Assembly: GCF_004339675.1 (NCBI RefSeq) | Contig: NZ_SLVM01000004.1 | Coordinates: 62,001-126,000 of the forward strand | Origin: Rhodovulum steppense | GTDB lineage: Bacteria; Pseudomonadota; Alphaproteobacteria; Rhodobacterales; Rhodobacteraceae | Direction: 5' to 3' | DNA length: 64,000 nucleotides | Shown: piece by piece, positions 1-64,000 of the stretch | Layout: each line of letters starts with the position of its first letter | Position numbering within the stretch: position 1 is the first letter of the stretch | Program-made: the position numbers and the translations under genes | The notes under the pieces: generated by a model | What the model was told of the DNA's origin: nothing | The model's input: the letters and a program-made list of their open reading frames with translations, nothing else | The model's database searches: none

Positions 1-1
1 C

Positions 2-226
2 GATGGCGGGGCGGCGGTCCCTGTCACCTATACCGGCGTGCTGCCCGACCTGTTCGCCGAGAATCAGGGCATGGTGGGGACCGGTCGGCTGATCGACGGT
101 GTGTTCGTGGCGCATGAGATCCTGGCCAAGCATGACGAAAGCTACATGCCGCGCGAGGTCGTGGACGCGCTGAAGGAACAGGGCGTCTACCGCCATGCCG
201 AGGGCGACGCGCCCGGCGGCACCTGA
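2..226 (+). CDS. ccmE: Cytochrome c maturation heme chaperone CcmE, C-terminal part (cut by window start)
   Basis: The last 74 residues of CcmE, the periplasmic membrane-anchored chaperone that takes heme from CcmC/D and hands it to CcmF/H for attachment to apocytochrome c. The visible part has the family's beta-barrel end ([11 protein letters not shown], then the GMVGTGRL region) and the [10 protein letters not shown] tail that follows the heme-binding His site. In family members the heme-binding His is in a VLAKHDExY-type motif, and AKHDESYMP here matches it, so the catalytic His is present. The frame is open from base 2 to the TGA at 224-226; the start lies outside the window. Downstream is a lysis cassette on the same strand, not other ccm genes. 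Confidence 0.9.
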
Positions 227-274
227 ACCCTCGCCCCGAGGCGTTGCACCAGCGCACGGTGGTCTCGGGCCGCA

Positions 275-289
275 TTAACCCCGCCTGAC
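275..289 (+). promoter_or_regulatory. Possible degenerate CtrA box upstream of the lysis cassette
   Basis: TTAA at 275-278, then seven bases, then TGAC at 286-289. The full CtrA box is TTAA-N7-TTAAC, so the left half is perfect and the right half matches only in part. It lies 41 bases before the endolysin start. Gene-transfer-agent lysis genes are under CtrA control in Rhodobacter capsulatus, which makes the position plausible. It is a motif call by eye only. Confidence 0.3.
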
Positions 290-330
290 GCAATATGCCC
301 CCCGCTTCGATTGACGAACGGGGGGTCTTC

Positions 331-942
331 ATGCGCACCGTCAAGCAGCTTGCCGAGGAAATCGTCGCCCGGGAGGGCGGCTTTGTGAATGACCCCGACG
401 ATCCCGGGGGGGCCACGAATTACGGGGTGACGCTGGGCACGCTCAGGACGCTGGGGATCGACAAGACCGGCGACGGCAGGGTGACCGAGGCGGATGTTCG
501 CGCGCTGACCCGCGAGGATGCGGTCACGATCTTCATCGAGCATTATTTCCGCCGTCCGCGCATCCACACGCTGCCCGGGCTGCTGCATGCGTCCGTCTTC
601 GACATGTATGTGAACGCGGGCGGAAACGCGGTGAAGATCCTGCAACGGCTGTTCAACGACATGGGCCAGCGGATCGCCGTCGATGGCGTGATCGGGCCGC
701 AGACCGCGCGCGCCGCCGAAACCGCCGCCGCCGCAGCCCCCGAGCATATCGTGGACGCCTATGGCATCGCCCGGCGCAATTACTACTACGCCATCGCCGA
801 TAATCGGCCCGCCAGCCGCAAGTTCGCCCGGCGCCGCGATGGCGGCAAGGGCGGCTGGATCGTCCGTGCAGAGGAATTCATCTCGGTCCGCTATCACCTG
901 AGCGAGGCCGAACACCGGGAAAGGACGTCGAAATGGGGCTGA
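331..942 (+). CDS. Endolysin, glycoside hydrolase family 108 N-acetylmuramidase (GTA-type)
   Basis: A 203-residue peptidoglycan hydrolase. The N-terminal lytic domain has the GH108 signature around residues 14-35: EGGFVNDPDDPGGATNYG, where the Glu of EGG is the expected catalytic acid. A C-terminal peptidoglycan-binding-3 region contains VDGVIGPQT at roughly residues 111-119. There is no signal peptide, so it needs the holin encoded just downstream to reach the wall. The ATG at 331 is chosen over an upstream in-frame ATG at 295 because the family usually starts directly before the TVKQLAEEIVAREGG-type helix. The stop overlaps the holin start (933) by ten bases, showing translational coupling. 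Gene pair and domain types match the gene-transfer-agent lysis locus of Rhodobacter; it could also be a prophage remnant. Confidence 0.85.
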   Translation: MRTVKQLAEEIVAREGGFVNDPDDPGGATNYGVTLGTLRTLGIDKTGDGRVTEADVRALTREDAVTIFIEHYFRRPRIHTLPGLLHASVFDMYVNAGGNAVKILQRLFNDMGQRIAVDGVIGPQTARAAETAAAAAPEHIVDAYGIARRNYYYAIADNRPASRKFARRRDGGKGGWIVRAEEFISVRYHLSEAEHRERTSKWG

Positions 943-1541
943 AATTCGGGCTGGCCAACATGCTGTTCGGGGTCGGGCGCAACGTCATCACCGAGACGGC
1001 CGAGGTCTTTCGCGTGAATGCCGAGGCCGCCGACCAGCGCGCGGCGGATCTGCAGCGTGCCGCGCTGGAGCAGTTCGGCCATGAATTCGCCCATCCCCAG
1101 CGCTGCCTGTTCGACCGGCTGGTGGATGGCATGAACCGGTTGCCGCGCCCGTTCCTGGCGCTGGGGACGGTGTTCCTGCTGGTCTCGGCGATGGTCGATC
1201 CGATCTGGTTCTCGTCGCGGATGCAGGGGATCGCGCTGGTGCCCGAGCCGCTGTGGTGGCTTCTGGGAGCGATCATCAGCTTTTATTTCGGCTCGCGCTA
1301 CCAGGCCAAGGGGCAGGAGTTCCAGCGCTCGATCGCCGAGACCATGGCGCGTAGCCCCACGGTTCTGGAGAACCTGCGCGCTCTGGACCAGCTTGGAAAA
1401 TCCGCAACCGCAGCGCCGCGGCAGCCCGCTGCGCCCGCCACCGCTGCGGCACCGGTCGATCCGGGTCCGGCACCGGTGTCGAACCCGGGGCCTGTGGCGG
1501 GGTCGAACCCTGCGCTCGACGCCTGGAGGTCGACGCAATGA
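933..1541 (+). CDS. Holin of the GTA 3TM family
   Basis: A 202-residue inner-membrane protein expected to form the pores that release the endolysin. Hydrophobic segments lie at about residues 70-90 (FLALGTVFLLVSAMVDPIWF) and 103-120 (LWWLLGAIISFYFGSRY). A long soluble N-terminal stretch precedes them, with NAEAADQRAADLQRAALEQF as a likely amphipathic helix. The last 60 residues are Ala/Pro-rich and low complexity. This arrangement matches the 'holin of 3TMs, for gene-transfer release' family. The start overlaps the endolysin stop, and the stop overlaps the start of the next small gene (ATGA at 1538-1541), so all three are one translationally coupled unit. Confidence 0.85.
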   Translation: MGLKFGLANMLFGVGRNVITETAEVFRVNAEAADQRAADLQRAALEQFGHEFAHPQRCLFDRLVDGMNRLPRPFLALGTVFLLVSAMVDPIWFSSRMQGIALVPEPLWWLLGAIISFYFGSRYQAKGQEFQRSIAETMARSPTVLENLRALDQLGKSATAAPRQPAAPATAAAPVDPGPAPVSNPGPVAGSNPALDAWRSTQ

Positions 1542-1684
1542 GTTTCGCGCTCGCCACCGATCTTTGCGTGCTGGGGGCGCTTGGCGCCATGGCCGCCTTC
1601 TGGAAGCACGACCGGACCGAGCCCCCGAGCAGCGCGTTGGTGCTTGCGCTGGTTGGGGTCGGCCTGGTGGTGGCGCTGTTCTAG
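1538..1684 (+). CDS. Small membrane protein of the lysis cassette (48 aa)
   Basis: The ATG at 1538 overlaps the holin stop as ATGA and the frame runs 48 codons to a TAG at 1682-1684. The product begins MSFALATDLCVLGALGAMAA and has two hydrophobic stretches, about residues 3-20 and 31-48, separated by a short charged WKHDRTEPP loop. It resembles the small membrane proteins that follow holins in GTA and phage lysis modules, but I do not recognise a named family. Its coupling to the holin suggests a role in controlling lysis timing or holin assembly; that is inference from position. Confidence 0.55.
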   Translation: MSFALATDLCVLGALGAMAAFWKHDRTEPPSSALVLALVGVGLVVALF

Positions 1685-1806
1685 GGCGGCGGCGGGCGGA
1701 TGGGCAGGCACCGTCCGCCACGGGGTCGCGGGACGGTCCGGCGGTTGCCGCTCTCGCCCGGCCCGATCGCGTCCAGGCGTGTCCGGCGGGGGCGACGGGC
1801 TACCCG

Positions 1807-2817
1807 TCAGCCCCGCCTGCGCCGCCGGGGACGGTCGGGGGCGTCGGTCTCGCCCGAACCGTCCGAGGCCGAGGAAAAGCCGCCCATCCGCGCGGTGATC
1901 TCATCCAGCGTGGGACGCGGGCCGGGCGGACGGGTTTCCAGCGCGGCGCGCATGGCCCGCAGGTGGTCGGGCGTGGTGCCGCAGCAGCCGCCGATGATCC
2001 GTGCCCCGCAATCGCGCGCGAGCACCGCGTAATCGGCCATCAGTTCGGGCGTGCCGTCGTAATGGATATGCCCGTCATGGTATTTCGGGATGCCCGCATT
2101 GCCCTTGGCGACGATCGGCCGTTCCGATCCGGCCGCGGCAAAGCCCAGCACCGTGCGCAGCAGATCCGACGCGCCGACGCCGCAATTCGCACCGAAGGCA
2201 ACGGGTTTCCAGGCGAGCCGCTCCACCAGTTCGACCAGATCGGCTGCGGTCAGGCCCATCATGGTGCGGCCCGCGGTGTCGAAGCTCATCGTGCCGCACC
2301 AGGGCATCTCTGCCAGCCTTGCGGCCTCGGCGGCGGCCTTGTACTCGTCGGCCGCGCTGATCGTCTCGACCCAGAGGATATCGGCGCCGCCCGCCTTGAG
2401 CGCCTCGGCCTGCTCGTGGAAGATCTCGACCGCCGAGGCGAAGGACAGCGGCCCCATCGGTTCCATGATCTCGCCGGTCGGCCCCATCGACCCCGCGACG
2501 GCGACCGTCCGGCCCGCGGCATCCGCCACCTCGCGGCCCAGTTCGGCGGCAATGCGGTTCAACTCGCCCACCCGTCCCTGCGCGTCATGCAGTTTCAGCC
2601 GTGCGGCGTTGCCACCGAAGGAATTGGTCAGGAAGATGTCCGATCCCGCCTGAACCGCGCCGCGATAGAGCGCGCGAATCGCATCGGGCCGGTCGGCGTT
2701 CCAGAGCTCTGGCGCCTCGCCCGAGGAAAGTCCCATGTTGAACAGGTTGGTTCCCGTGGCGCCGTCCGCCATCAGCCAGTCGCGCGAAGCCAGCAGCCGG
2801 GAAAGCGGGTCGGTCAT
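1807..2817 (-). CDS. Homocysteine S-methyltransferase (split methionine synthase module, betaine-homocysteine methyltransferase-like)
   Basis: A 336-residue zinc-dependent homocysteine methyltransferase that makes methionine. It has the family start MADGATGTNLF (about residues 16-26), the first zinc ligand in GANCGVG (about 203-209) and the paired Cys ligands in IIGGCCGTTP (about 274-283). Homologues in Rhodobacterales act either with betaine or as the homocysteine half of a split B12-dependent methionine synthase. The pterin-binding module and activator encoded at 28.8 and 26.7 kb favour the second role. The C-terminus is odd: a disordered Ser/Gly/Asp linker followed by PRRRRRG, the same Arg5-Gly end as on those two proteins. 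Monocistronic, with no riboswitch recognised upstream. Confidence 0.85.
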   Translation of the reverse strand: MTDPLSRLLASRDWLMADGATGTNLFNMGLSSGEAPELWNADRPDAIRALYRGAVQAGSDIFLTNSFGGNAARLKLHDAQGRVGELNRIAAELGREVADAAGRTVAVAGSMGPTGEIMEPMGPLSFASAVEIFHEQAEALKAGGADILWVETISAADEYKAAAEAARLAEMPWCGTMSFDTAGRTMMGLTAADLVELVERLAWKPVAFGANCGVGASDLLRTVLGFAAAGSERPIVAKGNAGIPKYHDGHIHYDGTPELMADYAVLARDCGARIIGGCCGTTPDHLRAMRAALETRPPGPRPTLDEITARMGGFSSASDGSGETDAPDRPRRRRRG

Positions 2818-2930
2818 GGGTCACGTCCTTCTGGAAACGGTGAGACGGCCCGCCGGAAGGGGCCGCCTGTCGCGATCGAAGGGACGGGCGCCCACCTGCG
2901 GCGTCGGCCGTCCGCCGAGGCTCCGGCGCC

Positions 2931-3245
2931 TCAGCTTTCCGTCATGATCTGCTCTTTCGCGACCGCCATCAGTTCGGCCATCTTGGCGCGGATCGTGGCC
3001 TCGTCCGCCCTTGTCCCAAGGTCACCGGCCAGCTTGCGATAGACGTCCTCGTCGCCGGGTTCCTCGAAATCGGCCTTGACCACCTCTCGCGCGTAGTCGA
3101 GCGCGGCATCGTTCGACATCCCCATCAACTCCGCCGCCCAGAGGCCCAGAAGCTTGTTGCGCCGGGCCTCGGCCCTGAACTGAAGTTCGGAGTCATGGGC
3201 GAACTTGTTCTCGAAGGCATTCTCGCGATCTTCGAAGGTGGTCAT
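2931..3245 (-). CDS. F1-ATPase inhibitor zeta subunit (DUF1476)
   Basis: A 104-residue all-helical protein. The sequence matches the alphaproteobacterial zeta subunit described in Paracoccus denitrificans: MTTFEDRENAFENKFAHDSE at the N-terminus, which is the inhibitory region, followed by FRAEARRNKLLGLWAAE and the DFEEPGDEDVYRKLA segment. It inserts into F1 at a catalytic interface and blocks ATP hydrolysis when the proton gradient collapses, acting at the cytoplasmic face of the inner membrane. The length is typical of the family. It stands apart from the ATP synthase operon, as is usual, and is transcribed away from purC with an SRPBCC gene between them. Confidence 0.9.
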   Translation of the reverse strand: MTTFEDRENAFENKFAHDSELQFRAEARRNKLLGLWAAELMGMSNDAALDYAREVVKADFEEPGDEDVYRKLAGDLGTRADEATIRAKMAELMAVAKEQIMTES

Positions 3246-3372
3246 TGGGGTCTGGCCCTCCTGGGATTCCGCTTTCGAAAGCCATTTAAGGGAAGAACGA
3301 TCCTGTGCCTAGGGGCAGCCTGCCTTTCGGGCGCGGTTCTTCGCCCTGACCGGGCCAGATCGCGTGGCCCGA

Positions 3373-3825
3373 TCACCGGGCCGGCCGCACGGTCTCGCAA
3401 TGCAGCGCTGCCAGCCCGCGGCGCAATCCGGCATTGAGCGCGCGTTCGGTGAATCCGGGCATCAGCCTTGCGAGGCCCGAGGCCACGGAGGCCTCGACGG
3501 TGGCAAGGGTCATGCCGCCGTGCGGCACCAGTGTCAGCAGATACCCGGCCTGCACCGCGCCCGCCTGTGCAATCCAGCCGATGCTGGTGTAGTGTTCCAG
3601 CCGGGCAATCCGGGCGCGCAGCATCAGCCCATGCGCGTTGGTACAGATCAATGCGGTGCCATCCGCAAGCGGACCATCGGTACTGACGCGGCGAAAGGCA
3701 GTATTCCAGTTCGGCCAGCGTTCGAAATCGGTGAGCGTGTGCCACACCCGTTCCGGGCTGGCCGGGATGCTCTCGCGCGCGATGGTGCGCACAGGGGCGG
3801 CGTGGTCTATCACGGACCGGTCCAT
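3373..3825 (-). CDS. SRPBCC (START/Bet v 1-like) family protein
   Basis: A 150-residue protein with the SRPBCC fold pattern: an N-terminal strand and the [19 protein letters not shown] helix-loop (about residues 19-37) that opens the hydrophobic cavity, a central strand set, and a long C-terminal helix ending [13 protein letters not shown]. These proteins bind lipids or other hydrophobic ligands, or act as polyketide-cyclase-like proteins; the ligand here is unknown. The start at 3825 is preferred over the ATG at 3864 because GGAAGG stands eight bases upstream on the coding strand. It sits alone between the zeta gene and purC. Confidence 0.7.
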
Positions 3826-3852
3826 CGGTTTCCTTCCGGCCTGCAGAAGACC

Positions 3853-3881
3853 TTGAAAAGGCACGCCTCGGTAGTTATTGG
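3853..3881 (+). promoter_or_regulatory. Possible sigma70-type promoter upstream of purC
   Basis: TTGAAA (3853-3858) and TATTGG (3876-3881) are separated by 17 bases in a locally AT-richer stretch between the SRPBCC gene and purC. The distance to the purC start is about 230 bases. Supported by motif and position only. Confidence 0.3.
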
Positions 3882-4110
3882 GCGATCATCATTCTACCCT
3901 TGCGTGTTTTTGGCTCCTGTGGCGGCAGAGGTCAATGCATACGAAAGTCTTGCCCGGATGTTGCTGGAATGTGTCGTTGCCCTGTTGCGGCGCCGGACGG
4001 TGCGCAAGGCCTGCCCAGCGCCGCCTTGCGGCATGCCTGCGCTTGCCCTAAAAGCGCAGCACAAGTGCGCGGGGCGGCCGTCTCCCGCGCCGTCCGGATT
4101 CGGAGTATCC

Positions 4111-4872
4111 ATGGCAAGGCGCAAGAAGATCTACGAGGGCAAGGCGAAGATCCTGTACGAGGGCCCGGAACCCGGGACGCTGGTGCAGTATTTCAAGGAC
4201 GATGCCACCGCCTTCAACGCCGAGAAGCATGACGTGATCGAGGGCAAGGGGGTTCTGAACAATCGCCTGTCCGAATTCTTCATGTCCGGGCTGAACGCGA
4301 TCGGCGTGCCGACCCATTTCATCAAGCGGCTCAACATGCGCGAGCAGCTTGTCCGTCAGGTCGAGATCATCCCTCTGGAAGTTGTGGTGCGCAACACCGC
4401 GGCCGGGTCGATGTCCAAGCGGCTGGGCATAGACGAGGGCACGCCGCTGCCCCGTCCGATCGTCGAGTTCTACTTCAAGGACGATGCGCTGGGCGATCCG
4501 CTGGTGACCGAGGAACATATCATCGCCTTCGGCTGGGCCAGCCAGCAGGATCTGGACGACATGGTGGCGCTGGCGCTGCGGGTGAACGATTTCCTGTCGG
4601 GCGTGATGATGGCGGTCGGGATCAAGCTGGTGGATTTCAAGATCGAGATCGGCCGGATTTGGGATGGCGATTTCATGCGCCTTGTCGTCGCCGACGAGAT
4701 CAGCCCTGACAGTTGTCGGCTGTGGGACATCAAGACCGGCCAGCATCTGGACAAGGACGTGTTCCGCCGCGACCTGGGCAGTCTGACCGACGCCTATACC
4801 GAGGTTGCCAAGCGGCTTGGGGTGTTGCCCACCAATGTCACCCATGCGACGAAGCCTACCCTCATAAATTGA
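4111..4872 (+). CDS. purC: Phosphoribosylaminoimidazole-succinocarboxamide synthase
   Basis: A 253-residue SAICAR synthase: it ligates aspartate to CAIR with ATP in step 8 of purine synthesis. It starts with the family hallmark [19 protein letters not shown] (ATP-binding strands). [18 protein letters not shown] and the C-terminal [34 protein letters not shown] give the second nucleotide and metal-binding motifs. The ATG at 4111 is the first residue of the conserved start. purS and purQ follow on the same strand after 160 bases; purL is not in the window. Confidence 0.97.
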
Positions 4873-5031
4873 AAGGGAAAGCGTGTCCGGCTTGTGTCAT
4901 CACAAACCCGCCCCGGACATGATCCCACACGCGACGGCGCCCGCGGCAAGAACAGGCGCAGATGATCCGAACCGACGGACCCGCGGCGGCTGTGCCGCCC
5001 GGGGCCCGGTCCAGCCAGGGAAGGACGACAG

Positions 5032-5271
5032 ATGAAGGCCCGCGTTCATGTGATGCTCAAGGACGGCGTTCTCGACCCGCAGGGGCAGGCCGTGGCCCAT
5101 GCGCTGGGCGCGCTGGGCTTCGAGGGGGTGGGCGAGGTGCGCCAGGGCAAGGTGATCGACCTGGACCTTGCCGGGACCGACCGCGCCGCGGCCGAGGCGC
5201 AGGTGCGCGAGATGTGCGAGAAGCTGCTCGCGAACACGGTGATCGAACGCTACGACATCGAGATCGGCTGA
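5032..5271 (+). CDS. purS: Phosphoribosylformylglycinamidine synthase subunit PurS
   Basis: A 79-residue protein, normal for PurS. It is the small structural subunit that bridges PurL and PurQ in the three-part FGAM synthase and helps channel ammonia. Visible family features are [16 protein letters not shown] at the start, [20 protein letters not shown] in the middle and [12 protein letters not shown] at the end. It is preceded by GGAAGGACGACAG as ribosome-binding region and followed 17 bases later by purQ, so the two are one operon. Confidence 0.95.
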
Positions 5272-5288
5272 GGCCGAGGGAGACCGCC

Positions 5289-5957
5289 ATGAAAGCTGCC
5301 GTTCTCGTCTTCCCGGGATCGAACTGCGACCGCGACCTGGCGGTGGCCTTCCGCAACGCGGGCGCCGAGGTCAGCATGGTCTGGCACAAGGACGACGCGC
5401 TGCCTGAGGGCGTCGATGTCGTCGGCATCCCCGGCGGGTTCTCCTTCGGGGATTACCTGCGCTGCGGGGCGATCGCCGCGCGTTCGCCGATCACGCGGGC
5501 GGTGATCGAGCACACGCATCGGGGCGGCTATGCGCTGGGCATCTGCAACGGTTTTCAGGTTCTGACCGAGACCGGCATCCTGCCCGGCGCGCTGATGCGC
5601 AATGCCGGGTTGAAATTCGTCTGCAAACCCGTTGACCTGACAGTGGAAACCGTCGATAGCGCCTTTACCGCAGGCTATGCCAAGGGGCAGGGGATCACCA
5701 TTCCCATCGCCCATCACGACGGAAATTACGTCGCCGATGCCGATCTGGTGGCGCGGTTGCGGGACGAAGACCGGATCACGTTCACCTATCGTGACAATCC
5801 GAACGGATCGGTCGCCGACATCGCCGGGATCCTGTCGGAAAATCGTAGGGTTCTCGGGTTGATGCCGCATCCTGAACGCGCCGCCGAGCCTGCCCATGGC
5901 GGCACGGACGGGGCGGCGCTTTTCCGCTCGCTTGTCGGCGCGCTGGCGCTGGCCTGA
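5289..5957 (+). CDS. purQ: Phosphoribosylformylglycinamidine synthase subunit PurQ (glutamine amidotransferase)
   Basis: A 222-residue class I glutamine amidotransferase that supplies ammonia to PurL. The N-terminus [14 protein letters not shown] is diagnostic. [18 protein letters not shown] is the oxyanion region, [13 protein letters not shown] holds the nucleophile Cys (about residue 87), and [12 protein letters not shown] holds the catalytic His and Glu near the C-terminus. The start at 5289 follows GAGGGAGA. It closes the purC-S-Q run and is followed by a hairpin before dctB. Confidence 0.97.
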
Positions 5958-5960
5958 GCG

Positions 5961-5980
5961 GGGCGCGCTTGAGCGCGCCC
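5961..5980 (+). terminator. Stem-loop after purQ, terminator-like
   Basis: GGGCGCGC and GCGCGCCC form a perfect eight-base stem with a TTGA loop four bases after the purQ stop. There is no T-run, so it may be a Rho-dependent end or an mRNA-stabilising hairpin rather than a classical terminator. Confidence 0.4.
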
Positions 5981-6003
5981 GCGCCAGGGCGTAACCTGTT
6001 GCC

Positions 6004-7767
6004 ATGCTGGGCACCTTTCGCCAGTCGAGGATCGTCCGCCCGCGAGGGACGGGCGAATGGGGCAAGCGCTTCGCGCTGCTGCTGCTGGTGGCGGTTGCCG
6101 TGGCGACGGTCTGGGTCACCAATACCTGGCTGACCGAGCGGTTTACCGAGAACACCCGCAACCGCGCGCAGGTCCGGCTGGCGCTGTATTCGGGCAGCGT
6201 GGTCAGCGAGCTGCAGCGCGCCTCGGTCGTGCCGTTGTTGCTGTCGCGCGATCCGCTGCTGATCCAGGCGCTCGACAGCGGCGATTTCTCGCAAAGCTCG
6301 CAGCGGCTGATTTCCTATGTGGACGAGATCGGCGCGGCCTCGCTGATGCTTCTGGACAATTCCGGACGGGTGGTGGCGGCGACGGATCGCGCACAGATCG
6401 GCACCAATCTGCGCAGTGCGCCTTTCTTCGTCGAGGCGCAACGCTCGAACGAGACCGTCTTCATCACCTCGCGCACCGAGCCGGGGGGCTTTGCCTTCAC
6501 CTATTCGCGCGCGATCACCGCAGACCGCCGCAGGGCGGGCGTGATCGTGGTGGGCGTCGATCTGGCCAAGTTCGAGAAGAGCTGGGCGGGCATTGCGGAC
6601 GCGATCATCGTCACCGACAGCGAGGGACAGATCATCCTGTCGACCGAGCCGCGCTGGCGCGGGCGCACGGTGGATGAGGCGTTGGCGGTGCGCTCGCCGC
6701 CCTCGGCGATTCGGCGCGCGTTGCAGGCGACGGCCGATTGGGGCGCGCTGCCGCCCGATGCCTATCTGATGGGCGAGGCGGTGATGCGCAACGAGGCACG
6801 CATCCCGTTCCGCGGCTGGCGGATCCTGTCCTTCACGACCTATGTCTCGGTGCGCGAGCGGGTGAACGCGGTGCTTGCTCTGGAGATCATGGGCTTCGCC
6901 ATCCTGCTGGCGGGCACCTTCTACCTGTTGTCGCGCCGGGCACAGTCGCGCTCGCGGGTGTTCCAGCGCGAGACCGCGGAACTGCGCGCGCTGAACGCGC
7001 GCCTTCAGCGCGAGATCGCCGAACGCGAGCGCGCCGAGAAGAACCTGGAGGTTGTCGAGCAGACGTTGGCGCAAAGCTCCAAGCTTGCCGCGCTGGGCGA
7101 GATGTCCGCCTCGGTCAGCCACGAACTGAACCAGCCGCTGGCCGCGATGAAGACCTATCTGGCGGGCGCGCGACTCCTGCTGCAGCGCAAGCGTCCCGAG
7201 GAGGCGTTGTCCTCGTTCCAGCGCATCGACGATCTGATCGATCGGATGGGCGCGATCACGCGCCAGCTCAAGAGCTATGCGCGCAAGGGCGGCGACGCGT
7301 TCGAGCCGCTGGATGTGCGGTCCTGCGTGTCGGGTGCGCTGTCGATGATGGAGCCGCAGCTCAAGCGCCGCAAGGTCACGATCACCCGGACCATGCCGCG
7401 CCAGCCTGTGACGGTGATGGCCGACCGGGTGCGGCTGGAGCAGGTGATCATCAACCTGCTGCGCAACGCGCTGGACGCCACGCGCGAGACGGCGGAACCG
7501 CAGATCGACGTGATCCTTTCGGCGGGAGAGACGGCGATGCTGACGGTGCGCGACAACGGCCACGGGATCGAGGATCCGGACCGGCTCTTCGAACCGTTTT
7601 ACACCACCAAGCAGCCCGGCGACGGCGTCGGGCTGGGCCTAGCGATCTCGTCGGGGATCGTGAACGACCTCGGCGGGCGGCTTACGGCACGCAACGGGCA
7701 CGAGGGCGGGGCTGTATTCGAGGTCCAGCTTCCCATATTGAGCCAGGACATGGAAGCTGCGGAGTAG
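6004..7767 (+). CDS. dctB: DctB-type sensor histidine kinase
   Basis: A 587-residue inner-membrane kinase. One membrane segment lies at about residues 22-42. A periplasmic tandem-PAS (sCache) sensor with LDNSGRVVAATDRAQIG and FTYSRAITADRRRAG motifs follows, then a second membrane segment at about 295-312, a coiled coil, the H-box SVSHELNQPLAAMKTYL (His near 372), the N-box IINLLRNALDA and the G-boxes DNGHGIED and GVGLGLAISSG. The order and the ELNQPLAAMK box match DctB, which senses C4-dicarboxylates and phosphorylates DctD. It is paired with the regulator nine bases downstream. No C4-dicarboxylate transporter is adjacent; the nearest TRAP genes are at 34.9 kb. Confidence 0.85.
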   Translation: MLGTFRQSRIVRPRGTGEWGKRFALLLLVAVAVATVWVTNTWLTERFTENTRNRAQVRLALYSGSVVSELQRASVVPLLLSRDPLLIQALDSGDFSQSSQRLISYVDEIGAASLMLLDNSGRVVAATDRAQIGTNLRSAPFFVEAQRSNETVFITSRTEPGGFAFTYSRAITADRRRAGVIVVGVDLAKFEKSWAGIADAIIVTDSEGQIILSTEPRWRGRTVDEALAVRSPPSAIRRALQATADWGALPPDAYLMGEAVMRNEARIPFRGWRILSFTTYVSVRERVNAVLALEIMGFAILLAGTFYLLSRRAQSRSRVFQRETAELRALNARLQREIAERERAEKNLEVVEQTLAQSSKLAALGEMSASVSHELNQPLAAMKTYLAGARLLLQRKRPEEALSSFQRIDDLIDRMGAITRQLKSYARKGGDAFEPLDVRSCVSGALSMMEPQLKRRKVTITRTMPRQPVTVMADRVRLEQVIINLLRNALDATRETAEPQIDVILSAGETAMLTVRDNGHGIEDPDRLFEPFYTTKQPGDGVGLGLAISSGIVNDLGGRLTARNGHEGGAVFEVQLPILSQDMEAAE

Positions 7768-7776
7768 CGAGGAACG

Positions 7777-9108
7777 ATGCCCCAGGCCATGAAGATCGCC
7801 ATTGTCGACGATGAACAGGACATGCGCCAGTCGATCAGCCAGTGGCTGGCGCTGAGCGGGTTCGAGACCGCCACCTTTGCGCGCGCCGAGGATGCGCTGA
7901 AGGAGATCGGCCCAGATTTCCCGGGTGTCGTCGTGACCGACATCAAGATGCCGGGCATGGACGGGATATCGTTCCTGAAAAAGCTGATGAGCCTCGATTC
8001 CACGCTGCCCGTTATCATGATCACAGGCCATGGCGATGTGCCGATGGCGGTCGAGGCGATGCGGATCGGCGCTTATGACTTCATGGAGAAGCCGTTCAAT
8101 CCCGACCGGATGACGGAACTGGCCAAGCGGGCGAGCCAGTCGCGCAGGTTGACGCTGGACAACCGGGCGCTGCGCCGCGAACTGGGCGACGGCTCGGTGC
8201 TGGTCAAGAAGCTGATGGGCTCGTCCCCCGTGATGGAGCGGCTGCGCGAGGATATCCTGGATCTGGGCCAGGCCGACGGTCATGTGCTGATCGACGGCGA
8301 GACCGGCACCGGCAAGACGCTGGTGGCGCATGCGCTGCATGCGGTCGGGCCGCGGGCGGGCAAGAGATTCGTGCAGATCGCCTGCGCTGCCTGCGACCCC
8401 GACGCGCTGTCGGCCCGGCTGTTCGGTCCGGTCGAGGAGGGCGGTGCGCTGCCCGCGGTCGAGGACGCGCGTGGCGGCACGCTCTGTCTGGAGGATGTCG
8501 AGGCGTTGTCGCCGTCCTTGCAGGCGCGTCTTCTGACCTTCATCAACGATCAGGGCAACCCGGCGGAGACGCGCATCATCGCGGTTTCGAACCTTCAGGA
8601 ACAGGACAAGACCGTCGAGGATGTCCTTCGCCCGGATCTCTATTACCGCCTTGCGGCGATGAAGATCACCCTGCCGCCCCTGCGGGCCCGGGGCGAGGAT
8701 GTCCTGACGCTGTTCACCCGGCTTTCCGAGCAGTTCGCCGAGGAATATGGCTGCGACGCGCCCGAGGTCAGTGCCCAGGAGGCGGCGCAACTGATGCAGG
8801 CGCCCTGGCCCGGCAATATCCGCCAGCTCATCAACATCGCCGAACGCGCGGTGCTGCAAAGCCGCCGCGGATCGGGGACGATCGCCAGCCTCCTGATGGC
8901 CGACAACGAGGCGACGCGGCCGGTGATGACGACCGAAGGCAAGCCGCTTAAGGAGTATGTCGAGGCGTTCGAGCGCATGTTGATCGACAACACCATGCGC
9001 CGCCACAAGGGTTCGATCGCGGGCGTGATGGAAGAGCTTTGCCTGCCCCGGCGCACGCTGAACGAGAAGATGGCCAAGTACGGACTCAGCCGGTCCGACT
9101 ATCTCTGA
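7777..9108 (+). CDS. dctD: DctD-like response regulator with AAA+ domain, no GAFTGA motif
   Basis: A 443-residue three-domain regulator. The receiver domain (about 5-120) has the Asp-Asp pair in VDDEQD, the phospho-acceptor Asp in VVTDIKMPGMDG and the Lys in MEKPFNP. The AAA+ domain (about 145-370) has Walker A GETGTGKT near residue 174 and the arginine-rich RPDLYYRLAAMKITLPPLR region. A Fis-type helix-turn-helix closes the protein (MEELCLPRRTLNEKMAKYGLS). The sigma54-contact loop is abnormal: where GAFTGA is expected after LFG the protein reads PVEEGGALPAVEDA. The Walker B Asp-Glu is also inverted (GGTLCLEDVEAL). It is probably not a standard sigma54 activator. Cotranscribed with dctB. Confidence 0.82.
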   Translation: MPQAMKIAIVDDEQDMRQSISQWLALSGFETATFARAEDALKEIGPDFPGVVVTDIKMPGMDGISFLKKLMSLDSTLPVIMITGHGDVPMAVEAMRIGAYDFMEKPFNPDRMTELAKRASQSRRLTLDNRALRRELGDGSVLVKKLMGSSPVMERLREDILDLGQADGHVLIDGETGTGKTLVAHALHAVGPRAGKRFVQIACAACDPDALSARLFGPVEEGGALPAVEDARGGTLCLEDVEALSPSLQARLLTFINDQGNPAETRIIAVSNLQEQDKTVEDVLRPDLYYRLAAMKITLPPLRARGEDVLTLFTRLSEQFAEEYGCDAPEVSAQEAAQLMQAPWPGNIRQLINIAERAVLQSRRGSGTIASLLMADNEATRPVMTTEGKPLKEYVEAFERMLIDNTMRRHKGSIAGVMEELCLPRRTLNEKMAKYGLSRSDYL

Positions 9109-9519
9109 GGCGGATTGCGGCGGAAAAAGGCATTGTGTTTGGCGGTCAAGTGCCGCTAATGTCGCCGGGCGTCGGCCCGTCCGGAGGGACGTGCCCGAGC
9201 GAGGAATGAGTTTCGCTGTTTTTCGCGCGTCCCGCGGCGATATGTCCTGGACCAGCACGAAACAGGCCGATCGGGTTCGGCAAGAACCCACCGCATCCCC
9301 GGGCCCGCGAGGGGCGCCGGGTTTAACCAACGGGTGCCGCGATCCCATGCGGCATCGGAGACGAACCGCGATGGAGTGCGCCGAACAGTCAGGGCACGGG
9401 ACGGGCAGGCCAGATGCCGCCCGCCGACCCGGTGTGCGCGCCCACGCCCCAACAAGACACCCACCGCACCGTCTGGCCCCCCCGGGGGCAGGCGGCCCGC
9501 CGTGGTGCAAAGAATTGAT
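9109..9519 (+). other. Long leader region upstream of rne, no gene seen
   Basis: 411 bases between dctD and the RNase E start with no coding frame that looks real. A possible promoter (TTGTGT at 9133-9138, GCTAAT at 9155-9160, 16-base spacing) would give a leader of about 350 bases. Long leaders are typical of rne genes, where the enzyme controls its own mRNA. I see no clear hairpin that could be compared with the enteric rne control element. Confidence 0.4.
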
Positions 9520-12174
9520 ATGGCAAAGAAAATGCTCATCGACGCCACCCACGCGGAAGAAACCCGCGTGGTGGTGGTGGACGGAACCAGGGTTGACGAT
9601 TTCGACTTCGAAAGCGTCAACAAGCGGCAACTCGCCGGCAATATCTACCTAGCGAAAGTCACCCGGGTCGAGCCCTCGCTTCAGGCGGCTTTCGTGGATT
9701 ACGGCGGCAACCGCCACGGTTTCCTGGCTTTCTCGGAGATCCATCCGGATTATTACCAGATCCCGGTGGCCGACCGCGAGGCGCTGCTGGCCGAGGAACG
9801 CGCGCTCGCCGAGGCGATGGACGAGGACGAGGGCGGCGACAAGCCCCGTCCCAAGCGGCGCAGCCGGTCGCGCCGTTCGCAGAAGGACGAGGCGGTGGAG
9901 GTCGAGTCCGCCTCCGAGGCCGATGCGGAGGTGCAACCGGAAGGCGATTCGCCGGAGCCCGAGGCAGAGACCGGGGACGACACTAAGCCGTCCGCCACGA
10001 TGGCGGCTTCGGCCCGCAGTGACGATCCGGTCGAAACCCGCGAACCCGCCAGCATTCCCGGTATGGATGTCGTCGATCTGGGCGAGGAAGACGTGGCCGC
10101 CCCGCCGGTCGAGGATGCCGCCGATCCGGCCAAGCCCCGCCGTCCGAGTCGGCGTCGGCGCAAGCCCGCGCGCAAATCGGGCGAGGCCGCGGCAGATACC
10201 GACGCCTCACCGTCCGAGACGGCGGGCGAGGAGGGCGAGGATAACAGCACCGACCTTGTAGAGCGCGATGACCAGATCGAGTCGATCGCCGAGGAGGATG
10301 TGGCCGAGGAGATCCGCCGACCCAAGCCACGACTGCGGCGCTACAAGATCCAGGAGGTCATCAAGGTCCGGCAGATCATGCTGGTCCAGGTGGTCAAGGA
10401 AGAGCGCGGCAACAAGGGCGCGGCGCTCACGACCTATCTGAGCCTTGCGGGCCGCTACTGCGTGCTGATGCCCAACACCGCCCGCGGTGGCGGCATCTCG
10501 CGCAAGATCACCAATGCCGCGGATCGCAAGAAGCTGAAGGAAATCGCGGCCGAACTTGAGGTGCCCGAGGGCGCCGGCCTCATCATCCGCACGGCGGGGT
10601 CGCAGCGGACCAAGTCCGAGATCCGGCGCGACTACGAATACCTGCAACGGCTGTGGGAACAGATCCGCGAGCTGACGCTGAAATCCATCGCGCCCGCGCC
10701 GATCTACGAGGAAGGCGACCTGATCAAGCGCTCGATCCGCGATCTTTACTCGCGCGAGATCGACGAGGTGCTGGTCGAGGGCGAGCGCGGCTACCGCGTG
10801 GCCAAGGACTTCATGAAGATGATCATGCCGTCCCACGCCAAGAACGTGCGCCATTACACCGAGCAGATGCCGCTTTTCGCGCGCTTCCAGGTGGAAAGCT
10901 ACCTGTCCTCGATGTTCAACCCGACGGTCCAGTTGAAATCGGGCGGCTATATCGTGATCGGGGTGACCGAGGCGCTGGTGGCGATCGACGTGAACTCGGG
11001 GCGGGCGACGAAAGAGGGCTCGATCGAGGAAACCGCGCTCAAGACCAACCTGGAGGCCGCCGAGGAAGTGGCGCGGCAGTTGCGCTTGCGCGACCTTGCC
11101 GGGCTGATCGTCATCGACTTCATCGACATGGAAGAGCGCAAAAACAACGCCGCCGTCGAGAAGCGCCTGAAGGACAAGCTGAAGAGCGACCGCGCCCGCA
11201 TCCAGATCGGCCGGATCTCGGGCTTCGGCCTTCTGGAGATGAGCCGCCAGCGGCTGCGCCCCGGCATGATCGAGGCGACGACCCAGCCCTGTCCGCATTG
11301 CCACGGCACCGGGCTGATCCGGTCCGACGACAACCTTGCGCTGGCGATCCTGCGCCAGCTTGAGGAGGAAGGCGTGCGCGCCCGCTCGCGCGAGGTGCTG
11401 CTGAAGGCGCCGATCGGCATCGTCAACTACCTGATGAACCAGAAGCGCGAGCATATCGCCCAGATCGAGGCGCGCTATGGCCTGTCGGTGCGGGTCGAGG
11501 CCGATCCGTTCCTGATCTCGCCCGATTTCTCGATCGAGCGGTTCAAGACGGCCACAAGGGCGGTGCCCGAGGTCAGCGCGCCGGTCATCTCGGTCGATAC
11601 CTCCGACATGCCCGATCTGGCCGAGGAGGTCGAGACAGCCGAAGCCGAGGCCGCGCCCGCGGCCGTGACGGTTGCCGGGGAAGAGGACAAGCCCAAGAAG
11701 CGCCGCCGCCGCCGTCGGCGCAAGAAGCCCGGGCAGACCGACGAGGAGGCGCGGCTGGAAGAGGCGGCGGCCGACGAGGCTGAGGCTGTGCCGCTGGCGG
11801 ATGCGGCTGAGGACGCGGGTGAGACCGAGACAGCGCCCAAGAAAGGCCGCAGCCGACGTTCGCGCGGGTCCCGGGCAAGCAAACCAGAGCCCGCAGCCGA
11901 GCCCATGGCGGAGGATGCCGAGGCCGAGGCGATGCCCGAGCCGGAGTCGGCGCAGGCCGCGTCCGACGTTCAGGCCGGGGCCGCGGCGATGCCGGAGCCA
12001 GAGGCGGCAGAGGCTGCATCCGACATTCGGCCCGAGACCGAAGCCGAGGCCCTGCCCGAGGTCGAGGCAGAGGTGCAGCCCGCACCGGCGCCCGAACTGG
12101 TCGAGCAAGGGGACGATTCCGCCAAGGCGGAGCCTGCGTCGCGCAAGCGCGGCTGGTGGTCGCTGGGCCGGTAA
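9520..12174 (+). CDS. rne: Ribonuclease E/G, RNase E type with S1-domain insertion
   Basis: An 884-residue endoribonuclease, the scaffold of the RNA degradosome. It opens with MAKKMLIDATHAEETRVVVV and the first half of the S1 domain (VDYGGNRHGFLAFSEI). An acidic/basic low-complexity insertion of about 185 residues (about 85-270) then interrupts S1, which resumes at RRYKIQEVIKVRQIMLVQV. The catalytic DNase-I-like domain has the Asp residues in AIDVNSGRAT (near 489) and VIDFIDMEE (near 533). The Zn-link is PCPHCHGTG (near 590). The C-terminal third is Ala/Glu/Pro-rich with basic patches (KKRRRRRRRKKP) for RNA and partner binding. The ATG at 9520 is the conserved start; longer in-frame starts add unconserved residues. 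Confidence 0.95.
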   Translation: MAKKMLIDATHAEETRVVVVDGTRVDDFDFESVNKRQLAGNIYLAKVTRVEPSLQAAFVDYGGNRHGFLAFSEIHPDYYQIPVADREALLAEERALAEAMDEDEGGDKPRPKRRSRSRRSQKDEAVEVESASEADAEVQPEGDSPEPEAETGDDTKPSATMAASARSDDPVETREPASIPGMDVVDLGEEDVAAPPVEDAADPAKPRRPSRRRRKPARKSGEAAADTDASPSETAGEEGEDNSTDLVERDDQIESIAEEDVAEEIRRPKPRLRRYKIQEVIKVRQIMLVQVVKEERGNKGAALTTYLSLAGRYCVLMPNTARGGGISRKITNAADRKKLKEIAAELEVPEGAGLIIRTAGSQRTKSEIRRDYEYLQRLWEQIRELTLKSIAPAPIYEEGDLIKRSIRDLYSREIDEVLVEGERGYRVAKDFMKMIMPSHAKNVRHYTEQMPLFARFQVESYLSSMFNPTVQLKSGGYIVIGVTEALVAIDVNSGRATKEGSIEETALKTNLEAAEEVARQLRLRDLAGLIVIDFIDMEERKNNAAVEKRLKDKLKSDRARIQIGRISGFGLLEMSRQRLRPGMIEATTQPCPHCHGTGLIRSDDNLALAILRQLEEEGVRARSREVLLKAPIGIVNYLMNQKREHIAQIEARYGLSVRVEADPFLISPDFSIERFKTATRAVPEVSAPVISVDTSDMPDLAEEVETAEAEAAPAAVTVAGEEDKPKKRRRRRRRKKPGQTDEEARLEEAAADEAEAVPLADAAEDAGETETAPKKGRSRRSRGSRASKPEPAAEPMAEDAEAEAMPEPESAQAASDVQAGAAAMPEPEAAEAASDIRPETEAEALPEVEAEVQPAPAPELVEQGDDSAKAEPASRKRGWWSLGR

Positions 12175-12191
12175 GGACAACAGAAATGGCT

Positions 12192-12211
12192 CGGTCCCCC
12201 CTTGGGGGCCG
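12192..12211. terminator. Hairpin between convergent rne and tusA
   Basis: CGGTCCCCC and GGGGGCCG pair around a CTT loop with one bulged T. It lies between the convergent stops of rne (12174) and tusA (12218) and could serve both strands. The T-run on the plus strand (GGGCTTTCT) is weak. Confidence 0.5.
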
Positions 12212-12217
12212 GGCTTT

Positions 12218-12445
12218 CTAGCCTCTCCGGATCAGGTAAAGCTGCGCGCCATCGCGTTCTTCCATGGCGATGAATTCATGTCCCGCCTCGCGGCAGAAAT
12301 GCGGGATGTCGATCATCGCGATGGGATCGTCGGCCCAAAGTCGCAACACCCCGCCGGGGGCTATCTGCGCAAGCGCCTTGCGCGCCTTCAGCACGGGCAG
12401 AGGGCAACGCAACCCCAGCGCGTCTATCTCAAGTGCTACCACCAT
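12218..12445 (-). CDS. tusA: TusA-family sulfurtransferase
   Basis: A 75-residue TusA-like protein, a persulfide carrier used in tRNA thiolation and sulfur trafficking. The signature LGLRCPLPVLKARKAL (about residues 10-25) holds the catalytic Cys and the CPxP motif, followed by GGVLRLWADDPIAMIDIPHFC and the C-terminal strand. A longer frame open to 13333 is not real: its upstream part is the antisense of ccdA. The ATG at 12445 begins right before the conserved strand. ccdA runs divergently upstream. Confidence 0.9.
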   Translation of the reverse strand: MVVALEIDALGLRCPLPVLKARKALAQIAPGGVLRLWADDPIAMIDIPHFCREAGHEFIAMEERDGAQLYLIRRG

Positions 12446-12553
12446 CTTCGCGTGCGTAAGACGCTTGCGGCGTCCTGTCCACGGCTTTGTGAGGCCGGGT
12501 GGCGTGACCAATGATCCGGTTTGGGGTAAGCCCGAACCGGACAAGGAGGCGGG

Positions 12554-13306
12554 ATGTTCGGAATCGAGCTTATCGACGCTGGGCTTCTGCCCGCGATCCT
12601 GGTGGCGCTGGCCGCTGGCGTTCTGAGCTTTGTCAGCCCCTGCGTGCTGCCCATCGTGCCGCCATATCTCGCCTATATGGGCGGGATCAGCATGGGCGAA
12701 CTGACCGGCCGGACCGGGACACGGCGCAGTGCGCTGGCGCCCGCGCTGTTCTTCGTTATGGGGCTGTCCACGGTCTTTCTGCTGCTGGGTTTCACCGCCT
12801 CGGCCTTTGGCGCGTTCTTCCTGCAGAACCAGGACTGGTTCGCGCGCGCGGCGGGCGTGATGGTCATCGTGTTCGGCTTGCATTTCCTGGGCGTTTTCCG
12901 AATCCCCATCCTCGACCGCGAGGCGCGGCTGGATGCGGGCGACCGGGGCGGTTCTGCCCTGGGGGCCTATCTTCTGGGGCTCGCCTTCGCCTTTGGCTGG
13001 ACGCCCTGCATCGGCCCGCAACTGGGCGCGATCCTGTCGCTTGCCGCCTCCGAGGCGGATGTGGCCCGGGGCACGCTGTTGCTGGGGGTTTATGCGGCGG
13101 GGCTGGGCGTGCCCTTCATCCTGGCCGCGCTGTTCATCGAACGATCCATGGGCCTGATGAACCGGCTCAAGCGCCATATGAAGCTGATCGAAAGGTCGAT
13201 GGGAGCGCTGCTGCTGGTGGTCGGTCTGGCCTTGGTGACAGGGGCGTTCAGCGCGTTCAGCTACTGGCTGCTTGAAACCTTCCCGGGGCTTGCATCTCTG
13301 GGTTGA
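12554..13306 (+). CDS. ccdA: Cytochrome c biogenesis protein CcdA (thiol-disulfide transporter)
   Basis: A 250-residue inner-membrane protein with six predicted membrane segments. It moves reducing equivalents from cytoplasmic thioredoxin to periplasmic partners for cytochrome c maturation. Both redox cysteines are visible in their conserved Cys-Pro contexts: SFVSPCVLPIVPPYL near residue 30 and FGWTPCIGPQLGA near residue 150. The ATG at 12554 follows AAGGAGGCGGG. The size is typical for CcdA, and much shorter than DsbD because the periplasmic domains are absent. It is divergent from tusA. Confidence 0.92.
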   Translation: MFGIELIDAGLLPAILVALAAGVLSFVSPCVLPIVPPYLAYMGGISMGELTGRTGTRRSALAPALFFVMGLSTVFLLLGFTASAFGAFFLQNQDWFARAAGVMVIVFGLHFLGVFRIPILDREARLDAGDRGGSALGAYLLGLAFAFGWTPCIGPQLGAILSLAASEADVARGTLLLGVYAAGLGVPFILAALFIERSMGLMNRLKRHMKLIERSMGALLLVVGLALVTGAFSAFSYWLLETFPGLASLG

Positions 13307-13486
13307 TCCGGCTGCGCTCGCCCGGAACGGCAAGGCCAGACGGGAGGCGTGATGGCGGCCATTCGGGCGTGGTGACGCCCGGTTGCGACCCGGCGTCGAT
13401 CCGACCTGCGCGCCGTGTCGGTCCCCCCCTGACCCGGGCGCGCCGCCATCGCATGACCGGCGGGGGCGGCGCGGTGGTCGGCGCCT

Positions 13487-14557
13487 TCAGTCCGGCGGCG
13501 TAACCATGATCTTGATCTGGGACTTGTCGTTCAGCAGCTTCTCGAACCCTTTTTCGACCACGTCATCCAGCGCGATCCGGTCGGTCACCAGATCCTCGGC
13601 CCGGAAATAGCCCCGCTGCATCAGGGCCATGACCGCCGGGTAGACATGGCGATAGGCGATGATCCCGCGCATCGTGCGTTCCTTGATGACCAGCGTGTTG
13701 GGCTGGAAGGACGCGTTGCTTTCCCAGATGCTGACGATCACGACCTCGCCGCCGGGATGGGTCGCGTCGATGCATTGCGACAGCACCGACGGAACGCCCG
13801 TCACCTCGAAGGCGAAATCGACCCCGCCCGACGAGGCCGCGTGGATCGCCTCGACCACGTCGCCATCGGCCGGGGTGTGCACCGTCGCGCCCAGATCCTG
13901 CGCCTTGGCGCGCCGCACGTCCGAGGTTTCGACGGCATGGATGCTGGCCGCCCCGGCGGCCTTGAGCGCCTCGATCACCATCAGCCCGATCGGCCCCGTG
14001 CCGAAGACCGCGGCGCTGTCGCCCGCCTTCAGCCCGCTCTGGCGCACCGCATGCAGCGCGACGGCGGCCGGTTCCACCAGCGCGCCCTGTTCCCAGGACA
14101 GATCGTCCGGCATCAGGTGCAGCATGTGCTCGCCGACCACCGTGAATTGCGAAAACCCGCCACCGCCGCCCGACAGCCCGTGAAAGCCCAGAAGCGGGCT
14201 CAGGTTGTAGCGCTCCATCAGATAGGCGCCGTCGCGGTTGGGCGACAGGATCGGCTCGATCGCCACCCGGTCGCCCGGCTTGACGCGGGTCACCTTGCTG
14301 CCCACCTCGACCACCTCTCCGGCGAATTCGTGGCCCATGACGATGGGCGCCTGCTGGCCGCTGATCGGATGCGGGGCATCGACGGGGATGAAGATGGGCC
14401 CGGCGGCATATTCGTGCAGGTCGCTGCCGCAGATGCCGCAGGCGGCCACCTTGACGCGCACCGCATGCGGATCGGTCAGCGCGGGGATGGGCACGTCCTC
14501 GACGCGCAGATCGCGGGCCTTGTACCAGACGGCGGCGCGCATGGTCTTGTCGGTCAT
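13487..14557 (-). CDS. Zinc-type alcohol dehydrogenase, 2,3-butanediol dehydrogenase-like
   Basis: A 356-residue medium-chain dehydrogenase. The catalytic zinc site is visible: CGICGSDLHEY (Cys near 40) and the GHEFAGEVVEVG motif. The NAD-binding Rossmann motif is AVFGTGPIGLMVIEALKAAG. LGFHGLSGGGGGFSQF and the overall layout resemble 2,3-butanediol/acetoin dehydrogenases. Between VAIEPI and LGFHG, where relatives carry four structural-zinc cysteines, this protein reads LSPNRDGAYLMERYNLSPL and has none. It lies 57 bases downstream of the flavin monooxygenase gene on the same strand, so the two are probably one operon that oxidises an alcohol/ketone pair. Confidence 0.85.
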   Translation of the reverse strand: MTDKTMRAAVWYKARDLRVEDVPIPALTDPHAVRVKVAACGICGSDLHEYAAGPIFIPVDAPHPISGQQAPIVMGHEFAGEVVEVGSKVTRVKPGDRVAIEPILSPNRDGAYLMERYNLSPLLGFHGLSGGGGGFSQFTVVGEHMLHLMPDDLSWEQGALVEPAAVALHAVRQSGLKAGDSAAVFGTGPIGLMVIEALKAAGAASIHAVETSDVRRAKAQDLGATVHTPADGDVVEAIHAASSGGVDFAFEVTGVPSVLSQCIDATHPGGEVVIVSIWESNASFQPNTLVIKERTMRGIIAYRHVYPAVMALMQRGYFRAEDLVTDRIALDDVVEKGFEKLLNDKSQIKIMVTPPD

Positions 14558-14614
14558 CTCTGTCTCCTTTCCGATGGGTCGGCCCGGGTCGCAGGGACCC
14601 GGGCGCGCCTCGTG

Positions 14615-16414
14615 TCAGCCGAGGTGATGCACCGTCTGAAGCCCGTAGACCTCGACCGGCAGCCCCTCCATCCGGGCCTTGAGTTGCAGCGCAAGGAACT
14701 GCGAGTAATGGCGCGACTGGTGCAGGTTGCCGCCATGGAACCACAGCCCTTCCTGTTGGGTCGGCTTCCACATGTTGCGCTGCTCGCCTTCCCACGGGCC
14801 GGGATCCTTGGGCGTGTCGGACCCAAGGCCCCAGCATTTGCCCACCTTGTCGGCCACGTCCTGCCCGATCAGGTCCGCCGCCCAGCCGTTCATCGAGCCG
14901 TAGCCCGTGGCATAGACGATCAGATCGGCCTCAAGCTTCGTGCCGTCCTCCAGGATCAGCCCGTCCTCGACCACCTCGCGCACCTGGCCATGGGCCAGCT
15001 TGATCTGACCGTCGATGATAAGCTGGCTCGCCCCGATGTCGATGTAATAGCCCGAGCCGCGGCGCAGGTATTTCATGAACAGCCCCGAGCCATCGGCGCC
15101 CCAGTCCAGCTGGAACCCGGCCTTTTCCAGCCCGTCGTAGAAGGCCTTGTCGCGTTCCTTCATCTGCTCGTAGAGCGGGATCTGGAATTCGTGCAGGATC
15201 GCATAGGGGATCGAGGCAAAGATCAGGTCGGCCTTTTCCGTGGTCATGCCGTTCTGCACGGCTTCCTCGGAATAAAGCCCGCCCAGCCCGATCTCCATCA
15301 GCGTGTCCGAGCGCACGATATGGGTCGAGGACCGCTGCACCATCGTCACATCGGCATCATGCTCCCACAGCGCCGCGGCGATGTCATGGGCCGAGTTGTT
15401 CGAGCCGACGATCACGCATTTCTTGCCGCGATAGGCATCGGGGCCGGGATGCTTGCTGGAATGGTGCTGGTCGCCGCGGAACTTCTCCATCCCCGGAAAG
15501 GCGGGCATGTTCGGCTTGCCCGACATGCCGGTGGCCAGCACCAGCTGCTTCGGCTTCAGCGTGACTTCCTGCCCGTCGCGGTCCACGACGACGGTCCATT
15601 CCTTGGCGGCCTCGTCATACCTGGCGGATTTGCAGGTGGTGCGCGTCCAGTAGTTCAGCTCCATCACCTTGGTATACATTTCCAGCCAGTCGCCGATCTT
15701 GTCCTTGGGGCTGAAGACGGGCCAGTTCTCGGGGAACTTGATGTAGGGCAGGTGGTCGTACCAGACCGGGTCATGCAGGCAGAGCGACTTGTAGCGGTTG
15801 CGCCAGCTGTCGCCGGGGCGGTCGTTCTTCTCGACGATGATGGTGGGCACGCCCAGCTGGCGCAGCCGCGCGCCAAGCGCGATGCCGCCCTGCCCGCCGC
15901 CCACGATCAGCACATAGGGCTGTTTCGTATAGCCAAGGTCGCGTTCCTCGGCCTCGCGCTCCTCCTTCCAGGTGGTGCGGTGCTTGCCCGCGCCATGCCT
16001 GGCCCCCAGCGGCCGGGCAAAGCCCCTGGGTTCCTCATGGCCCTTGAGTTCGACCATGCTGGTCAGCAGCGTCCAGATCCGGCCGTCCTTCAGCCGCATC
16101 AGGCCATAGCCGCGCGCAAGATCGGTCTCGAAGGTGATCCAGGCGGTGGTGATGCCGTCCGCTTCGGTCGGGATCTCGTGCTCGGCCAGGTCCCAGCCGC
16201 GCGGCCTGGTCGTCGCAAGCTGGTGGCGCAGCATGTCGGCGACCTGTTCCTTGCCCTCTACGGTCTTGATGTTCCATGTGAATGTCACAAGATCGCGCCA
16301 GTAGCATTCATCGGCGAACATCCCCACCGCGCGGTCGATATCGCCCTGTTCCAGCGCCTCGCCAAAGGCCGACAGGACCGCGCGCGTGGAATCCGTCGTG
16401 GTTGAATCAAGCAT
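14615..16414 (-). CDS. Flavin-dependent monooxygenase with N-terminal NTF2/SnoaL-like domain
   Basis: A 599-residue NAD(P)H/FAD enzyme. Residues 1 to about 140 form an NTF2/SnoaL-like domain (FGEALEQGDIDRAVGMFADE, WRDLVTFTWN). The FAD Rossmann motif is VLIVGGGQGGIALGARLRQ, the family motif FRGDQHHSSKHPG resembles the FMO/Baeyer-Villiger fingerprint, and the second Rossmann is CVIVGSNNSAHDIAAAL. A C-terminal DLIVYATGYGSM completes it. The start at 16414 is chosen because GGGAGGAAACAC directly precedes it; an open frame to 16783 is unconserved. Such proteins oxygenate carbonyls or nitrogen/sulfur compounds; the substrate is not known here. Probably cotranscribed with the butanediol-type dehydrogenase. 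Confidence 0.85.
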   Translation of the reverse strand: MLDSTTTDSTRAVLSAFGEALEQGDIDRAVGMFADECYWRDLVTFTWNIKTVEGKEQVADMLRHQLATTRPRGWDLAEHEIPTEADGITTAWITFETDLARGYGLMRLKDGRIWTLLTSMVELKGHEEPRGFARPLGARHGAGKHRTTWKEEREAEERDLGYTKQPYVLIVGGGQGGIALGARLRQLGVPTIIVEKNDRPGDSWRNRYKSLCLHDPVWYDHLPYIKFPENWPVFSPKDKIGDWLEMYTKVMELNYWTRTTCKSARYDEAAKEWTVVVDRDGQEVTLKPKQLVLATGMSGKPNMPAFPGMEKFRGDQHHSSKHPGPDAYRGKKCVIVGSNNSAHDIAAALWEHDADVTMVQRSSTHIVRSDTLMEIGLGGLYSEEAVQNGMTTEKADLIFASIPYAILHEFQIPLYEQMKERDKAFYDGLEKAGFQLDWGADGSGLFMKYLRRGSGYYIDIGASQLIIDGQIKLAHGQVREVVEDGLILEDGTKLEADLIVYATGYGSMNGWAADLIGQDVADKVGKCWGLGSDTPKDPGPWEGEQRNMWKPTQQEGLWFHGGNLHQSRHYSQFLALQLKARMEGLPVEVYGLQTVHHLG

Positions 16415-16722
16415 GTGTTTCCTCCCGTTTCGTCGTTCTCCCGCCCGGAAGGCTGCCGCAGGACGGGGCACGCTGGCCAGAGAAATCGCGCCGGGCTGAC
16501 GCAGTTGTGCGCTTAATGTCGATGTGCAACGCGCGGTCCGGCGAATCCGTCGCGTCACGGTCGGGCGGTTCATGCCCATGGGCACCTTGCGGGCAGGTCT
16601 GGTCTCGGGGCGGGGCAAGGCCTGATTCGTTTCTGCATCGCGGCGAGGTGTCAGGTTCCAGCGGCCATGCCAGCATTGCCGAGATCGCGCCGGGGTCGGG
16701 CGACTCCTGGGGGCGGTGGCGA

Positions 16723-17829
16723 TCAGGATGCGCGCAGCAACGCCCCGGCGGCGAAGGCGAGGGCCAGCATTGGCAGAGACCAAAGATGGAACCGTATCCA
16801 GAGACCTTTCTGGCGGGCGAGCCGCAGGGCGATGAGATTGGCGAGCGACCCGATGGCAAGGCCGAAGCCGCCGACGCTGACACCCCAGGCCAGCGCACGC
16901 CAGTCGTCGGTGAAGGGAGCGAGGAAGATCGCGGCGGGGACGTTGGACATGATCTGCGACAGGACCGCGCCCAGCATGTAGGCGCCACCCGGCAGTTCCA
17001 GCGCCGCGGGCACCGCGGTGGCGATGGCCGGAAGATGCGCGAGCAGGCCCAGATCGACGAACATCAGCACGAAGATGAGCAGAAGCGGCCAGTCGAGGCC
17101 CCGCAGCACCTGCCGGAAGGCGAGCGCGAACAGCCCGAGCAGGACGACCGCCGCCGCAACCGCAAATCCCGCGTTCACCAGCCCCAGAAACACCGGATAG
17201 GCCACCAGCGAGACTGTCCCGAGCGCCTGTTGCAGGGGCAGCGGGCTGTCCGTGCGCGACACCGTGACGGGCCGGGCGGAAAAGCCCAGCGGCACCAGCG
17301 CCAGCAGGATCGCCAGCATCGCGACCGCCAGCGGCAGCATCGCCAGCAAGAATTCACCGAAGCCTGCACCCGAGACCTGCCACAGGAACAGGTTCTGCGG
17401 GTTGCCCGCCGGCGAGGCCGCCGAGCCCGCGTTGACCGCAAGCGCCTGGAAGATCACCAGCCGCCCCACCGGCAGCGCCGTCGCCCGGGCCAATCCCAGC
17501 GTCAGCGGCACCGTGACGAAAAGCGCCACGTCATTCGTCACGACCGCAGACAGGAGCGCCGCGAACACCACCAGCGCCGCGGCCAGCCGCCGCTCCGTGC
17601 GCAGCCGGATGATCAGCGCCCGCCCGGCCCGGTCGACAAGCCCGCTGACCTCCAGCCCGCGGCTGAGCACCATCAGCCCCGCCAGCGCCGCGATCGTCTT
17701 CCAGTCCACGAGCGCCGCGAGCCGGGTCGGCGCCACGGGCACCATGACCAGCAGCACAGGCAGCAAGGCGAGCAGAAGGACCAGAAGCCAGTCTTCGCGC
17801 AGCCAGCGACGGATCAGATGAGGATGCAC
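16723..17829 (-). CDS. SLC13/ArsB-type anion permease
   Basis: A 368-residue integral membrane protein with about ten to eleven hydrophobic segments, of the ion-transporter superfamily that includes citrate/dicarboxylate and arsenite permeases. Visible family points are VVTNDVALFVTVPL (about 97-110), NAGSAASPAGNPQNLFLW (the conserved GNPQN hairpin, about 131-148) and, in the second repeat, SQIMSNVPAAIFLAPFT. It is shorter than typical SLC13 members (about 430-600 residues), as in the compact SLC13-like permeases. Substrate unknown. It lies upstream of the monooxygenase with a 308-base gap, so it is probably a separate transcript. Confidence 0.75.
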   Translation of the reverse strand: MHPHLIRRWLREDWLLVLLLALLPVLLVMVPVAPTRLAALVDWKTIAALAGLMVLSRGLEVSGLVDRAGRALIIRLRTERRLAAALVVFAALLSAVVTNDVALFVTVPLTLGLARATALPVGRLVIFQALAVNAGSAASPAGNPQNLFLWQVSGAGFGEFLLAMLPLAVAMLAILLALVPLGFSARPVTVSRTDSPLPLQQALGTVSLVAYPVFLGLVNAGFAVAAAVVLLGLFALAFRQVLRGLDWPLLLIFVLMFVDLGLLAHLPAIATAVPAALELPGGAYMLGAVLSQIMSNVPAAIFLAPFTDDWRALAWGVSVGGFGLAIGSLANLIALRLARQKGLWIRFHLWSLPMLALAFAAGALLRAS

Positions 17830-18488
17830 GGCAGAGTCCGTCCAACGGAACGGCGCGGCGACAGGGGAGAGGAATCACGGGGCATCGCGGGGGCAGGGTC
17901 GGAGAGGACGGCGGGCGCACACTGCCATAGCCGCTGCACCGATGAAAGCGGTTCGCGTGGCGTCGGACCCGGAAGGGATTGGCCGGGGCAGGGTTTCGCG
18001 TCGGCTCTCAGCCCACCGCTGCGGGCGGTCGTTCGCCAGCTCCAGGTTGCACCTGACGGCGCTCGAACGCGAGGTCACCGCGGGCGCCGACCGGGTGGGG
18101 GAGTTTCGGGGCTCCGGCCGTCCTGGTCGGCCTTGCCGGAGCCTCGTGCCGAACCCGGACGGCAGGCGCCACCGATGCCCACGAATAATTTACAAAACCG
18201 GTTTAATGGTTATATTTGTGGCATGATCACGCCCTGTCCGCAGGCCCGCGCGCCTGCCGCCCCTGGCCAAAATGCGCGCCTTGTCCGTCAGGACAGGCTG
18301 GGCCACGAAGTGTTCAACCATGTGGATTGCCCCGTCCATGTCGGCCTTTGCCGGATCCGTTGCCGGGACTGGCGGACCCCGCGGGTCCGGGTTGCTTCGG
18401 GGCCGATCCCCGGGGCCGCTGTTTCAGTTCCGGGTCATGCCATGAAGGGGCGCCGTTTCGCCGCGCCGCGCCACCGGCGGACATCCGC
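17830..18488 (+). other. Gap with one candidate promoter, no gene seen
   Basis: 659 bases between the divergent permease and MFS genes. No coding frame looks real. Most of it is GC-rich, but 18180-18225 is strikingly AT-rich for this genome and holds a promoter-like pair listed separately. A 270-base leader would separate it from the MFS start. Confidence 0.5.
18189..18216 (+). promoter_or_regulatory. Candidate sigma70 promoter upstream of the MFS gene
   Basis: TTTACA (18189-18194) and TATATT (18211-18216) are 16 bases apart in a local AT-rich island (18180-18225). Both boxes match consensus well. It points towards the MFS gene starting at 18489. Confidence 0.5.
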
Positions 18489-19649
18489 ATGATATCGAGG
18501 CTCCCGCCCGAACGGCGTGGCCTGATCGTAGCGGCGCTTGGCACATCTCTGACGGTCAGTTGGGCGTCGAGCTACTACATCCCCGCGGTTCTGGCGGTGC
18601 CGATGGCCGACAGCCTTGGCCTGTCGCCGGTCTGGGTCTTCGGTGCCTTTTCCATGGCGATGGTGGTCTCGGCCATGGTCGGGCCCTGGGCCGGGGCGCG
18701 GATCGACGGCGCGGGCGGGCGCGGCGTGCTGATGGCATCGAACCTGATCTTTGCCGCCGGGCTGGTGCTGCTGGCCGTGGCGCCCTCGCCCGTCCTGCTG
18801 TTCGCGGGCTGGGCGATCATCGGGCTGGGCATGGGCATCGGTCTTTACGAGGCGGGCTTTGCCACGCTGGCGGGCATTTATGGCAAGGAGGCCCGCGGGC
18901 CGATCACCGGCATCACGCTGATCGCGGGCTTCGCCAGCACCGTCGGCTGGCCGCTGTCGGGGCTGATGCTGGCGCTGTGGGGGTGGCGCGAGGCATGTCT
19001 GGGCTGGGCGCTGATCCATCTGTGCCTTGCGTTGCCGCTGAACGCCCTGCTGCCGAAAGGGACCGGGTCCTTCACCGGCGCGACCGCCCCCACCGAGGCC
19101 GGGCCGCCGCCGTCGCGCCTGGCGCTTGTGCTGCTGGCCTTCGTCTTTGCCGTGACCTGGTTCAACTCAACCGCCATGGCCGCGCATCTGCCGGGGCTGT
19201 TGCAGGCCGCCGGGGCCAGCACTGCGGTTGCCATCGCGGCCGGGGCGCTGATCGGCCCGGCGCAGGTGGCGGCGCGGCTGCTGGAGTTCGGCCTGCTGCG
19301 CCGGTTCCACCCGCTTTTCTCCACCCGCATGGCCGCGGCGGCCCATCCGGTCGCCGCCGTGGCGCTGGTGACCTTCGGCGGCCCGGCCGCCTATGTCTTC
19401 GCTCTGCTGCACGGGGCGGGCAACGGGATCCTGACCATCGCCAAGGGCACGCTGCCGCTGGCGCTGTTCGGGGCGGCCGGGTATGGCCAGCGGCTTGGCT
19501 GGCTGAACGCCCCGGCCCGCATCCTTCAGGCGGCGGCACCGCTGATCTTCGGGGCGGCGCTGACGGCCTGGGGGCTTTCGGCAATCTGGCTGACGGCCGG
19601 GCTGGGGTTGGCGGCGCTGATTGCCCTTCTGGTGCTCAGGCGGTCATAG
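18489..19649 (+). CDS. MFS transporter
   Basis: A 386-residue major-facilitator protein with twelve predicted membrane segments. The N-half has the motif-A-like loop GPWAGARIDGAGGRGVLMASNL between segments 2 and 3, and GMGIGLYEAGFATLAGIYG follows in segments 4-5. The start at 18489 is chosen directly before the first segment (LIVAALGTSLTVSWASSYY); the frame stays open upstream to 18216 but that part is unconserved. Substrate unknown: the sequence resembles small-molecule exporters in the MFS_1 class more than sugar carriers. Confidence 0.75.
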   Translation: MISRLPPERRGLIVAALGTSLTVSWASSYYIPAVLAVPMADSLGLSPVWVFGAFSMAMVVSAMVGPWAGARIDGAGGRGVLMASNLIFAAGLVLLAVAPSPVLLFAGWAIIGLGMGIGLYEAGFATLAGIYGKEARGPITGITLIAGFASTVGWPLSGLMLALWGWREACLGWALIHLCLALPLNALLPKGTGSFTGATAPTEAGPPPSRLALVLLAFVFAVTWFNSTAMAAHLPGLLQAAGASTAVAIAAGALIGPAQVAARLLEFGLLRRFHPLFSTRMAAAAHPVAAVALVTFGGPAAYVFALLHGAGNGILTIAKGTLPLALFGAAGYGQRLGWLNAPARILQAAAPLIFGAALTAWGLSAIWLTAGLGLAALIALLVLRRS

Positions 19650-19849
19650 TCCCACGGCGGCGACCTCGGGGCGGCCGGATGCGATGCGCATAGCGCGTCG
19701 TCGTCGTGTCTGCCATTTCCGGTTCCGATTCCTGCATGGTGGCCAGATCGAAAACCCGTTGCCGTGACCAGAACGTGACAGGCCGGTTTCCAAAGGGGGA
19801 AAGCCACCCTGACGCGGGCCAATATGTCGGTGTCCATGGGATTTCTGGG

Positions 19850-19926
<77 letters not shown>

Positions 19927-20090
19927 TTCGCCACGGGATATAGCGGCGCGGGGCGACGGCTGCAATCGGAAAGCCGCGGTGCTGGCGCCGGGGTGGTTGG
20001 GGGGGCGCGGGCAGGGTGGCGGATGGCGTCACATCGCCGTTACCCGATGGCGCTAGGCAGTCCATGGCGGGCCACTTCATGTTGCGGGGC

Positions 20091-20118
20091 TTGTCAGGCG
20101 GGAAACGCCATATATAGT
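20091..20118 (+). promoter_or_regulatory. Candidate promoter for the HNH gene
   Basis: TTGTCA (20091-20096) and TATAGT (20113-20118) with 16 bases between them, in a short AT-rich patch 70 bases before the HNH start at 20191. The 264-base gap between tRNA-Arg and this gene holds nothing else I recognise. Confidence 0.45.
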
Positions 20119-20190
20119 CACATACAGGCAGGGGCGGGCGCGTCCCGCTCCGCAGCCGGGCAGGCAGTCGGGGCGGAGGCCGAGTCGCAG

Positions 20191-20775
20191 ATGGACGGGG
20201 ATTTCAGAAGTAGTTTCGTTCGCGAACCTGGCAGTTTAAGAAATCATCCTGCGCTGGTGCTGAACGCCGATTACCGTCCGCTTTCCTACTATCCGCTGTC
20301 GCTCTGGCCTTGGCAGGAGGCGATCAAGGCGGCGGTGCTTGACCGGGTCGATGTCGTGGCAGAATACGACAAGGTGGTGCGCAGCCCCTCGCGGGAGATC
20401 CGAATACCCTCGGTCGTGGTTCTCAAGGATTTCGTCAAACCCCAGAAGCGCGTGGCCTTCACGCGCTTCAATCTTTTTCTGAGGGACGAGTTTTCCTGCC
20501 AGTATTGCGGCACCCGGGGCGATCTGACCTTCGACCATGTCGTGCCGCGGGCCCGCGGCGGGATCACAAGCTGGGAGAATGTCGTCGCCGCCTGTTCGCG
20601 CTGCAACCTGAAGAAAGGTTCGAAAAGCCTGCGACAGGCGGGGATGAGCCTGTGCCGCGCCCCGCGTCGGCCGGGCGCGGAAGAACTGCGTGACATCGGG
20701 CGCAAGTTCCCACCGAACCTGCTGCACGAGACCTGGATCGACTTTCTCTACTGGGATGCCGAACTGGAAGCCTGA
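20191..20775 (+). CDS. HNH endonuclease family protein
   Basis: A 194-residue protein with a clear HNH nuclease core: zinc Cys pair [23 protein letters not shown] with the catalytic His, [14 protein letters not shown] with the second Cys pair and the Asn/His region, then [14 protein letters not shown]. The N-terminal 95 residues ([37 protein letters not shown]) match the widely conserved bacterial HNH protein found near housekeeping genes in alphaproteobacteria, rather than a restriction or homing enzyme. The role is not established. The start at 20191 precedes the conserved segment; an open frame extends upstream through the tRNA and is not real. Confidence 0.85.
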
Positions 20776-20994
20776 GATGCAGGCCCGTTGCATGAGTGCA
20801 GAGGGAGCCACAGTTTTCACAGAACGCGCGATTGTGCTTCCCTGATGGAAGAATCGGTTTCGCCAGGCGCGCGATTACAACGATTTGCGTCGTCCTGAGA
20901 GCCATTGAACTCCCAATGGTTTCGCGCTTGTTCCCTTGGGGCCACCCCCCTGGTGCCTGGCCAAATCAGAACATTCGGCGGTGCAGGACAGCAA

Positions 20995-21297
20995 ATGGCG
21001 ATCAGGAAAAGCGACATCTACCGGTCCCTTTGGGAAAGCTGCGACCAGTTCCGGGGCGGGATGGATGCCTCGCTCTGCAAGGACTATGTCCTTACCCTGC
21101 TCTTTGTGAAATATGTGTCCGACCGCGCGGGCCAGCCCGACGCGCTGATCGGGGTGCTGCCCGGAGTGTCCTTCTCGGAGATGAAGGCGCTGTGGGACTC
21201 CAAGACCATCGGCGCGGGCGGAATCGCGGGTGCGGTAGACCTTGCCCTCGGTCCGTTCGGGATCCCGCCGCGCTCGGCGTCCGTCGCCCGGATGTGA
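20995..21297 (+). pseudogene. hsdM: Type I restriction methyltransferase HsdM, N-terminal remnant
   Basis: The first about 75 codons match the conserved HsdM N-terminus: RKSDIYRSLWESCDQFRGGMDASLCKDYVLTLLFVKYVSD, followed by VLPGVSFSEMKALWDSKTIG. A full HsdM has about 500 residues and the N6-adenine methylase motifs (FGGD, NPPF), which are absent. After about 21235 the sequence turns into unrelated codons and stops at 21295-21297. No hsdS or hsdR is adjacent. This is a deletion relic of a type I restriction system. Confidence 0.75.
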
Positions 21298-21619
21298 GGA
21301 TTGCATCGCACGCAACGGGGACCGTTTCGGGGTGGCGACAGGCCCGCGCGACGTGCGCTCAAGGGCACGAAAACGGCCGATTCCACTACAGAAATGGCAC
21401 ATTCGCGCGTATCCGACCAAACCGATTGTTCCATCCGGTGAAAACGATGCTTGCCGGATCAGAGGGGCCGCGGGGAAGGATAAGGATTTCAGTGATTTGT
21501 GGGCCTGAAATGTGGAAACTATGGTTCGCTCTACAATGAGGGACGTGGCATGCTAGAGAGGGTGGGGTGCGCGGATGCCGATATGGTGCGCCCCCGTTAG
21601 CGTTCCGGCGAGGTTTCAG
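21298..21619 (+). other. Gap after the hsdM remnant, no gene seen
   Basis: 322 bases without a convincing frame, less GC-rich than its surroundings towards the end. TACAAT at 21532-21537 could be a -10 box for zwf, but no good -35 stands at the right distance. It probably marks the scar of the lost restriction locus. Confidence 0.35.
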
Positions 21620-23074
21620 ATGGTCTCACGCGTGATTCCGGTCGACCCTTTCGACCTCGTCATCTTCGGTGCGACCGGCGATCTGGCGCGGCGCAAGATC
21701 CTTCCCGCGCTGTATCGGCGCGACCTGGCCGGGCAATTGCCCGACGCCGCGCAGGTCATCGGCGTTGCACGCTCGGCGATCGACGACGACGCCTGGCGGG
21801 CGGACATCCGGCGAACGATCCTGGATCATGTGCCCGCCGACCGGATCGACGGCCCGGCGCTTGACCGGTTTCTTGCGCGGCTCTGCCATGTCCGGCTGGA
21901 TGCCACGGCCGAGGACGGCTGGTCGGAACTGGCCGCGAGGATCCGCCCGGACGCGGTGCAGGCCTATTATTTCTCGGTCGGGCCGGGCTTGTTCGGCGAT
22001 CTGGCGCGCGGCTTGCATCGCCACGGCATGAACCGCGAGGGTTGCCGGATCGTCGTGGAAAAGCCCTTCGGCCACGATCTTGCCAGCGCGCGGGCGCTGA
22101 ACGCCACGCTGGCCGCCCATTTCGACGAGCAGCAGATCTACCGGATCGACCATTACCTCGGCAAGGAGACGGTCCAGAACCTGATGGCCGTGCGCTTCGG
22201 CAACATGCTGTTCGAGCCCTTGTGGAACGCGCAATATGTCGATCACATCCAGATCACCGTGGCCGAAACCGTGGGCGTGGCCGGGCGGGGGGGCTATTAC
22301 GACAAGGCGGGTGCCATGCGCGACATGGTGCAGAACCACATGATGCAGCTTCTGTGCCTGATCGCGATGGAGCCGCCCTATGCCTTTGAACCGGACGCGG
22401 TTCGGGACGAGAAGCTCAAGGTGATCCGCGCGCTCGACGCGGTCGAACCGGGCGACATCGTGCGCGGGCAGTATATCGCGGGCAACGGGCAGGCGGGCTA
22501 TCTCGACGATGTCGAGACGCCCGAGAGCGCCACCGAAACCTTCATCGCGCTCAAGGCGCATGTGTCGAACTGGCGCTGGAAGGGCACGCCGTTCTACCTG
22601 CGCACCGGCAAGCGGCTGCGCGCGCGGACTTCGGAAATCGCGATCACCTTCAAGGATCCGCCGCATTCGATCTTCGGCGAGCAGGAGGGGCAGAAATCGA
22701 ACGTGCTGGTGATCCGGCTGCAACCGAACGAGGGGATCAAGCTGAAGGTGACGATCAAGGAGCCGGGGCCGGGCGGAATGCGGCTGATCGAGGTGCCGCT
22801 GGACATGTCCTTCGCCCAGGCGCTGGGACCGGGGGCGGAGGATATCGCGGATGCCTATGAGCGGCTGGTCATGGATGTGATCCGGGGCAACCAGACGCTG
22901 TTCATGCGGGGCGACGAGGTCGAGGCCGCCTGGGCCTGGACCGATCCCGTCATCGCCGCCTGGCAGACGCGCGGCGACCGGCCTCAGCCCTATGATCCGG
23001 GCAGTTCGGGACCAGAGGATGCGCTGATGCTGATGCATCGCGACGGGCGGCGATGGCGGGAGATACGGCCATGA
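21620..23074 (+). CDS. zwf: Glucose-6-phosphate 1-dehydrogenase
   Basis: A 484-residue enzyme that oxidises glucose-6-phosphate to 6-phosphogluconolactone and feeds the Entner-Doudoroff and pentose phosphate routes. The nucleotide motif FGATGDLARRKILPALYRRD is near residue 12. The active site RIDHYLGKETVQN holds the substrate Lys and the catalytic His-Asp region, and VEKPFGHDLASA is the coenzyme-side Lys-Pro motif. The start at 21620 is picked because SRVIPVDPFDLVIFGATGD is the normal start distance; the frame is open to 21575. It overlaps the next gene by an ATGA, so zwf-pgl-pgi form one operon. Confidence 0.97.
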   Translation: MVSRVIPVDPFDLVIFGATGDLARRKILPALYRRDLAGQLPDAAQVIGVARSAIDDDAWRADIRRTILDHVPADRIDGPALDRFLARLCHVRLDATAEDGWSELAARIRPDAVQAYYFSVGPGLFGDLARGLHRHGMNREGCRIVVEKPFGHDLASARALNATLAAHFDEQQIYRIDHYLGKETVQNLMAVRFGNMLFEPLWNAQYVDHIQITVAETVGVAGRGGYYDKAGAMRDMVQNHMMQLLCLIAMEPPYAFEPDAVRDEKLKVIRALDAVEPGDIVRGQYIAGNGQAGYLDDVETPESATETFIALKAHVSNWRWKGTPFYLRTGKRLRARTSEIAITFKDPPHSIFGEQEGQKSNVLVIRLQPNEGIKLKVTIKEPGPGGMRLIEVPLDMSFAQALGPGAEDIADAYERLVMDVIRGNQTLFMRGDEVEAAWAWTDPVIAAWQTRGDRPQPYDPGSSGPEDALMLMHRDGRRWREIRP

Positions 23075-23733
23075 AACTGATGAGCTATCCCGATTCCGAG
23101 ATGATGATGATCGACCTTGCCAACACGCTGGCCGGGGAGTTGAACACCGTGCTGTTCCATGCCGAGCAGGCCAGCATCGCATTGCCGGGCGGCACCACGC
23201 CGGGGCCGCTTTACGACGCGCTCTGCGCCAGTTCGCTGGACTGGAACCGGGTGCGGGTGCTGCCGACCGATGAACGGCTGGTGCCGCCGGATCATCCCCG
23301 CTCGAACGAGGGGATGATCCGGTCCCGGCTGCTGACCGGGGTGGCGGCCGAGGCGCGGATGATCGGGTTGCGCCCCGGTGCCGACGGCATGGCCGGTCTG
23401 ACCGAGCGGGTGCGGCGCGCGCTGCCGCTGGATATTCTCGTGCTGGGGATGGGGGCGGACATGCATGTGGCCTCGCTGTTTCCGGGCGCGCCCGAGCTTG
23501 AGGACGCGCTTCGCCCGGATGCCCCCCCGGTGATGCAGATCACCGCCCCGGGCCAGTCCGAACCGCGCGTGAGCCTGACCGGCCCGGCGCTGCGCGGGGC
23601 GACTGTCGTGCATATCCTGATCACGGGGACCGCCAAGCGCGCGGCGCTGGAACGGGCGGTCGAGATCGACGATCCGCTGCTGGCGCCGGTTTGTGCGGTG
23701 CTGGGGTCGGCCACGATCCACTGGGCGGAATAA
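23071..23733 (+). CDS. pgl: 6-phosphogluconolactonase
   Basis: A 220-residue enzyme hydrolysing 6-phosphogluconolactone. It has LPGGTTPGPLYDAL for phosphate binding, VLPTDERLVPPDHPRSNEGM for the active site, and ILVLGMGADMHVASLFPG. In the last motif the usual Asp-Gly-His is Asp-Met-His, so the Gly is replaced while the His is kept. Translation couples to zwf through ATGA at 23071-23074. A longer frame from 23053 is less likely. Confidence 0.95.
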   Translation: MKLMSYPDSEMMMIDLANTLAGELNTVLFHAEQASIALPGGTTPGPLYDALCASSLDWNRVRVLPTDERLVPPDHPRSNEGMIRSRLLTGVAAEARMIGLRPGADGMAGLTERVRRALPLDILVLGMGADMHVASLFPGAPELEDALRPDAPPVMQITAPGQSEPRVSLTGPALRGATVVHILITGTAKRAALERAVEIDDPLLAPVCAVLGSATIHWAE

Positions 23734-23739
23734 CCAAGG

Positions 23740-25383
23740 ATGGACATGGACAGGATCTGGGAGGCGCTTGACGTCAGGGCGCGCGCGGTGGCCGACCGGC
23801 CGATTTCGGCGCTGTTCGACGATCCCGGCCGTGCCGCCGCCTTTTCGGCGCGCGAGGGCGACATGCTGTTCGACTATTCCAAGACGAATATCGACGCCGA
23901 GACGCTGGACTTGCTGCTGAACCTTGCCGAAGCCGTCGGCCTTGCGGCCCGCCGCGAGGCGATGTTCACCGGTGCGAAGATCAACGAGACCGAGGGCAGG
24001 GCGGTGCTGCACACGGCGCTGCGAAACCCCGCCGGGTCGGTTCAGGTCGATGGGCGCGACGTGATGCCGGAGCTGCGCGCGACGCTGGTGCGGATGCGCG
24101 CCTTTGCCGAAATGGTCCGCGGCGGGCAATTCGCGGGGCAGGGCGGCGCGATAACGGATGTGGTCAATATCGGCATCGGCGGGTCCGATCTGGGCCCGGC
24201 CATGGCGGTGCAGGCGCTGGCGCCCTACCATGACGGGCCGCGCTGTCATTTCGTCTCGAACGTGGACGGCGCGCATGTCGCCGACACGCTGAAGGGCCTG
24301 AACCCGGAAACGACGCTGGTGATCGTCGCCTCCAAGACCTTCACGACCATCGAGACGATGACCAATGCCGCGACCGCGCGGGACTGGATGGCGGGGCGCG
24401 TGGCCGATCCGGCCGCGCAATTCGTCGCGCTGTCCTCGGCGCAGGAGCGGACGGCGGCATTCGGCATCCCGGCCGAGCGGGTCTTCGGCTTCGAGGATTG
24501 GGTGGGCGGGCGCTATTCGGTCTGGGGGCCGATCGGGCTGTCGCTGATGCTGGCCATCGGGCCCGATCGCTTCGACGATTTCCTGTCGGGCGGTGCGGCG
24601 ATGGATGCCCATTTCCGCAGCGCGCCGCCGGGCGGGAACCTGCCCGTCCTGCTGGCGCTGGTCGGGATCTGGCATGCGCAGGTGCTGGGCCATCCCACCC
24701 GCGCGGTGCTGCCCTATGACCAGCGCCTGGCGCGGCTGCCCGCCTATCTGCAACAGCTGGAAATGGAATCCAACGGCAAGGGCGTGACGATGGAGGGCAC
24801 AAGCCCCCTGCGCCCCACCGGCCCCGTGGTCTGGGGCGAGCCCGGCACCAACGGCCAGCACGCGTTTTACCAGTTGCTGCATCAGGGCATGCAGGTCGTG
24901 CCCTGCGAGTTTCTTGTCGCCGCGCGCGGGCACGAACCCGAACTGGCGCATCATCATCGCCTGCTGCTGGCCAATGCGCTGGCGCAATCCGCCGCGCTGA
25001 TGCGCGGGCGCAGCCTTGACGAGGCGCGCGCCATCGCGGCGCGGGCTGGTTTCACCGGCGCGGAACTGGACCGCCAGGCCCATCACCGTGTCTTTCCGGG
25101 CAACCGGCCTTCGACCACGCTGATCTATCCGCAACTGACCCCGCAGATGCTGGGAGGGATCGTGGCGCTTTACGAGCATCGGGTCTTCGTCGAGGGCGTG
25201 ATCCTCGGGATCAATTCCTTCGACCAGTGGGGGGTGGAGCTTGGCAAGGAACTGGCGACCGCGCTGGCGCCCGTGCTTGCAGGCGAATGTGCGGGCGGGG
25301 GGCTTGATGGCTCGACGCGCGCCCTTGTCGCATTCGTCGCCGGGCAGGCAGAGAGTTCCGAGAGAGAGGGAAGGCTTCGTTAA
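23740..25383 (+). CDS. pgi: Glucose-6-phosphate isomerase
   Basis: A 547-residue full-length isomerase of the GPI family. [16 protein letters not shown] is the sugar-phosphate loop, [13 protein letters not shown] the phosphate-binding Ser/Thr segment, [13 protein letters not shown] and [18 protein letters not shown] the Glu and His base region, and [16 protein letters not shown] the conserved C-terminal signature with the Lys. It follows pgl by six bases. The operon can cycle fructose-6-phosphate back into oxidation by Zwf. Confidence 0.97.
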
Positions 25384-25427
25384 TCAGTTTGGCCTAGGCT
25401 GCGGGACGATTGCGGAGTCTGAAACAT

Positions 25428-25625
25428 ATGGCAAATTGTCGAGAATGTGGAAAGTCCCTGGGACTGTTCGGATCGAAATCCGGCGCCTTGTGCGAGAATT
25501 GCGCGCTGGTCCTCGAGGCGGAGCAGATGTTCCAGGACATCAAGGCGCTGGAAGAAAAGGGCCTGAGCCGTGAAGAGATCGCCGCTGCGGTCTGGAAACG
25601 CGACACCGGCACCGGGCAGGGCTGA
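25428..25625 (+). CDS. Small zinc-ribbon protein (65 aa)
   Basis: A 65-residue protein beginning MANCRECGKSLGLFGSKSGA and continuing LCENC. The two CxxC pairs form a treble-clef or zinc-ribbon site, followed by an acidic helix (EAEQMFQDIKALEEKGLS) with a possible EEIAAAVWKR helix. No named family is recognised; the C-terminal part is like a short helical regulatory or chaperone element. The ATG at 25428 is better than the TTG at 25410, since it starts directly before the first Cys pair. It lies 44 bases after pgi and may be cotranscribed. Confidence 0.55.
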   Translation: MANCRECGKSLGLFGSKSGALCENCALVLEAEQMFQDIKALEEKGLSREEIAAAVWKRDTGTGQG

Positions 25626-25680
25626 GGGGGCAGGGCTGCGCACCGGCCGCAACCGATCGGGCGCGGGGCCCAGATGCAGT

Positions 25681-26484
25681 TCAGTCGTCATATCCGAAAG
25701 CCTCGTAATCCCGCGCGAAGATCGTTCGCACCCTGCGTCGCTGCGCAGGGGTCAGCGGGGTTCGCGGCGCTTCGGAGCGGTTGAACCTCTGTTCGATCAA
25801 CTCCTTGGGAGGGAAACCGGGCGCGCCGGCCCGTTCGAAGATGACGCGCAGATCGTCGGCCAGCGTCTCGACCTTGCCGATGTGGTCATACGGGATCTCG
25901 CCAAAGGCGATGTTGAAGACCTGCGGACGAAAATGGGCGCTGGTCTGCAACGGGTCGATCGCAAGGCTGTGCTCGATGTAATCGAGGAACACATCGAAAT
26001 TGTAGCTTTCGCCGTGGGCCGGATCGTAACCATGGTCACGCATCGGTCCCATGTGATTGTGCCGGGCGATATTGCTGGCATCCACGAAGAAATTGGTGAA
26101 TCCCGACCATGCCCGCGCCTGGGGACTCCGCGTCAGCGTGAACAAGAAGGCCGAATGCGCCTGATAGACCGGCTCGATCTCCGACCACCAGTAGCGCGCC
26201 AGATAGACGCCCCGGGTCGCCCGGTGGATCGAGCGCGGGTAGAACCGCCCCTCGGAATAGTAATAAAGGAGTTGCGCAACCGAGGTGCAGGCGCATTTCA
26301 GGTTGCGCAGGAACAGAATCCTGCGGTCAGTGCTCATGACCAGATTGCGCAGCGGTCCCCTCAGATGTTCGGGATACGCCTCCAGCGCCAGCAATGAGCG
26401 ATAACGGGGAAAGAATGGTGCCAGGGCCCGGGTCAAGGGGGAGGCGGCACTGAGCGGGTTCAGATAGACACGTTTCTCGGTCAT
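25681..26484 (-). CDS. Sulfotransferase family 2 protein
   Basis: A 267-residue protein with the PAPS-dependent sulfotransferase pattern. RILFLRNLKCACTSVAQLL is the 5'-phosphosulfate loop, and FLFTLTRSPQARAWSGFTNFF is the 3'-phosphate motif with the Arg and Ser. Members of this family transfer sulfate to polysaccharides or other acceptors; some annotated members in Rhodobacterales are of unknown acceptor. No glycosyltransferases are adjacent. The start at 26484 is supported by a GGGGACGGAAG stretch just upstream; the frame is open to 26505. A tRNA-Gly follows upstream on the same strand. Confidence 0.7.
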   Translation of the reverse strand: MTEKRVYLNPLSAASPLTRALAPFFPRYRSLLALEAYPEHLRGPLRNLVMSTDRRILFLRNLKCACTSVAQLLYYYSEGRFYPRSIHRATRGVYLARYWWSEIEPVYQAHSAFLFTLTRSPQARAWSGFTNFFVDASNIARHNHMGPMRDHGYDPAHGESYNFDVFLDYIEHSLAIDPLQTSAHFRPQVFNIAFGEIPYDHIGKVETLADDLRVIFERAGAPGFPPKELIEQRFNRSEAPRTPLTPAQRRRVRTIFARDYEAFGYDD

Positions 26485-26513
26485 CTTCCGTCCCCGGCCC
26501 TGCACGAATGAAA

Positions 26514-26587
26514 TGGAGCGGGTGAAGGGAATCGAACCCTCGTCGTAAGCTTGGGAAGCTTCTGCTCTACCATTGAGCTACACCCGC
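26514..26587 (-). tRNA. tRNA-Gly (CCC)
   Basis: A 74-base cloverleaf on the minus strand: acceptor GCGGGTG/CACCCGC, anticodon arm GAAGC-TTCCCAA-GCTTA with CCC as anticodon, T-arm GAGGG-TTCGATT-CCCTT, encoded CCA. Reads GGG. A second glycine tRNA (TCC) lies at 60.2 kb. Confidence 0.95.
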
Positions 26588-26719
26588 CCGGGCCAGCGTG
26601 AGGTAGCCAAAGACCCGGCCTGCGTCAAGCCCCACGCCCCACGCGCCGCGGGCTTCTTCGTGGTCCAAATACCCTCGGGGGTGAATTGGCCTTCAGGCCA
26701 AGAGGGGCGGAAAGCCCCC

Positions 26720-28756
26720 TCAGCCCCGCCTGCGCCGCCGCCCGCCTTCGCCGGGGCCTGCATTGAACGCCAGTTCGGGCAGTTGCACCACGCGGGCCAG
26801 TTCGGGGAACGGATCGGTGGCATGGGGCAGGGCGTTGGCGGCCACGAAATGCTCCTGAAAGCGGGGCTCGACCGCGGTCTCGACCTTTTCGATCCGGCGC
26901 ACATTGCCCTCGATCAGCCGCCGCGCGGCGCGCGAGCACAGCGCGATCCGCGCCCCCGTTCCCGCCGCGTTCCCGGCCGAGCGTACCTTGTCGAGCGGCA
27001 CATCGGGGATCATGCCCAGCACCATCGCGTGCAGCGGGCTGACATGGGCGCCGAAGGCCCCGGCCAGCACGACGCGATCCACCCGATCAACCCCGATCCG
27101 GTCCATCAACAGCCGCGCGCCCGCGTAAAGCGCCGATTTCGCAAGTTGAATGGCCCGCACATCGCCCTGTGTGACCGCGATCAGCGGCCCGCCCGCCGCG
27201 CGCCCGTCATGCAGCACATAGGCATGTGTCCGCCCCTCGGGGATGATCCGGGCGCAGCCCGTCGCCTCGGCCGAGCCGATCAGGCCCGAGCCGTCCAGAA
27301 GCCCCGCCATCCGCATCTCGGCCACCGCCTCGATGATGCCCGAACCGCAGATGCCGGTCACACCGGTCGCGCCTGTGGCCTCGGCAAAGCCCGGCGCGTC
27401 CGACCACAGATCGCAGCCGATCACCCGGAAGCGCGGTTCGCCGGTCGCGGGGTCGATCCGCACGCGCTCGATCGCGCCGGGTGCGGCGCGCTGGCCCGAA
27501 CTGATCTCGGCCCCCTCGAAGGCGGGGCCGGTGGGGGACGAGCAGGCCAGCACCCGGGCGCGATTTCCAAGGATGATCTCGGCATTGGTGCCGACATCGA
27601 CGATCAGCACCAGGTCGTCGGATTGCTCGGGCGCCTCGGACAGCGCGACGGCCGCCGCATCCGCGCCCACATGGCCCGCGATCAGCGGCAGCACATAGGC
27701 GCGCGCGGCGGGATTGATCGAGACCAGCCCCAGATCGGCCGCGGCGATGTCCAGCGCGTCGGAGCTGGCCAGCGCAAAGGGCGCCTGGCCCAGTTCCACC
27801 GGGTCGATGCCCAGCGCAAGATGGTGCATCACCGGGTTGCAGACCAGCGTGGCCTCGACGATCTGGCGGGGATCGACGCCAGCCTGAACCGCCAGCCCGT
27901 CGGCCAGATCGTTCAGTGCGACGCGCACCGCCGCCGTCATCGCAGCCGCGCCGCCGGGGTTCAGCATCGCGTGGGACACCCGGCTCATCAGGTCCTCGCC
28001 AAAGCGGATCTGGGGGTTCATCGCGCCCGCCGAGGCGTGCACCTCGCCGGTGGCCAGATCGGTCAGATGCGCCGCGATGGTGGTCGAGCCCAGGTCGATC
28101 GCCAGCCCGTAAAGCGGCCCCTCGAAGAAGCCGGGCCAAAGGTCGAGAATGCGCGCGGCCGCATCGTCGCGATCCCGGTGCAGCGCGACGGTGACCTGCC
28201 AGCCGCCCTTGCGCAGCGCCGCTTGCAGCCGGGCCAGCACCGGCAGGGAGGGGCGCGCGGGCGGCAGCCCCCATTGCGCGGCGAGCGCGGCGTTCAGCCG
28301 TTCCAGATCGCCCGAGGGCGCGTGCAGGTCGGGCGAGGCGACCTCGACCAGCAGAAGCCGCGTGGCCGGGTCCATCTCGACCGCGCGTGCCTCGGCGGCC
28401 TTGCGCACGACCTGGCGGTGAAGCTGGCTTTCGGGCGGCACGTCGATCACGACATCGCCCAGGATCCGCGCCTGGCACCCCAGCCGCCGCCCCGGTTTCA
28501 GCCCACGCTTTTCGTCATAGCGCGTCTCGACCGCGTTCACCGGCGACAGCGCGTCCGGCGCGACGGTGACGCCGTGCTTTGGAAAGGCGCCGTAAAGCGG
28601 CGCGCATTGGCATTTCGAGCAGATGCCGCGCCCGCCGCAGACCGAGTCGAGATCGACGCCCAGCGCACGGGCGGCGTCCAGTACGGTGGTTCCGGCGGGC
28701 ACGCGACCGCGTTTGCCCGAGGGGGTGAAGATCGCCAGCGGTTCGCAGTCGTTCAT
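26720..28756 (-). CDS. RamA-like corrinoid-activation protein (DUF4445, [4Fe-4S] and ASKHA)
   Basis: A 678-residue reductive activator that uses ATP to return the inactive Co(II) cobalamin of a methyltransferase to Co(I). A 2Fe-2S/ferredoxin-like N-terminal domain has the cluster Cys residues in DSVCGGRGICSKCQCAP and a fourth Cys in RRLGCQARILGDVVIDVP. The rest is ASKHA-type with LAIDLGSTTIAAHL, VDVGTNAEIILGN and VLAGAFGAHVSP. The start at 28756 is MNDCEPLAIFTPSGKRG. It is the last gene of the 31.0-26.7 kb operon, after the pterin methyltransferase. It ends in EGGRRRRRG, the tail shared with that protein and with the homocysteine methyltransferase at 1.8 kb. In Phaeobacter a RamA-like protein is needed for split methionine synthase. 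Confidence 0.8.
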   Translation of the reverse strand: MNDCEPLAIFTPSGKRGRVPAGTTVLDAARALGVDLDSVCGGRGICSKCQCAPLYGAFPKHGVTVAPDALSPVNAVETRYDEKRGLKPGRRLGCQARILGDVVIDVPPESQLHRQVVRKAAEARAVEMDPATRLLLVEVASPDLHAPSGDLERLNAALAAQWGLPPARPSLPVLARLQAALRKGGWQVTVALHRDRDDAAARILDLWPGFFEGPLYGLAIDLGSTTIAAHLTDLATGEVHASAGAMNPQIRFGEDLMSRVSHAMLNPGGAAAMTAAVRVALNDLADGLAVQAGVDPRQIVEATLVCNPVMHHLALGIDPVELGQAPFALASSDALDIAAADLGLVSINPAARAYVLPLIAGHVGADAAAVALSEAPEQSDDLVLIVDVGTNAEIILGNRARVLACSSPTGPAFEGAEISSGQRAAPGAIERVRIDPATGEPRFRVIGCDLWSDAPGFAEATGATGVTGICGSGIIEAVAEMRMAGLLDGSGLIGSAEATGCARIIPEGRTHAYVLHDGRAAGGPLIAVTQGDVRAIQLAKSALYAGARLLMDRIGVDRVDRVVLAGAFGAHVSPLHAMVLGMIPDVPLDKVRSAGNAAGTGARIALCSRAARRLIEGNVRRIEKVETAVEPRFQEHFVAANALPHATDPFPELARVVQLPELAFNAGPGEGGRRRRRG

Positions 28757-28812
28757 GTCCCCGATGCCTGTCTCTTTATCGGCCGATCCGTCCCGGTTTC
28801 CTGCGCATGTCG

Positions 28813-29772
28813 TCAGCCCCGCCGTCGGCGCCGCCCGCCACGGCCTGCGCCCGCCTCGGCGGCGGCTTGCGAGGCGTCGGCAAAGGGCGTGCCCTCGGCG
28901 ACCTGGTCCAGCACGCGGGAAAAGCGGATCCACTCGCCGCCATTCGGGTCGTGGTTCATCAGGAAATTCGCGGCGCGCACCGCCTCCATCTCGACCGGGC
29001 GGATCGGGTTCATGATCGCGGATGTCATGCCCGCCCCGATTGCCATGGGCAGGAAGGCGGCGTTGATCCCGTGCCGGTGCGGCAGTCCGAACGAGATGTT
29101 CGACGCCCCGCAGGTGGTGTTCACGCCCAGCTCGTCGCGCAACCGGCGCACCAGCGCAAAGACCTGCTGGCCCGCCGATGCCATCGCGCCCACCGGCATC
29201 ACCAGCGGATCGACCACGATATCGCAGGCCGGGATGCCGAAATCGGCGGCGCGCTGGACGATCTTCTTCGCCACGGCAAAGCGCACGTCCGGGTCCTCGG
29301 AAATGCCGGTATCGTCGTTCGAGATCGCCACCACGGGGACGTTGTATTTCCGGACCAGAGGCAGCACCCGCTCCAGCCGTTCCTCCTCGCCCGTGACCGA
29401 ATTGAGCAGCGGACGCCCCTCGGCGGCGGCAAGGCCGGCCTCCAGCGCGCCGGGCACGGAACTGTCGATGCAGAGCGGCACATCGACCAGCCCCTGCACC
29501 AGTTCGACCATGCGGCGCATCAGCGGCGGTTCGGTCTGGTTCGGATCGGGGTTCGAGTTGTAGACGACGCCCGCATTCACATCGAGCACCATCGCCCCGC
29601 AGGCGACCTGTTCCAGCGCGTCGCGCTCGACGGTCGAGAAATCGCCCGCCTCAAGTTCGGCGGCAAGCTTCTTGCGGCCGGTGGGGTTGATGCGCTCGCC
29701 GATCACGCAAAAGGGCTCGTCGAAGCCGATGACGACGGTGCGGGATTTCGACTCGAGGACGGTGCGGGTCAT
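28813..29772 (-). CDS. Methyltetrahydrofolate-dependent methyltransferase, pterin-binding module (split MetH)
   Basis: A 319-residue TIM-barrel pterin-binding protein. FCVIGERINPTGRKKLA is the start of the barrel, LDVNAGV and PLCIDSSVPGALEAGL are the folate-binding loops, LLNSVTGEEERLERVLPL follows, and GASNISFGLPHRHGINAAFL is the C-terminal signature. These features match the methyl-THF:corrinoid methyltransferase module of MetH. With the homocysteine module at 1.8 kb and the RamA-like activator 56 bases downstream, it fits a split methionine synthase; the B12-binding module is outside the window. The start at 29772 replaces a longer frame to 29829. The C-terminus is GRGGRRRRRG. Synonymous codons differ from the other two tails. 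Confidence 0.85.
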   Translation of the reverse strand: MTRTVLESKSRTVVIGFDEPFCVIGERINPTGRKKLAAELEAGDFSTVERDALEQVACGAMVLDVNAGVVYNSNPDPNQTEPPLMRRMVELVQGLVDVPLCIDSSVPGALEAGLAAAEGRPLLNSVTGEEERLERVLPLVRKYNVPVVAISNDDTGISEDPDVRFAVAKKIVQRAADFGIPACDIVVDPLVMPVGAMASAGQQVFALVRRLRDELGVNTTCGASNISFGLPHRHGINAAFLPMAIGAGMTSAIMNPIRPVEMEAVRAANFLMNHDPNGGEWIRFSRVLDQVAEGTPFADASQAAAEAGAGRGGRRRRRG

Positions 29773-29779
29773 GGGGGCC

Positions 29780-30697
29780 TCAGTTTTCGGGCGTGGGGGC
29801 AAGGCCGCGCTCGGCCAGCCAGGCGGCATTAGTCGCGATCCCGCCCAGCGGGAAGAAATGAACCCCCGCGATGGGGAAATCCCCGGGGCGACGGGCGGCG
29901 GCGGCGGCGAGGTCGGTCAGGAACGCGTCCGGCGTGAAGGGCAGCACCAGCTTGGAGACATCGCGCGCGCGCCGTTGCAGCACCTTGAGCGAGGGGCCGA
30001 CGCCGCAGGCCACGGCGAATTTCACCAGCGTTTGCAGCTTGGCAGGCCCCGCCACGCCCAGATGGATCGGCAGGGCGATGCCCTCGGCGCGCAGCCGGTC
30101 GGCCCAGGCGATCACCGGTGCGGCCTCGAAGGCGAATTGCGTCACGATGCCCATGGCCGCATCGGTGCGTTCGGAAAACGCCTGTTTCCAGGCCAGCGCC
30201 TCGGCCACCAGCCGGTCGGACCCGTCGGGGTCGATATCGCGCGAGCCTTCGGGATGGCCTGCCACATGCAGCCGGGTGAACCCCGCGCGGTCGAAGAGCC
30301 CGGTTTCAAGTAGCTGCATCGAGGAATGGAATTCACCCAGCGGGTTTGCGCGGCCGCCCGCGATCACCAGCGCCTCGCGCACGCCCGCCTCGCCCCGATA
30401 GCGCGCCAGAAGATCGGCAAAGGCGGCACGGTCGGGGATCGAGCGGGCGGGGATGTGCGGCATCGGCTCGAAGCCCCAGGTCCGCAGCCGCGCCGCCGCG
30501 CCGATCATGTCGGCGATCTCGGTGCCGTCCAGATGCGCGATATAGACCCGGGTGCCCCTGGGCAGAAGTGTGCGGAAGTCCGGCAGCGCGGCCAGCGTCC
30601 GCGGCATCACCTCGATCGAGTAGCCGCGCAGGAACGCTGCCAGCGTTCCGCTCGCTGGCCGGGCCGTTTCCTGTCTGCCGAACTGAAATAGTCCCAT
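29780..30697 (-). CDS. Methylenetetrahydrofolate reductase family protein
   Basis: A 305-residue TIM-barrel protein of the MetF superfamily. It has LAAFLRGYSIEVMPRTLAA and GTRVYIAHLDGTEIADMI, then the flavin-site-like ALVIAGGRANPLGEFHSS, LHVAGHPEGS, MGIVTQFAFEA and LPIHLGVAGPA. It reduces methylene-THF to methyl-THF, or catalyses a related one-carbon reaction. The sequence is divergent from classical MetF, so the substrate is not certain. GGGAGACGG precedes the start at 30697; the longer frame to 30733 is less likely. The gene overlaps nothing but lies seven bases before the pterin methyltransferase, so methyl-THF supply and use are encoded together. Confidence 0.75.
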   Translation of the reverse strand: MGLFQFGRQETARPASGTLAAFLRGYSIEVMPRTLAALPDFRTLLPRGTRVYIAHLDGTEIADMIGAAARLRTWGFEPMPHIPARSIPDRAAFADLLARYRGEAGVREALVIAGGRANPLGEFHSSMQLLETGLFDRAGFTRLHVAGHPEGSRDIDPDGSDRLVAEALAWKQAFSERTDAAMGIVTQFAFEAAPVIAWADRLRAEGIALPIHLGVAGPAKLQTLVKFAVACGVGPSLKVLQRRARDVSKLVLPFTPDAFLTDLAAAAARRPGDFPIAGVHFFPLGGIATNAAWLAERGLAPTPEN

Positions 30698-30717
30698 TGC
30701 CGTCTCCCAAAGCCTGT

Positions 30718-31020
30718 TCACGCCTGTTCCCATCCCCCGGCCTCGATCAGCGCGCCAAGCCGCGCAGCGTCATAGGCCGCCTCGATCCGCGCCGCTTCGG
30801 CCGCGGCCAGCATGGCGGGGTCGCCCTCCTGCGGGGTCGGACCCGCGCGCCGCCACTCGGCGAGGTAGGCGTCGCTGTCGCGCGCGCCCACCTTCATGGC
30901 GCAGCGGTCGATGGCCTGTTCGAAACGAGGGGGCAGAATGCGCTTTTCGGCCCTGCGCCCCTTGCCCACGATCACCTGGGCAGGGATGTCGCGCCAGTAG
31001 AGGATGGTCAGTTCCGGCAT
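30718..31020 (-). CDS. Virulence-factor domain protein (PF13769-like), first gene of the methionine operon
   Basis: A 100-residue protein beginning MPELTILYWRDIPAQVIVGK, with GRRAEKRILPPRFEQAIDR and a C-terminal helix. This matches the small 'virulence factor' domain family that in Rhodobacterales sits beside MetF- and MetH-like genes. The biochemical role is unknown. The stop is 20 bases before the metF-like start, so it is the promoter-proximal gene of the four-gene unit. The frame is open further upstream, but the start here is the conserved one. A link to one-carbon metabolism is inferred from position only. Confidence 0.65.
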   Translation of the reverse strand: MPELTILYWRDIPAQVIVGKGRRAEKRILPPRFEQAIDRCAMKVGARDSDAYLAEWRRAGPTPQEGDPAMLAAAEAARIEAAYDAARLGALIEAGGWEQA

Positions 31021-31205
31021 CCGATTCCCCTTGTTGCCTGGTCCGCTTGTAATCCGGCGAAATGCCGCAGCGGCGCCGGATTTCGACATGATTGACCCGG
31101 CTTGCGACCTCGCCCGCGTTTCCGGCCCGGCCGGGCCATCTGCGGCATTGCGCCCGGGGGGGCGGATCGCTACCTTTCGGTCAACTCGATCTGGAGGGCG
31201 GTCAA

Positions 31206-32318
31206 ATGGCGCCCAGGCGTCCGAAGGGTGCGGGCGCGTTCCCCAAGGCGGTGGCGACCCCCGTGCCTGCTCCGCCGGATCCGGCCTCGCTTTATGCGGC
31301 GCTGGATCTCGGCACCAACAGTTGCCGCATGCTGGTGGCCCAACCCAAGGGCAGCCAGTTCCATGTGGTGGACAGCTTCTCGAAATCGGTGCAACTGGGC
31401 ACCGGTCTGGAATCGTCTGGCCGATTGAGCCGGGCGTCCATGGCGCGCACGGTGCAGGCGCTGCGGATCTGCAAGGGCAAGCTGGAAAAGCACCGGGTCG
31501 TGCGGATGCGGCTGGTCGCGACCGAGGCATGCCGCAGGGCGAGCAATGCGCGCGAGTTCATCGCCTATGTCCGGCACGAAACCGGTCTGGACCTGGAGAT
31601 CATAAAGCCCGAGGAGGAGGCGCGGCTGGCCGTCGTGTCCTGCGCGCCGCTGGTCTCGACCCGGACCGAACAATTGCTGGTGGTCGATATCGGCGGGGGC
31701 TCGACCGAACTGGTCTGGATCGACCTGTCGGCGGTGCCGCGCCATGACCGGCCGCGGGCGATCATGCGCCTGCATGGCGGGTTCCACCCGGCCGACAGCC
31801 CGTTCCCGGCCGCGCGGGTGGTGGACTGGATCTCGGTGCCGCTGGGGGTGGCGACGCTGAAGGAACAGTTCGACGATGTCGAGGACGACCACGCGCGTTT
31901 CGCGCTGATGAGCTGGTTCTTCGAGGAGAACCTGGCCGATTTCTCGCCCTATGCCGCCGAGCAGGCGAAGGAGGGGTTCCAGATCATCGGCACCTCCGGC
32001 ACCGTGACCACGGTGGCAGCAAGCCATCTGGGGCTGAAGCGTTATGACCGGACCAAGGTCGATGGTTTGCGCATGACTTCCGCGCAGATCGACCAGGTGA
32101 TCCGCACCTATCTGTATCTCGGGCCAGAGGGTCGGCGGACGGATCCGCGGATCGGGCGCGACCGGCATGCGCTGATCATGTCGGGGGCGGCGATTCTTCA
32201 GGCGCTGATGCGGATCTGGCCGACCGACCGGCTGTCGGTGGCCGACCGGGGCTTGCGCGAGGGGCTGTTATACGCGCAGATGTCGGCCGATGGCGTGCTG
32301 GAGGATGGCCCGTTCTGA
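31206..32318 (+). CDS. ppx: Exopolyphosphatase / pppGpp phosphohydrolase (Ppx/GppA)
   Basis: A 370-residue ASKHA-fold enzyme. The phosphate-1 motif is YAALDLGTNSCRMLVAQ (about residues 31-47), the phosphate-2 motif is LLVVDIGGGSTELVWID, and the second phosphate region is IIGTSGTVTTVAAS. It hydrolyses polyphosphate or the pentaphosphate of (p)ppGpp; which one cannot be told. It lacks the long C-terminal HD-like domains of E. coli Ppx, which is normal for the short alphaproteobacterial type. The start at 31206 precedes a Lys/Arg/Pro linker. rlmE follows 90 bases downstream. Confidence 0.9.
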   Translation: MAPRRPKGAGAFPKAVATPVPAPPDPASLYAALDLGTNSCRMLVAQPKGSQFHVVDSFSKSVQLGTGLESSGRLSRASMARTVQALRICKGKLEKHRVVRMRLVATEACRRASNAREFIAYVRHETGLDLEIIKPEEEARLAVVSCAPLVSTRTEQLLVVDIGGGSTELVWIDLSAVPRHDRPRAIMRLHGGFHPADSPFPAARVVDWISVPLGVATLKEQFDDVEDDHARFALMSWFFEENLADFSPYAAEQAKEGFQIIGTSGTVTTVAASHLGLKRYDRTKVDGLRMTSAQIDQVIRTYLYLGPEGRRTDPRIGRDRHALIMSGAAILQALMRIWPTDRLSVADRGLREGLLYAQMSADGVLEDGPF

Positions 32319-32408
32319 GGCGCGCTGCCCGCAGCGCGGTCGGGGCGGCTGGCGTCGCAATCGGGTATTTGAACCAAGAAGAAGACAGGGGGCGCGCGGG
32401 CGGCGGGT

Positions 32409-33116
32409 ATGACGGAAAAGCGGGGATCGAGCGGGCGCGGGCAGCGCGATTTGAAGGTGCGGGTGAAATCGGCCAAGGGGCGGCGGCTGTCCTCGACGCG
32501 CTGGCTGGAGCGACAATTGAACGATCCTTATGTCAAGCGCGCGAAGGCCGAGGGCTATCGCGGGCGTGCGGCGTTCAAGATCCTCGAACTGGATGACCGC
32601 TTCCGCTTCCTGGTGCCGGGGGCGCGGGTTGTCGATCTGGGCTGCGCGCCGGGCGGCTGGTGCCAGGTGGCGGTCAAGCGGGTGAACGCGCTGGGCGAGA
32701 AATCCGGCAAACCGGTGGGCCGCGTGCTGGGGATCGACCTTCAGGATGTGGAGCCGGTGCCGGGGGCCGAGATCCACCAACTGGATTTCCTGGAGGATGG
32801 GGCAGACGACAAGGTGAAGGGTTGGCTGGGCGGCAAGGCCGACGTGGTGATGAGCGACATGGCGGCGGCGAGTTCCGGGCACAAGCAGACGGATCACCTG
32901 CGGATCGTCGCGCTGTGCGAGGCGGCGGCGCAACTGGCCTTCGACGTTCTGGAAGAGGGCGGCAGCTTTGTCGCCAAGGTTCTGGCCGGCGGCGCCGAGG
33001 GCGAGTTGCAGAAGATCCTCAAGCAGCGCTTCGAGAAGGTCGCGAATGTCAAGCCGCCGGCCAGCCGGTCGGACAGTTCCGAGAAATTCGTCGTGGCGAT
33101 GGGGTTTCGCGGGTAG
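32409..33116 (+). CDS. rlmE: 23S rRNA 2'-O-methyltransferase RlmE (FtsJ)
   Basis: A 235-residue SAM-dependent enzyme that methylates the 2'-OH of U2552 in 23S rRNA. The SAM motif [17 protein letters not shown] is near residue 77. The FtsJ K-D-K-E tetrad is provided by [47 protein letters not shown] and the final [11 protein letters not shown]. The basic N-terminus ([18 protein letters not shown]) is longer than in E. coli and is typical of alphaproteobacteria. Confidence 0.95.
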
Positions 33117-33128
33117 GGCGCCCGACCG

Positions 33129-34001
33129 TCAGGTGAACTTGCGGAAGAAGCCGGTGCGGTTGAACATCTCGTCCAGCGCCTCCATCCGGGCGCGGGTGTC
33201 GGGCCAGCGGCGTTCCTGCACCGCCGCGATCACAGTTTCCACCAGCAGAAGCGTCGTGACCGCGGAATCCCACGCTGATGGCACCACCGTGCGGCTGACC
33301 AGTGCCGCGCGCGCCAGCCTTTGCACGGGCGAGCGCCACTGGTCGGTGAAAAGGACGATCTCGGCCCCCCGCTCGGCAGCCATCTCGGCCAGCCTGAGCG
33401 TCGCGTTCTCGTAGCGGCGGACATCGAAGATCACCAGCACGTCGCCCGGCGCGAGGTCGAGCAGCGGATGGGCCCAGGCGTTCTGTTCCCCCTGGAACGG
33501 CACGACGCCGGGGCGGACCATCTGGAGATGCAGCGCGAGGTATTCCGCCAGCGTCCGGGTGATCCGCCCGCCCACGACATGGATACGCCGGGCCGGATCC
33601 GCGATCAGGTCGCAGACCGCGTCGAATTGGCCGGGGTCAACCTGGCCCAGGCTGTGGCGGATATTTCCGATCACGGCCTCGGTGAAGCGGTTCAGGATAT
33701 GCGCGCCGGGCGCGCCCTCGGCCCAGGTCTCGCGCCGGGCGACGGGGCCCGAGATCTTGGCCTCGAGCTCGGCGCGCAGCGCGGCCTGGAACTCGGCATA
33801 GCCCTTGAACCCCAGCTTCTGCACCATGCGTGCCACGGTCGGCGTCGAGACCTCGGCCGCCTGGGCGACCTGGGTGATCGAGCCAAGCCCGGAAACCGGG
33901 TAGGCCTCGAGGATCGAATCCGCAAGCTGCCGCTCGGCGCGGGTCAGATCGTCGAGCCGGGCATGCAGCCGTTCGGCGATGGTCTGCTGGGGATCGGACA
34001 T
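33129..34001 (-). CDS. MurR/RpiR-family transcriptional regulator
   Basis: A 290-residue regulator. The N-terminal HTH_6 domain (about 1-80) includes SGLGSITQVAQAAEVSTPTVARMVQKLGFKGY-type helices; visible pieces are ITQVAQAAEVSTPTVARMV and LGFKGYAEFQAAL. The C-terminal SIS sugar-isomerase-like domain (about 125-265) has RIHVVGGRITRTLAEYLALH and DVLVIFDVRRYENATLRLAEMA. The SIS domain usually binds a phosphorylated or amino-compound effector. It is divergent from the amidohydrolase/TRAP/ligase cluster and is the likely regulator of it. The start at 34001 is chosen over 34025 by family length. Confidence 0.88.
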   Translation of the reverse strand: MSDPQQTIAERLHARLDDLTRAERQLADSILEAYPVSGLGSITQVAQAAEVSTPTVARMVQKLGFKGYAEFQAALRAELEAKISGPVARRETWAEGAPGAHILNRFTEAVIGNIRHSLGQVDPGQFDAVCDLIADPARRIHVVGGRITRTLAEYLALHLQMVRPGVVPFQGEQNAWAHPLLDLAPGDVLVIFDVRRYENATLRLAEMAAERGAEIVLFTDQWRSPVQRLARAALVSRTVVPSAWDSAVTTLLLVETVIAAVQERRWPDTRARMEALDEMFNRTGFFRKFT

Positions 34002-34023
34002 CGAGCCTGGCCTCCATCTGCAC

Positions 34024-34079
34024 AATATAGCGTCAGGTGGATCGCCTCTGAAGAGAAAGTTTCAGGAAAGGAATTGACA
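34024..34079. promoter_or_regulatory. Divergent control region between rpiR and the amidohydrolase operon
   Basis: The 126-base divergent gap holds a palindrome GAAAGTTTC (34055-34063), a minus-strand promoter-like pair (TTCAGA about 34047-34052 and TATATT from 34029 to 34024, 17 apart) and a plus-strand TTGACA (34074-34079) without a good -10 box. A GAAA-N-TTTC palindrome is the kind of site RpiR regulators bind. Position between regulator and target supports an operator; not tested. Confidence 0.4.
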
Positions 34080-34127
34080 GCTTCGGGGGTGGTGAAGAAA
34101 CCTGTTCACATGCGACAGGGAGTCAGC

Positions 34128-34898
34128 ATGATCGAGGCAAGGGAAGGGGCGCCGGACTACCGGCCGCAGGTCGAGAACGCGGCCGGAAATGCGCCCGTGG
34201 TGCTTGTCTGCGAGCACGCCTCGAACGCGATCCCGGCGCGGTTCGGCGGGCTGGGGCTTGCCCCGGGTGACGAGTGGAGCCACGCCGCCTGGGATCCGGG
34301 CGCGCTGGGCGTGGCGCGGGCGATGGCGTCGGTTCTGGACGCGCCACTGGTGGCCGCGACCGTCTCGCGACTGGTGCATGATTGCAACCGGCCTGCGGGA
34401 GCGCCGGAGGCGATGCCGGTGAAGACCGAGGTGATCGCCATTCCCGGCAATGCGGATCTGTCCGCGTCCGACCGGGACGACCGCGCGCGGCTGGTCCATG
34501 CGCCCTTTCATGCGGTCCTTTCCGGCACCATCGCCGCCCGGCCTGTGCCGCCCGCGCTGGTCACCGTGCACAGTTTCACGCCGGTCTGGCATGGGCTGCC
34601 GCGGGCTGTCGAGATCGGCATCCTGCATGACAGCGATGCGCGACTGGCCGAGGCGATGCTGGCGCTCGCGCCCTTTCATACCGGTCATGTGGTGGCCCGG
34701 AACGAACCCTATGGACCGGTTGATGGTGTGACCCATACACTCAGGCTGCACGGGGTCGGCAGGGGGCTGGTCAATGTCATGCTGGAAATTCGCAACGACC
34801 TGATCGCCGATGACGCGGCACAGGTGAGGATGGGAACCCTGCTGGCGGGGCTTCTGTCCGAGGCGCTGGTCGTCATGGGGCAGGGGGCAGCGCCATGA
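34128..34898 (+). CDS. N-formylglutamate amidohydrolase family protein
   Basis: A 256-residue zinc amidohydrolase of the HutG/DUF family. The zinc and active-site motifs are VLVCEHASNAIPARFGGLGL, HDCNRPAGA, VTVHSFTPVWHG and VNVMLEIRNDLIAD. The classical substrate is N-formylglutamate from histidine breakdown, but no hut genes are near. In this cluster it would more naturally hydrolyse an N- or gamma-glutamyl product of the GS-like ligase. AGGGAG precedes the start at 34128. The stop overlaps the TRAP small permease start by ATGA, so it is the first gene of the operon. Confidence 0.85.
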   Translation: MIEAREGAPDYRPQVENAAGNAPVVLVCEHASNAIPARFGGLGLAPGDEWSHAAWDPGALGVARAMASVLDAPLVAATVSRLVHDCNRPAGAPEAMPVKTEVIAIPGNADLSASDRDDRARLVHAPFHAVLSGTIAARPVPPALVTVHSFTPVWHGLPRAVEIGILHDSDARLAEAMLALAPFHTGHVVARNEPYGPVDGVTHTLRLHGVGRGLVNVMLEIRNDLIADDAAQVRMGTLLAGLLSEALVVMGQGAAP

Positions 34899-35401
34899 CC
34901 GCCCTGATGCGCGCCTATGTCCGGATCGTCGACGGGGTGAATTATCACATCGGCCGCGTGGTGATGTACGGGATCTTCGTGATGATGGGGATCCTGCTAT
35001 GGTCCTCGATCTCCAAGACCTTCTTCCTGCCCTCGCTCTGGACGCTGGAGATGGCCCAGTTTTCGCTGGTGGCCTATTACATGCTGGGTGGCGGCTATGC
35101 GATGCAACTGGGCGCCAATGTCCGGATGGACCTGTTCTACGGCCGCTGGTCGGTGACGACGCGCGCCTGGGTGGACAGCGTGACCGTGCTGTTCCTGATC
35201 TTCTTCCTGGGCCTGCTGATCTATGGCGGCATCGACAGCCTGCTGTACAGCCTGCAATACAACGAACGCAGCCCGACCGCCTGGCGCCCTCTGCTCTGGC
35301 CGATCAAGACGGTGATGTGCGTGGGCCTGGTGCTGATGCTGCTGCAGGCGGTCTCTGAACTGATCAAGGACATCGCGCATCTTCGGGACATCGAGATCTG
35401 A
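34895..35401 (+). CDS. TRAP transporter small permease (DctQ)
   Basis: A 168-residue inner-membrane protein with four membrane segments: the first around GIFVMMGILLWSSI, the second LVAYYMLGGGYAMQLGANVRMDLFYGRWS, the third SVTVLFLIFFLGLLIYGG, the fourth TVMCVGLVLMLLQAV. GANVRMDLFYGR is the DctQ signature loop. It partners DctM. The ATG at 34895 overlaps the amidohydrolase stop; the DctM gene begins three bases after the stop. Confidence 0.92.
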   Translation: MTALMRAYVRIVDGVNYHIGRVVMYGIFVMMGILLWSSISKTFFLPSLWTLEMAQFSLVAYYMLGGGYAMQLGANVRMDLFYGRWSVTTRAWVDSVTVLFLIFFLGLLIYGGIDSLLYSLQYNERSPTAWRPLLWPIKTVMCVGLVLMLLQAVSELIKDIAHLRDIEI

Positions 35402-35404
35402 GCC

Positions 35405-36730
35405 ATGTCCTATGAACTGATCGCCCTTCTGATGTTCGCCTCGATGATGATGATGCTGTTCACGGGCCAGCGCGTGTTTGGCGCGATCGGGGCGGTGGCG
35501 GGGATCGCGGCGCTGGCGCTGTGGGGAACGGGGGGGTCGGTCATCCCGTTCTCGGCGGCGATCAAGCTGATGAACTGGTATCCGCTGCTGACGCTGCCGA
35601 TGTTCATCTTCATGGGCTATGTGCTGTCCGAAAGCCGGATCGCGGACGATCTTTACCGGATGTTCCATGTCTGGATGGGGCCGGTGCCGGGGGGGCTGGC
35701 CATCGGGACCATCGCGCTGATGGTGCTGATATCCGCGATGAACGGGTTGTCGGTGGCGGGCATGGCGATCGGGGCGACCATCGCGCTGCCCGAATTGCTG
35801 AAACGCGGCTATGACAAGAAGATGGTGACCGGCGTGATCCAGGCCGGATCCTCGCTGGGCATCCTTGTGCCGCCCTCGGTGGTGCTGGTGCTTTATGCCA
35901 TGATCGCGCGCCAGCCGGTGGGGCAGCTTTGGCTCGCCGGCATGATCCCCGGCCTGATGATGGCGGCGATGTTCATCATCTATATCTACATCCGCTGCCG
36001 CATGAACCCCGCGCTCGGCCCCGCACTGGCCCCCGAGGAGCGGGCCGAGATCGGTTTCGCCGAGAAGATGCGGCTGTTGCGTGCCGGGCTTCTGCCCGTC
36101 GGCATCTTTGCCGCGATGATGGTGCCCTTCGTCAATGGCTGGACCTCGCTGGTCGAAAGCTCGGCCATCGGCGCCATCGCCGCCTTCCTGGCCGCGCTGG
36201 CCAAGCGCCGGATGACGCATGAGGTTTTCGAGAACTCCGTGCGGCAGACCCTGGCGATTTCCTGCATGTTCATGTGGATCATCCTGGCCGCGATGGCCTT
36301 CGGCGCGGTGTTCGACGGGCTGGGCGCGGTGCGCGCGATCGACAACCTGTTCACCCAGCAACTGCACCTGTCGCCCTGGACGATCCTGATCCTGATGCAG
36401 TTGAGCTTTCTCATCATGGGCACGTTCCTCGACGATACCGCTATGCTGGTGATCGTCGCGCCGCTTTATGTGCCGCTGGTCAAGGCACTGGGCTTCGATC
36501 TGATCTGGTACGGGGTGCTCTACACCATCACCACGCAGATCGCCTACATGACGCCGCCCTTCGGCTATAACCTGTTCCTGATGAAGGCGATGGCGCCCAA
36601 GGAGGTGGGGCTGGGCGACATTTACCGGTCCATCGTGCCCTTTGTCGGGGTGATGCTGCTGGCCTTGGGGATCATCATGGCCTTCCCCGGCATTGCGCTG
36701 TGGCTGCCGCATTATGTCTACGGCCTCTAA
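35405..36730 (+). CDS. TRAP transporter large permease (DctM)
   Basis: A 441-residue permease with about twelve membrane segments and two inverted repeats. Conserved elements include LPMFIFMGYVLSESRIADDLYR, GAGGLAIG-like GPVPGGLAIGTIALMVLISAMNGLS, GSSLGILVPPSVVLVLYA and YMTPPFGYNLFLMK. It drives sodium-dependent uptake of the ligand delivered by the DctP subunit encoded next. The N-terminal SSM motif and length are normal. Confidence 0.95.
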   Translation: MSYELIALLMFASMMMMLFTGQRVFGAIGAVAGIAALALWGTGGSVIPFSAAIKLMNWYPLLTLPMFIFMGYVLSESRIADDLYRMFHVWMGPVPGGLAIGTIALMVLISAMNGLSVAGMAIGATIALPELLKRGYDKKMVTGVIQAGSSLGILVPPSVVLVLYAMIARQPVGQLWLAGMIPGLMMAAMFIIYIYIRCRMNPALGPALAPEERAEIGFAEKMRLLRAGLLPVGIFAAMMVPFVNGWTSLVESSAIGAIAAFLAALAKRRMTHEVFENSVRQTLAISCMFMWIILAAMAFGAVFDGLGAVRAIDNLFTQQLHLSPWTILILMQLSFLIMGTFLDDTAMLVIVAPLYVPLVKALGFDLIWYGVLYTITTQIAYMTPPFGYNLFLMKAMAPKEVGLGDIYRSIVPFVGVMLLALGIIMAFPGIALWLPHYVYGL

Positions 36731-36791
36731 CCAGAGCCCCGCAAAGGGGACGCAAAACCGGGGGATACCCCGCCAACAAGGAGAGAAAGAC

Positions 36792-37826
36792 ATGACCACG
36801 AGACGCAAGTTCCTGACCACCGCGGGCGTCGGTGCCGCGGCAAGCCTGGCCGCGCCCGCCGTCCATGCGCAATCGACGATCCGCTGGCGGATGCAGACCT
36901 ATGCGGGCGGCGCGCTGGCCGAGCATGTGGTCAAGCCCGCCATCGACAGCTTCAACAAGATCGCCGGCGACGAGATGCAGATCGAACTTTACTATGCCGA
37001 TCAGCTTGTGCCCACGGGGGAACTCTTTCGCGCGATGCAGCGCGGCACGATCGACGCGGTGCAATCGGATGATGACTCGATGGCGTCGCCGACCGAGGTG
37101 ACGGTGTTCGGCGGCTATTTCCCCTTCGCCAGCCGCTATTCGCTGGATGTGCCGGTGCTGTTCAACCAGTACGGGCTGAACGAGATCTGGGCCGAGGAAT
37201 ATTCCAAGGTCGGCGTCAAGCACATCTCGGCGGGCGCCTGGGATCCCTGTCATTTCGCGACCAAGGATCCGATCAACAGCCTGGCCGATCTGCGCGGCAA
37301 GCGCGTCTTCACCTTCCCCACGGCTGGCCGGTTCCTCGCGCAGTTCGGCGTCGTCCCCGTGACCCTGCCCTGGGAGGATATCGAGGTCGCGGTGCAGACG
37401 GGCGAGCTTGACGGCATCGCCTGGTCGGGCATCACCGAGGATTACACGGTCGGCTGGGCCGACGTGACCAACTATTTTCTGACCAACAATATCTCGGGCG
37501 CCTGGATCGGCCATTTCTTCGCCAATCAGGATCGCTGGAACGAGGTGCCGGAACGGCTTCAGGAACTGATGAAGGTCTGTTTCGAGCAGTCCCATTACTA
37601 TCGTCAATGGTGGTACTGGGGCGGCGAGGCGGCGCTGCGCGTGCATGGCGACAAGCTGCAACTGACCTCGATCCCCGACGAGGAATGGGATCAGGTCGAG
37701 GCGGCCGCACAGGCGTTCTGGGACGAGATCGCAGCCGAATCCGAGACCAAGGCGAAGGTTGTCGAGATCTTCAAGCGATACAATTCCGACATGCAGAAGG
37801 CCGGGCGGCCCTATCGCTACGGCTGA
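36792..37826 (+). CDS. TRAP transporter substrate-binding protein (DctP)
   Basis: A 344-residue periplasmic binding protein with a twin-arginine signal (TTRRKFLTTAGVGAAASLAA, cleavage after HAQ). LRGKRVFTFPTAGRFLAQFG is the DctP-type ligand segment, DPINSLADLRGKRV the hinge, and AVQTGELDGIAW the conserved aspartate region. The ligand Arg of dicarboxylate-type members appears in GRFL, but sequence alone does not fix the substrate. The cluster suggests an amine, amino alcohol or their N-acyl derivative. It follows dctM by 61 bases and precedes the GS-like ligase. Confidence 0.9.
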   Translation: MTTRRKFLTTAGVGAAASLAAPAVHAQSTIRWRMQTYAGGALAEHVVKPAIDSFNKIAGDEMQIELYYADQLVPTGELFRAMQRGTIDAVQSDDDSMASPTEVTVFGGYFPFASRYSLDVPVLFNQYGLNEIWAEEYSKVGVKHISAGAWDPCHFATKDPINSLADLRGKRVFTFPTAGRFLAQFGVVPVTLPWEDIEVAVQTGELDGIAWSGITEDYTVGWADVTNYFLTNNISGAWIGHFFANQDRWNEVPERLQELMKVCFEQSHYYRQWWYWGGEAALRVHGDKLQLTSIPDEEWDQVEAAAQAFWDEIAAESETKAKVVEIFKRYNSDMQKAGRPYRYG

Positions 37827-37899
37827 ACCCCGCCGCTGACCCGTGGGGCGCCCCGCCCGGGGCGCCCGCTTTCCCCGTGCGCAACCGACAGAGGCCCGA

Positions 37900-39267
37900 A
37901 TGCCCGGCACCCTGACCCTCGACACCCTCGCCATGCTGGTCGATGCGGGCGAGATCGACACCGTCACCCTGGCCCAGATCGACATGCAGGGCCGGTTGAT
38001 GGGCAAACGCTTCCACGCCCGCCATTTCCTGGAGCATGGCGTGCACGAGACCCATTCCTGCAACTATCTGCTGACGGTGGATCAGGAAATGGAGCCGGTG
38101 CCGGGCTTCAAGTCCGCAAGCTGGGAAAAGGGGTATGGCGACTACATGATGAAGCCCGACCTTGCCACGCTGCGACTGGCCCCCTGGGCGCCGGGATCGG
38201 CGCTGGTGATCTGCGACACGCTGGATCATCTGGGCCATCGCGACATTTCCGTCGCCCCCCGCGCGATCCTCAAGGCCCAGATCGACCGGCTGGCCGAACG
38301 CGGCATGGCGGCGATGATGGCGTCAGAACTGGAATTCTACGTCTTCCGCGAAAGCTTCGACCAGGTGCATGACAGCGGCTATCGTGCGCTGACGCCCACC
38401 AGCCCCTATAACGAGGATTACCATCTTCTGACCACCGCCCGCGAGGAAGGGTTGATGCGGGCTGTCAGGAACGGCCTCTACGATTCTGGAATCGCAGTGG
38501 AAAACTCCAAGGGCGAGGCTTGGGCCGGGCAGCACGAGATCAATGTGCGCTATGCCGATGCGCTGACCGCCGCCGACACGCACACGATCACCAAGCATGT
38601 GGTCAAGGAGATTGCGCTGGCCCAGGGCCATGCGGTGACCTTCATGGCGAAATATGCCGATGCGCCGGCGGGGTCGTCCTGCCATGTCCACCAGTCGCTG
38701 TGGTCGCTCGAGGGGGCGCCGCTTTTCCTCGAACCCGACGAGCCCTATGGCATGTCGGCGATGATGCGCGCCTATGTGGCCGGGCTGTTGAAATACGCCA
38801 GTGACTTCACGCTGTTCCTGGCTCCCAACATCAACAGCTACAAGCGTTACGTCGCGGGCACCTTTGCGCCGACCAAGGCGGTCTGGTCGCGCGACAACCG
38901 CACCGCGGGCTACCGGCTGGTGGGCGAGGGCACCAAGGGCGTGCGGATCGAGAACCGGGTCGGCGGGGCGGATCTGAACCCCTATCTCGCCTATGCGGTG
39001 CAGATCGCGGCCGGTCTTGCAGGCATCGACGAGGGGCTGGAGCTTGAACACGAGTTCCGGGGCGACGCCTACACCACCGAGGGCGTGCGCGAGATCCCCA
39101 GGACGCTGCGGGATGCCCTTGCGGCCGCCGACGAATCCGCCATGCTCCGCGCGGCTCTGGGCGACGAGGTGGTGGACCACTACGTCCACGCCGCCCGCTG
39201 GGAGCAGACGCAATACGACCGCCGCGTGACCGACTGGGAACTGCGCCGCGGTTTCGAAAGGGCCTGA
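37900..39267 (+). CDS. Glutamine synthetase family ligase (gamma-glutamyl amine ligase-like)
   Basis: A 455-residue member of the GS family (PuuA/IpuC side). It has the metal and ATP residues in MMASELEFYVFRE, GQHEINVRYADAL, GSSCHVHQSLW and GTKGVRIENRVGGADLNPY, plus RYVAGTFAPTKAVWSRDNR. Length and motifs fit gamma-glutamylpolyamine or gamma-glutamylamide synthetases rather than primary GlnA, whose NH3-site residues and length differ. It would couple Glu and an amine with ATP. The start at 37900 follows the family N-terminus; it is followed four bases later by an aldehyde dehydrogenase. No amine is identified. Confidence 0.85.
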   Translation: MPGTLTLDTLAMLVDAGEIDTVTLAQIDMQGRLMGKRFHARHFLEHGVHETHSCNYLLTVDQEMEPVPGFKSASWEKGYGDYMMKPDLATLRLAPWAPGSALVICDTLDHLGHRDISVAPRAILKAQIDRLAERGMAAMMASELEFYVFRESFDQVHDSGYRALTPTSPYNEDYHLLTTAREEGLMRAVRNGLYDSGIAVENSKGEAWAGQHEINVRYADALTAADTHTITKHVVKEIALAQGHAVTFMAKYADAPAGSSCHVHQSLWSLEGAPLFLEPDEPYGMSAMMRAYVAGLLKYASDFTLFLAPNINSYKRYVAGTFAPTKAVWSRDNRTAGYRLVGEGTKGVRIENRVGGADLNPYLAYAVQIAAGLAGIDEGLELEHEFRGDAYTTEGVREIPRTLRDALAAADESAMLRAALGDEVVDHYVHAARWEQTQYDRRVTDWELRRGFERA

Positions 39268-39271
39268 CCCC

Positions 39272-40651
39272 ATGACCGAGACGTTGAAATGCCTCTCTCC
39301 CGTCGACGGGAGCGTCTATGCCGAACGTGCGCTGATGCCGCTGGACGAGGCGCGCGCCGCCGTCGCCCGCGCCCGCGCCGCGCAACCGGCCTGGGCCGCG
39401 CGGCCCATCGCCGAACGCGCCGAGATCGTGCGCCGCGCCGTCGCGCTGATCGGCGAGGCGAATGACGAGATCGTGCCGGAACTGGCCTGGCAGATGGGCC
39501 GCCCGGTGCGCTATGGCGGTGAGTTCCGCGGTTTTCAGGAACGCGCGCACTACATGGCCGACATCTCCGCCGACGCGCTGGCCGATCTCCGGATCGAGGA
39601 CAGCGCGGCGTTTTCCCGCTATATCCGGCGCGTGCCGCATGGCCTCGTGCTGGTGGTCGCGCCCTGGAACTACCCCTACATGACCGCGATCAACACCATC
39701 GCGCCCGCGCTGATCGCGGGCAATGCGGTGATGCTGAAGCACGCCAGCCAGACGCCGCTGGTGGGCGAACGGATCATCTGCGCGCTGCGCGACGCGGGCG
39801 TGCCCGGCGACGTGGCGCAGAACGTCTTCCTGTCCCACGACACGACGTCCGCGCTGATCGGCGCGGGCGCTTTCCAGTTCGTCAACTTCACCGGCTCGGT
39901 CGGCGGCGGCAAGGCGATCGAGCGCGCCGCGGCGGGCACCTTCACGGGCCTCGGGCTGGAGCTTGGCGGCAAGGACCCGGGCTATGTCATGGAGGATGCC
40001 GATCTGGACGCCGCCGCCGACGGGCTGATGGACGGGGCGATGTTCAACTCGGGCCAGTGCTGCTGCGGGATCGAGCGGATCTATGTCCACGAGTCGGTCT
40101 ATGAGCCGTTCCTGGAAAAATGCGTCGAGATCGTGTCCAAGGCCCGGCTGGGCAACCCGCTCGACCCCGAGACGACGATGGGGCCGATGGCGCAGGTCCG
40201 CTTCGCCGATCTGGTCCGGGCCCAGACCGACGAGGCCGTGGCTGCCGGGGCGAAACCGCTGATCGACCGGGCGCTGTTCCCGACCGATGGCGGCGCCTAC
40301 CTGATGCCGCAGATCCTGGTGGACGTGGACCATTCCATGCGCGTCATGCGCGAGGAGAGCTTTGGCCCCGTGGTCGGCATCATGCGCGTGAAGGGTGATG
40401 CGGAAGCCATTGCGATGATGAACGATTCCGAGTTCGGCCTGACAGCCTCGCTCTGGACCCGCGACGCGGATCGCGCGGCCCGCGTGGGCGACGCGATCGA
40501 GACCGGCACGGTGTTCATGAACCGCTGCGACTACCTCGACCCGGCGCTCTGCTGGACCGGCTGCAAGAACACCGGCCGCGGCGCGGGGCTGTCGGTGCTG
40601 GGCTACCACGCGCTGACCCGTCCGAAATCCTACCACCTCAAGAAAGCCTGA
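39272..40651 (+). CDS. NAD(P)-dependent aldehyde dehydrogenase
   Basis: A 459-residue ALDH. The cofactor segment is LVVAPWNYPYMTAINTIAPALIAG, the catalytic Glu is in GLELGGKDPGYV, and the nucleophile Cys is in FNSGQCCCGIERIYVHE. The C-terminal signature AVFMNRCDYLDP-type MNRCDYLDPALCWTG is present. It belongs to the group of betaine-aldehyde, gamma-aminobutyraldehyde and similar enzymes. It is translated directly after the ligase and just before the iron alcohol dehydrogenase, so it probably oxidises the aldehyde that enzyme makes. Confidence 0.92.
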   Translation: MTETLKCLSPVDGSVYAERALMPLDEARAAVARARAAQPAWAARPIAERAEIVRRAVALIGEANDEIVPELAWQMGRPVRYGGEFRGFQERAHYMADISADALADLRIEDSAAFSRYIRRVPHGLVLVVAPWNYPYMTAINTIAPALIAGNAVMLKHASQTPLVGERIICALRDAGVPGDVAQNVFLSHDTTSALIGAGAFQFVNFTGSVGGGKAIERAAAGTFTGLGLELGGKDPGYVMEDADLDAAADGLMDGAMFNSGQCCCGIERIYVHESVYEPFLEKCVEIVSKARLGNPLDPETTMGPMAQVRFADLVRAQTDEAVAAGAKPLIDRALFPTDGGAYLMPQILVDVDHSMRVMREESFGPVVGIMRVKGDAEAIAMMNDSEFGLTASLWTRDADRAARVGDAIETGTVFMNRCDYLDPALCWTGCKNTGRGAGLSVLGYHALTRPKSYHLKKA

Positions 40652-40654
40652 CCC

Positions 40655-41800
40655 ATGAGCCTGACCGCCAACTGGTCCTACCCCACCGCAATCCGTTTTG
40701 GCGCGGGGCGCCTGAAGGAATTGCCCGATGCCTGCGCCGCTGCGGGCATGAAGCGGCCGCTTCTGGTCACCGACCGGGGGCTGGCCGCGCTGCCGATCAC
40801 GGGGCAGGCGCTGGACATTCTGGACGCGGCGGGGCTAGGCCGCGGGATCTTTGCCGAGGTGGACCCGAACCCGAACGAGAGGAACCTGGATGCCGGGCTG
40901 GCCGCCTATCGCGCTGGCGGCCATGATGGGGTGGTGGCCTTCGGCGGCGGATCGGGGTTGGACCTGGGGAAATGCGTGGCCTTCATGGCCGGGCAGACGC
41001 GTCCCGTGTGGGAGTTCGAGGATGTGGGCGACTGGTGGACCCGTGCCGATCCGGCAGGCATCGCGCCCATCGTGGCGGTGCCGACGACCGCCGGGACGGG
41101 CTCCGAAGTGGGGCGGGCGGGCGTGCTGACCAACAGCTTGACGCATGAGAAGAAGATCATCTTCCATCCCAAGATGCTGCCCGCCGTCACGATCTGCGAC
41201 CCGGAACTGACCGTCGGCATGCCGCGCGCGATCACCGCCGGGACGGGGATGGATGCCTTTGCCCATTGCCTCGAGGCCTATTGCTCGCCCTTCTTTCATC
41301 CGATGAGCCAGGGCATCGCACTGGAAGGGATGCGGCTGGTCAAGGAGTATCTTCCGCGCGCCTGTCGCGACGGCACGGACCTTGAGGCCCGCGCGCAGAT
41401 GATGGCGGCTGCCGCCATGGGGGCGGTGGCGTTCCAGAAGGGGCTGGGCGCCATCCATGCGCTGTCCCACCCGATCGGGGCGCATTACGGCACGCATCAC
41501 GGCACGACGAATGCGGTGGTGATGCAGCCCGTCCTGCGCTTCAACCGCCCGGCGGTCGAGGAAAGGCTTGGTCTTGCGGCGGCCTATCTGGGCATTCCGG
41601 GGGGCTTTGAGGGGTTCCACGACTTCGTCGGCGCGCTGAATGCCGAGCTTGGCATTCCAGTGAACCTGACCGCGCTGGGGGTCACGGATCCGGATCTCGA
41701 CGTGCTGGTGGCCTCGGCGCTGGCCGATCCGTCGGTGGGTGGCAACCCGGTCGAGATGAACGCGGCCAACACGCGCGCGCTGTTCGAAGCCTGTCTCTGA
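40655..41800 (+). CDS. Iron-containing alcohol dehydrogenase
   Basis: A 381-residue group III dehydrogenase. The coenzyme loop is FGGGSGLDLGKCVAFMA, the metal ligands appear in GTGMDAFAHCLEAYCSPFFHPMSQG and AIHALSHPIGAHYGTHHGTTNA (Asp and three His), and PTTAGTGSEVGRAGVLTNS is the phosphate loop. It follows the ALDH by three bases. In the proposed pathway it would oxidise a gamma-glutamylated amino alcohol to the aldehyde. It could instead reduce an aldehyde; direction is not visible. Confidence 0.92.
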   Translation: MSLTANWSYPTAIRFGAGRLKELPDACAAAGMKRPLLVTDRGLAALPITGQALDILDAAGLGRGIFAEVDPNPNERNLDAGLAAYRAGGHDGVVAFGGGSGLDLGKCVAFMAGQTRPVWEFEDVGDWWTRADPAGIAPIVAVPTTAGTGSEVGRAGVLTNSLTHEKKIIFHPKMLPAVTICDPELTVGMPRAITAGTGMDAFAHCLEAYCSPFFHPMSQGIALEGMRLVKEYLPRACRDGTDLEARAQMMAAAAMGAVAFQKGLGAIHALSHPIGAHYGTHHGTTNAVVMQPVLRFNRPAVEERLGLAAAYLGIPGGFEGFHDFVGALNAELGIPVNLTALGVTDPDLDVLVASALADPSVGGNPVEMNAANTRALFEACL

Positions 41801-41859
41801 GCGGGCAGGCGGGCGTGCAGGGAGGCCGCCCGCACCCTGCGGCGCGCCGGGGGGGCGGT

Positions 41860-42831
41860 TCAGGGAAGCAAGACGCTCGCGCCGGTGGTCTGCCGCGCCT
41901 CCAGCGCGTGGTGCGCCGTGGCGGTGTCGGCCAGCGGCCAGGTCTGGCCGATCTGCGGGGTCAGCGTGCCGCCTGCGATGGCGGCGAAAAGATCGGCGGC
42001 GCGGCGGCGCAGCTCCTGCGGATCGGCGATGAAATCGAACAGCACGGGGCGCGTGGCCGACAGGCTGCCCCTGGCAAGATCCGACAGACGAAACTCGTCG
42101 AGGGTGCCTGAGGACTGGCCGAAACTGACGAACATGCCGCGTTTCTTCAGGCAGGCTAGAGAGCCGCGCCAGGTGTCGCGCCCGACGCTGTCATAGACAG
42201 CATCGACCCCCGCACCATCGGTGGCCGCCATCACCGCCGGGACGAAATCGCCGACGCTGTAGTCGATCACCGTCTCATAGCCATGGTCATGCGCCATCGC
42301 CACCTTGTCCGGCCCGCCCGCCGTGCCGATGGCGCGCACGCCCTTTGCGGCCAGCCACTGGCCAAGCAGCAGCCCCACGCCCCCCGCCGCGGCATGGACC
42401 AGAACGCTCTGGCCTTCGCGCACCGCAAAGCTGTCATGGATCAGGTAATGCGCCGTCAGCCCCTTGAGCATCACGCTGGCCGCGATCTCGTCGGGGATTG
42501 CGTCGGGCAGCCGCACCAGCCGGTCGGCTGGCATGGCCCGCGCCGTGCAGCAGGCGCCGTTCGGCGTGGTATAGGCCACCCGGTCGCCGATTGCGAAGCC
42601 CGTGACGCCCGGCCCCAGCGCCTCGATCACGCCTGCGGCCTCGCCGCCGGGGATCAGGATGTCGCCGGGCCAGGGGTAAAGGCCCGAGCGGAAATAGGTG
42701 TCGATGAAATTCAGCCCGACAGCCCGGTGCCGGACCAGGACCTCGCCCTCCTCGGGGGCGTGCATCGGCCAGTCCACCCAGTCCAGCACCTCGGGGCCGC
42801 CCGGCTCGCGCGCGATGATCGCCTTTTCCAT
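41860..42831 (-). CDS. NADPH:quinone oxidoreductase (zinc-less MDR, QOR type)
   Basis: A 323-residue medium-chain reductase without zinc ligands. The substrate-domain start MEKAIIAREPGGPEVLDWVD is QOR-like, NFIDTYFRSGLYPWP is the family signature, and the Rossmann motif is VHAAAGGVGLLLGQWLAAKG. Such enzymes reduce quinones or enones with NADPH and often act in detoxification. It is the last gene of a three-gene run on the minus strand, three bases after the AhpD-like gene. Confidence 0.9.
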   Translation of the reverse strand: MEKAIIAREPGGPEVLDWVDWPMHAPEEGEVLVRHRAVGLNFIDTYFRSGLYPWPGDILIPGGEAAGVIEALGPGVTGFAIGDRVAYTTPNGACCTARAMPADRLVRLPDAIPDEIAASVMLKGLTAHYLIHDSFAVREGQSVLVHAAAGGVGLLLGQWLAAKGVRAIGTAGGPDKVAMAHDHGYETVIDYSVGDFVPAVMAATDGAGVDAVYDSVGRDTWRGSLACLKKRGMFVSFGQSSGTLDEFRLSDLARGSLSATRPVLFDFIADPQELRRRAADLFAAIAGGTLTPQIGQTWPLADTATAHHALEARQTTGASVLLP

Positions 42832-42834
42832 GGG

Positions 42835-43239
42835 TTACGCCTTGAATTCCGGGTCAACGGGAACCTGAAGCGCCGTGACCAGCGCGTTGGTCTGCGCGGC
42901 AAGGCCGACGATGGCCAGCAATTCGCCAAGCATCTCGTCGGTCATGCCCTTGGCCCGCGCGCCCGCCGTGTGGGAATGCACGCAATATTCGCAGCCATTC
43001 GCGATCGAGACCGCCATGTAGATCATCTCGCGCGTGACCGGGTCAAGCGCGCCGGGCCGCGTCATCACCTGTTTCACCTGCGCCCAGGTCGATTCCAGAA
43101 CCGCGGGCTGGTTCGCAAGCGCGCGCCAGACATTGTTCACGAAATCGGTCTTGCGGGTGGCGCGGATGTCGTCGAACACCGCCTTGACGTGCGCGTCCGC
43201 CTCGGCCTCGGCGTCGCTCCATATCCTGACCGTGGCCAT
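42835..43239 (-). CDS. Carboxymuconolactone decarboxylase / AhpD-like protein
   Basis: A 134-residue all-helical protein. The redox site is ANGCEYCVHSHTAGARAKGM with the CxxC-x2-H layout of AhpD, so a peroxidase-partner or peroxidatic role is likely rather than decarboxylation. AGGAGGGCCC precedes the start at 43239. It lies between the cyclase and the quinone reductase in one operon. Confidence 0.85.
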   Translation of the reverse strand: MATVRIWSDAEAEADAHVKAVFDDIRATRKTDFVNNVWRALANQPAVLESTWAQVKQVMTRPGALDPVTREMIYMAVSIANGCEYCVHSHTAGARAKGMTDEMLGELLAIVGLAAQTNALVTALQVPVDPEFKA

Positions 43240-43271
43240 GGGCCCTCCTTCGTTGCGGATGGTGCGCCGGA

Positions 43272-44093
43272 TCAGACCAGCGCAAAGATGCGGGCGGGCC
43301 CGCCGGTGCCGCCGCGATGCTTGGGCGCGCCGATCACCAGCGTCGCCCCCGCGGCGGGCACCTTGTCCAGATTGGCCAGGCATTCGATGCCGAAGCGTCC
43401 CGCGGGCAGCCAGGCGTAATGGGTGGCGAAATCGGCCGACGGCCCATGATCCAGCGAAAGCGTGTCCACCCCGATCGAGCCCGCGCGGGTTTCCTCCAGA
43501 AGCATCTGCGCGGCCTCGACATGGAAGCCCGGGTAATGCTGCTTGCCCTCGGCATCGGCGCCACGGAATTTCGGCCCGTCGACATGGGCGGCCCAGCCCG
43601 AATGCATCGCCACGCAGGCATTGTCGGGGATCTCGCCATGCGCGGCGATCCAGGCACGGATGTCATCGGGCGTGACCTGGGCATCGGCATCCCCGGCCGC
43701 ACGCGCCGCGATGTCGATCACGCAAAGAGGTGCGACCAGGCTACCCACCGCGATCTCGTTCACCGCCGCGCCATCGGCCGAGAAATGCAGGGGCGCGTCG
43801 ATATGGGTGCCGGTATGCTCGTTCACCCGGAATTCCGACAGGTTGAAGCCATGTTCGGCAAAGGTGAACTTCTGCTCGGGGAAGAACTGCTGTTCGCCGA
43901 AATAGGTGGCAAAGCCCTCGTGCAGTTCATGGGTCATGTCGGTGACGCCGCCATGACCCTGCGCCAGCGCCGCGGGGGCCGAAGCCGTCACACCGGCGGC
44001 GGCCGCCACGCCAGCCCCGGCCGCCGCCCGGAAAAAGCCGCGCCGCGACAGCATCCGGTCCTTGATGCGGTTCATCACGCAGACATCGCACAT
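43272..44093 (-). CDS. Cyclase family protein (kynurenine-formamidase-like), Tat-exported
   Basis: A 273-residue protein. After an unusual MCDVCVMNRIKDRM head comes a twin-arginine signal LSRRGFFRAAAGAGVAAAAG with cleavage after ALAQ. The cyclase motif is EHTGTHIDAPLHF (HxGTHxDxPxHF, zinc ligands), and GFHVEAAQMLLEE and LDHGPSADFATHY follow. Such enzymes hydrolyse amides or lactones; an exported form points to a periplasmic substrate. GGGAGAGAAACG precedes the start at 44093. First gene of the three-gene unit ending with the quinone reductase. Confidence 0.8.
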   Translation of the reverse strand: MCDVCVMNRIKDRMLSRRGFFRAAAGAGVAAAAGVTASAPAALAQGHGGVTDMTHELHEGFATYFGEQQFFPEQKFTFAEHGFNLSEFRVNEHTGTHIDAPLHFSADGAAVNEIAVGSLVAPLCVIDIAARAAGDADAQVTPDDIRAWIAAHGEIPDNACVAMHSGWAAHVDGPKFRGADAEGKQHYPGFHVEAAQMLLEETRAGSIGVDTLSLDHGPSADFATHYAWLPAGRFGIECLANLDKVPAAGATLVIGAPKHRGGTGGPARIFALV

Positions 44094-44260
44094 CGTTTCT
44101 CTCCCTGTTGGCCGGGGCCGGTCTTCTGCCGACCGCAGCCAAAGCCTAACCGGCCGCGCGGCGCTGTCAATTCGCGCCTTGGGGCCGCGGGCGGCGCGCG
44201 CGTTTTTGGGGCTGTCGCTTGGCCCCATCGCATGGAAAGATGCGCCCCGAGGAGATTCCG

Positions 44261-44698
44261 ATGGGCAAGACGATCCACATCCTGAACGGGCCGAACCTGA
44301 ACCTGCTTGGACAGCGTCAGCCCGAGATTTACGGCCATGACACGCTGGCCGATATCGAGGTGGCCTGCGCCGCGGTCGCGGCCGAGCAGGGGCATGCTGT
44401 GCGGCTGTTCCAGTCCAACCACGAGGGCGAAATCGTAGATCAGATCCACGCGGCACGCCGGGACGCGGCGGCCATCGTCATCAACCCCGCCGCCTACAGC
44501 CACACATCGGTCGCGATTCTCGACGCGCTGAACAGCTTTGACGGGCCGGTGATCGAGGTTCACATCTCGAACATCCACAAGCGCGAAAGCTTTCGCCACC
44601 ACTCCTATGTCTCGCTCCGGGCCGACGGGGTGATCGCGGGTTGCGGGGTCGAGGGCTACGCCCTTGCCGTGCAGCGCATCTGTTCGCTGCTGGGATAG
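44261..44698 (+). CDS. aroQ: 3-dehydroquinate dehydratase, type II
   Basis: A 145-residue shikimate-pathway enzyme. [19 protein letters not shown] is the family start with the active-site Arg/Tyr, [17 protein letters not shown] the Asn/His centre, [20 protein letters not shown] the flexible loop and His, and [16 protein letters not shown] the end. CGAGGAGATT precedes the ATG at 44261. It marks the left border of the 44.7-58 kb island. Confidence 0.96.
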
Positions 44699-44805
44699 CT
44701 GTGAGTTCTCATGATTTTGTTCACCCTTGAGAGGGGTGAGAGCCCGTTGAGGGTGGAGCGTGGTCTGGATCTGTTGAGCCAGTCAAGCCAGCGTGGCAGG
44801 TCGGC

Positions 44806-44973
44806 GGTCCGGCAAAGCGGTGATCGGTCGGGAATGGAGACATTGCTGCGCGCCAAGCATGCCGACATGGTGCTGCTGTGCGGCGGCGCCCCGCGCGGAG
44901 CCGAACGGATCGCCGCGTGCTGCCGATCGGGCTGATCGTCTTTCCGGGCTCGGGCATCACCGACATGCGATAG
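44806..44973 (+). pseudogene. DUF2493 (SLOG-type) protein, deleted and frame-broken remnant
   Basis: Two pieces of one family in different frames. The first (44833-44914) reads LRAKHADMVLLCGGAPRGAERIA, the second (44914-44973) reads RVLPIGLIVFPGSGITDMR and stops. In intact DUF2493 proteins these segments are separated by about 35 residues with a second nucleotide-site motif, which is missing here. DUF2493 genes are common on plasmids and mobile islands. The relic supports past gain of such an element. Confidence 0.65.
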
Positions 44974-44993
44974 TCATACCTCCTGTGTTTGCC

Positions 44994-45409
44994 TTACAAG
45001 ATGATCAGGCGCTCTCTCTCAGCAGCGCGTGGCGGATAGGCGAGGCTCGACCGTGAAATCCCCACCAGCCTGCACGCCCGCCTTTCCGTGAACTTATGCT
45101 TCTCCATCAGTTTCCTCACTGCCGCCCGGCGGTGTGCAGGCGTCAGGAGTTTTCTGCCAGCAGCCCCTTGAGACCGGCGTTGTCCGGCATGGCATCGGCC
45201 AGGAGACGCCTCAACTCGGCATTCTCGGCTTCCAGATCCTTCAGCCGCCGTAGGTCAGACACCGTCATGCCGCCATACCTGGCCTTACACTTGTAGAGCG
45301 TGGCGTCCGACATGACGTACTTGCGGCACAGCTCCGAGACCTTCGCCCCGGCCGCATACTCCTGCAGAACCCCCACGATCTGTTCTTCGGTAAAGCGTGC
45401 CTTGCGCAT
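44994..45409 (-). mobile_element. IS3-family (IS407-like) remnant: orfA and start of orfB
   Basis: OrfA (45143-45409, 88 codons) is nearly intact: RKARFTEEQIVGVLQEYAAG, YGGMTVSDLRRLKDLEAENA and LRRLLADAMPDNAGLKGLL. OrfB continues in the -1 frame through an AAAAC slip site near 45146 and reads LLTPAHRRAAVRKLMEKHK, then FTERRACRLVGISRSSL, before a TAA at 44994-44996. The DDE catalytic domain (about 230 residues) is deleted, so the element is dead. Its left end joins the DUF2493 relic. Confidence 0.85.
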
Positions 45410-45504
45410 CGTCTGTTCTCCTCGTTGCTGCGAACACTACAAGAACAAACTCTCCGAATGAATGGCTCAGCTTTCCGGTGGCAGGTCATTCGATGAAGAG
45501 CGAC

Positions 45505-46207
45505 GCCGCAGCGCATGTATGGACTGGGCGGTGCCCGACTACACCACCTTGTGTCGACGCCAGAAGACGCTCGCCGTTCAGATCCCGTATCGGCGCGTCG
45601 ACGGCCCGCTGACCCTGCTGGTCGACAGCACCGGGATCAAGTTCCTCGGTGACGGCGGATGGCAGGCCAGAAAGCACGGCGCCCAGGGTCGGCGCCAGTG
45701 GCGCAAGCTCCATCTGGCGATGGATACCGCCACGTCTGACATCCGGGCAGTGGAATTCACTCCCAGCAGCGATGGCGACAGTCCGGTCTTGCCGGACCTG
45801 CTGGACCAGATCCCCGAGGGCGAAGACATCGGGACCGTGACCGCGGACGGTGCCTGTGACACGCGCCGCGGCCACACCGCCATCATCAAGCGCCAAGCCG
45901 TCGCGATCATCCCGATCCGCAAGAACGGCCGACCGTGGCAAGAGGGCTGCCCCGGCGCAATCGCCCGAAACGAAACCTTGCGCGCCACCCGGCACTACGG
46001 CAGGGCCTTCTGGAAGCGATGGACGGGATACCACGTCCGAAACCGCATCGCGGCAAGAGACCCCGACCGCCAGACCGCCGAAATCCAGATCCGCATAGCA
46101 TTGCTGAACCGCTTCTCGGTCCTCGGAGCGGCCGAGATCATTCCTGTGGCCTGAAATCAACGGGAAAGGGGAAGTCACGCCTCAGGCGTGAGCTGCGCAA
46201 CAACGCC
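45505..46207 (+). mobile_element. IS5-family (IS903-like) transposase remnant with right inverted repeat
   Basis: The frame (45462-46154) matches an IS5 transposase from DWAVPDYTTLCRRQKTLAV on, with LLVDSTGIKFLGDGGWQARK carrying the first Asp and VTADGACDTRRGH the second. The N-terminal about 80 residues are missing at the junction with the IS3 remnant near 45500. About 20 residues are deleted after WKRWTGYH, where the third catalytic residue (Glu in SRAETKMHCVK-like copies) should be. The right terminal repeat is visible as GGCGTTGTTGCGCAGCTCAC on the minus strand, ending at 46207, and an adjacent TCACGCCTCAGGCGTGA hairpin. cas3 follows. Confidence 0.8.
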
Positions 46208-46360
46208 ATGATTTTCCACCTGCTCGAGATCTGGGGGCTCCCCCAAACCCGGCGTGGTTCAGGGTCCGACCCGAGGCAGTATCGAAGTCAGAAAGGCTTC
46301 ACCTGCGTCCTCCCGTCAATAAAAATGCCTTGTCATGCTGAAGGAATACCCGTGGAATTG

Positions 46361-46385
46361 GAGCATGTGAATTTAGAGCATGTGA
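46361..46385 (+). repeat. Tandem decamer GAGCATGTGA x2 before cas3
   Basis: GAGCATGTGA occurs at 46361-46370 and 46376-46385, 15 bases apart. If cas3 starts at the TTG (46394), the pair lies just upstream of the start and could be a regulator site. If it starts at the ATG (46325), the repeats are coding. Confidence 0.35.
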
Positions 46386-46393
46386 GGGTCTAT

Positions 46394-48928
46394 TTGATTT
46401 TTTCACAAAAAGGATCAAGTGCTTGGGGAAAATGCAACAATGCCACATGCGAATTCCATCATCTGGCGCACCATTCAGCGGATGTTGCCGCGGTCTTCCT
46501 TGAACTGATCGAACAGCCTCATTTGCGAGCACGGGCCAATGCGGCGTGCGGGCAGCCTCTTGGCAAGGAGGAGTTGCGCTGCCTTGCCGCCCTGGTCTTT
46601 CTTCATGACATCGGCAAGCTGGCACCGGGGTTTCAGGCGAAGGGATGGCCAGAGGGGGCCGACGTAACCCCGCGAGGACATCTCGAGTGCGGCTGGCTAT
46701 GGCTCACACAGGGATCACCGGAGTCATTGGGCGGCAACATCGCGCATATGTTGCGTTGGTCAAATGCACCGGGCCTGGAAGACTGGTTTGGCGCGCTGTT
46801 CGCCCACCATGGTCGGCCGGTGCCGAAGCCCAGCCCGGGAACGGCCAGAGTCGCCTTCCCATCGGGAAAGGTCGCGGGTTACGATTGGAAGGCTCAAGAG
46901 GCCGTCATGGGCAGGGCGCTACTGGACTGGTTTCCCGAGATCATGACGTCCTCGGCACCGGAGCCCGTTCCGCCACTTGTGCACTTCTTTTGCGGGCTAT
47001 TGACGCTTGCCGACTGGATCGGATCGGATCGGAGGGCCTTTCCGTTCGAGTCTACCTTCCGGAGAGATTACTGGGAGACCGCCAGAACGCGTGCGGCAGA
47101 CAGAGTGGCCGCGATCGGGCTCGCCGGGGGTAGCCTGCGCCTGTGCGGCGCGCCCGGCTGGGCGCTGATCTCGGACCATCCGTCCCCGCGCCCGGCGCAG
47201 CAGGCCGTCGGCTCCGTGCCTGCAACCGAGCGCCTTGTCCTGCTGGAGGCGGAAACCGGGTCGGGCAAGACAGAGGCTGCGCTTTGGCGCTTTGCCACGC
47301 TGTTGGCTGCCGAAGAAGTTGACGCCCTCTATTTCGCCGTTCCTACGCGCGCCGCGGCGCGGCAACTGCATCGACGGGTCAACACGGCGCTGAAACGGAT
47401 GTTCGATGCCGCGCCCGAGGCCGTTCTGGCAGTGCCGGGGCAGCTTCTGGCCGGAGAGGCGGCGGGCCGACGGCTGCCCGGTTTCGAGGTGCTCTGGGAC
47501 GACACCGCGTCCCGGCCAGCCCGTTGGGCAGCCGAACATGCCGCGCGATATCTCGCCGCGCAGGTGGCCGTGGGGACGGTCGATCAGGTGGCTCTCGGGG
47601 GCTTGCGCGTGAAATATGCGCATCTGCGCGGAAGCGCGCTGTCGCGGGCGCTCCTGGTGATCGACGAGGTCCATGCGTCGGATGCCTACATGACCGAGGT
47701 GCAGCTTGCGATGGTGCGCAGCCATCTGGCGCTCGGCGGTCATGCGATGCTGATGTCTGCGACGCTCGGGGCGGCAGCGCGGCGCAGGTGGTTGAGCGAG
47801 GCGTCGGCCGATCTGGCCGCCGATACCGCGCGGCCCTATCCGGCGGTATGGACGAGCCGCGGGCCGCAAGCTGTCGCGCCGGATCGCGATTCCGGCAAGG
47901 CCGTGCATGTCGAGGCGCATCGGGGCTGGACAGGAGACGAGGCCGCACGCCTGGCGCTCGAGGCCGCGGACCGGGGCGCGCGGGTGCTGGTGATCCGCAA
48001 TACGGTGATCCGGGCGCAGGAAACCTTTGCAGCCTGCCATGCCGCCCGACCCGATCTGCTGCTGGCGGTCGAGGGGCAACCGACCCTGCATCACAGCCGG
48101 TTCGCGGCCGAGGATCGGGCGCTGCTCGACATCGCGGTCGAGGACGCCATCGGCAAGGACAGCCCAATCGGCGGGCGCATCGTGATCGGAACGCAGACAC
48201 TCGAACAATCGCTCGACCTCTGCGCCGACCTGCTGATCGCCGACCTGTGTCCGATGGATGTGCTGCTGCAACGGATCGGGCGGCTGCACCGGCATCGTCG
48301 GCCCCGGCCGCCGGGGTTCGAGGCGGCGCGCGCCATCGTCCTGTGCCCGCCTGACGGGCTCGACCCGCTGACCCGCACTGCGGAAAACGGGCTGGGCGCA
48401 TATGCGAACGGGCCCAGCCTGTCGGGGGTCTATGTCGATGTTCCGGGGTTGGCCGCGACCCTGGCCGAGATCGAGGCGCGCCCGGTCTGGAAGATTCCGG
48501 CGATGAACCGCGCTCTGGTCGAAGCCGCCACGCATCCCGAGGCGCTCGACCGGATTGCTGCGGCGCAGGGCTGGCAACCCTACCGCCAGCGCGTCACCGG
48601 CAAGGCCCTCGCCGAGATGGGGGCGGCCGGTCTGGTGCTGCTGGACCGGACGGCGCCGCTGCCCCGGAGCTTTCCCGATGACGAAAGGATAAGAACGCGG
48701 CTGGGCGAGGACGGCGTCATTCTGACCCTGCCCGAGGGCACGCGGGGGGCCTTCGGGACGCCGATCACCCGGCTGGCGCTGCCGGCGCACTGGTCACGCG
48801 GGCTGACCGGGGAGGAAGAGGTGCAGATCGATCCGGGGCCGCCGATAAGGGTGACCGTTTCTGACAGGGTGATGGTCTACGGTCCAGCGGGACTCATGCA
48901 GGAACTGGGGGAACAGCATGGCGCATGA
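46394..48928 (+). CDS. cas3: CRISPR-associated nuclease/helicase Cas3 (type I-E)
   Basis: An 844-residue HD nuclease fused to an SF2 helicase that degrades DNA marked by Cascade. The HD motif is HHLAHHSADVAAVF with FLHDIGKLAPGF. Walker A is EAETGSGKTEAALW, the DEAD-box is LLVIDEVHASDAYM, motif III is LMSATLG, and motif VI is QRIGRLHRHR with the TLEQSLDLCADLLI segment. GAGGG stands six bases before the TTG at 46394 and puts the start ten residues before the conserved AWGK. The frame is open to an ATG at 46325, which adds 23 residues and has no ribosome site. It overlaps cse1 by 11 bases. The usual order cas3-cse1-cse2-cas7-cas5-cas6e-cas1-cas2 is complete. Confidence 0.95.
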   Translation: MIFSQKGSSAWGKCNNATCEFHHLAHHSADVAAVFLELIEQPHLRARANAACGQPLGKEELRCLAALVFLHDIGKLAPGFQAKGWPEGADVTPRGHLECGWLWLTQGSPESLGGNIAHMLRWSNAPGLEDWFGALFAHHGRPVPKPSPGTARVAFPSGKVAGYDWKAQEAVMGRALLDWFPEIMTSSAPEPVPPLVHFFCGLLTLADWIGSDRRAFPFESTFRRDYWETARTRAADRVAAIGLAGGSLRLCGAPGWALISDHPSPRPAQQAVGSVPATERLVLLEAETGSGKTEAALWRFATLLAAEEVDALYFAVPTRAAARQLHRRVNTALKRMFDAAPEAVLAVPGQLLAGEAAGRRLPGFEVLWDDTASRPARWAAEHAARYLAAQVAVGTVDQVALGGLRVKYAHLRGSALSRALLVIDEVHASDAYMTEVQLAMVRSHLALGGHAMLMSATLGAAARRRWLSEASADLAADTARPYPAVWTSRGPQAVAPDRDSGKAVHVEAHRGWTGDEAARLALEAADRGARVLVIRNTVIRAQETFAACHAARPDLLLAVEGQPTLHHSRFAAEDRALLDIAVEDAIGKDSPIGGRIVIGTQTLEQSLDLCADLLIADLCPMDVLLQRIGRLHRHRRPRPPGFEAARAIVLCPPDGLDPLTRTAENGLGAYANGPSLSGVYVDVPGLAATLAEIEARPVWKIPAMNRALVEAATHPEALDRIAAAQGWQPYRQRVTGKALAEMGAAGLVLLDRTAPLPRSFPDDERIRTRLGEDGVILTLPEGTRGAFGTPITRLALPAHWSRGLTGEEEVQIDPGPPIRVTVSDRVMVYGPAGLMQELGEQHGA

Positions 48929-50456
48929 TCTGTTGCACGATCCGCTGATCCAGACGGACCGGGATTGGCACAGCCTGCCCGGCTTGATGGCGGCGATGGT
49001 GCGGGGCGAGGTGGCGGACTTCCCGGCGCTGCGCCCGCACCAGCGCCCCGCCTGGCACATGTTCCTCGTGCAACTCGCGGTGCTGGCGCTGGATGCCTCG
49101 GGGCAGCGCGAACCCCGACAGACGGAAGACGGCTGGCGCGCCGCGCTTCGTGCGCTGACGTCGGATTTCCCCGACGACGCTCCGTGGCAGTTGATCGGCG
49201 AGGACCGCAGCCGCCCCGCGTTTCTGCAGCCGCCCGATCCCGGCGGGCTGAAATGGTCCGCCGTCGCGACGCCCGATGCGCTCGACATGCTGATCACCTC
49301 GCGCAACCACGAGCTGAAGCGCGAGATAGCGCATCAGGCTGAAGCCCAAGATTGGGTATTCGCCCTGATGAGCCTTCAGACAATGGAGGGGTATGGTGGT
49401 GGCGGCGGGACGCTCAACGGCATCGCAAGGATGAACAAGGGGAACTCATCTCGCGTGCTATTGGGACTTGCCCCGGCACGCCCCGGCTCTGCCGAGATCG
49501 ACCCCTCGGCCTGGTGGGCCCGCGATGTGCGCCGCCTGCTGGCGGGGCGCGAGGGGCTTGCCGGCAAGGCGCTGCTCTGGCTCTGCCCCTGGCCCGAGGG
49601 ACGGTCGCTGGACCTTTACACGCTCGATCCGCTGTTCATCGAGGTCTGCCGCCGAATCCGGCTGACCCTCCGCGACGGGCGAATGGCGGCCGAGCGCAGC
49701 ACCTCGAAGGGGCCGCGGGTGGCCGCGAAGGAGGCCAGGGGCAATACCGGCGATCCCTGGGCGCCGATCCATCTGACCGAGGGCAAGAGCCTGACGCTGG
49801 GCGAGCGCGACTGGACCCACGAGTTGCTCGTCGATCTGCTCTATCGCGGGGACTGGCAGGTTCCGCTGCTCGCCCAACCGAGCCAGGAGGAAGAAGCGGC
49901 GCCGATGTTGCTGGTGGCCGAGGCGTTCTCGCGGGGCAATTCCAAGACCGACGGGTTCCGCTCCCGCATCGTGCCGGTGCCGAAGGCGATGGTTGGACAC
50001 ATGCTCGGAGCCCGCCCGCGGAACCTGGCCGAGGGGATACTTGAAGATGTCAAAGCCGTATCAGGCGCTCTGTCCCACAGTCTCCAACTGGCTTCGACTG
50101 AAGGGGATCCTGAAAAACTGAAGACGGAACGGAAAGGGCAGGCTTCACGCGCGAAGCTTTCAAAATATTCCGCACCTGCCTGCGAGGCGCTGCGGCGCGA
50201 GGCCGACCGCCGTTTCTTTGCCGAGCTTTGGGTGCGATTGGCAGAAACCACGGATCAAGGGATCGGGCGCTTGCGTCGGAGCTTTCTGGATGGGCTGGCA
50301 AAGGTCGCGCGGGCCGAGTTCGCCGCCGCGCTGCCGGGTATTCCCTGCGCCACGCTCATGCGCCCGCGCGCCGAGGTCCGCGCGCGCCGCGCGCTGGAAG
50401 CAGGGCTGCGCAAGGCGATGAAGGATTTCAAGCAACCGGAGGGGATGGATGTCTGA
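48918..50456 (+). CDS. casA: Cascade large subunit Cse1 (Cas8e/CasA)
   Basis: A 512-residue large subunit that recognises the PAM and recruits Cas3. The N-terminus LLHDPLIQTDRDWHSLPGL and the ALRPHQRPAWHMFLVQLAVLAL segment are typical of Cse1. QTMEGYGGGGGTLNGIARM is the glycine loop near residue 160. It ends in a helical bundle (LRRSFLDGLAKVARAEF). The start overlaps the cas3 end and the stop overlaps the cse2 start, so translation is coupled throughout. Confidence 0.93.
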   Translation: MAHDLLHDPLIQTDRDWHSLPGLMAAMVRGEVADFPALRPHQRPAWHMFLVQLAVLALDASGQREPRQTEDGWRAALRALTSDFPDDAPWQLIGEDRSRPAFLQPPDPGGLKWSAVATPDALDMLITSRNHELKREIAHQAEAQDWVFALMSLQTMEGYGGGGGTLNGIARMNKGNSSRVLLGLAPARPGSAEIDPSAWWARDVRRLLAGREGLAGKALLWLCPWPEGRSLDLYTLDPLFIEVCRRIRLTLRDGRMAAERSTSKGPRVAAKEARGNTGDPWAPIHLTEGKSLTLGERDWTHELLVDLLYRGDWQVPLLAQPSQEEEAAPMLLVAEAFSRGNSKTDGFRSRIVPVPKAMVGHMLGARPRNLAEGILEDVKAVSGALSHSLQLASTEGDPEKLKTERKGQASRAKLSKYSAPACEALRREADRRFFAELWVRLAETTDQGIGRLRRSFLDGLAKVARAEFAAALPGIPCATLMRPRAEVRARRALEAGLRKAMKDFKQPEGMDV

Positions 50457-50979
50457 GACCACTGACGACATGGCCCGCAATGCGGTGGCGATCGCCGCCG
50501 CATTGGCTGCGGCAGATTCTGGCGAGAAGGCCGAGGCCCGGCGCATGGACGAGGGCGGTGCGCCGATATTCTGGCGGCAGGTGGCGCGGCTGAAGCTGCC
50601 CCGCTGGCAGGAAGCCGGTTGGCTGCGCTTCACCCGCATGGTGGCGATCCTGACGCCGGCCAGCGCGGGGCAGACGATCCATGATCCGAAACGTCCAGTC
50701 GGTGCCGTTCTTGCAGACGGGGGCAGCCCGCTGGCCGATCTCAGGCCACCAAACAGACCGTTCGTTTCCGAACAGCGCCTCGCGCGGCTCTTGGCTGCGC
50801 GGGGAGACGCTAGGCGCGACGCGCTGGAACGTGCGATCCGCATGCTGGCGCGCAATCATCCGTCAATGAACGTGGTTGATCTGGCCCGCCTGAACTACGG
50901 ACGCGACCGCAACGAGCTTGCCCGCGCCTATTACCAACGCATTGATTTTGCCCCGACCGAGGAGAGCCAAGATGCCTGA
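50449..50979 (+). CDS. casB: Cascade small subunit Cse2 (CasB)
   Basis: A 176-residue all-helical small subunit that stabilises the R-loop along the Cascade belly. FWRQVARLKLPRWQEAGWLRF and AGQTIHDPKRPVGAVLADGG, then SEQRLARLLAARGDARRDAL and LARLNYGRDRNELARAYYQ match the family. The start lies inside the cse1 end and the stop inside the cas7 start. Confidence 0.92.
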   Translation: MSETTDDMARNAVAIAAALAAADSGEKAEARRMDEGGAPIFWRQVARLKLPRWQEAGWLRFTRMVAILTPASAGQTIHDPKRPVGAVLADGGSPLADLRPPNRPFVSEQRLARLLAARGDARRDALERAIRMLARNHPSMNVVDLARLNYGRDRNELARAYYQRIDFAPTEESQDA

Positions 50980-52180
50980 TCCGCGTTTCCTGCAAATCCA
51001 TTTCCTCGCGCCCTATACCGCGGCGCTCCTGAACCGCGACGACGCGGGCCTGGCGAAGCGCTTGCCCTATGGCGGGCACCTTCGCACCCGCGTGAGTTCT
51101 CAATGTTTGAAATACCATTGGCGGTGGGCTGACGATCTCCATGCGCTGAGCGAGATCGCGGGATGGGCGAAATCATACCGTTCGCGCAGCATTGTCGACA
51201 GTCTCATAGTAGAGGAATGCCGAGACGGTTTCTCCGATGAGGTTGTCAGTGCCTTGGCTCAATGGTTCAACTTCGCTGTCTATAGCGGAAAAGGTGACGA
51301 GAAACCGAAGAAGAGAGGAGTGGCCGCAAAGGCTGATGAAAAAGAGGGGCGTCCCACACTTCTGTTCGGAGAGCCGGAAATCCGCTGGCTGAAGAGCGAG
51401 TTTGTGCGTTTGGCTAAAGAGGCAGACGGAGAGCCGGACACGGCATTCAGCCTTGGCGAAAGCTGGGTCGGTTTGCCGAAGAAAGGGCGAAGCGAGTTCC
51501 AGAAAAATCGCGAGGCGAACCTTGAGGCGCTGCGTCAGGCAGGGGAAGTTCCCGCCGGCCTGACCGGCGCGCTGTTCGGGCGGATGGTCACCTCGGACCC
51601 CAAGGCCAATATCGAGGCCCCCGTCCATGTCGCCCATGCCTTCACCGTGCATGCCGAAGAGGCCGAAAGCGACTATTTCATTGCCGCCGACGATCTGGCC
51701 CGCGGAGAGGATACCGGCGCGGATACGATCCAGGAAACCGAACTGACCTCCGGCCTGTTCTACGGCTATGTGGTTGTGGACATCCCCGGCCTTCTGTCCA
51801 ATCTCGGCGGCGATGCGCGGCTGGCGGGCGAGGCGCTGCACAATCTCGTCTACCTGATCGCCGAGGTCTCGCCAGGGGCCAAGCTGGGCTCGACCGCACC
51901 CTATTCCCGTGCGTCCTTTCTCATGCTCGAGGCAGGTGACCGCCAGCCGCGGTCTCTGGCCGAGGCATTCCGCAGCCCCTGTTCGGCGGAAACCGGGCAG
52001 GCTGTGGCGGCGCTGTCCGAGCACCTCGCAGCGCTCGATGCGGCCTATGCGACGGGCGAGAGCCGGCATGTCATGTCGCTGGCCAATGCCGAGGTTCCGG
52101 GAGCGGAACGCGGGACGCTGGCCGATCTGGCCGGTTTCGCGCAAGGACTGCCCGCACGGATCGCGGACCGTGCGGCATGA
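50972..52180 (+). CDS. casC: Cascade backbone subunit Cas7e (CasC)
   Basis: A 402-residue RAMP-fold backbone protein, six copies of which line the crRNA. The signature FLQIHFLAPYTAALLNRDDAG and HLRTRVSSQCLKYHWR are the N-terminal strand and RNA-contact loop. NIEAPVHVAHAFTVHAEEAESDYF and TELTSGLFYGYVVVDIPGLLSNLG are the palm motifs, and KLGSTAPYSRASFLMLEAG the C-terminal one. The ATG at 50972 overlaps the cse2 stop by eight bases. Codon use and GC are slightly lower between 51.1 and 51.5 kb. Confidence 0.95.
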   Translation: MPDPRFLQIHFLAPYTAALLNRDDAGLAKRLPYGGHLRTRVSSQCLKYHWRWADDLHALSEIAGWAKSYRSRSIVDSLIVEECRDGFSDEVVSALAQWFNFAVYSGKGDEKPKKRGVAAKADEKEGRPTLLFGEPEIRWLKSEFVRLAKEADGEPDTAFSLGESWVGLPKKGRSEFQKNREANLEALRQAGEVPAGLTGALFGRMVTSDPKANIEAPVHVAHAFTVHAEEAESDYFIAADDLARGEDTGADTIQETELTSGLFYGYVVVDIPGLLSNLGGDARLAGEALHNLVYLIAEVSPGAKLGSTAPYSRASFLMLEAGDRQPRSLAEAFRSPCSAETGQAVAALSEHLAALDAAYATGESRHVMSLANAEVPGAERGTLADLAGFAQGLPARIADRAA

Positions 52181-52911
52181 CGCATCGCTGGCTGCATCTG
52201 CGCCTGTCGGCGCCGCTCATGGCCTTTGGCGGGGTCGCCATCGACCATGTCGGGCACACGCGCGATTTTCCCTCGGCCTCGATGCTGACGGGGCTTTTAG
52301 CCAATGCGCTCGGCTGGCGGCGCGAAGAGGCCGAGAGGCATCAGGCGCTGCAGGACCGTCTGGTTTTCGCGGCACTGATTGCGCGACAGGGGCGCGTTCT
52401 CACGGATGGCCAGAACGCGCGGCTGTACGAAGCCGAACCCGGCTGGACGACGTCGGGGGTACCTGAAACGCGCAACAGTGGACCGAGCTACTCGAACCCA
52501 CCGGTCCGAAATCAGGTCGGCAACCAGGCAGGTCGGAAGTGGATGACGCACCGCCGACGCCGCGACTACCTGGTCGATCACGATTGCCGCGTTGTTCTTC
52601 GCCTCGAACCAGGCGAGGGACCGGAACTAGACGCCCTTGCTCGCGCTCTTGAGCGCCCAGCTCGTCCGCTTTTCATCGGGCGGAAGCCCTGCTTGCCCGC
52701 GGCGCCACTGCTTCAGGGTTGGCTCAACGCCTCTACGGCAAGAGCAGCGATCGAAACCTTGGGCCTCGCGGGCCGTGCGCTCTGGCCGTCGACGGACGGC
52801 GAGGCCGACGGAACGGTTCGCGACCTGCAGGATCTCCGCAACTGGCGCTCCGGCCTGCACGGCGGAAGCCGACGTGTGATCGAGGCCGAGATCGCGGGAG
52901 GTGCTTCATGA
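52177..52911 (+). CDS. casD: Cascade subunit Cas5e (CasD)
   Basis: A 244-residue RAMP protein that caps the 5' handle of the crRNA. LHLRLSAPLMAFGGVAIDHV, then RDFPSASMLTGLLANALGWR are the Cas5e start, YLVDHDCRVVLRLE the second strand, and PLFIGRKPCLPAAPLL the conserved RKPCLP motif. Overlaps cas7 and cas6e by four bases each (ATGA). Confidence 0.95.
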   Translation: MTHRWLHLRLSAPLMAFGGVAIDHVGHTRDFPSASMLTGLLANALGWRREEAERHQALQDRLVFAALIARQGRVLTDGQNARLYEAEPGWTTSGVPETRNSGPSYSNPPVRNQVGNQAGRKWMTHRRRRDYLVDHDCRVVLRLEPGEGPELDALARALERPARPLFIGRKPCLPAAPLLQGWLNASTARAAIETLGLAGRALWPSTDGEADGTVRDLQDLRNWRSGLHGGSRRVIEAEIAGGAS

Positions 52912-53657
52912 CTATCCATCTGGTCGAACTCCCGGTTGAGTTGCGCAGCCTTCATCTATGGGCCGGCAGGCGGGGGCTTGGCGGAAGCTTCGACGAGGGG
53001 CTGGCGCTGCACCATGTGCTGGGCGAGGCGTTTGGCCCGGCCATGTTGCAACCCTTTCGCCTGATGGTGGCGCCACGCGCCCGGGCCGGGTCGCTTTACG
53101 CCTATTCCCGGCACTCCGCCGATGAGCTTCGCGATGCTGGCAGCCGCGGTCTTACCCCTGGCCTGGCAGATGTGGTCCGACTCGATCGCCTGCGATCCCT
53201 CGCCCGCCCGGCGGAAAGCTGGACGGCCGGTCTGAGGCTCGGCTTCGATCTGCGGATGCGGCCGGTCGTCCGGCTCGCTTCTGCGTTCAAGGGACAGACT
53301 GAAACCGGCACGCAAGTCAACTTTCGCAAGGGGGCCGAGATCGACGCCTTTCTCGCCGCCGCCCTGCGGGGTGGCGCGGCGGAGCGCGAGGCCGTCTATC
53401 TCGATTGGCTGGCCGACCGACTGGCCCCGGCGGCGGAACTCGAGCGCGACATGAGCCGTCTCGCCTCTTTCCGCCGGAGCACTGTTCAGCGCAGCGGCCG
53501 GCGGATCGAAGGGCCCGACGCCACCGTTCACGGCACCCTCACCATCACCGACCCCGACGCCTTTGCCGGGTTGCTGGCAAGGGGCGTGGGGCGCCATCGC
53601 GCCTATGGGTACGGCATGCTCCTGCTGCGTCCGCTGCAGCGGAAACGGGCATGCTGA
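52908..53657 (+). CDS. casE: crRNA endonuclease Cas6e (CasE)
   Basis: A 249-residue processing enzyme that cleaves the repeat RNA below its stem and stays bound to the 3' hairpin. The N-terminal ferredoxin-like domain has LALHHVLGEAFGPAMLQPFR, containing the catalytic His region expected near residue 35. The C-terminal Gly-rich loop is GLLARGVGRHRAYGYGMLLL. The start at 52908 overlaps the cas5e stop. The repeats downstream carry the matching CCCCGC/GCGGGG stem. Confidence 0.94.
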   Translation: MTIHLVELPVELRSLHLWAGRRGLGGSFDEGLALHHVLGEAFGPAMLQPFRLMVAPRARAGSLYAYSRHSADELRDAGSRGLTPGLADVVRLDRLRSLARPAESWTAGLRLGFDLRMRPVVRLASAFKGQTETGTQVNFRKGAEIDAFLAAALRGGAAEREAVYLDWLADRLAPAAELERDMSRLASFRRSTVQRSGRRIEGPDATVHGTLTITDPDAFAGLLARGVGRHRAYGYGMLLLRPLQRKRAC

Positions 53658-54529
53658 AGGGGCGGCTCGGCCTCGACAGTGCCAAGGTGCCCCATGCCGA
53701 CCGGGCGGGGTGCCTCTACCTCGCACGGGGGGCCTTGACCGCACGCGATGGAACGCTCGCCTTCCTGCAGGGACCGCAGACCGAGGCGGATGCGCTTGCC
53801 GAGGGCGACTACGCCATCCCGTTGCAGGGCGTGTCGATCGTCCTGCTCGGCCCGGGATCGACGGTCAGCCACGACGCGCTGCGCCTGCTCGCCCATGCCC
53901 GCACGGCGCTGGCCGCGGTCGGCGAGGATGGCGTCCGCCTGTACACCGCGCCGCCGATGATCCCCGACCGCTCCGGCCTTGCGCGGCTCCAGGCCCGGAT
54001 CTGGGCCGATGACGATCTGCGCGTGATGACGGCGCGGCGGATGTATGCGATGCGCCTCGGCGAGGTCCTTCCGCACAAGGATCTCGATGTGTTGCGCGGC
54101 ATCGAGGGCGCGCGGATGAAGGAGACCTATGCGCTGCAGGCCCAGCGGATCGGCATCCCCTGGCGCGGGCGCCGCTATGACCGTGCCAATCCCATGGCTG
54201 CCGATCTGCCGAACCAGGGGCTGAACCACGCCGCGAGCGCCGTCGAGGCCGCCGCAGCGATCGCCGTCTGCGCGACCGCGACCATCCCCCAGCTGGGCTT
54301 TATCCACGAGGATCCCGGGCAGAGCTTCGTCCTCGACGTGGCCGACCTCTACCGCGACAGCGTGACGGTGCCCTGCGCCTTCAAGGCGGCCAGACAGGTT
54401 TCCGAGCGCCCGTCCGAGAACATCGAGCGCGTGACCCGTCGCCTGACCGGCACCGCGCTCAGCCGGGAGGGGATCATCCCCGCCATGATCGAGAGGATCA
54501 AGGCGCTGATCGAAGGACGCGAGACCTGA
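53651..54529 (+). CDS. cas1: Type I-E integrase Cas1
   Basis: A 292-residue Cas1e that inserts new spacers with Cas2. Metal-binding residues lie in RGIEGARMKETYALQAQ (Glu), QGLNHAASAVEAAAA (His) and FVLDVADLYRDSVTV (Asp). Length and the N-terminal PLQGVSIVLLGPGSTVSHDAL beta-domain are normal. The start overlaps the cas6e stop by seven bases; the stop shares its A with the cas2 ATG. All active-site residues are intact, so adaptation should be functional. Confidence 0.95.
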   Translation: MLKGRLGLDSAKVPHADRAGCLYLARGALTARDGTLAFLQGPQTEADALAEGDYAIPLQGVSIVLLGPGSTVSHDALRLLAHARTALAAVGEDGVRLYTAPPMIPDRSGLARLQARIWADDDLRVMTARRMYAMRLGEVLPHKDLDVLRGIEGARMKETYALQAQRIGIPWRGRRYDRANPMAADLPNQGLNHAASAVEAAAAIAVCATATIPQLGFIHEDPGQSFVLDVADLYRDSVTVPCAFKAARQVSERPSENIERVTRRLTGTALSREGIIPAMIERIKALIEGRET

Positions 54530-54822
54530 TGCCGCTGACCATGATCGTGACCCGCGACGTCGAGATGCGCTACCGGGGTTTTCTGACCTCGATCATGCTG
54601 GAGATTGCACCGGGTGTCTACGTCTCGCCCGACATGTCGGCCGGTGTCAGGCAACGGGTCTGGTCGGTGATGACGGATTGGTGGTCGCAGCTTCACAGAG
54701 GCTCTCTGGTCATGGTATGGCGAGACAGCAAGGCCGTCGGAAATCTCAGGATCGAGACCCTGGGCGAGCCGTCCAAGCTGATCGTCGACGCGGACGGCCT
54801 TCTGCTCGTAAAACGAAAGTAA
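54529..54822 (+). CDS. cas2: Type I-E Cas2
   Basis: A 97-residue Cas2e that forms the dimer core of the adaptation complex. MIVTRDVEMRYRGFLTSIML, APGVYVSPDMSAGVRQRVW and GSLVMVWRDSKAVGNLRIETL match the type I-E family. Cas2e has no catalytic role in integration. It is directly followed by a 65-base AT-richer leader and the array. Compare with the unrelated type II-like Cas2 relic at 55.9 kb. Confidence 0.95.
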   Translation: MPLTMIVTRDVEMRYRGFLTSIMLEIAPGVYVSPDMSAGVRQRVWSVMTDWWSQLHRGSLVMVWRDSKAVGNLRIETLGEPSKLIVDADGLLLVKRK

Positions 54823-54887
54823 ACGCGCAATCCACTCGCCCGACCGCTCTTTGACATTGCTGGTATTTCAAGGTATTGGACACAAGA
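54823..54887 (+). promoter_or_regulatory. CRISPR leader with sigma70-type promoter
   Basis: The 65 bases between cas2 and the first repeat are AT-richer than the array. They contain TTGACA at 54851-54856 and TATTGG at 54874-54879, 17 bases apart, which would start pre-crRNA transcription close to the first repeat. Leader position next to cas1-cas2 and repeat orientation agree. Confidence 0.65.
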
Positions 54888-55879
54888 GGCTCCCCCGCAC
54901 CCGCGGGGATAGACCCCATCTGGACGGGGTCTGCGCCTGCGGGCGCTGGGCTCCCCCGCACCCGCGGGGATAGACCCCTCGATCGCGCCGGCGCGACGGT
55001 CCTGCTGCAGGCTCCCCCGCACCCGCGGGGATAGACCCTCGTTGATCGGCTGATTCCTTGCCGCCAGCGCGGCTCCCCCGCACCCGCGGGGATAGACCCT
55101 GTTTTGCATCGCGCTGACCAGCGTTTCGACCGGCTCCCCCGCACCCGCGGGGATAGACCCCCGACTGCTCCGCCGCAAGCTCGGCCATGTTGGGCTCCCC
55201 CGCACCCGCGGGGATAGACCCCGCGATGCACCGCCTCCAGCACGCGGAAAGCAGGCTCCCCCGCACCCGCGGGGATAGACCCCGATGCTCCCGCCGATTG
55301 CGGCTCCCCCGCACCCGCGGGGATAGACCCGGCGAAGGACCGCATCGTCCGCGTTTCCCGGTGGCTCCCCCGCACCCGCGGGGATAGACCCGCCAAGATG
55401 TATCGGGTCACTTCCTGCCGTTTGGCTCCCCCGCACCCGCGGGGATAGACCGTGCGGCGCGTGGTTCATCCCCGCGACGCCCTCGGCTCCCCCGCACCCG
55501 CGGGGATAGACCCGGGTCCGTCACGGCCACGTCAAGCAGCATCCTGGCTCCCCCGCACCCGCGGGGATAGACCGTCCTCCTGCACCGAAATGGACATGGT
55601 GTATGGGGCTCCCCCGCACCCGCGGGGATAGACCCACCCGGTCGATCCACTCATCCGGCACCGCCTCGGCTCCCCCGCACCCGCGGGGATAGACCCCGCC
55701 CCACCGCTCCGCTGGCCGCGCCCGGCACGGCTCCCCCGCACCCGCGGGGATAGACCCTGGGACATGGGCGTCCCGGTTCGGTTTTCCTGGGCTCCCCCGC
55801 ACCCGCGGGGATAGACCCGTTTCCTGCGGCTGCCGCGGCCGACCGACGAGGGCTCCCCCGCACCCGCGGGGATAGACCC
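54888..55879 (+). CRISPR. Type I-E CRISPR array, 17 repeats and 16 spacers
   Basis: Repeats start at 54888, 54949, 55010, 55071, 55132, 55193, 55254, 55302, 55363, 55424, 55485, 55546, 55607, 55668, 55729, 55790 and 55851. The unit starts GGCTCCCCC, has a CCCCGC/GCGGGG stem with an ACCC loop, and ends GGGGATAGACC plus a 29th base. It is very similar in design to the E. coli I-E repeat. The first 28 bases are identical in all copies by eye. The 29th base is C in 15 repeats and G in two (repeats 10 and 12). Spacers are 32 bases except spacer 7 (55283-55301), which is 19. Leader side is at 54888. Confidence 0.98.
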
Positions 55880-55892
55880 TGTCTCTTTACCC

Positions 55893-56135
55893 ATGGTGGA
55901 TATTTTCCATCGGCTTGGCTTCGAGATGGTCCAGTGCTCGGTGTATCTTCGCCATGCGTGGAGTCGGGAAAAGGCCGAATCCCTCGCGCGACAGGTCGGG
56001 GACTGCGTTCCAGAGGCGGGACATGTCCAGGTGCTCTTCTTCACGGACAAGCAATATGCGCAAAGCCAAGTCTTTCGTGGGCGGTCTTGATCGACGAATC
56101 CTGATGAAAAACCGCGCCACTTGGCCCTGTTTTGA
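55893..56135 (+). pseudogene. cas2: Type II-like cas2, N-terminally truncated with an in-frame stop
   Basis: The frame reads FHRLGFEMVQCSVYLRHAWS, REKAESLARQVGDCVPEAG and HVQVLFFTDKQYAQSQVFRG, then a TGA at 56088-56090, and continues in the same frame as STNPDEKPRHLALF to a second TGA at 56133-56135. This is the C-terminal two thirds of the Cas2 type found with cas9 systems, including its FTDKQY and terminal LF. It is not related in sequence to the I-E Cas2 upstream. The first 30 or so codons, with the catalytic-type Asp, are missing: the I-E array ends 13 bases before the remaining part. No cas9 or cas1 of type II is in the window. Confidence 0.75.
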
Positions 56136-56144
56136 CAGCCCTCT

Positions 56145-56170
56145 GTTCAATTCTCGGCGGCAGGACACCA
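56145..56170 (+). other. tRNA 3'-end-like fragment, possible attachment-site relic
   Basis: GTTCAATTC (T-loop-like) followed by a GC-rich strand and ACCA at 56167-56170 looks like the last 26 bases of a tRNA or tmRNA. The 5' portion of such a gene is not upstream, because cas2 coding sequence ends ten bases before it. Integrases commonly leave such copies at one border of an island. Confidence 0.35.
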
Positions 56171-56173
56171 GAA

Positions 56174-56201
56174 AAAGCCCCGCGCAAGAGTGGTTTGCGC
56201 G
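56174..56201 (-). terminator. Rho-independent terminator-like hairpin on the minus strand
   Basis: On the minus strand CGCGCAA, a seven-base loop and TTGCGCG form a stem followed by GGGGCTTTTT. No annotated gene ends there on that strand, so it may end a lost gene or a small RNA. Confidence 0.45.
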
Positions 56202-56340
56202 AGGTATATCCTAGCAGAGGAAGCGGCGTGGCCAAACCCGGACCAAGTGGGCGGCAAAGGGCAACCCTGACTGATCTCGGCTCAGGAGGCCGTGTGCTTG
56301 AGCCAAGGCGGTACGTTGGCTGCCCGCCCCGGTTTTCCCC

Positions 56341-56369
56341 TTGACGGCCGCCCCCACCTCCCTTACCTA
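56341..56369 (+). promoter_or_regulatory. Possible promoter of tRNA-Met
   Basis: TTGACG at 56341-56346 and TACCTA at 56364-56369, 17 bases apart, put the predicted start a few bases before the tRNA at 56383. The -10 box is weak. The stretch 56202-56340 upstream holds nothing I recognise. Confidence 0.35.
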
Positions 56370-56382
56370 GCGCCTCGCTCTT

Positions 56383-56459
56383 GGCGGAGTAGCTCAGTTG
56401 GTTAGAGCAGAGGAATCATAATCCTTGTGTCGGGGGTTCGAGTCCCTCCTCCGCTACCA
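56383..56459 (+). tRNA. tRNA-Met (CAT), elongator type
   Basis: A 77-base cloverleaf. The acceptor GGCGGAG pairs with CTCCGCT (first pair G-U), the D-arm is GCTCAGTTGGTTAGAGC, the anticodon arm is GAGGA-ATCATAA-TCCTT with CAT, and the T-arm is GGGGG-TTCGAGT-CCCTC. CCA is encoded. The CAT anticodon could also belong to a lysidine-modified Ile tRNA; the overall sequence resembles the elongator Met of this group. It sits inside the mobile island. Confidence 0.88.
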
Positions 56460-56515
56460 TTTCATCTTATAAAATATTGAAATTATTGGGAAGATTTTGC
56501 GGCAAGTTCCTCCGC

Positions 56516-56893
56516 CTAAGAATTGCCTATGACTGAACAACCCTTAAATCGGCCCTGAAAGCCCCGCTGAACTACCACGGAAACGTGACCGCGTGTCGCA
56601 GTCCATCTGTAGTGCGGCGGCAGCTTTTGCACGGATTGGCCGCAGCTTCTGCACGGAAATTTGACCGCGAGGGTCAGCGGCCAGAGATGGAATCTCTGGC
56701 CGCTCGAATGGCGCCCATCAAGAAGGTCTACCAAGCCCAGGATGAGCCAACTGTCAGGGTGTGCCGCGGCCTGACGCTTGATCCAGCGTTTCAGGCCGCT
56801 CGCCGTGCCGGGCAGTTCATCCGTCGCGCCCGCGGCCAGGACAACCGCCGCCACCTCGGCGGTGGTGAACCATTCGGCGGAATCGTCGTCCAT
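56516..56893 (-). pseudogene. Fragment with a Mu-transposase-like DNA-binding domain
   Basis: The N-terminal half reads EWFTTAEVAAVVLAAGATDE, then LPGTASGLKRWIKRQAAAHP, which resembles the winged-helix end-binding domain of MuA-type transposases (W-x4-E-LPGxxxSGxxxW/AKRxGW pattern). A normal MuA continues with more than 500 residues. Here the frame runs from residue 60 into unrelated sequence containing the terminal-repeat block at 56620-56704, then stops. It is probably a truncated Mu-like phage gene joined to an IS end. Assignment is by pattern only. Confidence 0.4.
56620..56704. repeat. Transposon-end-like repeats: two direct 16-mers and a 13-bp palindrome
   Basis: GCAGCTT(T/C)TGCACGGA occurs at 56620-56635 and 56642-56657 with one mismatch. 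Twenty bases on, AGCGGCCAGAGAT and its perfect complement flank GGA (56676-56704). Repeated subterminal binding sites of this kind occur at ends of IS21-type elements. No intact transposase is next to it. Confidence 0.45.
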
Positions 56894-56902
56894 CGCGCCC
56901 CC

Positions 56903-57284
56903 TCAGGCCAGGCCCAGCCTGAGGAGTATCCTTGCCGCCTCGTGGACGTCAGGCAAGACGGTTCCGGGCGCCAGGTGATCGGGCGGCGCGCGCCATGCGA
57001 GGCTGAGATCGCCATGGGCCTCGTTGCGCAGGATGCGCATCAGGGGCAGCACCCACGAGGGCGCGGTATTGTCGGGGACCGGCTCCGCGCCCCCCCTGCG
57101 GCTTCGGCAGGTCCGCGATTGCGAAGGAGCCCGCGTCCAGCGCGGGCAGATCGAGGATGCGCGAGATCAGCGCATCGAAGGCGCGGGATGGCAGGGCGGA
57201 CACATGATAGGCCACGCTCCGCCTGTCCTGCCGCTTGACCGGAAGGCACAGCCAGTTCTCGCGGCGGGCCTTCCGGGTGGACAT
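56903..57284 (-). pseudogene. Unrecognised gene broken by a frameshift in a G7 run
   Basis: The frame starts at the ATG at 57284 (MSTRKARRENWLCLPVKRQD), continues as HVSALPSRAFDALISRILDL and reaches LPKPQGG. At a run of seven G (coding strand; bases 57090-57096) one base too many shifts it. Dropping one G restores a sensible end: AEPVPDNTAPSWVLPLMRIL, RNEAHGDLSLAWRAPPDHLA and a TGA just before the Mu-like gene start. I do not recognise the family. Its N-terminus is fused in frame to the IS110 remnant, so the true start could have been lost. Confidence 0.4.
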
Positions 57285-57582
57285 CATGCGGCGGCAGGCC
57301 GGATCCTCCTGGGCAAGCTGGCGGACACGGCGTTCCAGCCCGGCCAGTTCCTGTCGGAGCGACTGTCGCGCCCGCAGCATCGGTTCGGTCGCCGTCTCCA
57401 GCATCGGATTGCCCGCCGTCAGTTCGCGAATGCGCGGCTCGAACCGGCCCCGCGATATGGAGCCGACCTTCAGACCGAAGTTCCGCAAGAGCCCGCGCAG
57501 GGACATCTCCAGAGTGATGAAGCCCTGTTGCACTGCCTTGCGGGCGCCAAGCACCGCACGGACCTCCTGGGCCGGGACCGAC
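57285..57582 (-). mobile_element. IS110-family transposase remnant
   Basis: The frame 57554 to 57285 reads GARKAVQQGFITLEMSLRGL, then LRNFGLKVGSISRGRFEPRI and ELTAGNPMLETATEPMLRAR, the central coiled region of IS110 transposases. The N-terminal DEDD nuclease and the C-terminal Transposase_20 domain are missing on both sides. It joins the IS5/IS427 remnant at about 57583. Confidence 0.75.
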
Positions 57583-57855
57583 TTACAGTGGACCGGTCGG
57601 AACCAGCCCCTCCATCATCCGGGCGAAAACCCCCATGTCGCCCCAGCGCTTCCAGCGATTGTAGAGGGTCTTGGGCGGGCCATACTCCCGGGGCGCGTCA
57701 CACCATCTCAACCCGTTGCGATTGATGAAGGTTATGCCGCTCAGCACGCGCCGATCATCGACCCGCGGCTTGCCATGGCTCTTCGGAAAGAACGGTCGCA
57801 GCCGCTCCATCTGCTCCTCGGTCCGCCAGAAAAGGTTGCTCAGCCTCACCCCCAT
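57583..57855 (-). mobile_element. IS5/IS427-family orfA remnant
   Basis: Reads LSNLFWRTEEQMERLRPFFP, KSHGKPRVDDRRVLSGITFI, NRNGLRWCDAPREYGPPKTL and YNRWKRWGDMGVFARMMEGL, a nearly complete DUF4096-type orfA of IS427 elements. The DDE part (orfB) is absent: the frame runs into the IS110 remnant. Start at 57855. The 180 bases from here to the DUF952 gene hold nothing else recognised. Confidence 0.85.
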
Positions 57856-58037
57856 CAGTGCGAGAGCTTGAATCACGCAGAACGGGCAGCCTCAGCAGAT
57901 CAATGGGTCCTGACCCTAAGCCCCGTGGCGTTCGAGGACCGAGCTATGCGAACCTAACCTGATGTCCACGAAACCGGCAGCAGGCCACAAAGCCTCTGAC
58001 GCTTGACCGGGGCCGCATCAGCGGGCATGGGAGCGGG

Positions 58038-58376
58038 ATGCTGATCTACAAGATATTCCGCCGGGCCGAGTGGGACGCCTTTCGCGCGGCGGGCCTGACT
58101 GCGGGCGCGCCGGTCGATCTGGCCGACGGGTTCATCCACCTGTCCACCGCCGAACAGGTGACCGGCACCGCCGAGAAGCATTTTGCGGGGGAAAGCGATC
58201 TGGTGCTGGTCGCGGTGGCGGCCGACCGTCTGGGCGAGGCGTTGCGCTGGGAACTGTCGCGGGGCGGGGCGCTGTTTCCCCATCTCTATCGTGAGTTGAG
58301 CGTGGCTGATGTGGTCTGGGACAAGTCCCTGCCGCTGGGCGTGACGGGGCACATCTTTCCCGAGGGCATGGTATGA
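58038..58376 (+). CDS. DUF952 family protein
   Basis: A 112-residue protein with the DUF952 pattern: [17 protein letters not shown] at the start, [20 protein letters not shown] (the conserved FIHLS motif, about 31-50), [19 protein letters not shown] and HIFPEGMV at the end. The function of the family is unknown; its fold is related to ADP-ribosyl-type folds. The stop overlaps pyrD by ATGA. It is the first gene after the mobile island. Confidence 0.88.
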
Positions 58377-59431
58377 CGCCGCTGGAACGCGCGGGGCTGG
58401 CGCTTCTGCACCGGATGGACCCCGAGCGGGCGCATGGGCTGTCGCTGGCGGCATTGCGCGCGGGGCTGGTGCCGCTGCCGGGGGCGATCACCTCGGACAG
58501 GCTGGCGACCGATCTGGCGGGGCTGGCATTGCCCAATCCGGTCGGGCTGGCCGCGGGCTATGACAAGAATGCCGTGGCTTTGGGGCCGCTGGCGCGCGCA
58601 GGCTTCGGTTTTGTCGAGGTGGGGGCGGCGACGCCGAGGCCGCAGCCCGGCAACCCGCGCCCGCGGCTGTTCCGGCTGAGCGAGGACCGCGCGGCGATCA
58701 ACCGCTTCGGCTTCAACAACGAGGGCATGGTGGCGATCGGTGCGCGGCTGGCGGCGCGGCCCGAGGGGGCGGTGGTCGGGCTGAACCTGGGCGCGAACAA
58801 GGACAGCGGCGACCGGGCGGCGGATTTCGCCGCCGTGCTGGCCCATTGCGGGGCGCATGTGGATTTCGCCACGGTCAACGTGTCCTCGCCCAATACCGAA
58901 CGGCTGCGCGACTTGCAGGGGCGGGCGGCGCTGTCCGCACTTCTGTCTGGCGTGATGGCGGCGCGGGCGGGGCTGGCGCGGCCGATCCCGGTCTTTCTCA
59001 AGATCGCGCCGGATCTGTCGGATGCCGAGATCGACGAGATCGCCGGGGTCGCGCTGGAGGCCGGGATCTCGGGGATCGTCGCGACCAACACCACGCTGGC
59101 GCGCGGCGAGCTGACAAGCCGCCATGCGGGCGAGGCGGGGGGGCTGTCGGGCGCGCCGCTTTTCGCACGCTCGACCCGGGTGCTGGCGCGGCTGTCGGTG
59201 GCGACGGGCGGGCAATTGCCGCTGATCGGGGTGGGGGGCGTCGGTTCGGCCGAGGAGGCCTATGCCAAGATCCGCGCGGGCGCGCGTGCCGTGCAGCTAT
59301 ATACCGCGCTGGTCTATGGCGGGCTGGGGCTGGTGGCCCAGATCGTGCGGGGGCTGGAGGGGCTTCTGGCGCGCGACGGGTTCGCCAATGTGGCCGAGGC
59401 GGTCGGCACGGGCCGGGACGACTGGATTTGA
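58373..59431 (+). CDS. pyrD: Dihydroorotate dehydrogenase, class 2 (quinone-dependent)
   Basis: A 352-residue membrane-associated FMN enzyme of pyrimidine synthesis. The N-terminal amphipathic helix ([20 protein letters not shown]) is the quinone and membrane segment typical of class 2. [63 protein letters not shown] (with the catalytic Ser), and [21 protein letters not shown] carry FMN and substrate contacts. Overlaps the DUF952 gene. Confidence 0.96.
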
Positions 59432-59521
59432 ACGGGCCTGTGGGGCAGGGCGCGGAACCCGGTTGACGGATTCCGCAAAGGCTTTTGAAAACTCTGGGTC
59501 ACTTCCCTAACTTTGCCGCCC

Positions 59522-60187
59522 ATGTGCGGACGGTTCGCGATCACCCTGCCGGTCGAGGCCATGGCGAAGCTTTTCGAGGCCATGCCCGCGAACGATCTGC
59601 CCGAGGGGCCGAATTACAATGTCTGCCCGACCAATCCGGTTGCCGCGGTGACCGGCGAGGGGGGCATGCGGCGGCTGCGGGCGCTGCGCTGGGGGTTCGT
59701 GCCGCATTGGTACAAGACCCCGACCGATGGACCGCTGCTGATCAATGCGCGCGCCGACACGATCGCGACGAAGCCCGCCTTTGCCGAGGCCGCGCGGCGC
59801 CGCCGCTGCCTGATTCCGGCGAGCGGGTTCTACGAATGGAGCAAGGCGGCGGATGGCGCCAGGCTGCCCTGGTATGTCCGCCGCGCCGATGGCGCGCCGA
59901 TGGCGATGGCCGGTATCTGGAAGGACTGGGAGCGCGAGGGCCAGCGGCTGAGTACCTGCGCCATCGTCACCACCGAGGCCAATCCCGCGATGGCCGCGAT
60001 CCACCACCGGATGCCGGTGATCGTCGAGCGGGCCGACTGGCCGCTCTGGCTGGGGGAGGCGGGGCATGGGGCGGCGGTGCTGATGCGGCCGGCCGCCGAG
60101 GGCGTGCTGGCGGTGCACCGGGTCGGGGTGGCGGTGAACTCGAACCGCGCCGCGGGGCCGGGGCTGATCGCGCCTGTCGCGACCTGA
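59522..60187 (+). CDS. SRAP-domain protein (YedK/HMCES-like abasic-site DNA-protein crosslinker)
   Basis: A 221-residue protein that covalently shields abasic sites in single-stranded DNA. The essential Cys2 is exposed only if translation starts at 59522 (MCGRFAITLP), so the upstream ATG at 59513 is rejected. The other active-site elements are LLINARADTIATKPAF (Asn and Arg), LIPASGFYEWSK (Glu) and IHHRMPVIV (His). The family is widespread, and in bacteria often sits near SOS or repair genes; none is adjacent here. Confidence 0.92.
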   Translation: MCGRFAITLPVEAMAKLFEAMPANDLPEGPNYNVCPTNPVAAVTGEGGMRRLRALRWGFVPHWYKTPTDGPLLINARADTIATKPAFAEAARRRRCLIPASGFYEWSKAADGARLPWYVRRADGAPMAMAGIWKDWEREGQRLSTCAIVTTEANPAMAAIHHRMPVIVERADWPLWLGEAGHGAAVLMRPAAEGVLAVHRVGVAVNSNRAAGPGLIAPVAT

Positions 60188-60241
60188 TCGGACCAGTTGC
60201 GGCTTGACCGCCGCCCGGTCGTGGCCTAGTCACGGGGGCGT

Positions 60242-60315
60242 GCGGGTATAGCTTAATGGTAAAGCCCCTGCCTTCCAAGCAGGCTATGTCGGTTCGATTC
60301 CGTCTACCCGCTCCA
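60242..60315 (+). tRNA. tRNA-Gly (TCC)
   Basis: A 74-base cloverleaf: acceptor GCGGGTA/TACCCGC, D-arm GCTTAATGGTAAAGC, anticodon arm CCTGC-CTTCCAA-GCAGG with TCC, T-arm TCGG-TTCGATT-CCGT, encoded CCA. Reads GGA and GGG. Confidence 0.96.
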
Positions 60316-60406
60316 CGCCCCCGTCCTGTGCCGTGAAATCGCCCGCTGCGACTTGTTGTCCGCGCCGCTCGGCCCTACAACGGCGACGGACAAGCAGGAG
60401 CATGCC

Positions 60407-62200
60407 ATGCCCCCCAGGGCCAGGGTCGAGGAAGACCGCGAGAAATCGAAGCGGATCGGGGCGCTGCGCGCGCTTTGGCCCTATGTGCTGCCCTACAAGG
60501 CGCTGCTGGGCGCGGCGCTTGCCGTTCTGGTGCTGACCGCGGCGGTCTCGCTGATCCTGCCGATGGCGGTGCGGCGCGTGGTCGATGCGTTCGAGACCGA
60601 GGCGGCCGCACTTCTGGACAGCTATTTCGCCGCGGCGCTGGGTATCGCGGCGCTGTTCGCGCTGGGCACCGCGCTGCGCTATTACCTTGTGACCCTGCTG
60701 GGCGAGCGGGTGGTAGCCGATATCCGCACCGCCGTCTTCGACCGGATGATCGGGATGAGCCCGGCCTTCTACGAAAAGACGATGACCGGCGAGGTTCTGA
60801 GCCGGATCACCACCGATACCACGCTGATCCTGTCGGTGATCGGCTCGTCGGTGTCGGTCGCGCTGCGCAATGTGCTGATCTTCTTCGGCGGGCTGGCGCT
60901 GATGCTGGCGACCTCGGCCAAGCTGACCTCGGCCGTTCTGGTGCTGGTTCCGGCGGTGATCGTGCCGATCGTGCTGCTGGGGCGTCGGTTGCGCCGCCTG
61001 AGCCGCGAGAACCAGGACTGGATCGCGGCCTCGTCGGGCAATGCCTCCGAGGCGCTGCTGGCGGTGCAGACGGTGCAGGCCTTCACCCATGAGGCGGCGA
61101 GCCGGGGCACCTTCCATGACGTGACCGAGAAAAGCTATGTCGCCGCGCGCCAGCGGGTCGGCACGCGGGCGGTGATGACGGTGATCGTGATCTTCCTGGT
61201 CTTCGCGGGGATCGTGGGCGTGTTGTGGGTCGGCGCCCGCGACGTGCGCGCCGATGCGATGAGCGTGGGCGAACTGGTCCAGTTCGTGATCTATTCGGTG
61301 ATGGTGGCCGCTGCCGTGGGCGCGATGACCGAGATCTGGGGCGAGTTGCAGCGCGCCGCGGGCGCGACCGAGCGGCTGGTGGAACTTCTGACCGCCGAGG
61401 ACAGCGTGACGGACCCCGCGCGTCCCCTGCCGCTGCCCGCCCGGGCGCGCGGGGATATCCGCTTCGAGGATGTGCGCTTTTCCTATCCCTCGCGGCCCGG
61501 CGTTTCGGCGCTGGACGGGGTGAACCTGCATGTGCGGCCGGGCGAGACCGTGGCGCTGGTCGGTCCCTCGGGGGCGGGCAAGACGACGATCATCCAGCTT
61601 CTGCTGCGCTTCTACGATCCGCAGGAGGGGCGCATCCTGATGGACGGGGTGGATCTGCGCGCGACCACGCGCGCCACCTTCCGCCACCATATCGCGCTGG
61701 TGCCGCAGGATCCGGTGATCTTTGCCGCGTCGGCGCGCGAGAATATCCGTTTCGGCCGGCCCGAGGCGACCGATGCCGAGGTCGAACAGGCCGCCCGCGC
61801 GGCGGCCGCGCATGACTTCCTGGCCGCGTTGCCGCAGGGCTATGATACCCAGGTGGGCGAACGGGGCATGATGCTGTCGGGCGGGCAGAAACAGCGGGTC
61901 GCGATTGCCCGCGCCATCCTGCGCGACGCGCCCGTGCTGCTGCTGGACGAGGCGACCTCGGCGCTGGATGCGGAATCGGAACGCGCGGTGCAGCATGCGG
62001 TGGACGAGATGGCCGCCACGCGCACCACGCTGATCGTGGCGCATCGGCTGGCCACCGTGAAGAAGGCCGACCGTATCCTGGTCTTCGATGGCGGGCGGAT
62101 CGTCGCCGAGGGCAGCCACGAGGCGCTGGTGGCGCAGGGTGGGCTGTATGCGCGCCTGGCCCGGCTGCAATTCACCGACGGGATCGAAAGCGCCGCCTGA
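60407..62200 (+). CDS. ABC exporter, ABCB type half-transporter
   Basis: A 597-residue fused membrane/ATPase protein. Six membrane segments lie between about residues 30 and 310. The nucleotide domain has Walker A LVGPSGAGKTTIIQL (near 384), Q-loop LVPQDPVIFAASAREN, signature LSGGQKQRVAIARAIL (near 488), Walker B VLLLDEATSALD (near 510) and H-loop IVAHRLATVKKADRI. It is like MsbA and other ABCB multidrug or lipid exporters, and acts as a homodimer. GCAGGAG precedes the start at 60407. The substrate is unknown. Confidence 0.92.
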   Translation: MPPRARVEEDREKSKRIGALRALWPYVLPYKALLGAALAVLVLTAAVSLILPMAVRRVVDAFETEAAALLDSYFAAALGIAALFALGTALRYYLVTLLGERVVADIRTAVFDRMIGMSPAFYEKTMTGEVLSRITTDTTLILSVIGSSVSVALRNVLIFFGGLALMLATSAKLTSAVLVLVPAVIVPIVLLGRRLRRLSRENQDWIAASSGNASEALLAVQTVQAFTHEAASRGTFHDVTEKSYVAARQRVGTRAVMTVIVIFLVFAGIVGVLWVGARDVRADAMSVGELVQFVIYSVMVAAAVGAMTEIWGELQRAAGATERLVELLTAEDSVTDPARPLPLPARARGDIRFEDVRFSYPSRPGVSALDGVNLHVRPGETVALVGPSGAGKTTIIQLLLRFYDPQEGRILMDGVDLRATTRATFRHHIALVPQDPVIFAASARENIRFGRPEATDAEVEQAARAAAAHDFLAALPQGYDTQVGERGMMLSGGQKQRVAIARAILRDAPVLLLDEATSALDAESERAVQHAVDEMAATRTTLIVAHRLATVKKADRILVFDGGRIVAEGSHEALVAQGGLYARLARLQFTDGIESAA

Positions 62201-62282
62201 GCCGCGGCGTTTTCGTTTGCTTGTCGCAAATCCCTGCCTACTCTGGCGCATCGTTCACGATTTTTGCCGAGGAGGACGGAAA

Positions 62283-62711
62283 ATGGGATTGTGGTCATTC
62301 GTCAAGAATGCGGGGAAGAAGCTGGGCGGCAGGGCCGAGGCGGCCGAGGCGCCCAGCGTCGAGGAGTTGCACAAGGAAATTGCCGATCTGGGGCTTGATG
62401 CCGGGGGGCTGGAGATCTCGGTCGAGGGCGACAAGGTCAAGGTGACCGGCACCGCGGCCAGCCAGGAAGCCAAGGAAAAGGTGATGCTGGCGGTCGGAAA
62501 TATCGAAGGCGTGGCCGCGGTCGAGGATGCGGCGGGCGGCGCGGATCCGGTGTTCCACACCGTCGTCAAGGGCGACAGCCTGTGGAAGATCGCGGAAAAG
62601 ACGCTGGGCAATGGCGCGCGCTATACCGAGATCTTCGAGGCCAACAAGCCGATGCTGAGCGATCCCGACAAGATCTATCCCGGCCAGGTGCTGCGCATTC
62701 CGCAGGGCTGA
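62283..62711 (+). CDS. BON-LysM domain protein (YgaU/Kbp-like)
   Basis: A 142-residue protein. A BON domain (about 24-85) contains EELHKEIADLGLDAGGLEIS and TAASQEAKEKVMLAVGN. A LysM domain (about 92-140) has HTVVKGDSLWKIAEKTLGNG and IFEANKPMLSDPDKIYPGQV. E. coli YgaU/Kbp is a cytoplasmic potassium-binding protein with this same order; no signal peptide is present here either. MGLWSFVKNAGKKLG is the conserved N-terminus. Confidence 0.92.
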   Translation: MGLWSFVKNAGKKLGGRAEAAEAPSVEELHKEIADLGLDAGGLEISVEGDKVKVTGTAASQEAKEKVMLAVGNIEGVAAVEDAAGGADPVFHTVVKGDSLWKIAEKTLGNGARYTEIFEANKPMLSDPDKIYPGQVLRIPQG

Positions 62712-62855
62712 TCCCGTCCTGCCCGCCGCAGCGCCCGGCCTGACGTGGCGTTGCGGCCATGGCAGGGGATCTTGCGGCGGGCGGGAAATCCGGCCATCCT
62801 GATCTTCCATAAGGGAGAGCGGCGCCGCAGAGAACGGGCCCGGGGAGGAAAGACG

Positions 62856-64000
62856 ATGGCAGCCTATGCCTCACGCGCCGATCGCGACGCGATCGAGGCG
62901 GAATCCGACTGGCATGCGCGTCCCGTGGCGCGCAGCATCCATGAGTTCCTGAGCACGACGGCCCGCGCGCATCCCGACCGCCCGGCGCTGAGTTTCCAGA
63001 TGTTCTCGGACCCCAGGGCGCCAGCCGAGACGCTGAGCTGGGCCGAGCTGCACGGCCGCGTGACCCAGGCCGCGAACCTGTTCCGTCGGCTCGGCATCGG
63101 CGAGAAGGACGTCATCGCCTATGTCCTGCCGAACTGCACCGAAACCGCGGTGACGTTGCTGGGCGGGGCCGTGGCGGGGATCGTGAACCCGATCAACCCG
63201 CTGCTGGAGGCCGAGACCATCTCCGCGATCCTGCGCGAGACCAATGCCAGGGTGGTGGTCACGCTGCGCACCTTCCCCAAGACCGATGTCGGCCAGAAGG
63301 TCGCCGAGGCGGTGCGCCACGCGCCGAATGTGCGCACGGTGCTGGAGGTGGACCTCTTGCGCTACCTGACCGGTGCCAAGAAGCTGATCGTGCCGCTGAT
63401 CCGGCCGAAGAACCCCGACAACCACCATGCCGACCTGCTGGATTTCCACAAGGAACTGGCCAGGGAACGCGCCGACCGGCTGGATTTTTCCGACCATTCC
63501 GAGGACCGGATCGCGGCGCTGTTCCATACCGGCGGCACGACCGGTCTGCCCAAGGTCGCGCAGCACCGGGTTTCGGGGATGATCTACAATGGCTGGCTGG
63601 GCCATCGGCTCTTGTTCAGCGAGCAGGACACGCTGATCTGTCCCTTGCCGCTGTTCCATGTCTTTGCCGCCTATCCGGTGTTGATGTCGGTGATCTCGGC
63701 CGGGGCGCATGTGGTGCTGCCGACGCCCGCGGGCTATCGCGGCGATGGGGTGTTCGACAATTTCTGGAAGCTGATCGAACGCTGGGGCGTGACCTTCGTC
63801 ATCACCGTGCCCACCGCCATCGCCGCGCTGATGCAGCGCAAGGTGGATGCCGATGTCTCGACGCTGCGCTATGCGTTTTCCGGCTCGGCGCCGCTGCCGG
63901 TCGAGCTTTACCGCCGCTTCGAGAAGGCCACTGGCGTCACCATCTGCGAGGGTTACGGGCTGACCGAGGCGACCTGCCTCGTCTCGATCAACCCGCCAGA
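62856..64000 (+). CDS. Acyl-CoA synthetase (AMP-forming), N-terminal part cut by window end
   Basis: The first 381 codons of an adenylate-forming ligase. The N-terminus MAAYASRADRDAIEAESDWH leads to the conserved AYVLPNCTETAVTLLGGAVAG region. The phosphate loop is FHTGGTTGLPKVAQH (about residues 228-242) and the adenine/aspartate motif ICEGYGLTEATCL (near 363-375) follows. The family activates fatty acids or similar carboxylates to acyl-CoA. GGGGAGGAAAGACG precedes the ATG. The frame continues past 64000. Confidence 0.93.
   Translation, partial: MAAYASRADRDAIEAESDWHARPVARSIHEFLSTTARAHPDRPALSFQMFSDPRAPAETLSWAELHGRVTQAANLFRRLGIGEKDVIAYVLPNCTETAVTLLGGAVAGIVNPINPLLEAETISAILRETNARVVVTLRTFPKTDVGQKVAEAVRHAPNVRTVLEVDLLRYLTGAKKLIVPLIRPKNPDNHHADLLDFHKELARERADRLDFSDHSEDRIAALFHTGGTTGLPKVAQHRVSGMIYNGWLGHRLLFSEQDTLICPLPLFHVFAAYPVLMSVISAGAHVVLPTPAGYRGDGVFDNFWKLIERWGVTFVITVPTAIAALMQRKVDADVSTLRYAFSGSAPLPVELYRRFEKATGVTICEGYGLTEATCLVSINPP

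Follow-up and report, generated by a model that had tools for sequence, protein, structure and literature searches.

Gene content of the locus

The window (the whole stretch of 64,000 nucleotides analysed here, from Rhodovulum steppense) contains a type I-E CRISPR-Cas locus, in which the cas genes from cas3 to cas2e precede an array of 29-nt repeats at 61-nt steps. The features of this locus are:

45935-54822, plus strand: I-E cas genes as a whole, cas3 to cas2e
45935-48928, plus strand: cas3 ORF, NCBIfam match
48918-50456, plus strand: cse1, NCBIfam match below the curated cut-off
50449-50979, plus strand: ORF in the cse2 position, without an NCBIfam match
50918-52180, plus strand: cas7, NCBIfam match
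52177-52911, plus strand: cas5, NCBIfam match
52719-53657, plus strand: cas6, NCBIfam match below the curated cut-off
53405-54529, plus strand: cas1 (I-E), NCBIfam match
54529-54822, plus strand: cas2e, NCBIfam TIGR01873 (2e-27)
54888-55915, plus strand: I-E CRISPR array of 17 full 29-nt repeats, probably followed by one 32-nt spacer and the GGCT of an 18th repeat
55880-55911, plus strand: probable last I-E spacer, 32 nt, from the repeat scan

The 17 full repeats within 54888-55879 follow one another at 61-nt steps save for one step of 48; 15 of them share all 29 nt, and the other two differ in the last base only. The 48-nt unit lies at 55254-55330, where the spacer (55283-55301) is just 19 nt long. 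A second, divergent I-E cas operon is present in the same genome (contig C34, L135 5566-14014), and its Cas1e is 38% identical to that of the window.

The original prediction ended the array at 55879. The array probably extends further, by one spacer and four bases, to 55915: the I-E repeat begins with GGCT, and these four bases stand at 55912-55915 in exact 61-nt register, while the 32 nt before them (55880-55911) have the length of 15 of the 16 other spacers in the array. A protospacer search with this last spacer returned eight phage records, all with E of 0.3 or worse and none covering 80%, and no exact 24-mer of it was found in viral contigs.

Array ends were compared in 13 fetched stretches (L123-L135) and the genus member G005, where nine arrays with at least three repeats could be read to their end; the contig stops inside the L125 array, one repeat is present in L133 and two in L134, and L130 and L135 have none. 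The final repeat carries 2 to 5 changes in five of the nine (L126, L127, L128, L129 and L131), a change in its final base only in one (L132), and no change in three (L123, L124 and G005), of which L123 and L124 have array ends no more than 131 bases away from the end of a contig. Passages of Touchon and Rocha (2010, PMC2886076) report 3' degeneration of the terminal repeat in almost all cases in Escherichia and Salmonella. It is plausible that the I-E array of the window has a cut tail. The stronger claim, that a decayed terminal I-E repeat has certainly been lost, is weakened by the three readable related arrays that end unchanged.

A broken cas2 and a surviving repeat downstream of the array

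The following features lie between the array and the next tRNA gene:

55912-55917, no strand: joint of I-E array and II-C cas2; the array reaches 55915, and homology to cas2 sets in at 55914 (at 55917 in the R. adriaticum comparison)
55914-56135, plus strand: type II-C cas2 pseudogene, 3' end, last 73 residues and terminal stop, with an in-frame TGA at 56088-56090
56136-56207, plus strand: II-C stretch between cas2 and array, aligned with intact loci
56208-56243, plus strand: surviving type II-C repeat, 35 of 36 positions identical to the R. adriaticum repeat
56244-56273 and 56274-56309, plus strand: possible 30-nt spacer and, tentatively, a decayed terminal II-C repeat (19/36)
56383-56459, plus strand: tRNA-Met (CAT), the landmark common to the window and the relic in the congener G008

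The residues encoded at 55914-56135 (LGFEMVQ...LALF) are the C-terminal 73 of a Cas2. The relic matched TIGR01573 with E 1.2e-8 when the stop was masked and E 2.9e-8 for the open part alone (NCBIfam profiles), and PF09827 with E 6.8e-7 (Pfam), in each case above the cut-off. Its matches to Cas2 chains in solved structures were weak (8ia4, E 3.3e-5; 6jhz, E 9e-5; 6qxf, E 0.58). The intact Cas2 of R. imhoffii aligned with 55914-56132 at 78% identity (tblastn, E 4e-34). At the level of sequence, the relic was confirmed as the genuine, broken end of a type II-C Cas2. The original prediction had called it a Cas2 of the kind found in cas9 systems, and this held, with both Cas2 family profiles matching and intact relatives lying in type II loci of two Rhodovulum species. 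It had also set the relic apart from the I-E Cas2 at 54529-54822, rightly so, as the two match different families (TIGR01573 and TIGR01873). The relic is not a complete cas2 ORF: the front third is gone, and the in-frame TGA that had been described as splitting the gene was found at 56088-56090.

The coding sequence had been taken to begin at 55893. DNA homology to intact cas2 genes begins only with the CTTGGC at 55914 against R. imhoffii, and at 55917 against R. adriaticum (blastn). When 55880-55915 was compared with the cas2 fronts of 11 intact loci, with offsets of up to 6 allowed, it matched no better than shuffled sequence (895 of 2000 shuffles as good); 55893-55913 was rejected as cas2 sequence on this comparison, and the probable last spacer is likewise unlike a cas2 front.

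Over 219 nt the relic is 88% identical to the R. adriaticum gene and to the Rhodosalinus gene. Its codons differ from those of R. adriaticum by 12 silent and 10 amino-acid-changing differences, and from those of Rhodosalinus by 15 and 10 (the stop counted among the 10), while R. adriaticum and Rhodosalinus cas2 differ from each other by 24 and 6. The excess of changing codons in the relic was not significant (Fisher p 0.07 against R. adriaticum, 0.14 against Rhodosalinus) and is therefore a mere hint that constraint on the gene may be relaxed. The relic is probably recent.

Homology continues beyond cas2. An unbroken blastn match at 87% identity to R. adriaticum DSM 2781 (55917-56243) takes in cas2, the following stretch and the repeat, and a match at 71% to R. 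imhoffii DSM 18064 spans 55914-56251; the three elements are collinear in the window and in both species. The original prediction had overlooked this stretch and the II-C repeat preserved ahead of tRNA-Met, although the search of 55880-56383 for type II repeat relics that it proposed does return the one repeat at 56208-56243. This cognate repeat, the single recognisable one, is the sole match in the genome within 3 mismatches and the sole match in the window within 12. One 66-nt unit further on, 56274-56309 agrees with it at 19 of 36 positions, and across the window a fraction of 0.0008 of positions equal or exceed the match at this predicted register; it may, tentatively, be a decayed terminal II-C repeat. 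The corresponding register in G008 holds nothing alike (21 mismatches). An imperfect hairpin can be drawn near the end of 56136-56207, just before the repeat, and was rejected as an unusually stable structure, with 21 of 200 shuffles folding as well (fold z -1.36).

Intact type II relatives and what is missing from the window

A search of 101 sampled genomes (E 0.001) matched the relic in 12, the source genome counted, and the best two others were genus members. These are R. adriaticum DSM 2781 (G011) and R. imhoffii DSM 18064 (G009), whose intact Cas2 proteins are 85% and 77% identical to the relic and are accompanied by cas1, cas9 and arrays of 36-nt repeats; in R. adriaticum, cas9 is on a different contig from cas2. 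The plasmid collection held no close relative of the relic, the four Cas2 matches there being distant (at most 44%). At 28 loci with an intact relative (tblastn, E 1e-4), cas2 was found at all 28, cas1 at every locus but L108 (27), and cas9, whole or in part, at 22; the six loci without a cas9 match (L095, L096, L101, L105, L115 and L117; tblastn) are explained in part by contig ends. The best relatives are thus genes of type II loci and not VapD/Cas2-like proteins outside CRISPR loci, which would have spoken against a type II origin. The gene order is cas9-cas1-cas2 in R. imhoffii, P. bogoriensis, A. indica and others, and an array of 36-nt repeats at 66-nt steps follows cas2 in R. imhoffii and others. 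Subtype II-C loci carry cas9 and cas1 without csn2 or cas4; the locus is probably of this subtype, an assignment made from gene order and host group.

Compared with intact II-C loci of the Rhodobacteraceae, the window is without cas9, cas1 and the front of cas2, has a stop in the remaining gene and keeps one recognisable repeat. R. imhoffii Cas9, Cas1 and Cas2 were searched against the 64-kb window at E 1, with L104 as the positive control, and the cas2 stub alone was found. The search for type II Cas1 covered the window and that for Cas9 the whole genome; cas9 was not found in the source genome (G000), nor in G007, G008 and G117, whereas the same search was positive in four of the eight genomes (G009, the query's own genome, and G011, G003 and G361).

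Some related II-C loci show disruption of their own. Rhodosalinus halophilus (L096) has an IS256 transposase ORF near a cas1 without its front half (7957-8514 and 9421-9990), with cas2 and four II-C repeats left. Puniceibacterium confluentis (L101 9604-10450) has an open cas2, a single II-C repeat and a cas1 without its front. In R. adriaticum, an IS256 transposase gene lies beyond the distal end of the II-C array (L014 5977-7296).

The joint

The array register runs to 55915 and the cas2 match begins at 55914, so the two overlap by two bases only, CT. The remaining GG of GGCT is explained by the repeat alone, two bases that would agree by coincidence 1 time in 16. The original prediction had the 5' end of cas2 lost exactly at the array border; the border is real, and sharper than it had been drawn, with the array end and the cas2 start moved to 55915 and 55914. 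The I-E repeat matched the intact II-C DNA of three loci at 15-16 of 29 positions, and 300 shuffled repeats averaged 15.7 against one of these loci. No IS element was found at the joint, the IS5-family ORFs lying elsewhere. That cas9, cas1 and the cas2 front are gone is best accounted for by one illegitimate joint, probably lying within an I-E repeat.

The tRNA-Met site in the genus

The tRNA-Met gene at 56383, presumably of the elongator type, has one clear counterpart in each of the 16 genus genomes. DNA running from cas2 to the repeat was found in four of these genomes: the source genome, R. adriaticum, R. imhoffii and G008. The II-C contig differs from the tRNA-Met contig in R. adriaticum and R. 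imhoffii. G008 carries a shorter relic, composed of the cas2 tail, the following stretch and a repeat with 4 mismatches (L016 729-764), upstream of the same tRNA-Met (957-1033). The intact type II locus that the original prediction would have sought here in relatives was not found: in 15 congeners the surroundings of tRNA-Met, covered for about 10 kb on each side or as far as the contig end, yielded no II-C cas9, cas1 or whole cas2, and what G008 has at the site is the relic.

Downstream of tRNA-Met in G008, a long array begins at L016 7658 (7658-12000) and runs into L052, where the type I-C genes Cas1c, Cas7, Cas8c and Cas3 were located (1-9131, up to 21 kb along the 22 kb contig) in a scan that covered a subset of I-C genes. 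The array is thus within 10 kb of tRNA-Met, and the cas genes lie beyond. The neighbourhoods were also searched by tblastn with I-C, I-E and II proteins and scanned for arrays; in both relic-bearing genomes a different CRISPR type has an array within about 10 kb of tRNA-Met, which is the case in none of the 14 others, the compared neighbourhoods being unequal (the whole 22 kb contig in G008, about 10 kb on each side or to the contig end in the others, with 9170 bases in L051).

The closest relative by pyrD and aroQ is G007, with 97% DNA identity on the pyrD side and 95% on the aroQ side. Homology to G007 ends at 44698 and restarts at 57988, except for tRNA-Met and its promoter side, and in G007 aroQ, tRNA-Met and pyrD are on three contigs. 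The island is flanked by IS5-family ORFs at 45462-46154 and 57583-57876 (the second below the curated cut-off), and rearrangement via IS elements is plausible. In G008 (L016 993-2630, a site-specific recombinase, Ccr/XisF-like) and in G007 (L051), ORFs extend across the 3' end of tRNA-Met; a recombinase ORF in this position suggests that tRNA-Met is an integration site for mobile elements. A repeated element around AAAAGGTAAGACCCCCCTACAC, seen by eye, is present near tRNA-Met in G007 and G008, with part of it in inverted orientation beyond the tRNA (L051 about 8141-8300 and 8760-8840 in reverse-complement numbering; L013 20-130 and 370-490).

Origin of the arrangement

We propose, with a probability of roughly 0.77, that a II-C locus upstream of tRNA-Met was killed by one illegitimate joining of the start of an I-E repeat to the middle of cas2. 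An ancestral Rhodovulum would have carried a type II-C cas9-cas1-cas2-array directly upstream of tRNA-Met. On the II-C side the joining would have taken away cas9, cas1 and the first third of cas2, and on the I-E side anything that lay beyond that repeat; the II-C array would have shrunk to one recognisable repeat before or after this event. The relic, its repeat, the lack of a cas9 match and the position of the joint are observed, and from there we infer a single event, its direction, a cut I-E array and the death of the relic. The remnant (cas2 pseudogene, downstream stretch and vestigial repeat) would be non-functional, a dead relic, with I-E as the resident system, independent of it. Similar decay is seen in Rhodosalinus and Puniceibacterium. 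Plain insertion of the I-E locus into cas2 is disfavoured: searches of the window returned neither the other half of cas2 nor a type II cas1, and cas9 was not found in the genome.

Two orders of events fit this reading equally. The I-E locus may have been transferred horizontally to the tRNA-Met slot and its broken array end joined to cas2, so that gain and loss were one event, a course that we hold possible at somewhat under even odds. Close I-E Cas1e proteins (at least 69% identity) occur in 13 of 394 sampled family genomes from 393 genera, the source included, and in 2 of 16 genus genomes, the second (G005) at a different site; this patchy distribution and the different site indicate that the I-E locus is mobile. 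The flanking IS5-family ORFs, the separation of aroQ, tRNA-Met and pyrD onto three contigs in G007, and the array of another type near tRNA-Met in both relic genomes and none of the 14 others are also in keeping with arrival, but the IS ORFs lie away from the joint, the neighbourhoods compared are unequal in length, and the arrival is undated relative to the break. I-E and II-C may instead have stood in tandem before tRNA-Met until cas9-cas1 was lost in a deletion that reached from an I-E repeat into cas2, a possibility that also falls a little short of an even chance. A single deletion explains why cas9-cas1 and the cas2 front are gone and why the joint shares just 2 bases, but no genome with intact I-E and II-C loci adjoining was found: no I-E protein or repeat matched in the 28 II-C loci and 4 genus stretches, a pair of the latter overlapping with the 28 loci, and 13 I-E stretches yielded neither cas9 nor cas2 of type II-C but a single weak cas1 match of 34% (L127). 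Many of the stretches in this tandem search are short or end at contig ends.

The original prediction had the I-E locus displacing a type II locus or being recombined into it through homologous adaptation genes or array ends. A broken II-C part abutted by I-E is indeed what the window holds. The homologous route is unsupported, since only two bases are shared at the joint, the likeness of the I-E repeat to II-C DNA is at shuffle level and the two Cas2 proteins belong to distinct families; although passages of Koonin and Makarova (2019, PMC6452270) describe in-place exchange near cas1/cas2, we consider such a swap extremely improbable here. An assembly chimera at CRISPR repeats is only slightly more credible, and still very unlikely: the joint is at a repeat and the draft assembly has 70 contigs, but a repeat-driven misjoin needs the 29-nt repeat on both sides, where there is just GGCT, the cas2 remnant has an internal stop, and a genome-wide search did not find cas9.

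Relation to known CRISPR turnover

The illegitimate joining proposed above has partial parallels. Like the decayed II-C loci of Rhodosalinus halophilus (L096) and Puniceibacterium confluentis (L101), the window has lost the front and kept cas2 with few repeats (four and one in those loci); unlike it, they are cut in cas1, have no other CRISPR array at the break, keep an open cas2 frame and lie near other tRNA genes. That CRISPR modules are exchanged, including at the cas1/cas2 site of one locus, is treated as established in passages of Koonin and Makarova (2019, PMC6452270), and the window resembles the cases described there in having one CRISPR type beside parts of another, but differs in that the whole system is dead and the joint illegitimate, with no swap inside a working locus. 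Partial deletion of cas loci is common according to passages of Touchon and Rocha (2010, PMC2886076); the degraded loci of Escherichia, Shigella and Salmonella described there share with the window loss by partial deletion and single-repeat arrays, whereas in the window a CRISPR system of a different type adjoins the break. None of the paper titles listed in the literature searches deals with this joint. In-place CRISPR turnover being already known, the window is a clear new instance of it with a base-level joint.

The value of the case lies in that base-level joint and in the paired relic in the congener G008. Trees are the usual basis for concluding that one CRISPR type has replaced another, and here the joint is visible within a few bases. 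It points to illegitimate joining and not homologous exchange, and therefore makes one route of turnover testable across one 100-bp stretch. Single-repeat stubs of this kind can be read as fossils of Cas9 systems. A broader conjecture, which we regard as rather unlikely, is that incoming class 1 systems repeatedly take over a dying Cas9 slot at the Rhodovulum tRNA-Met, I-E being joined through its own array in the window and I-C lying near in G008; if so, II-C would have been ousted at this tRNA-Met slot at least twice.
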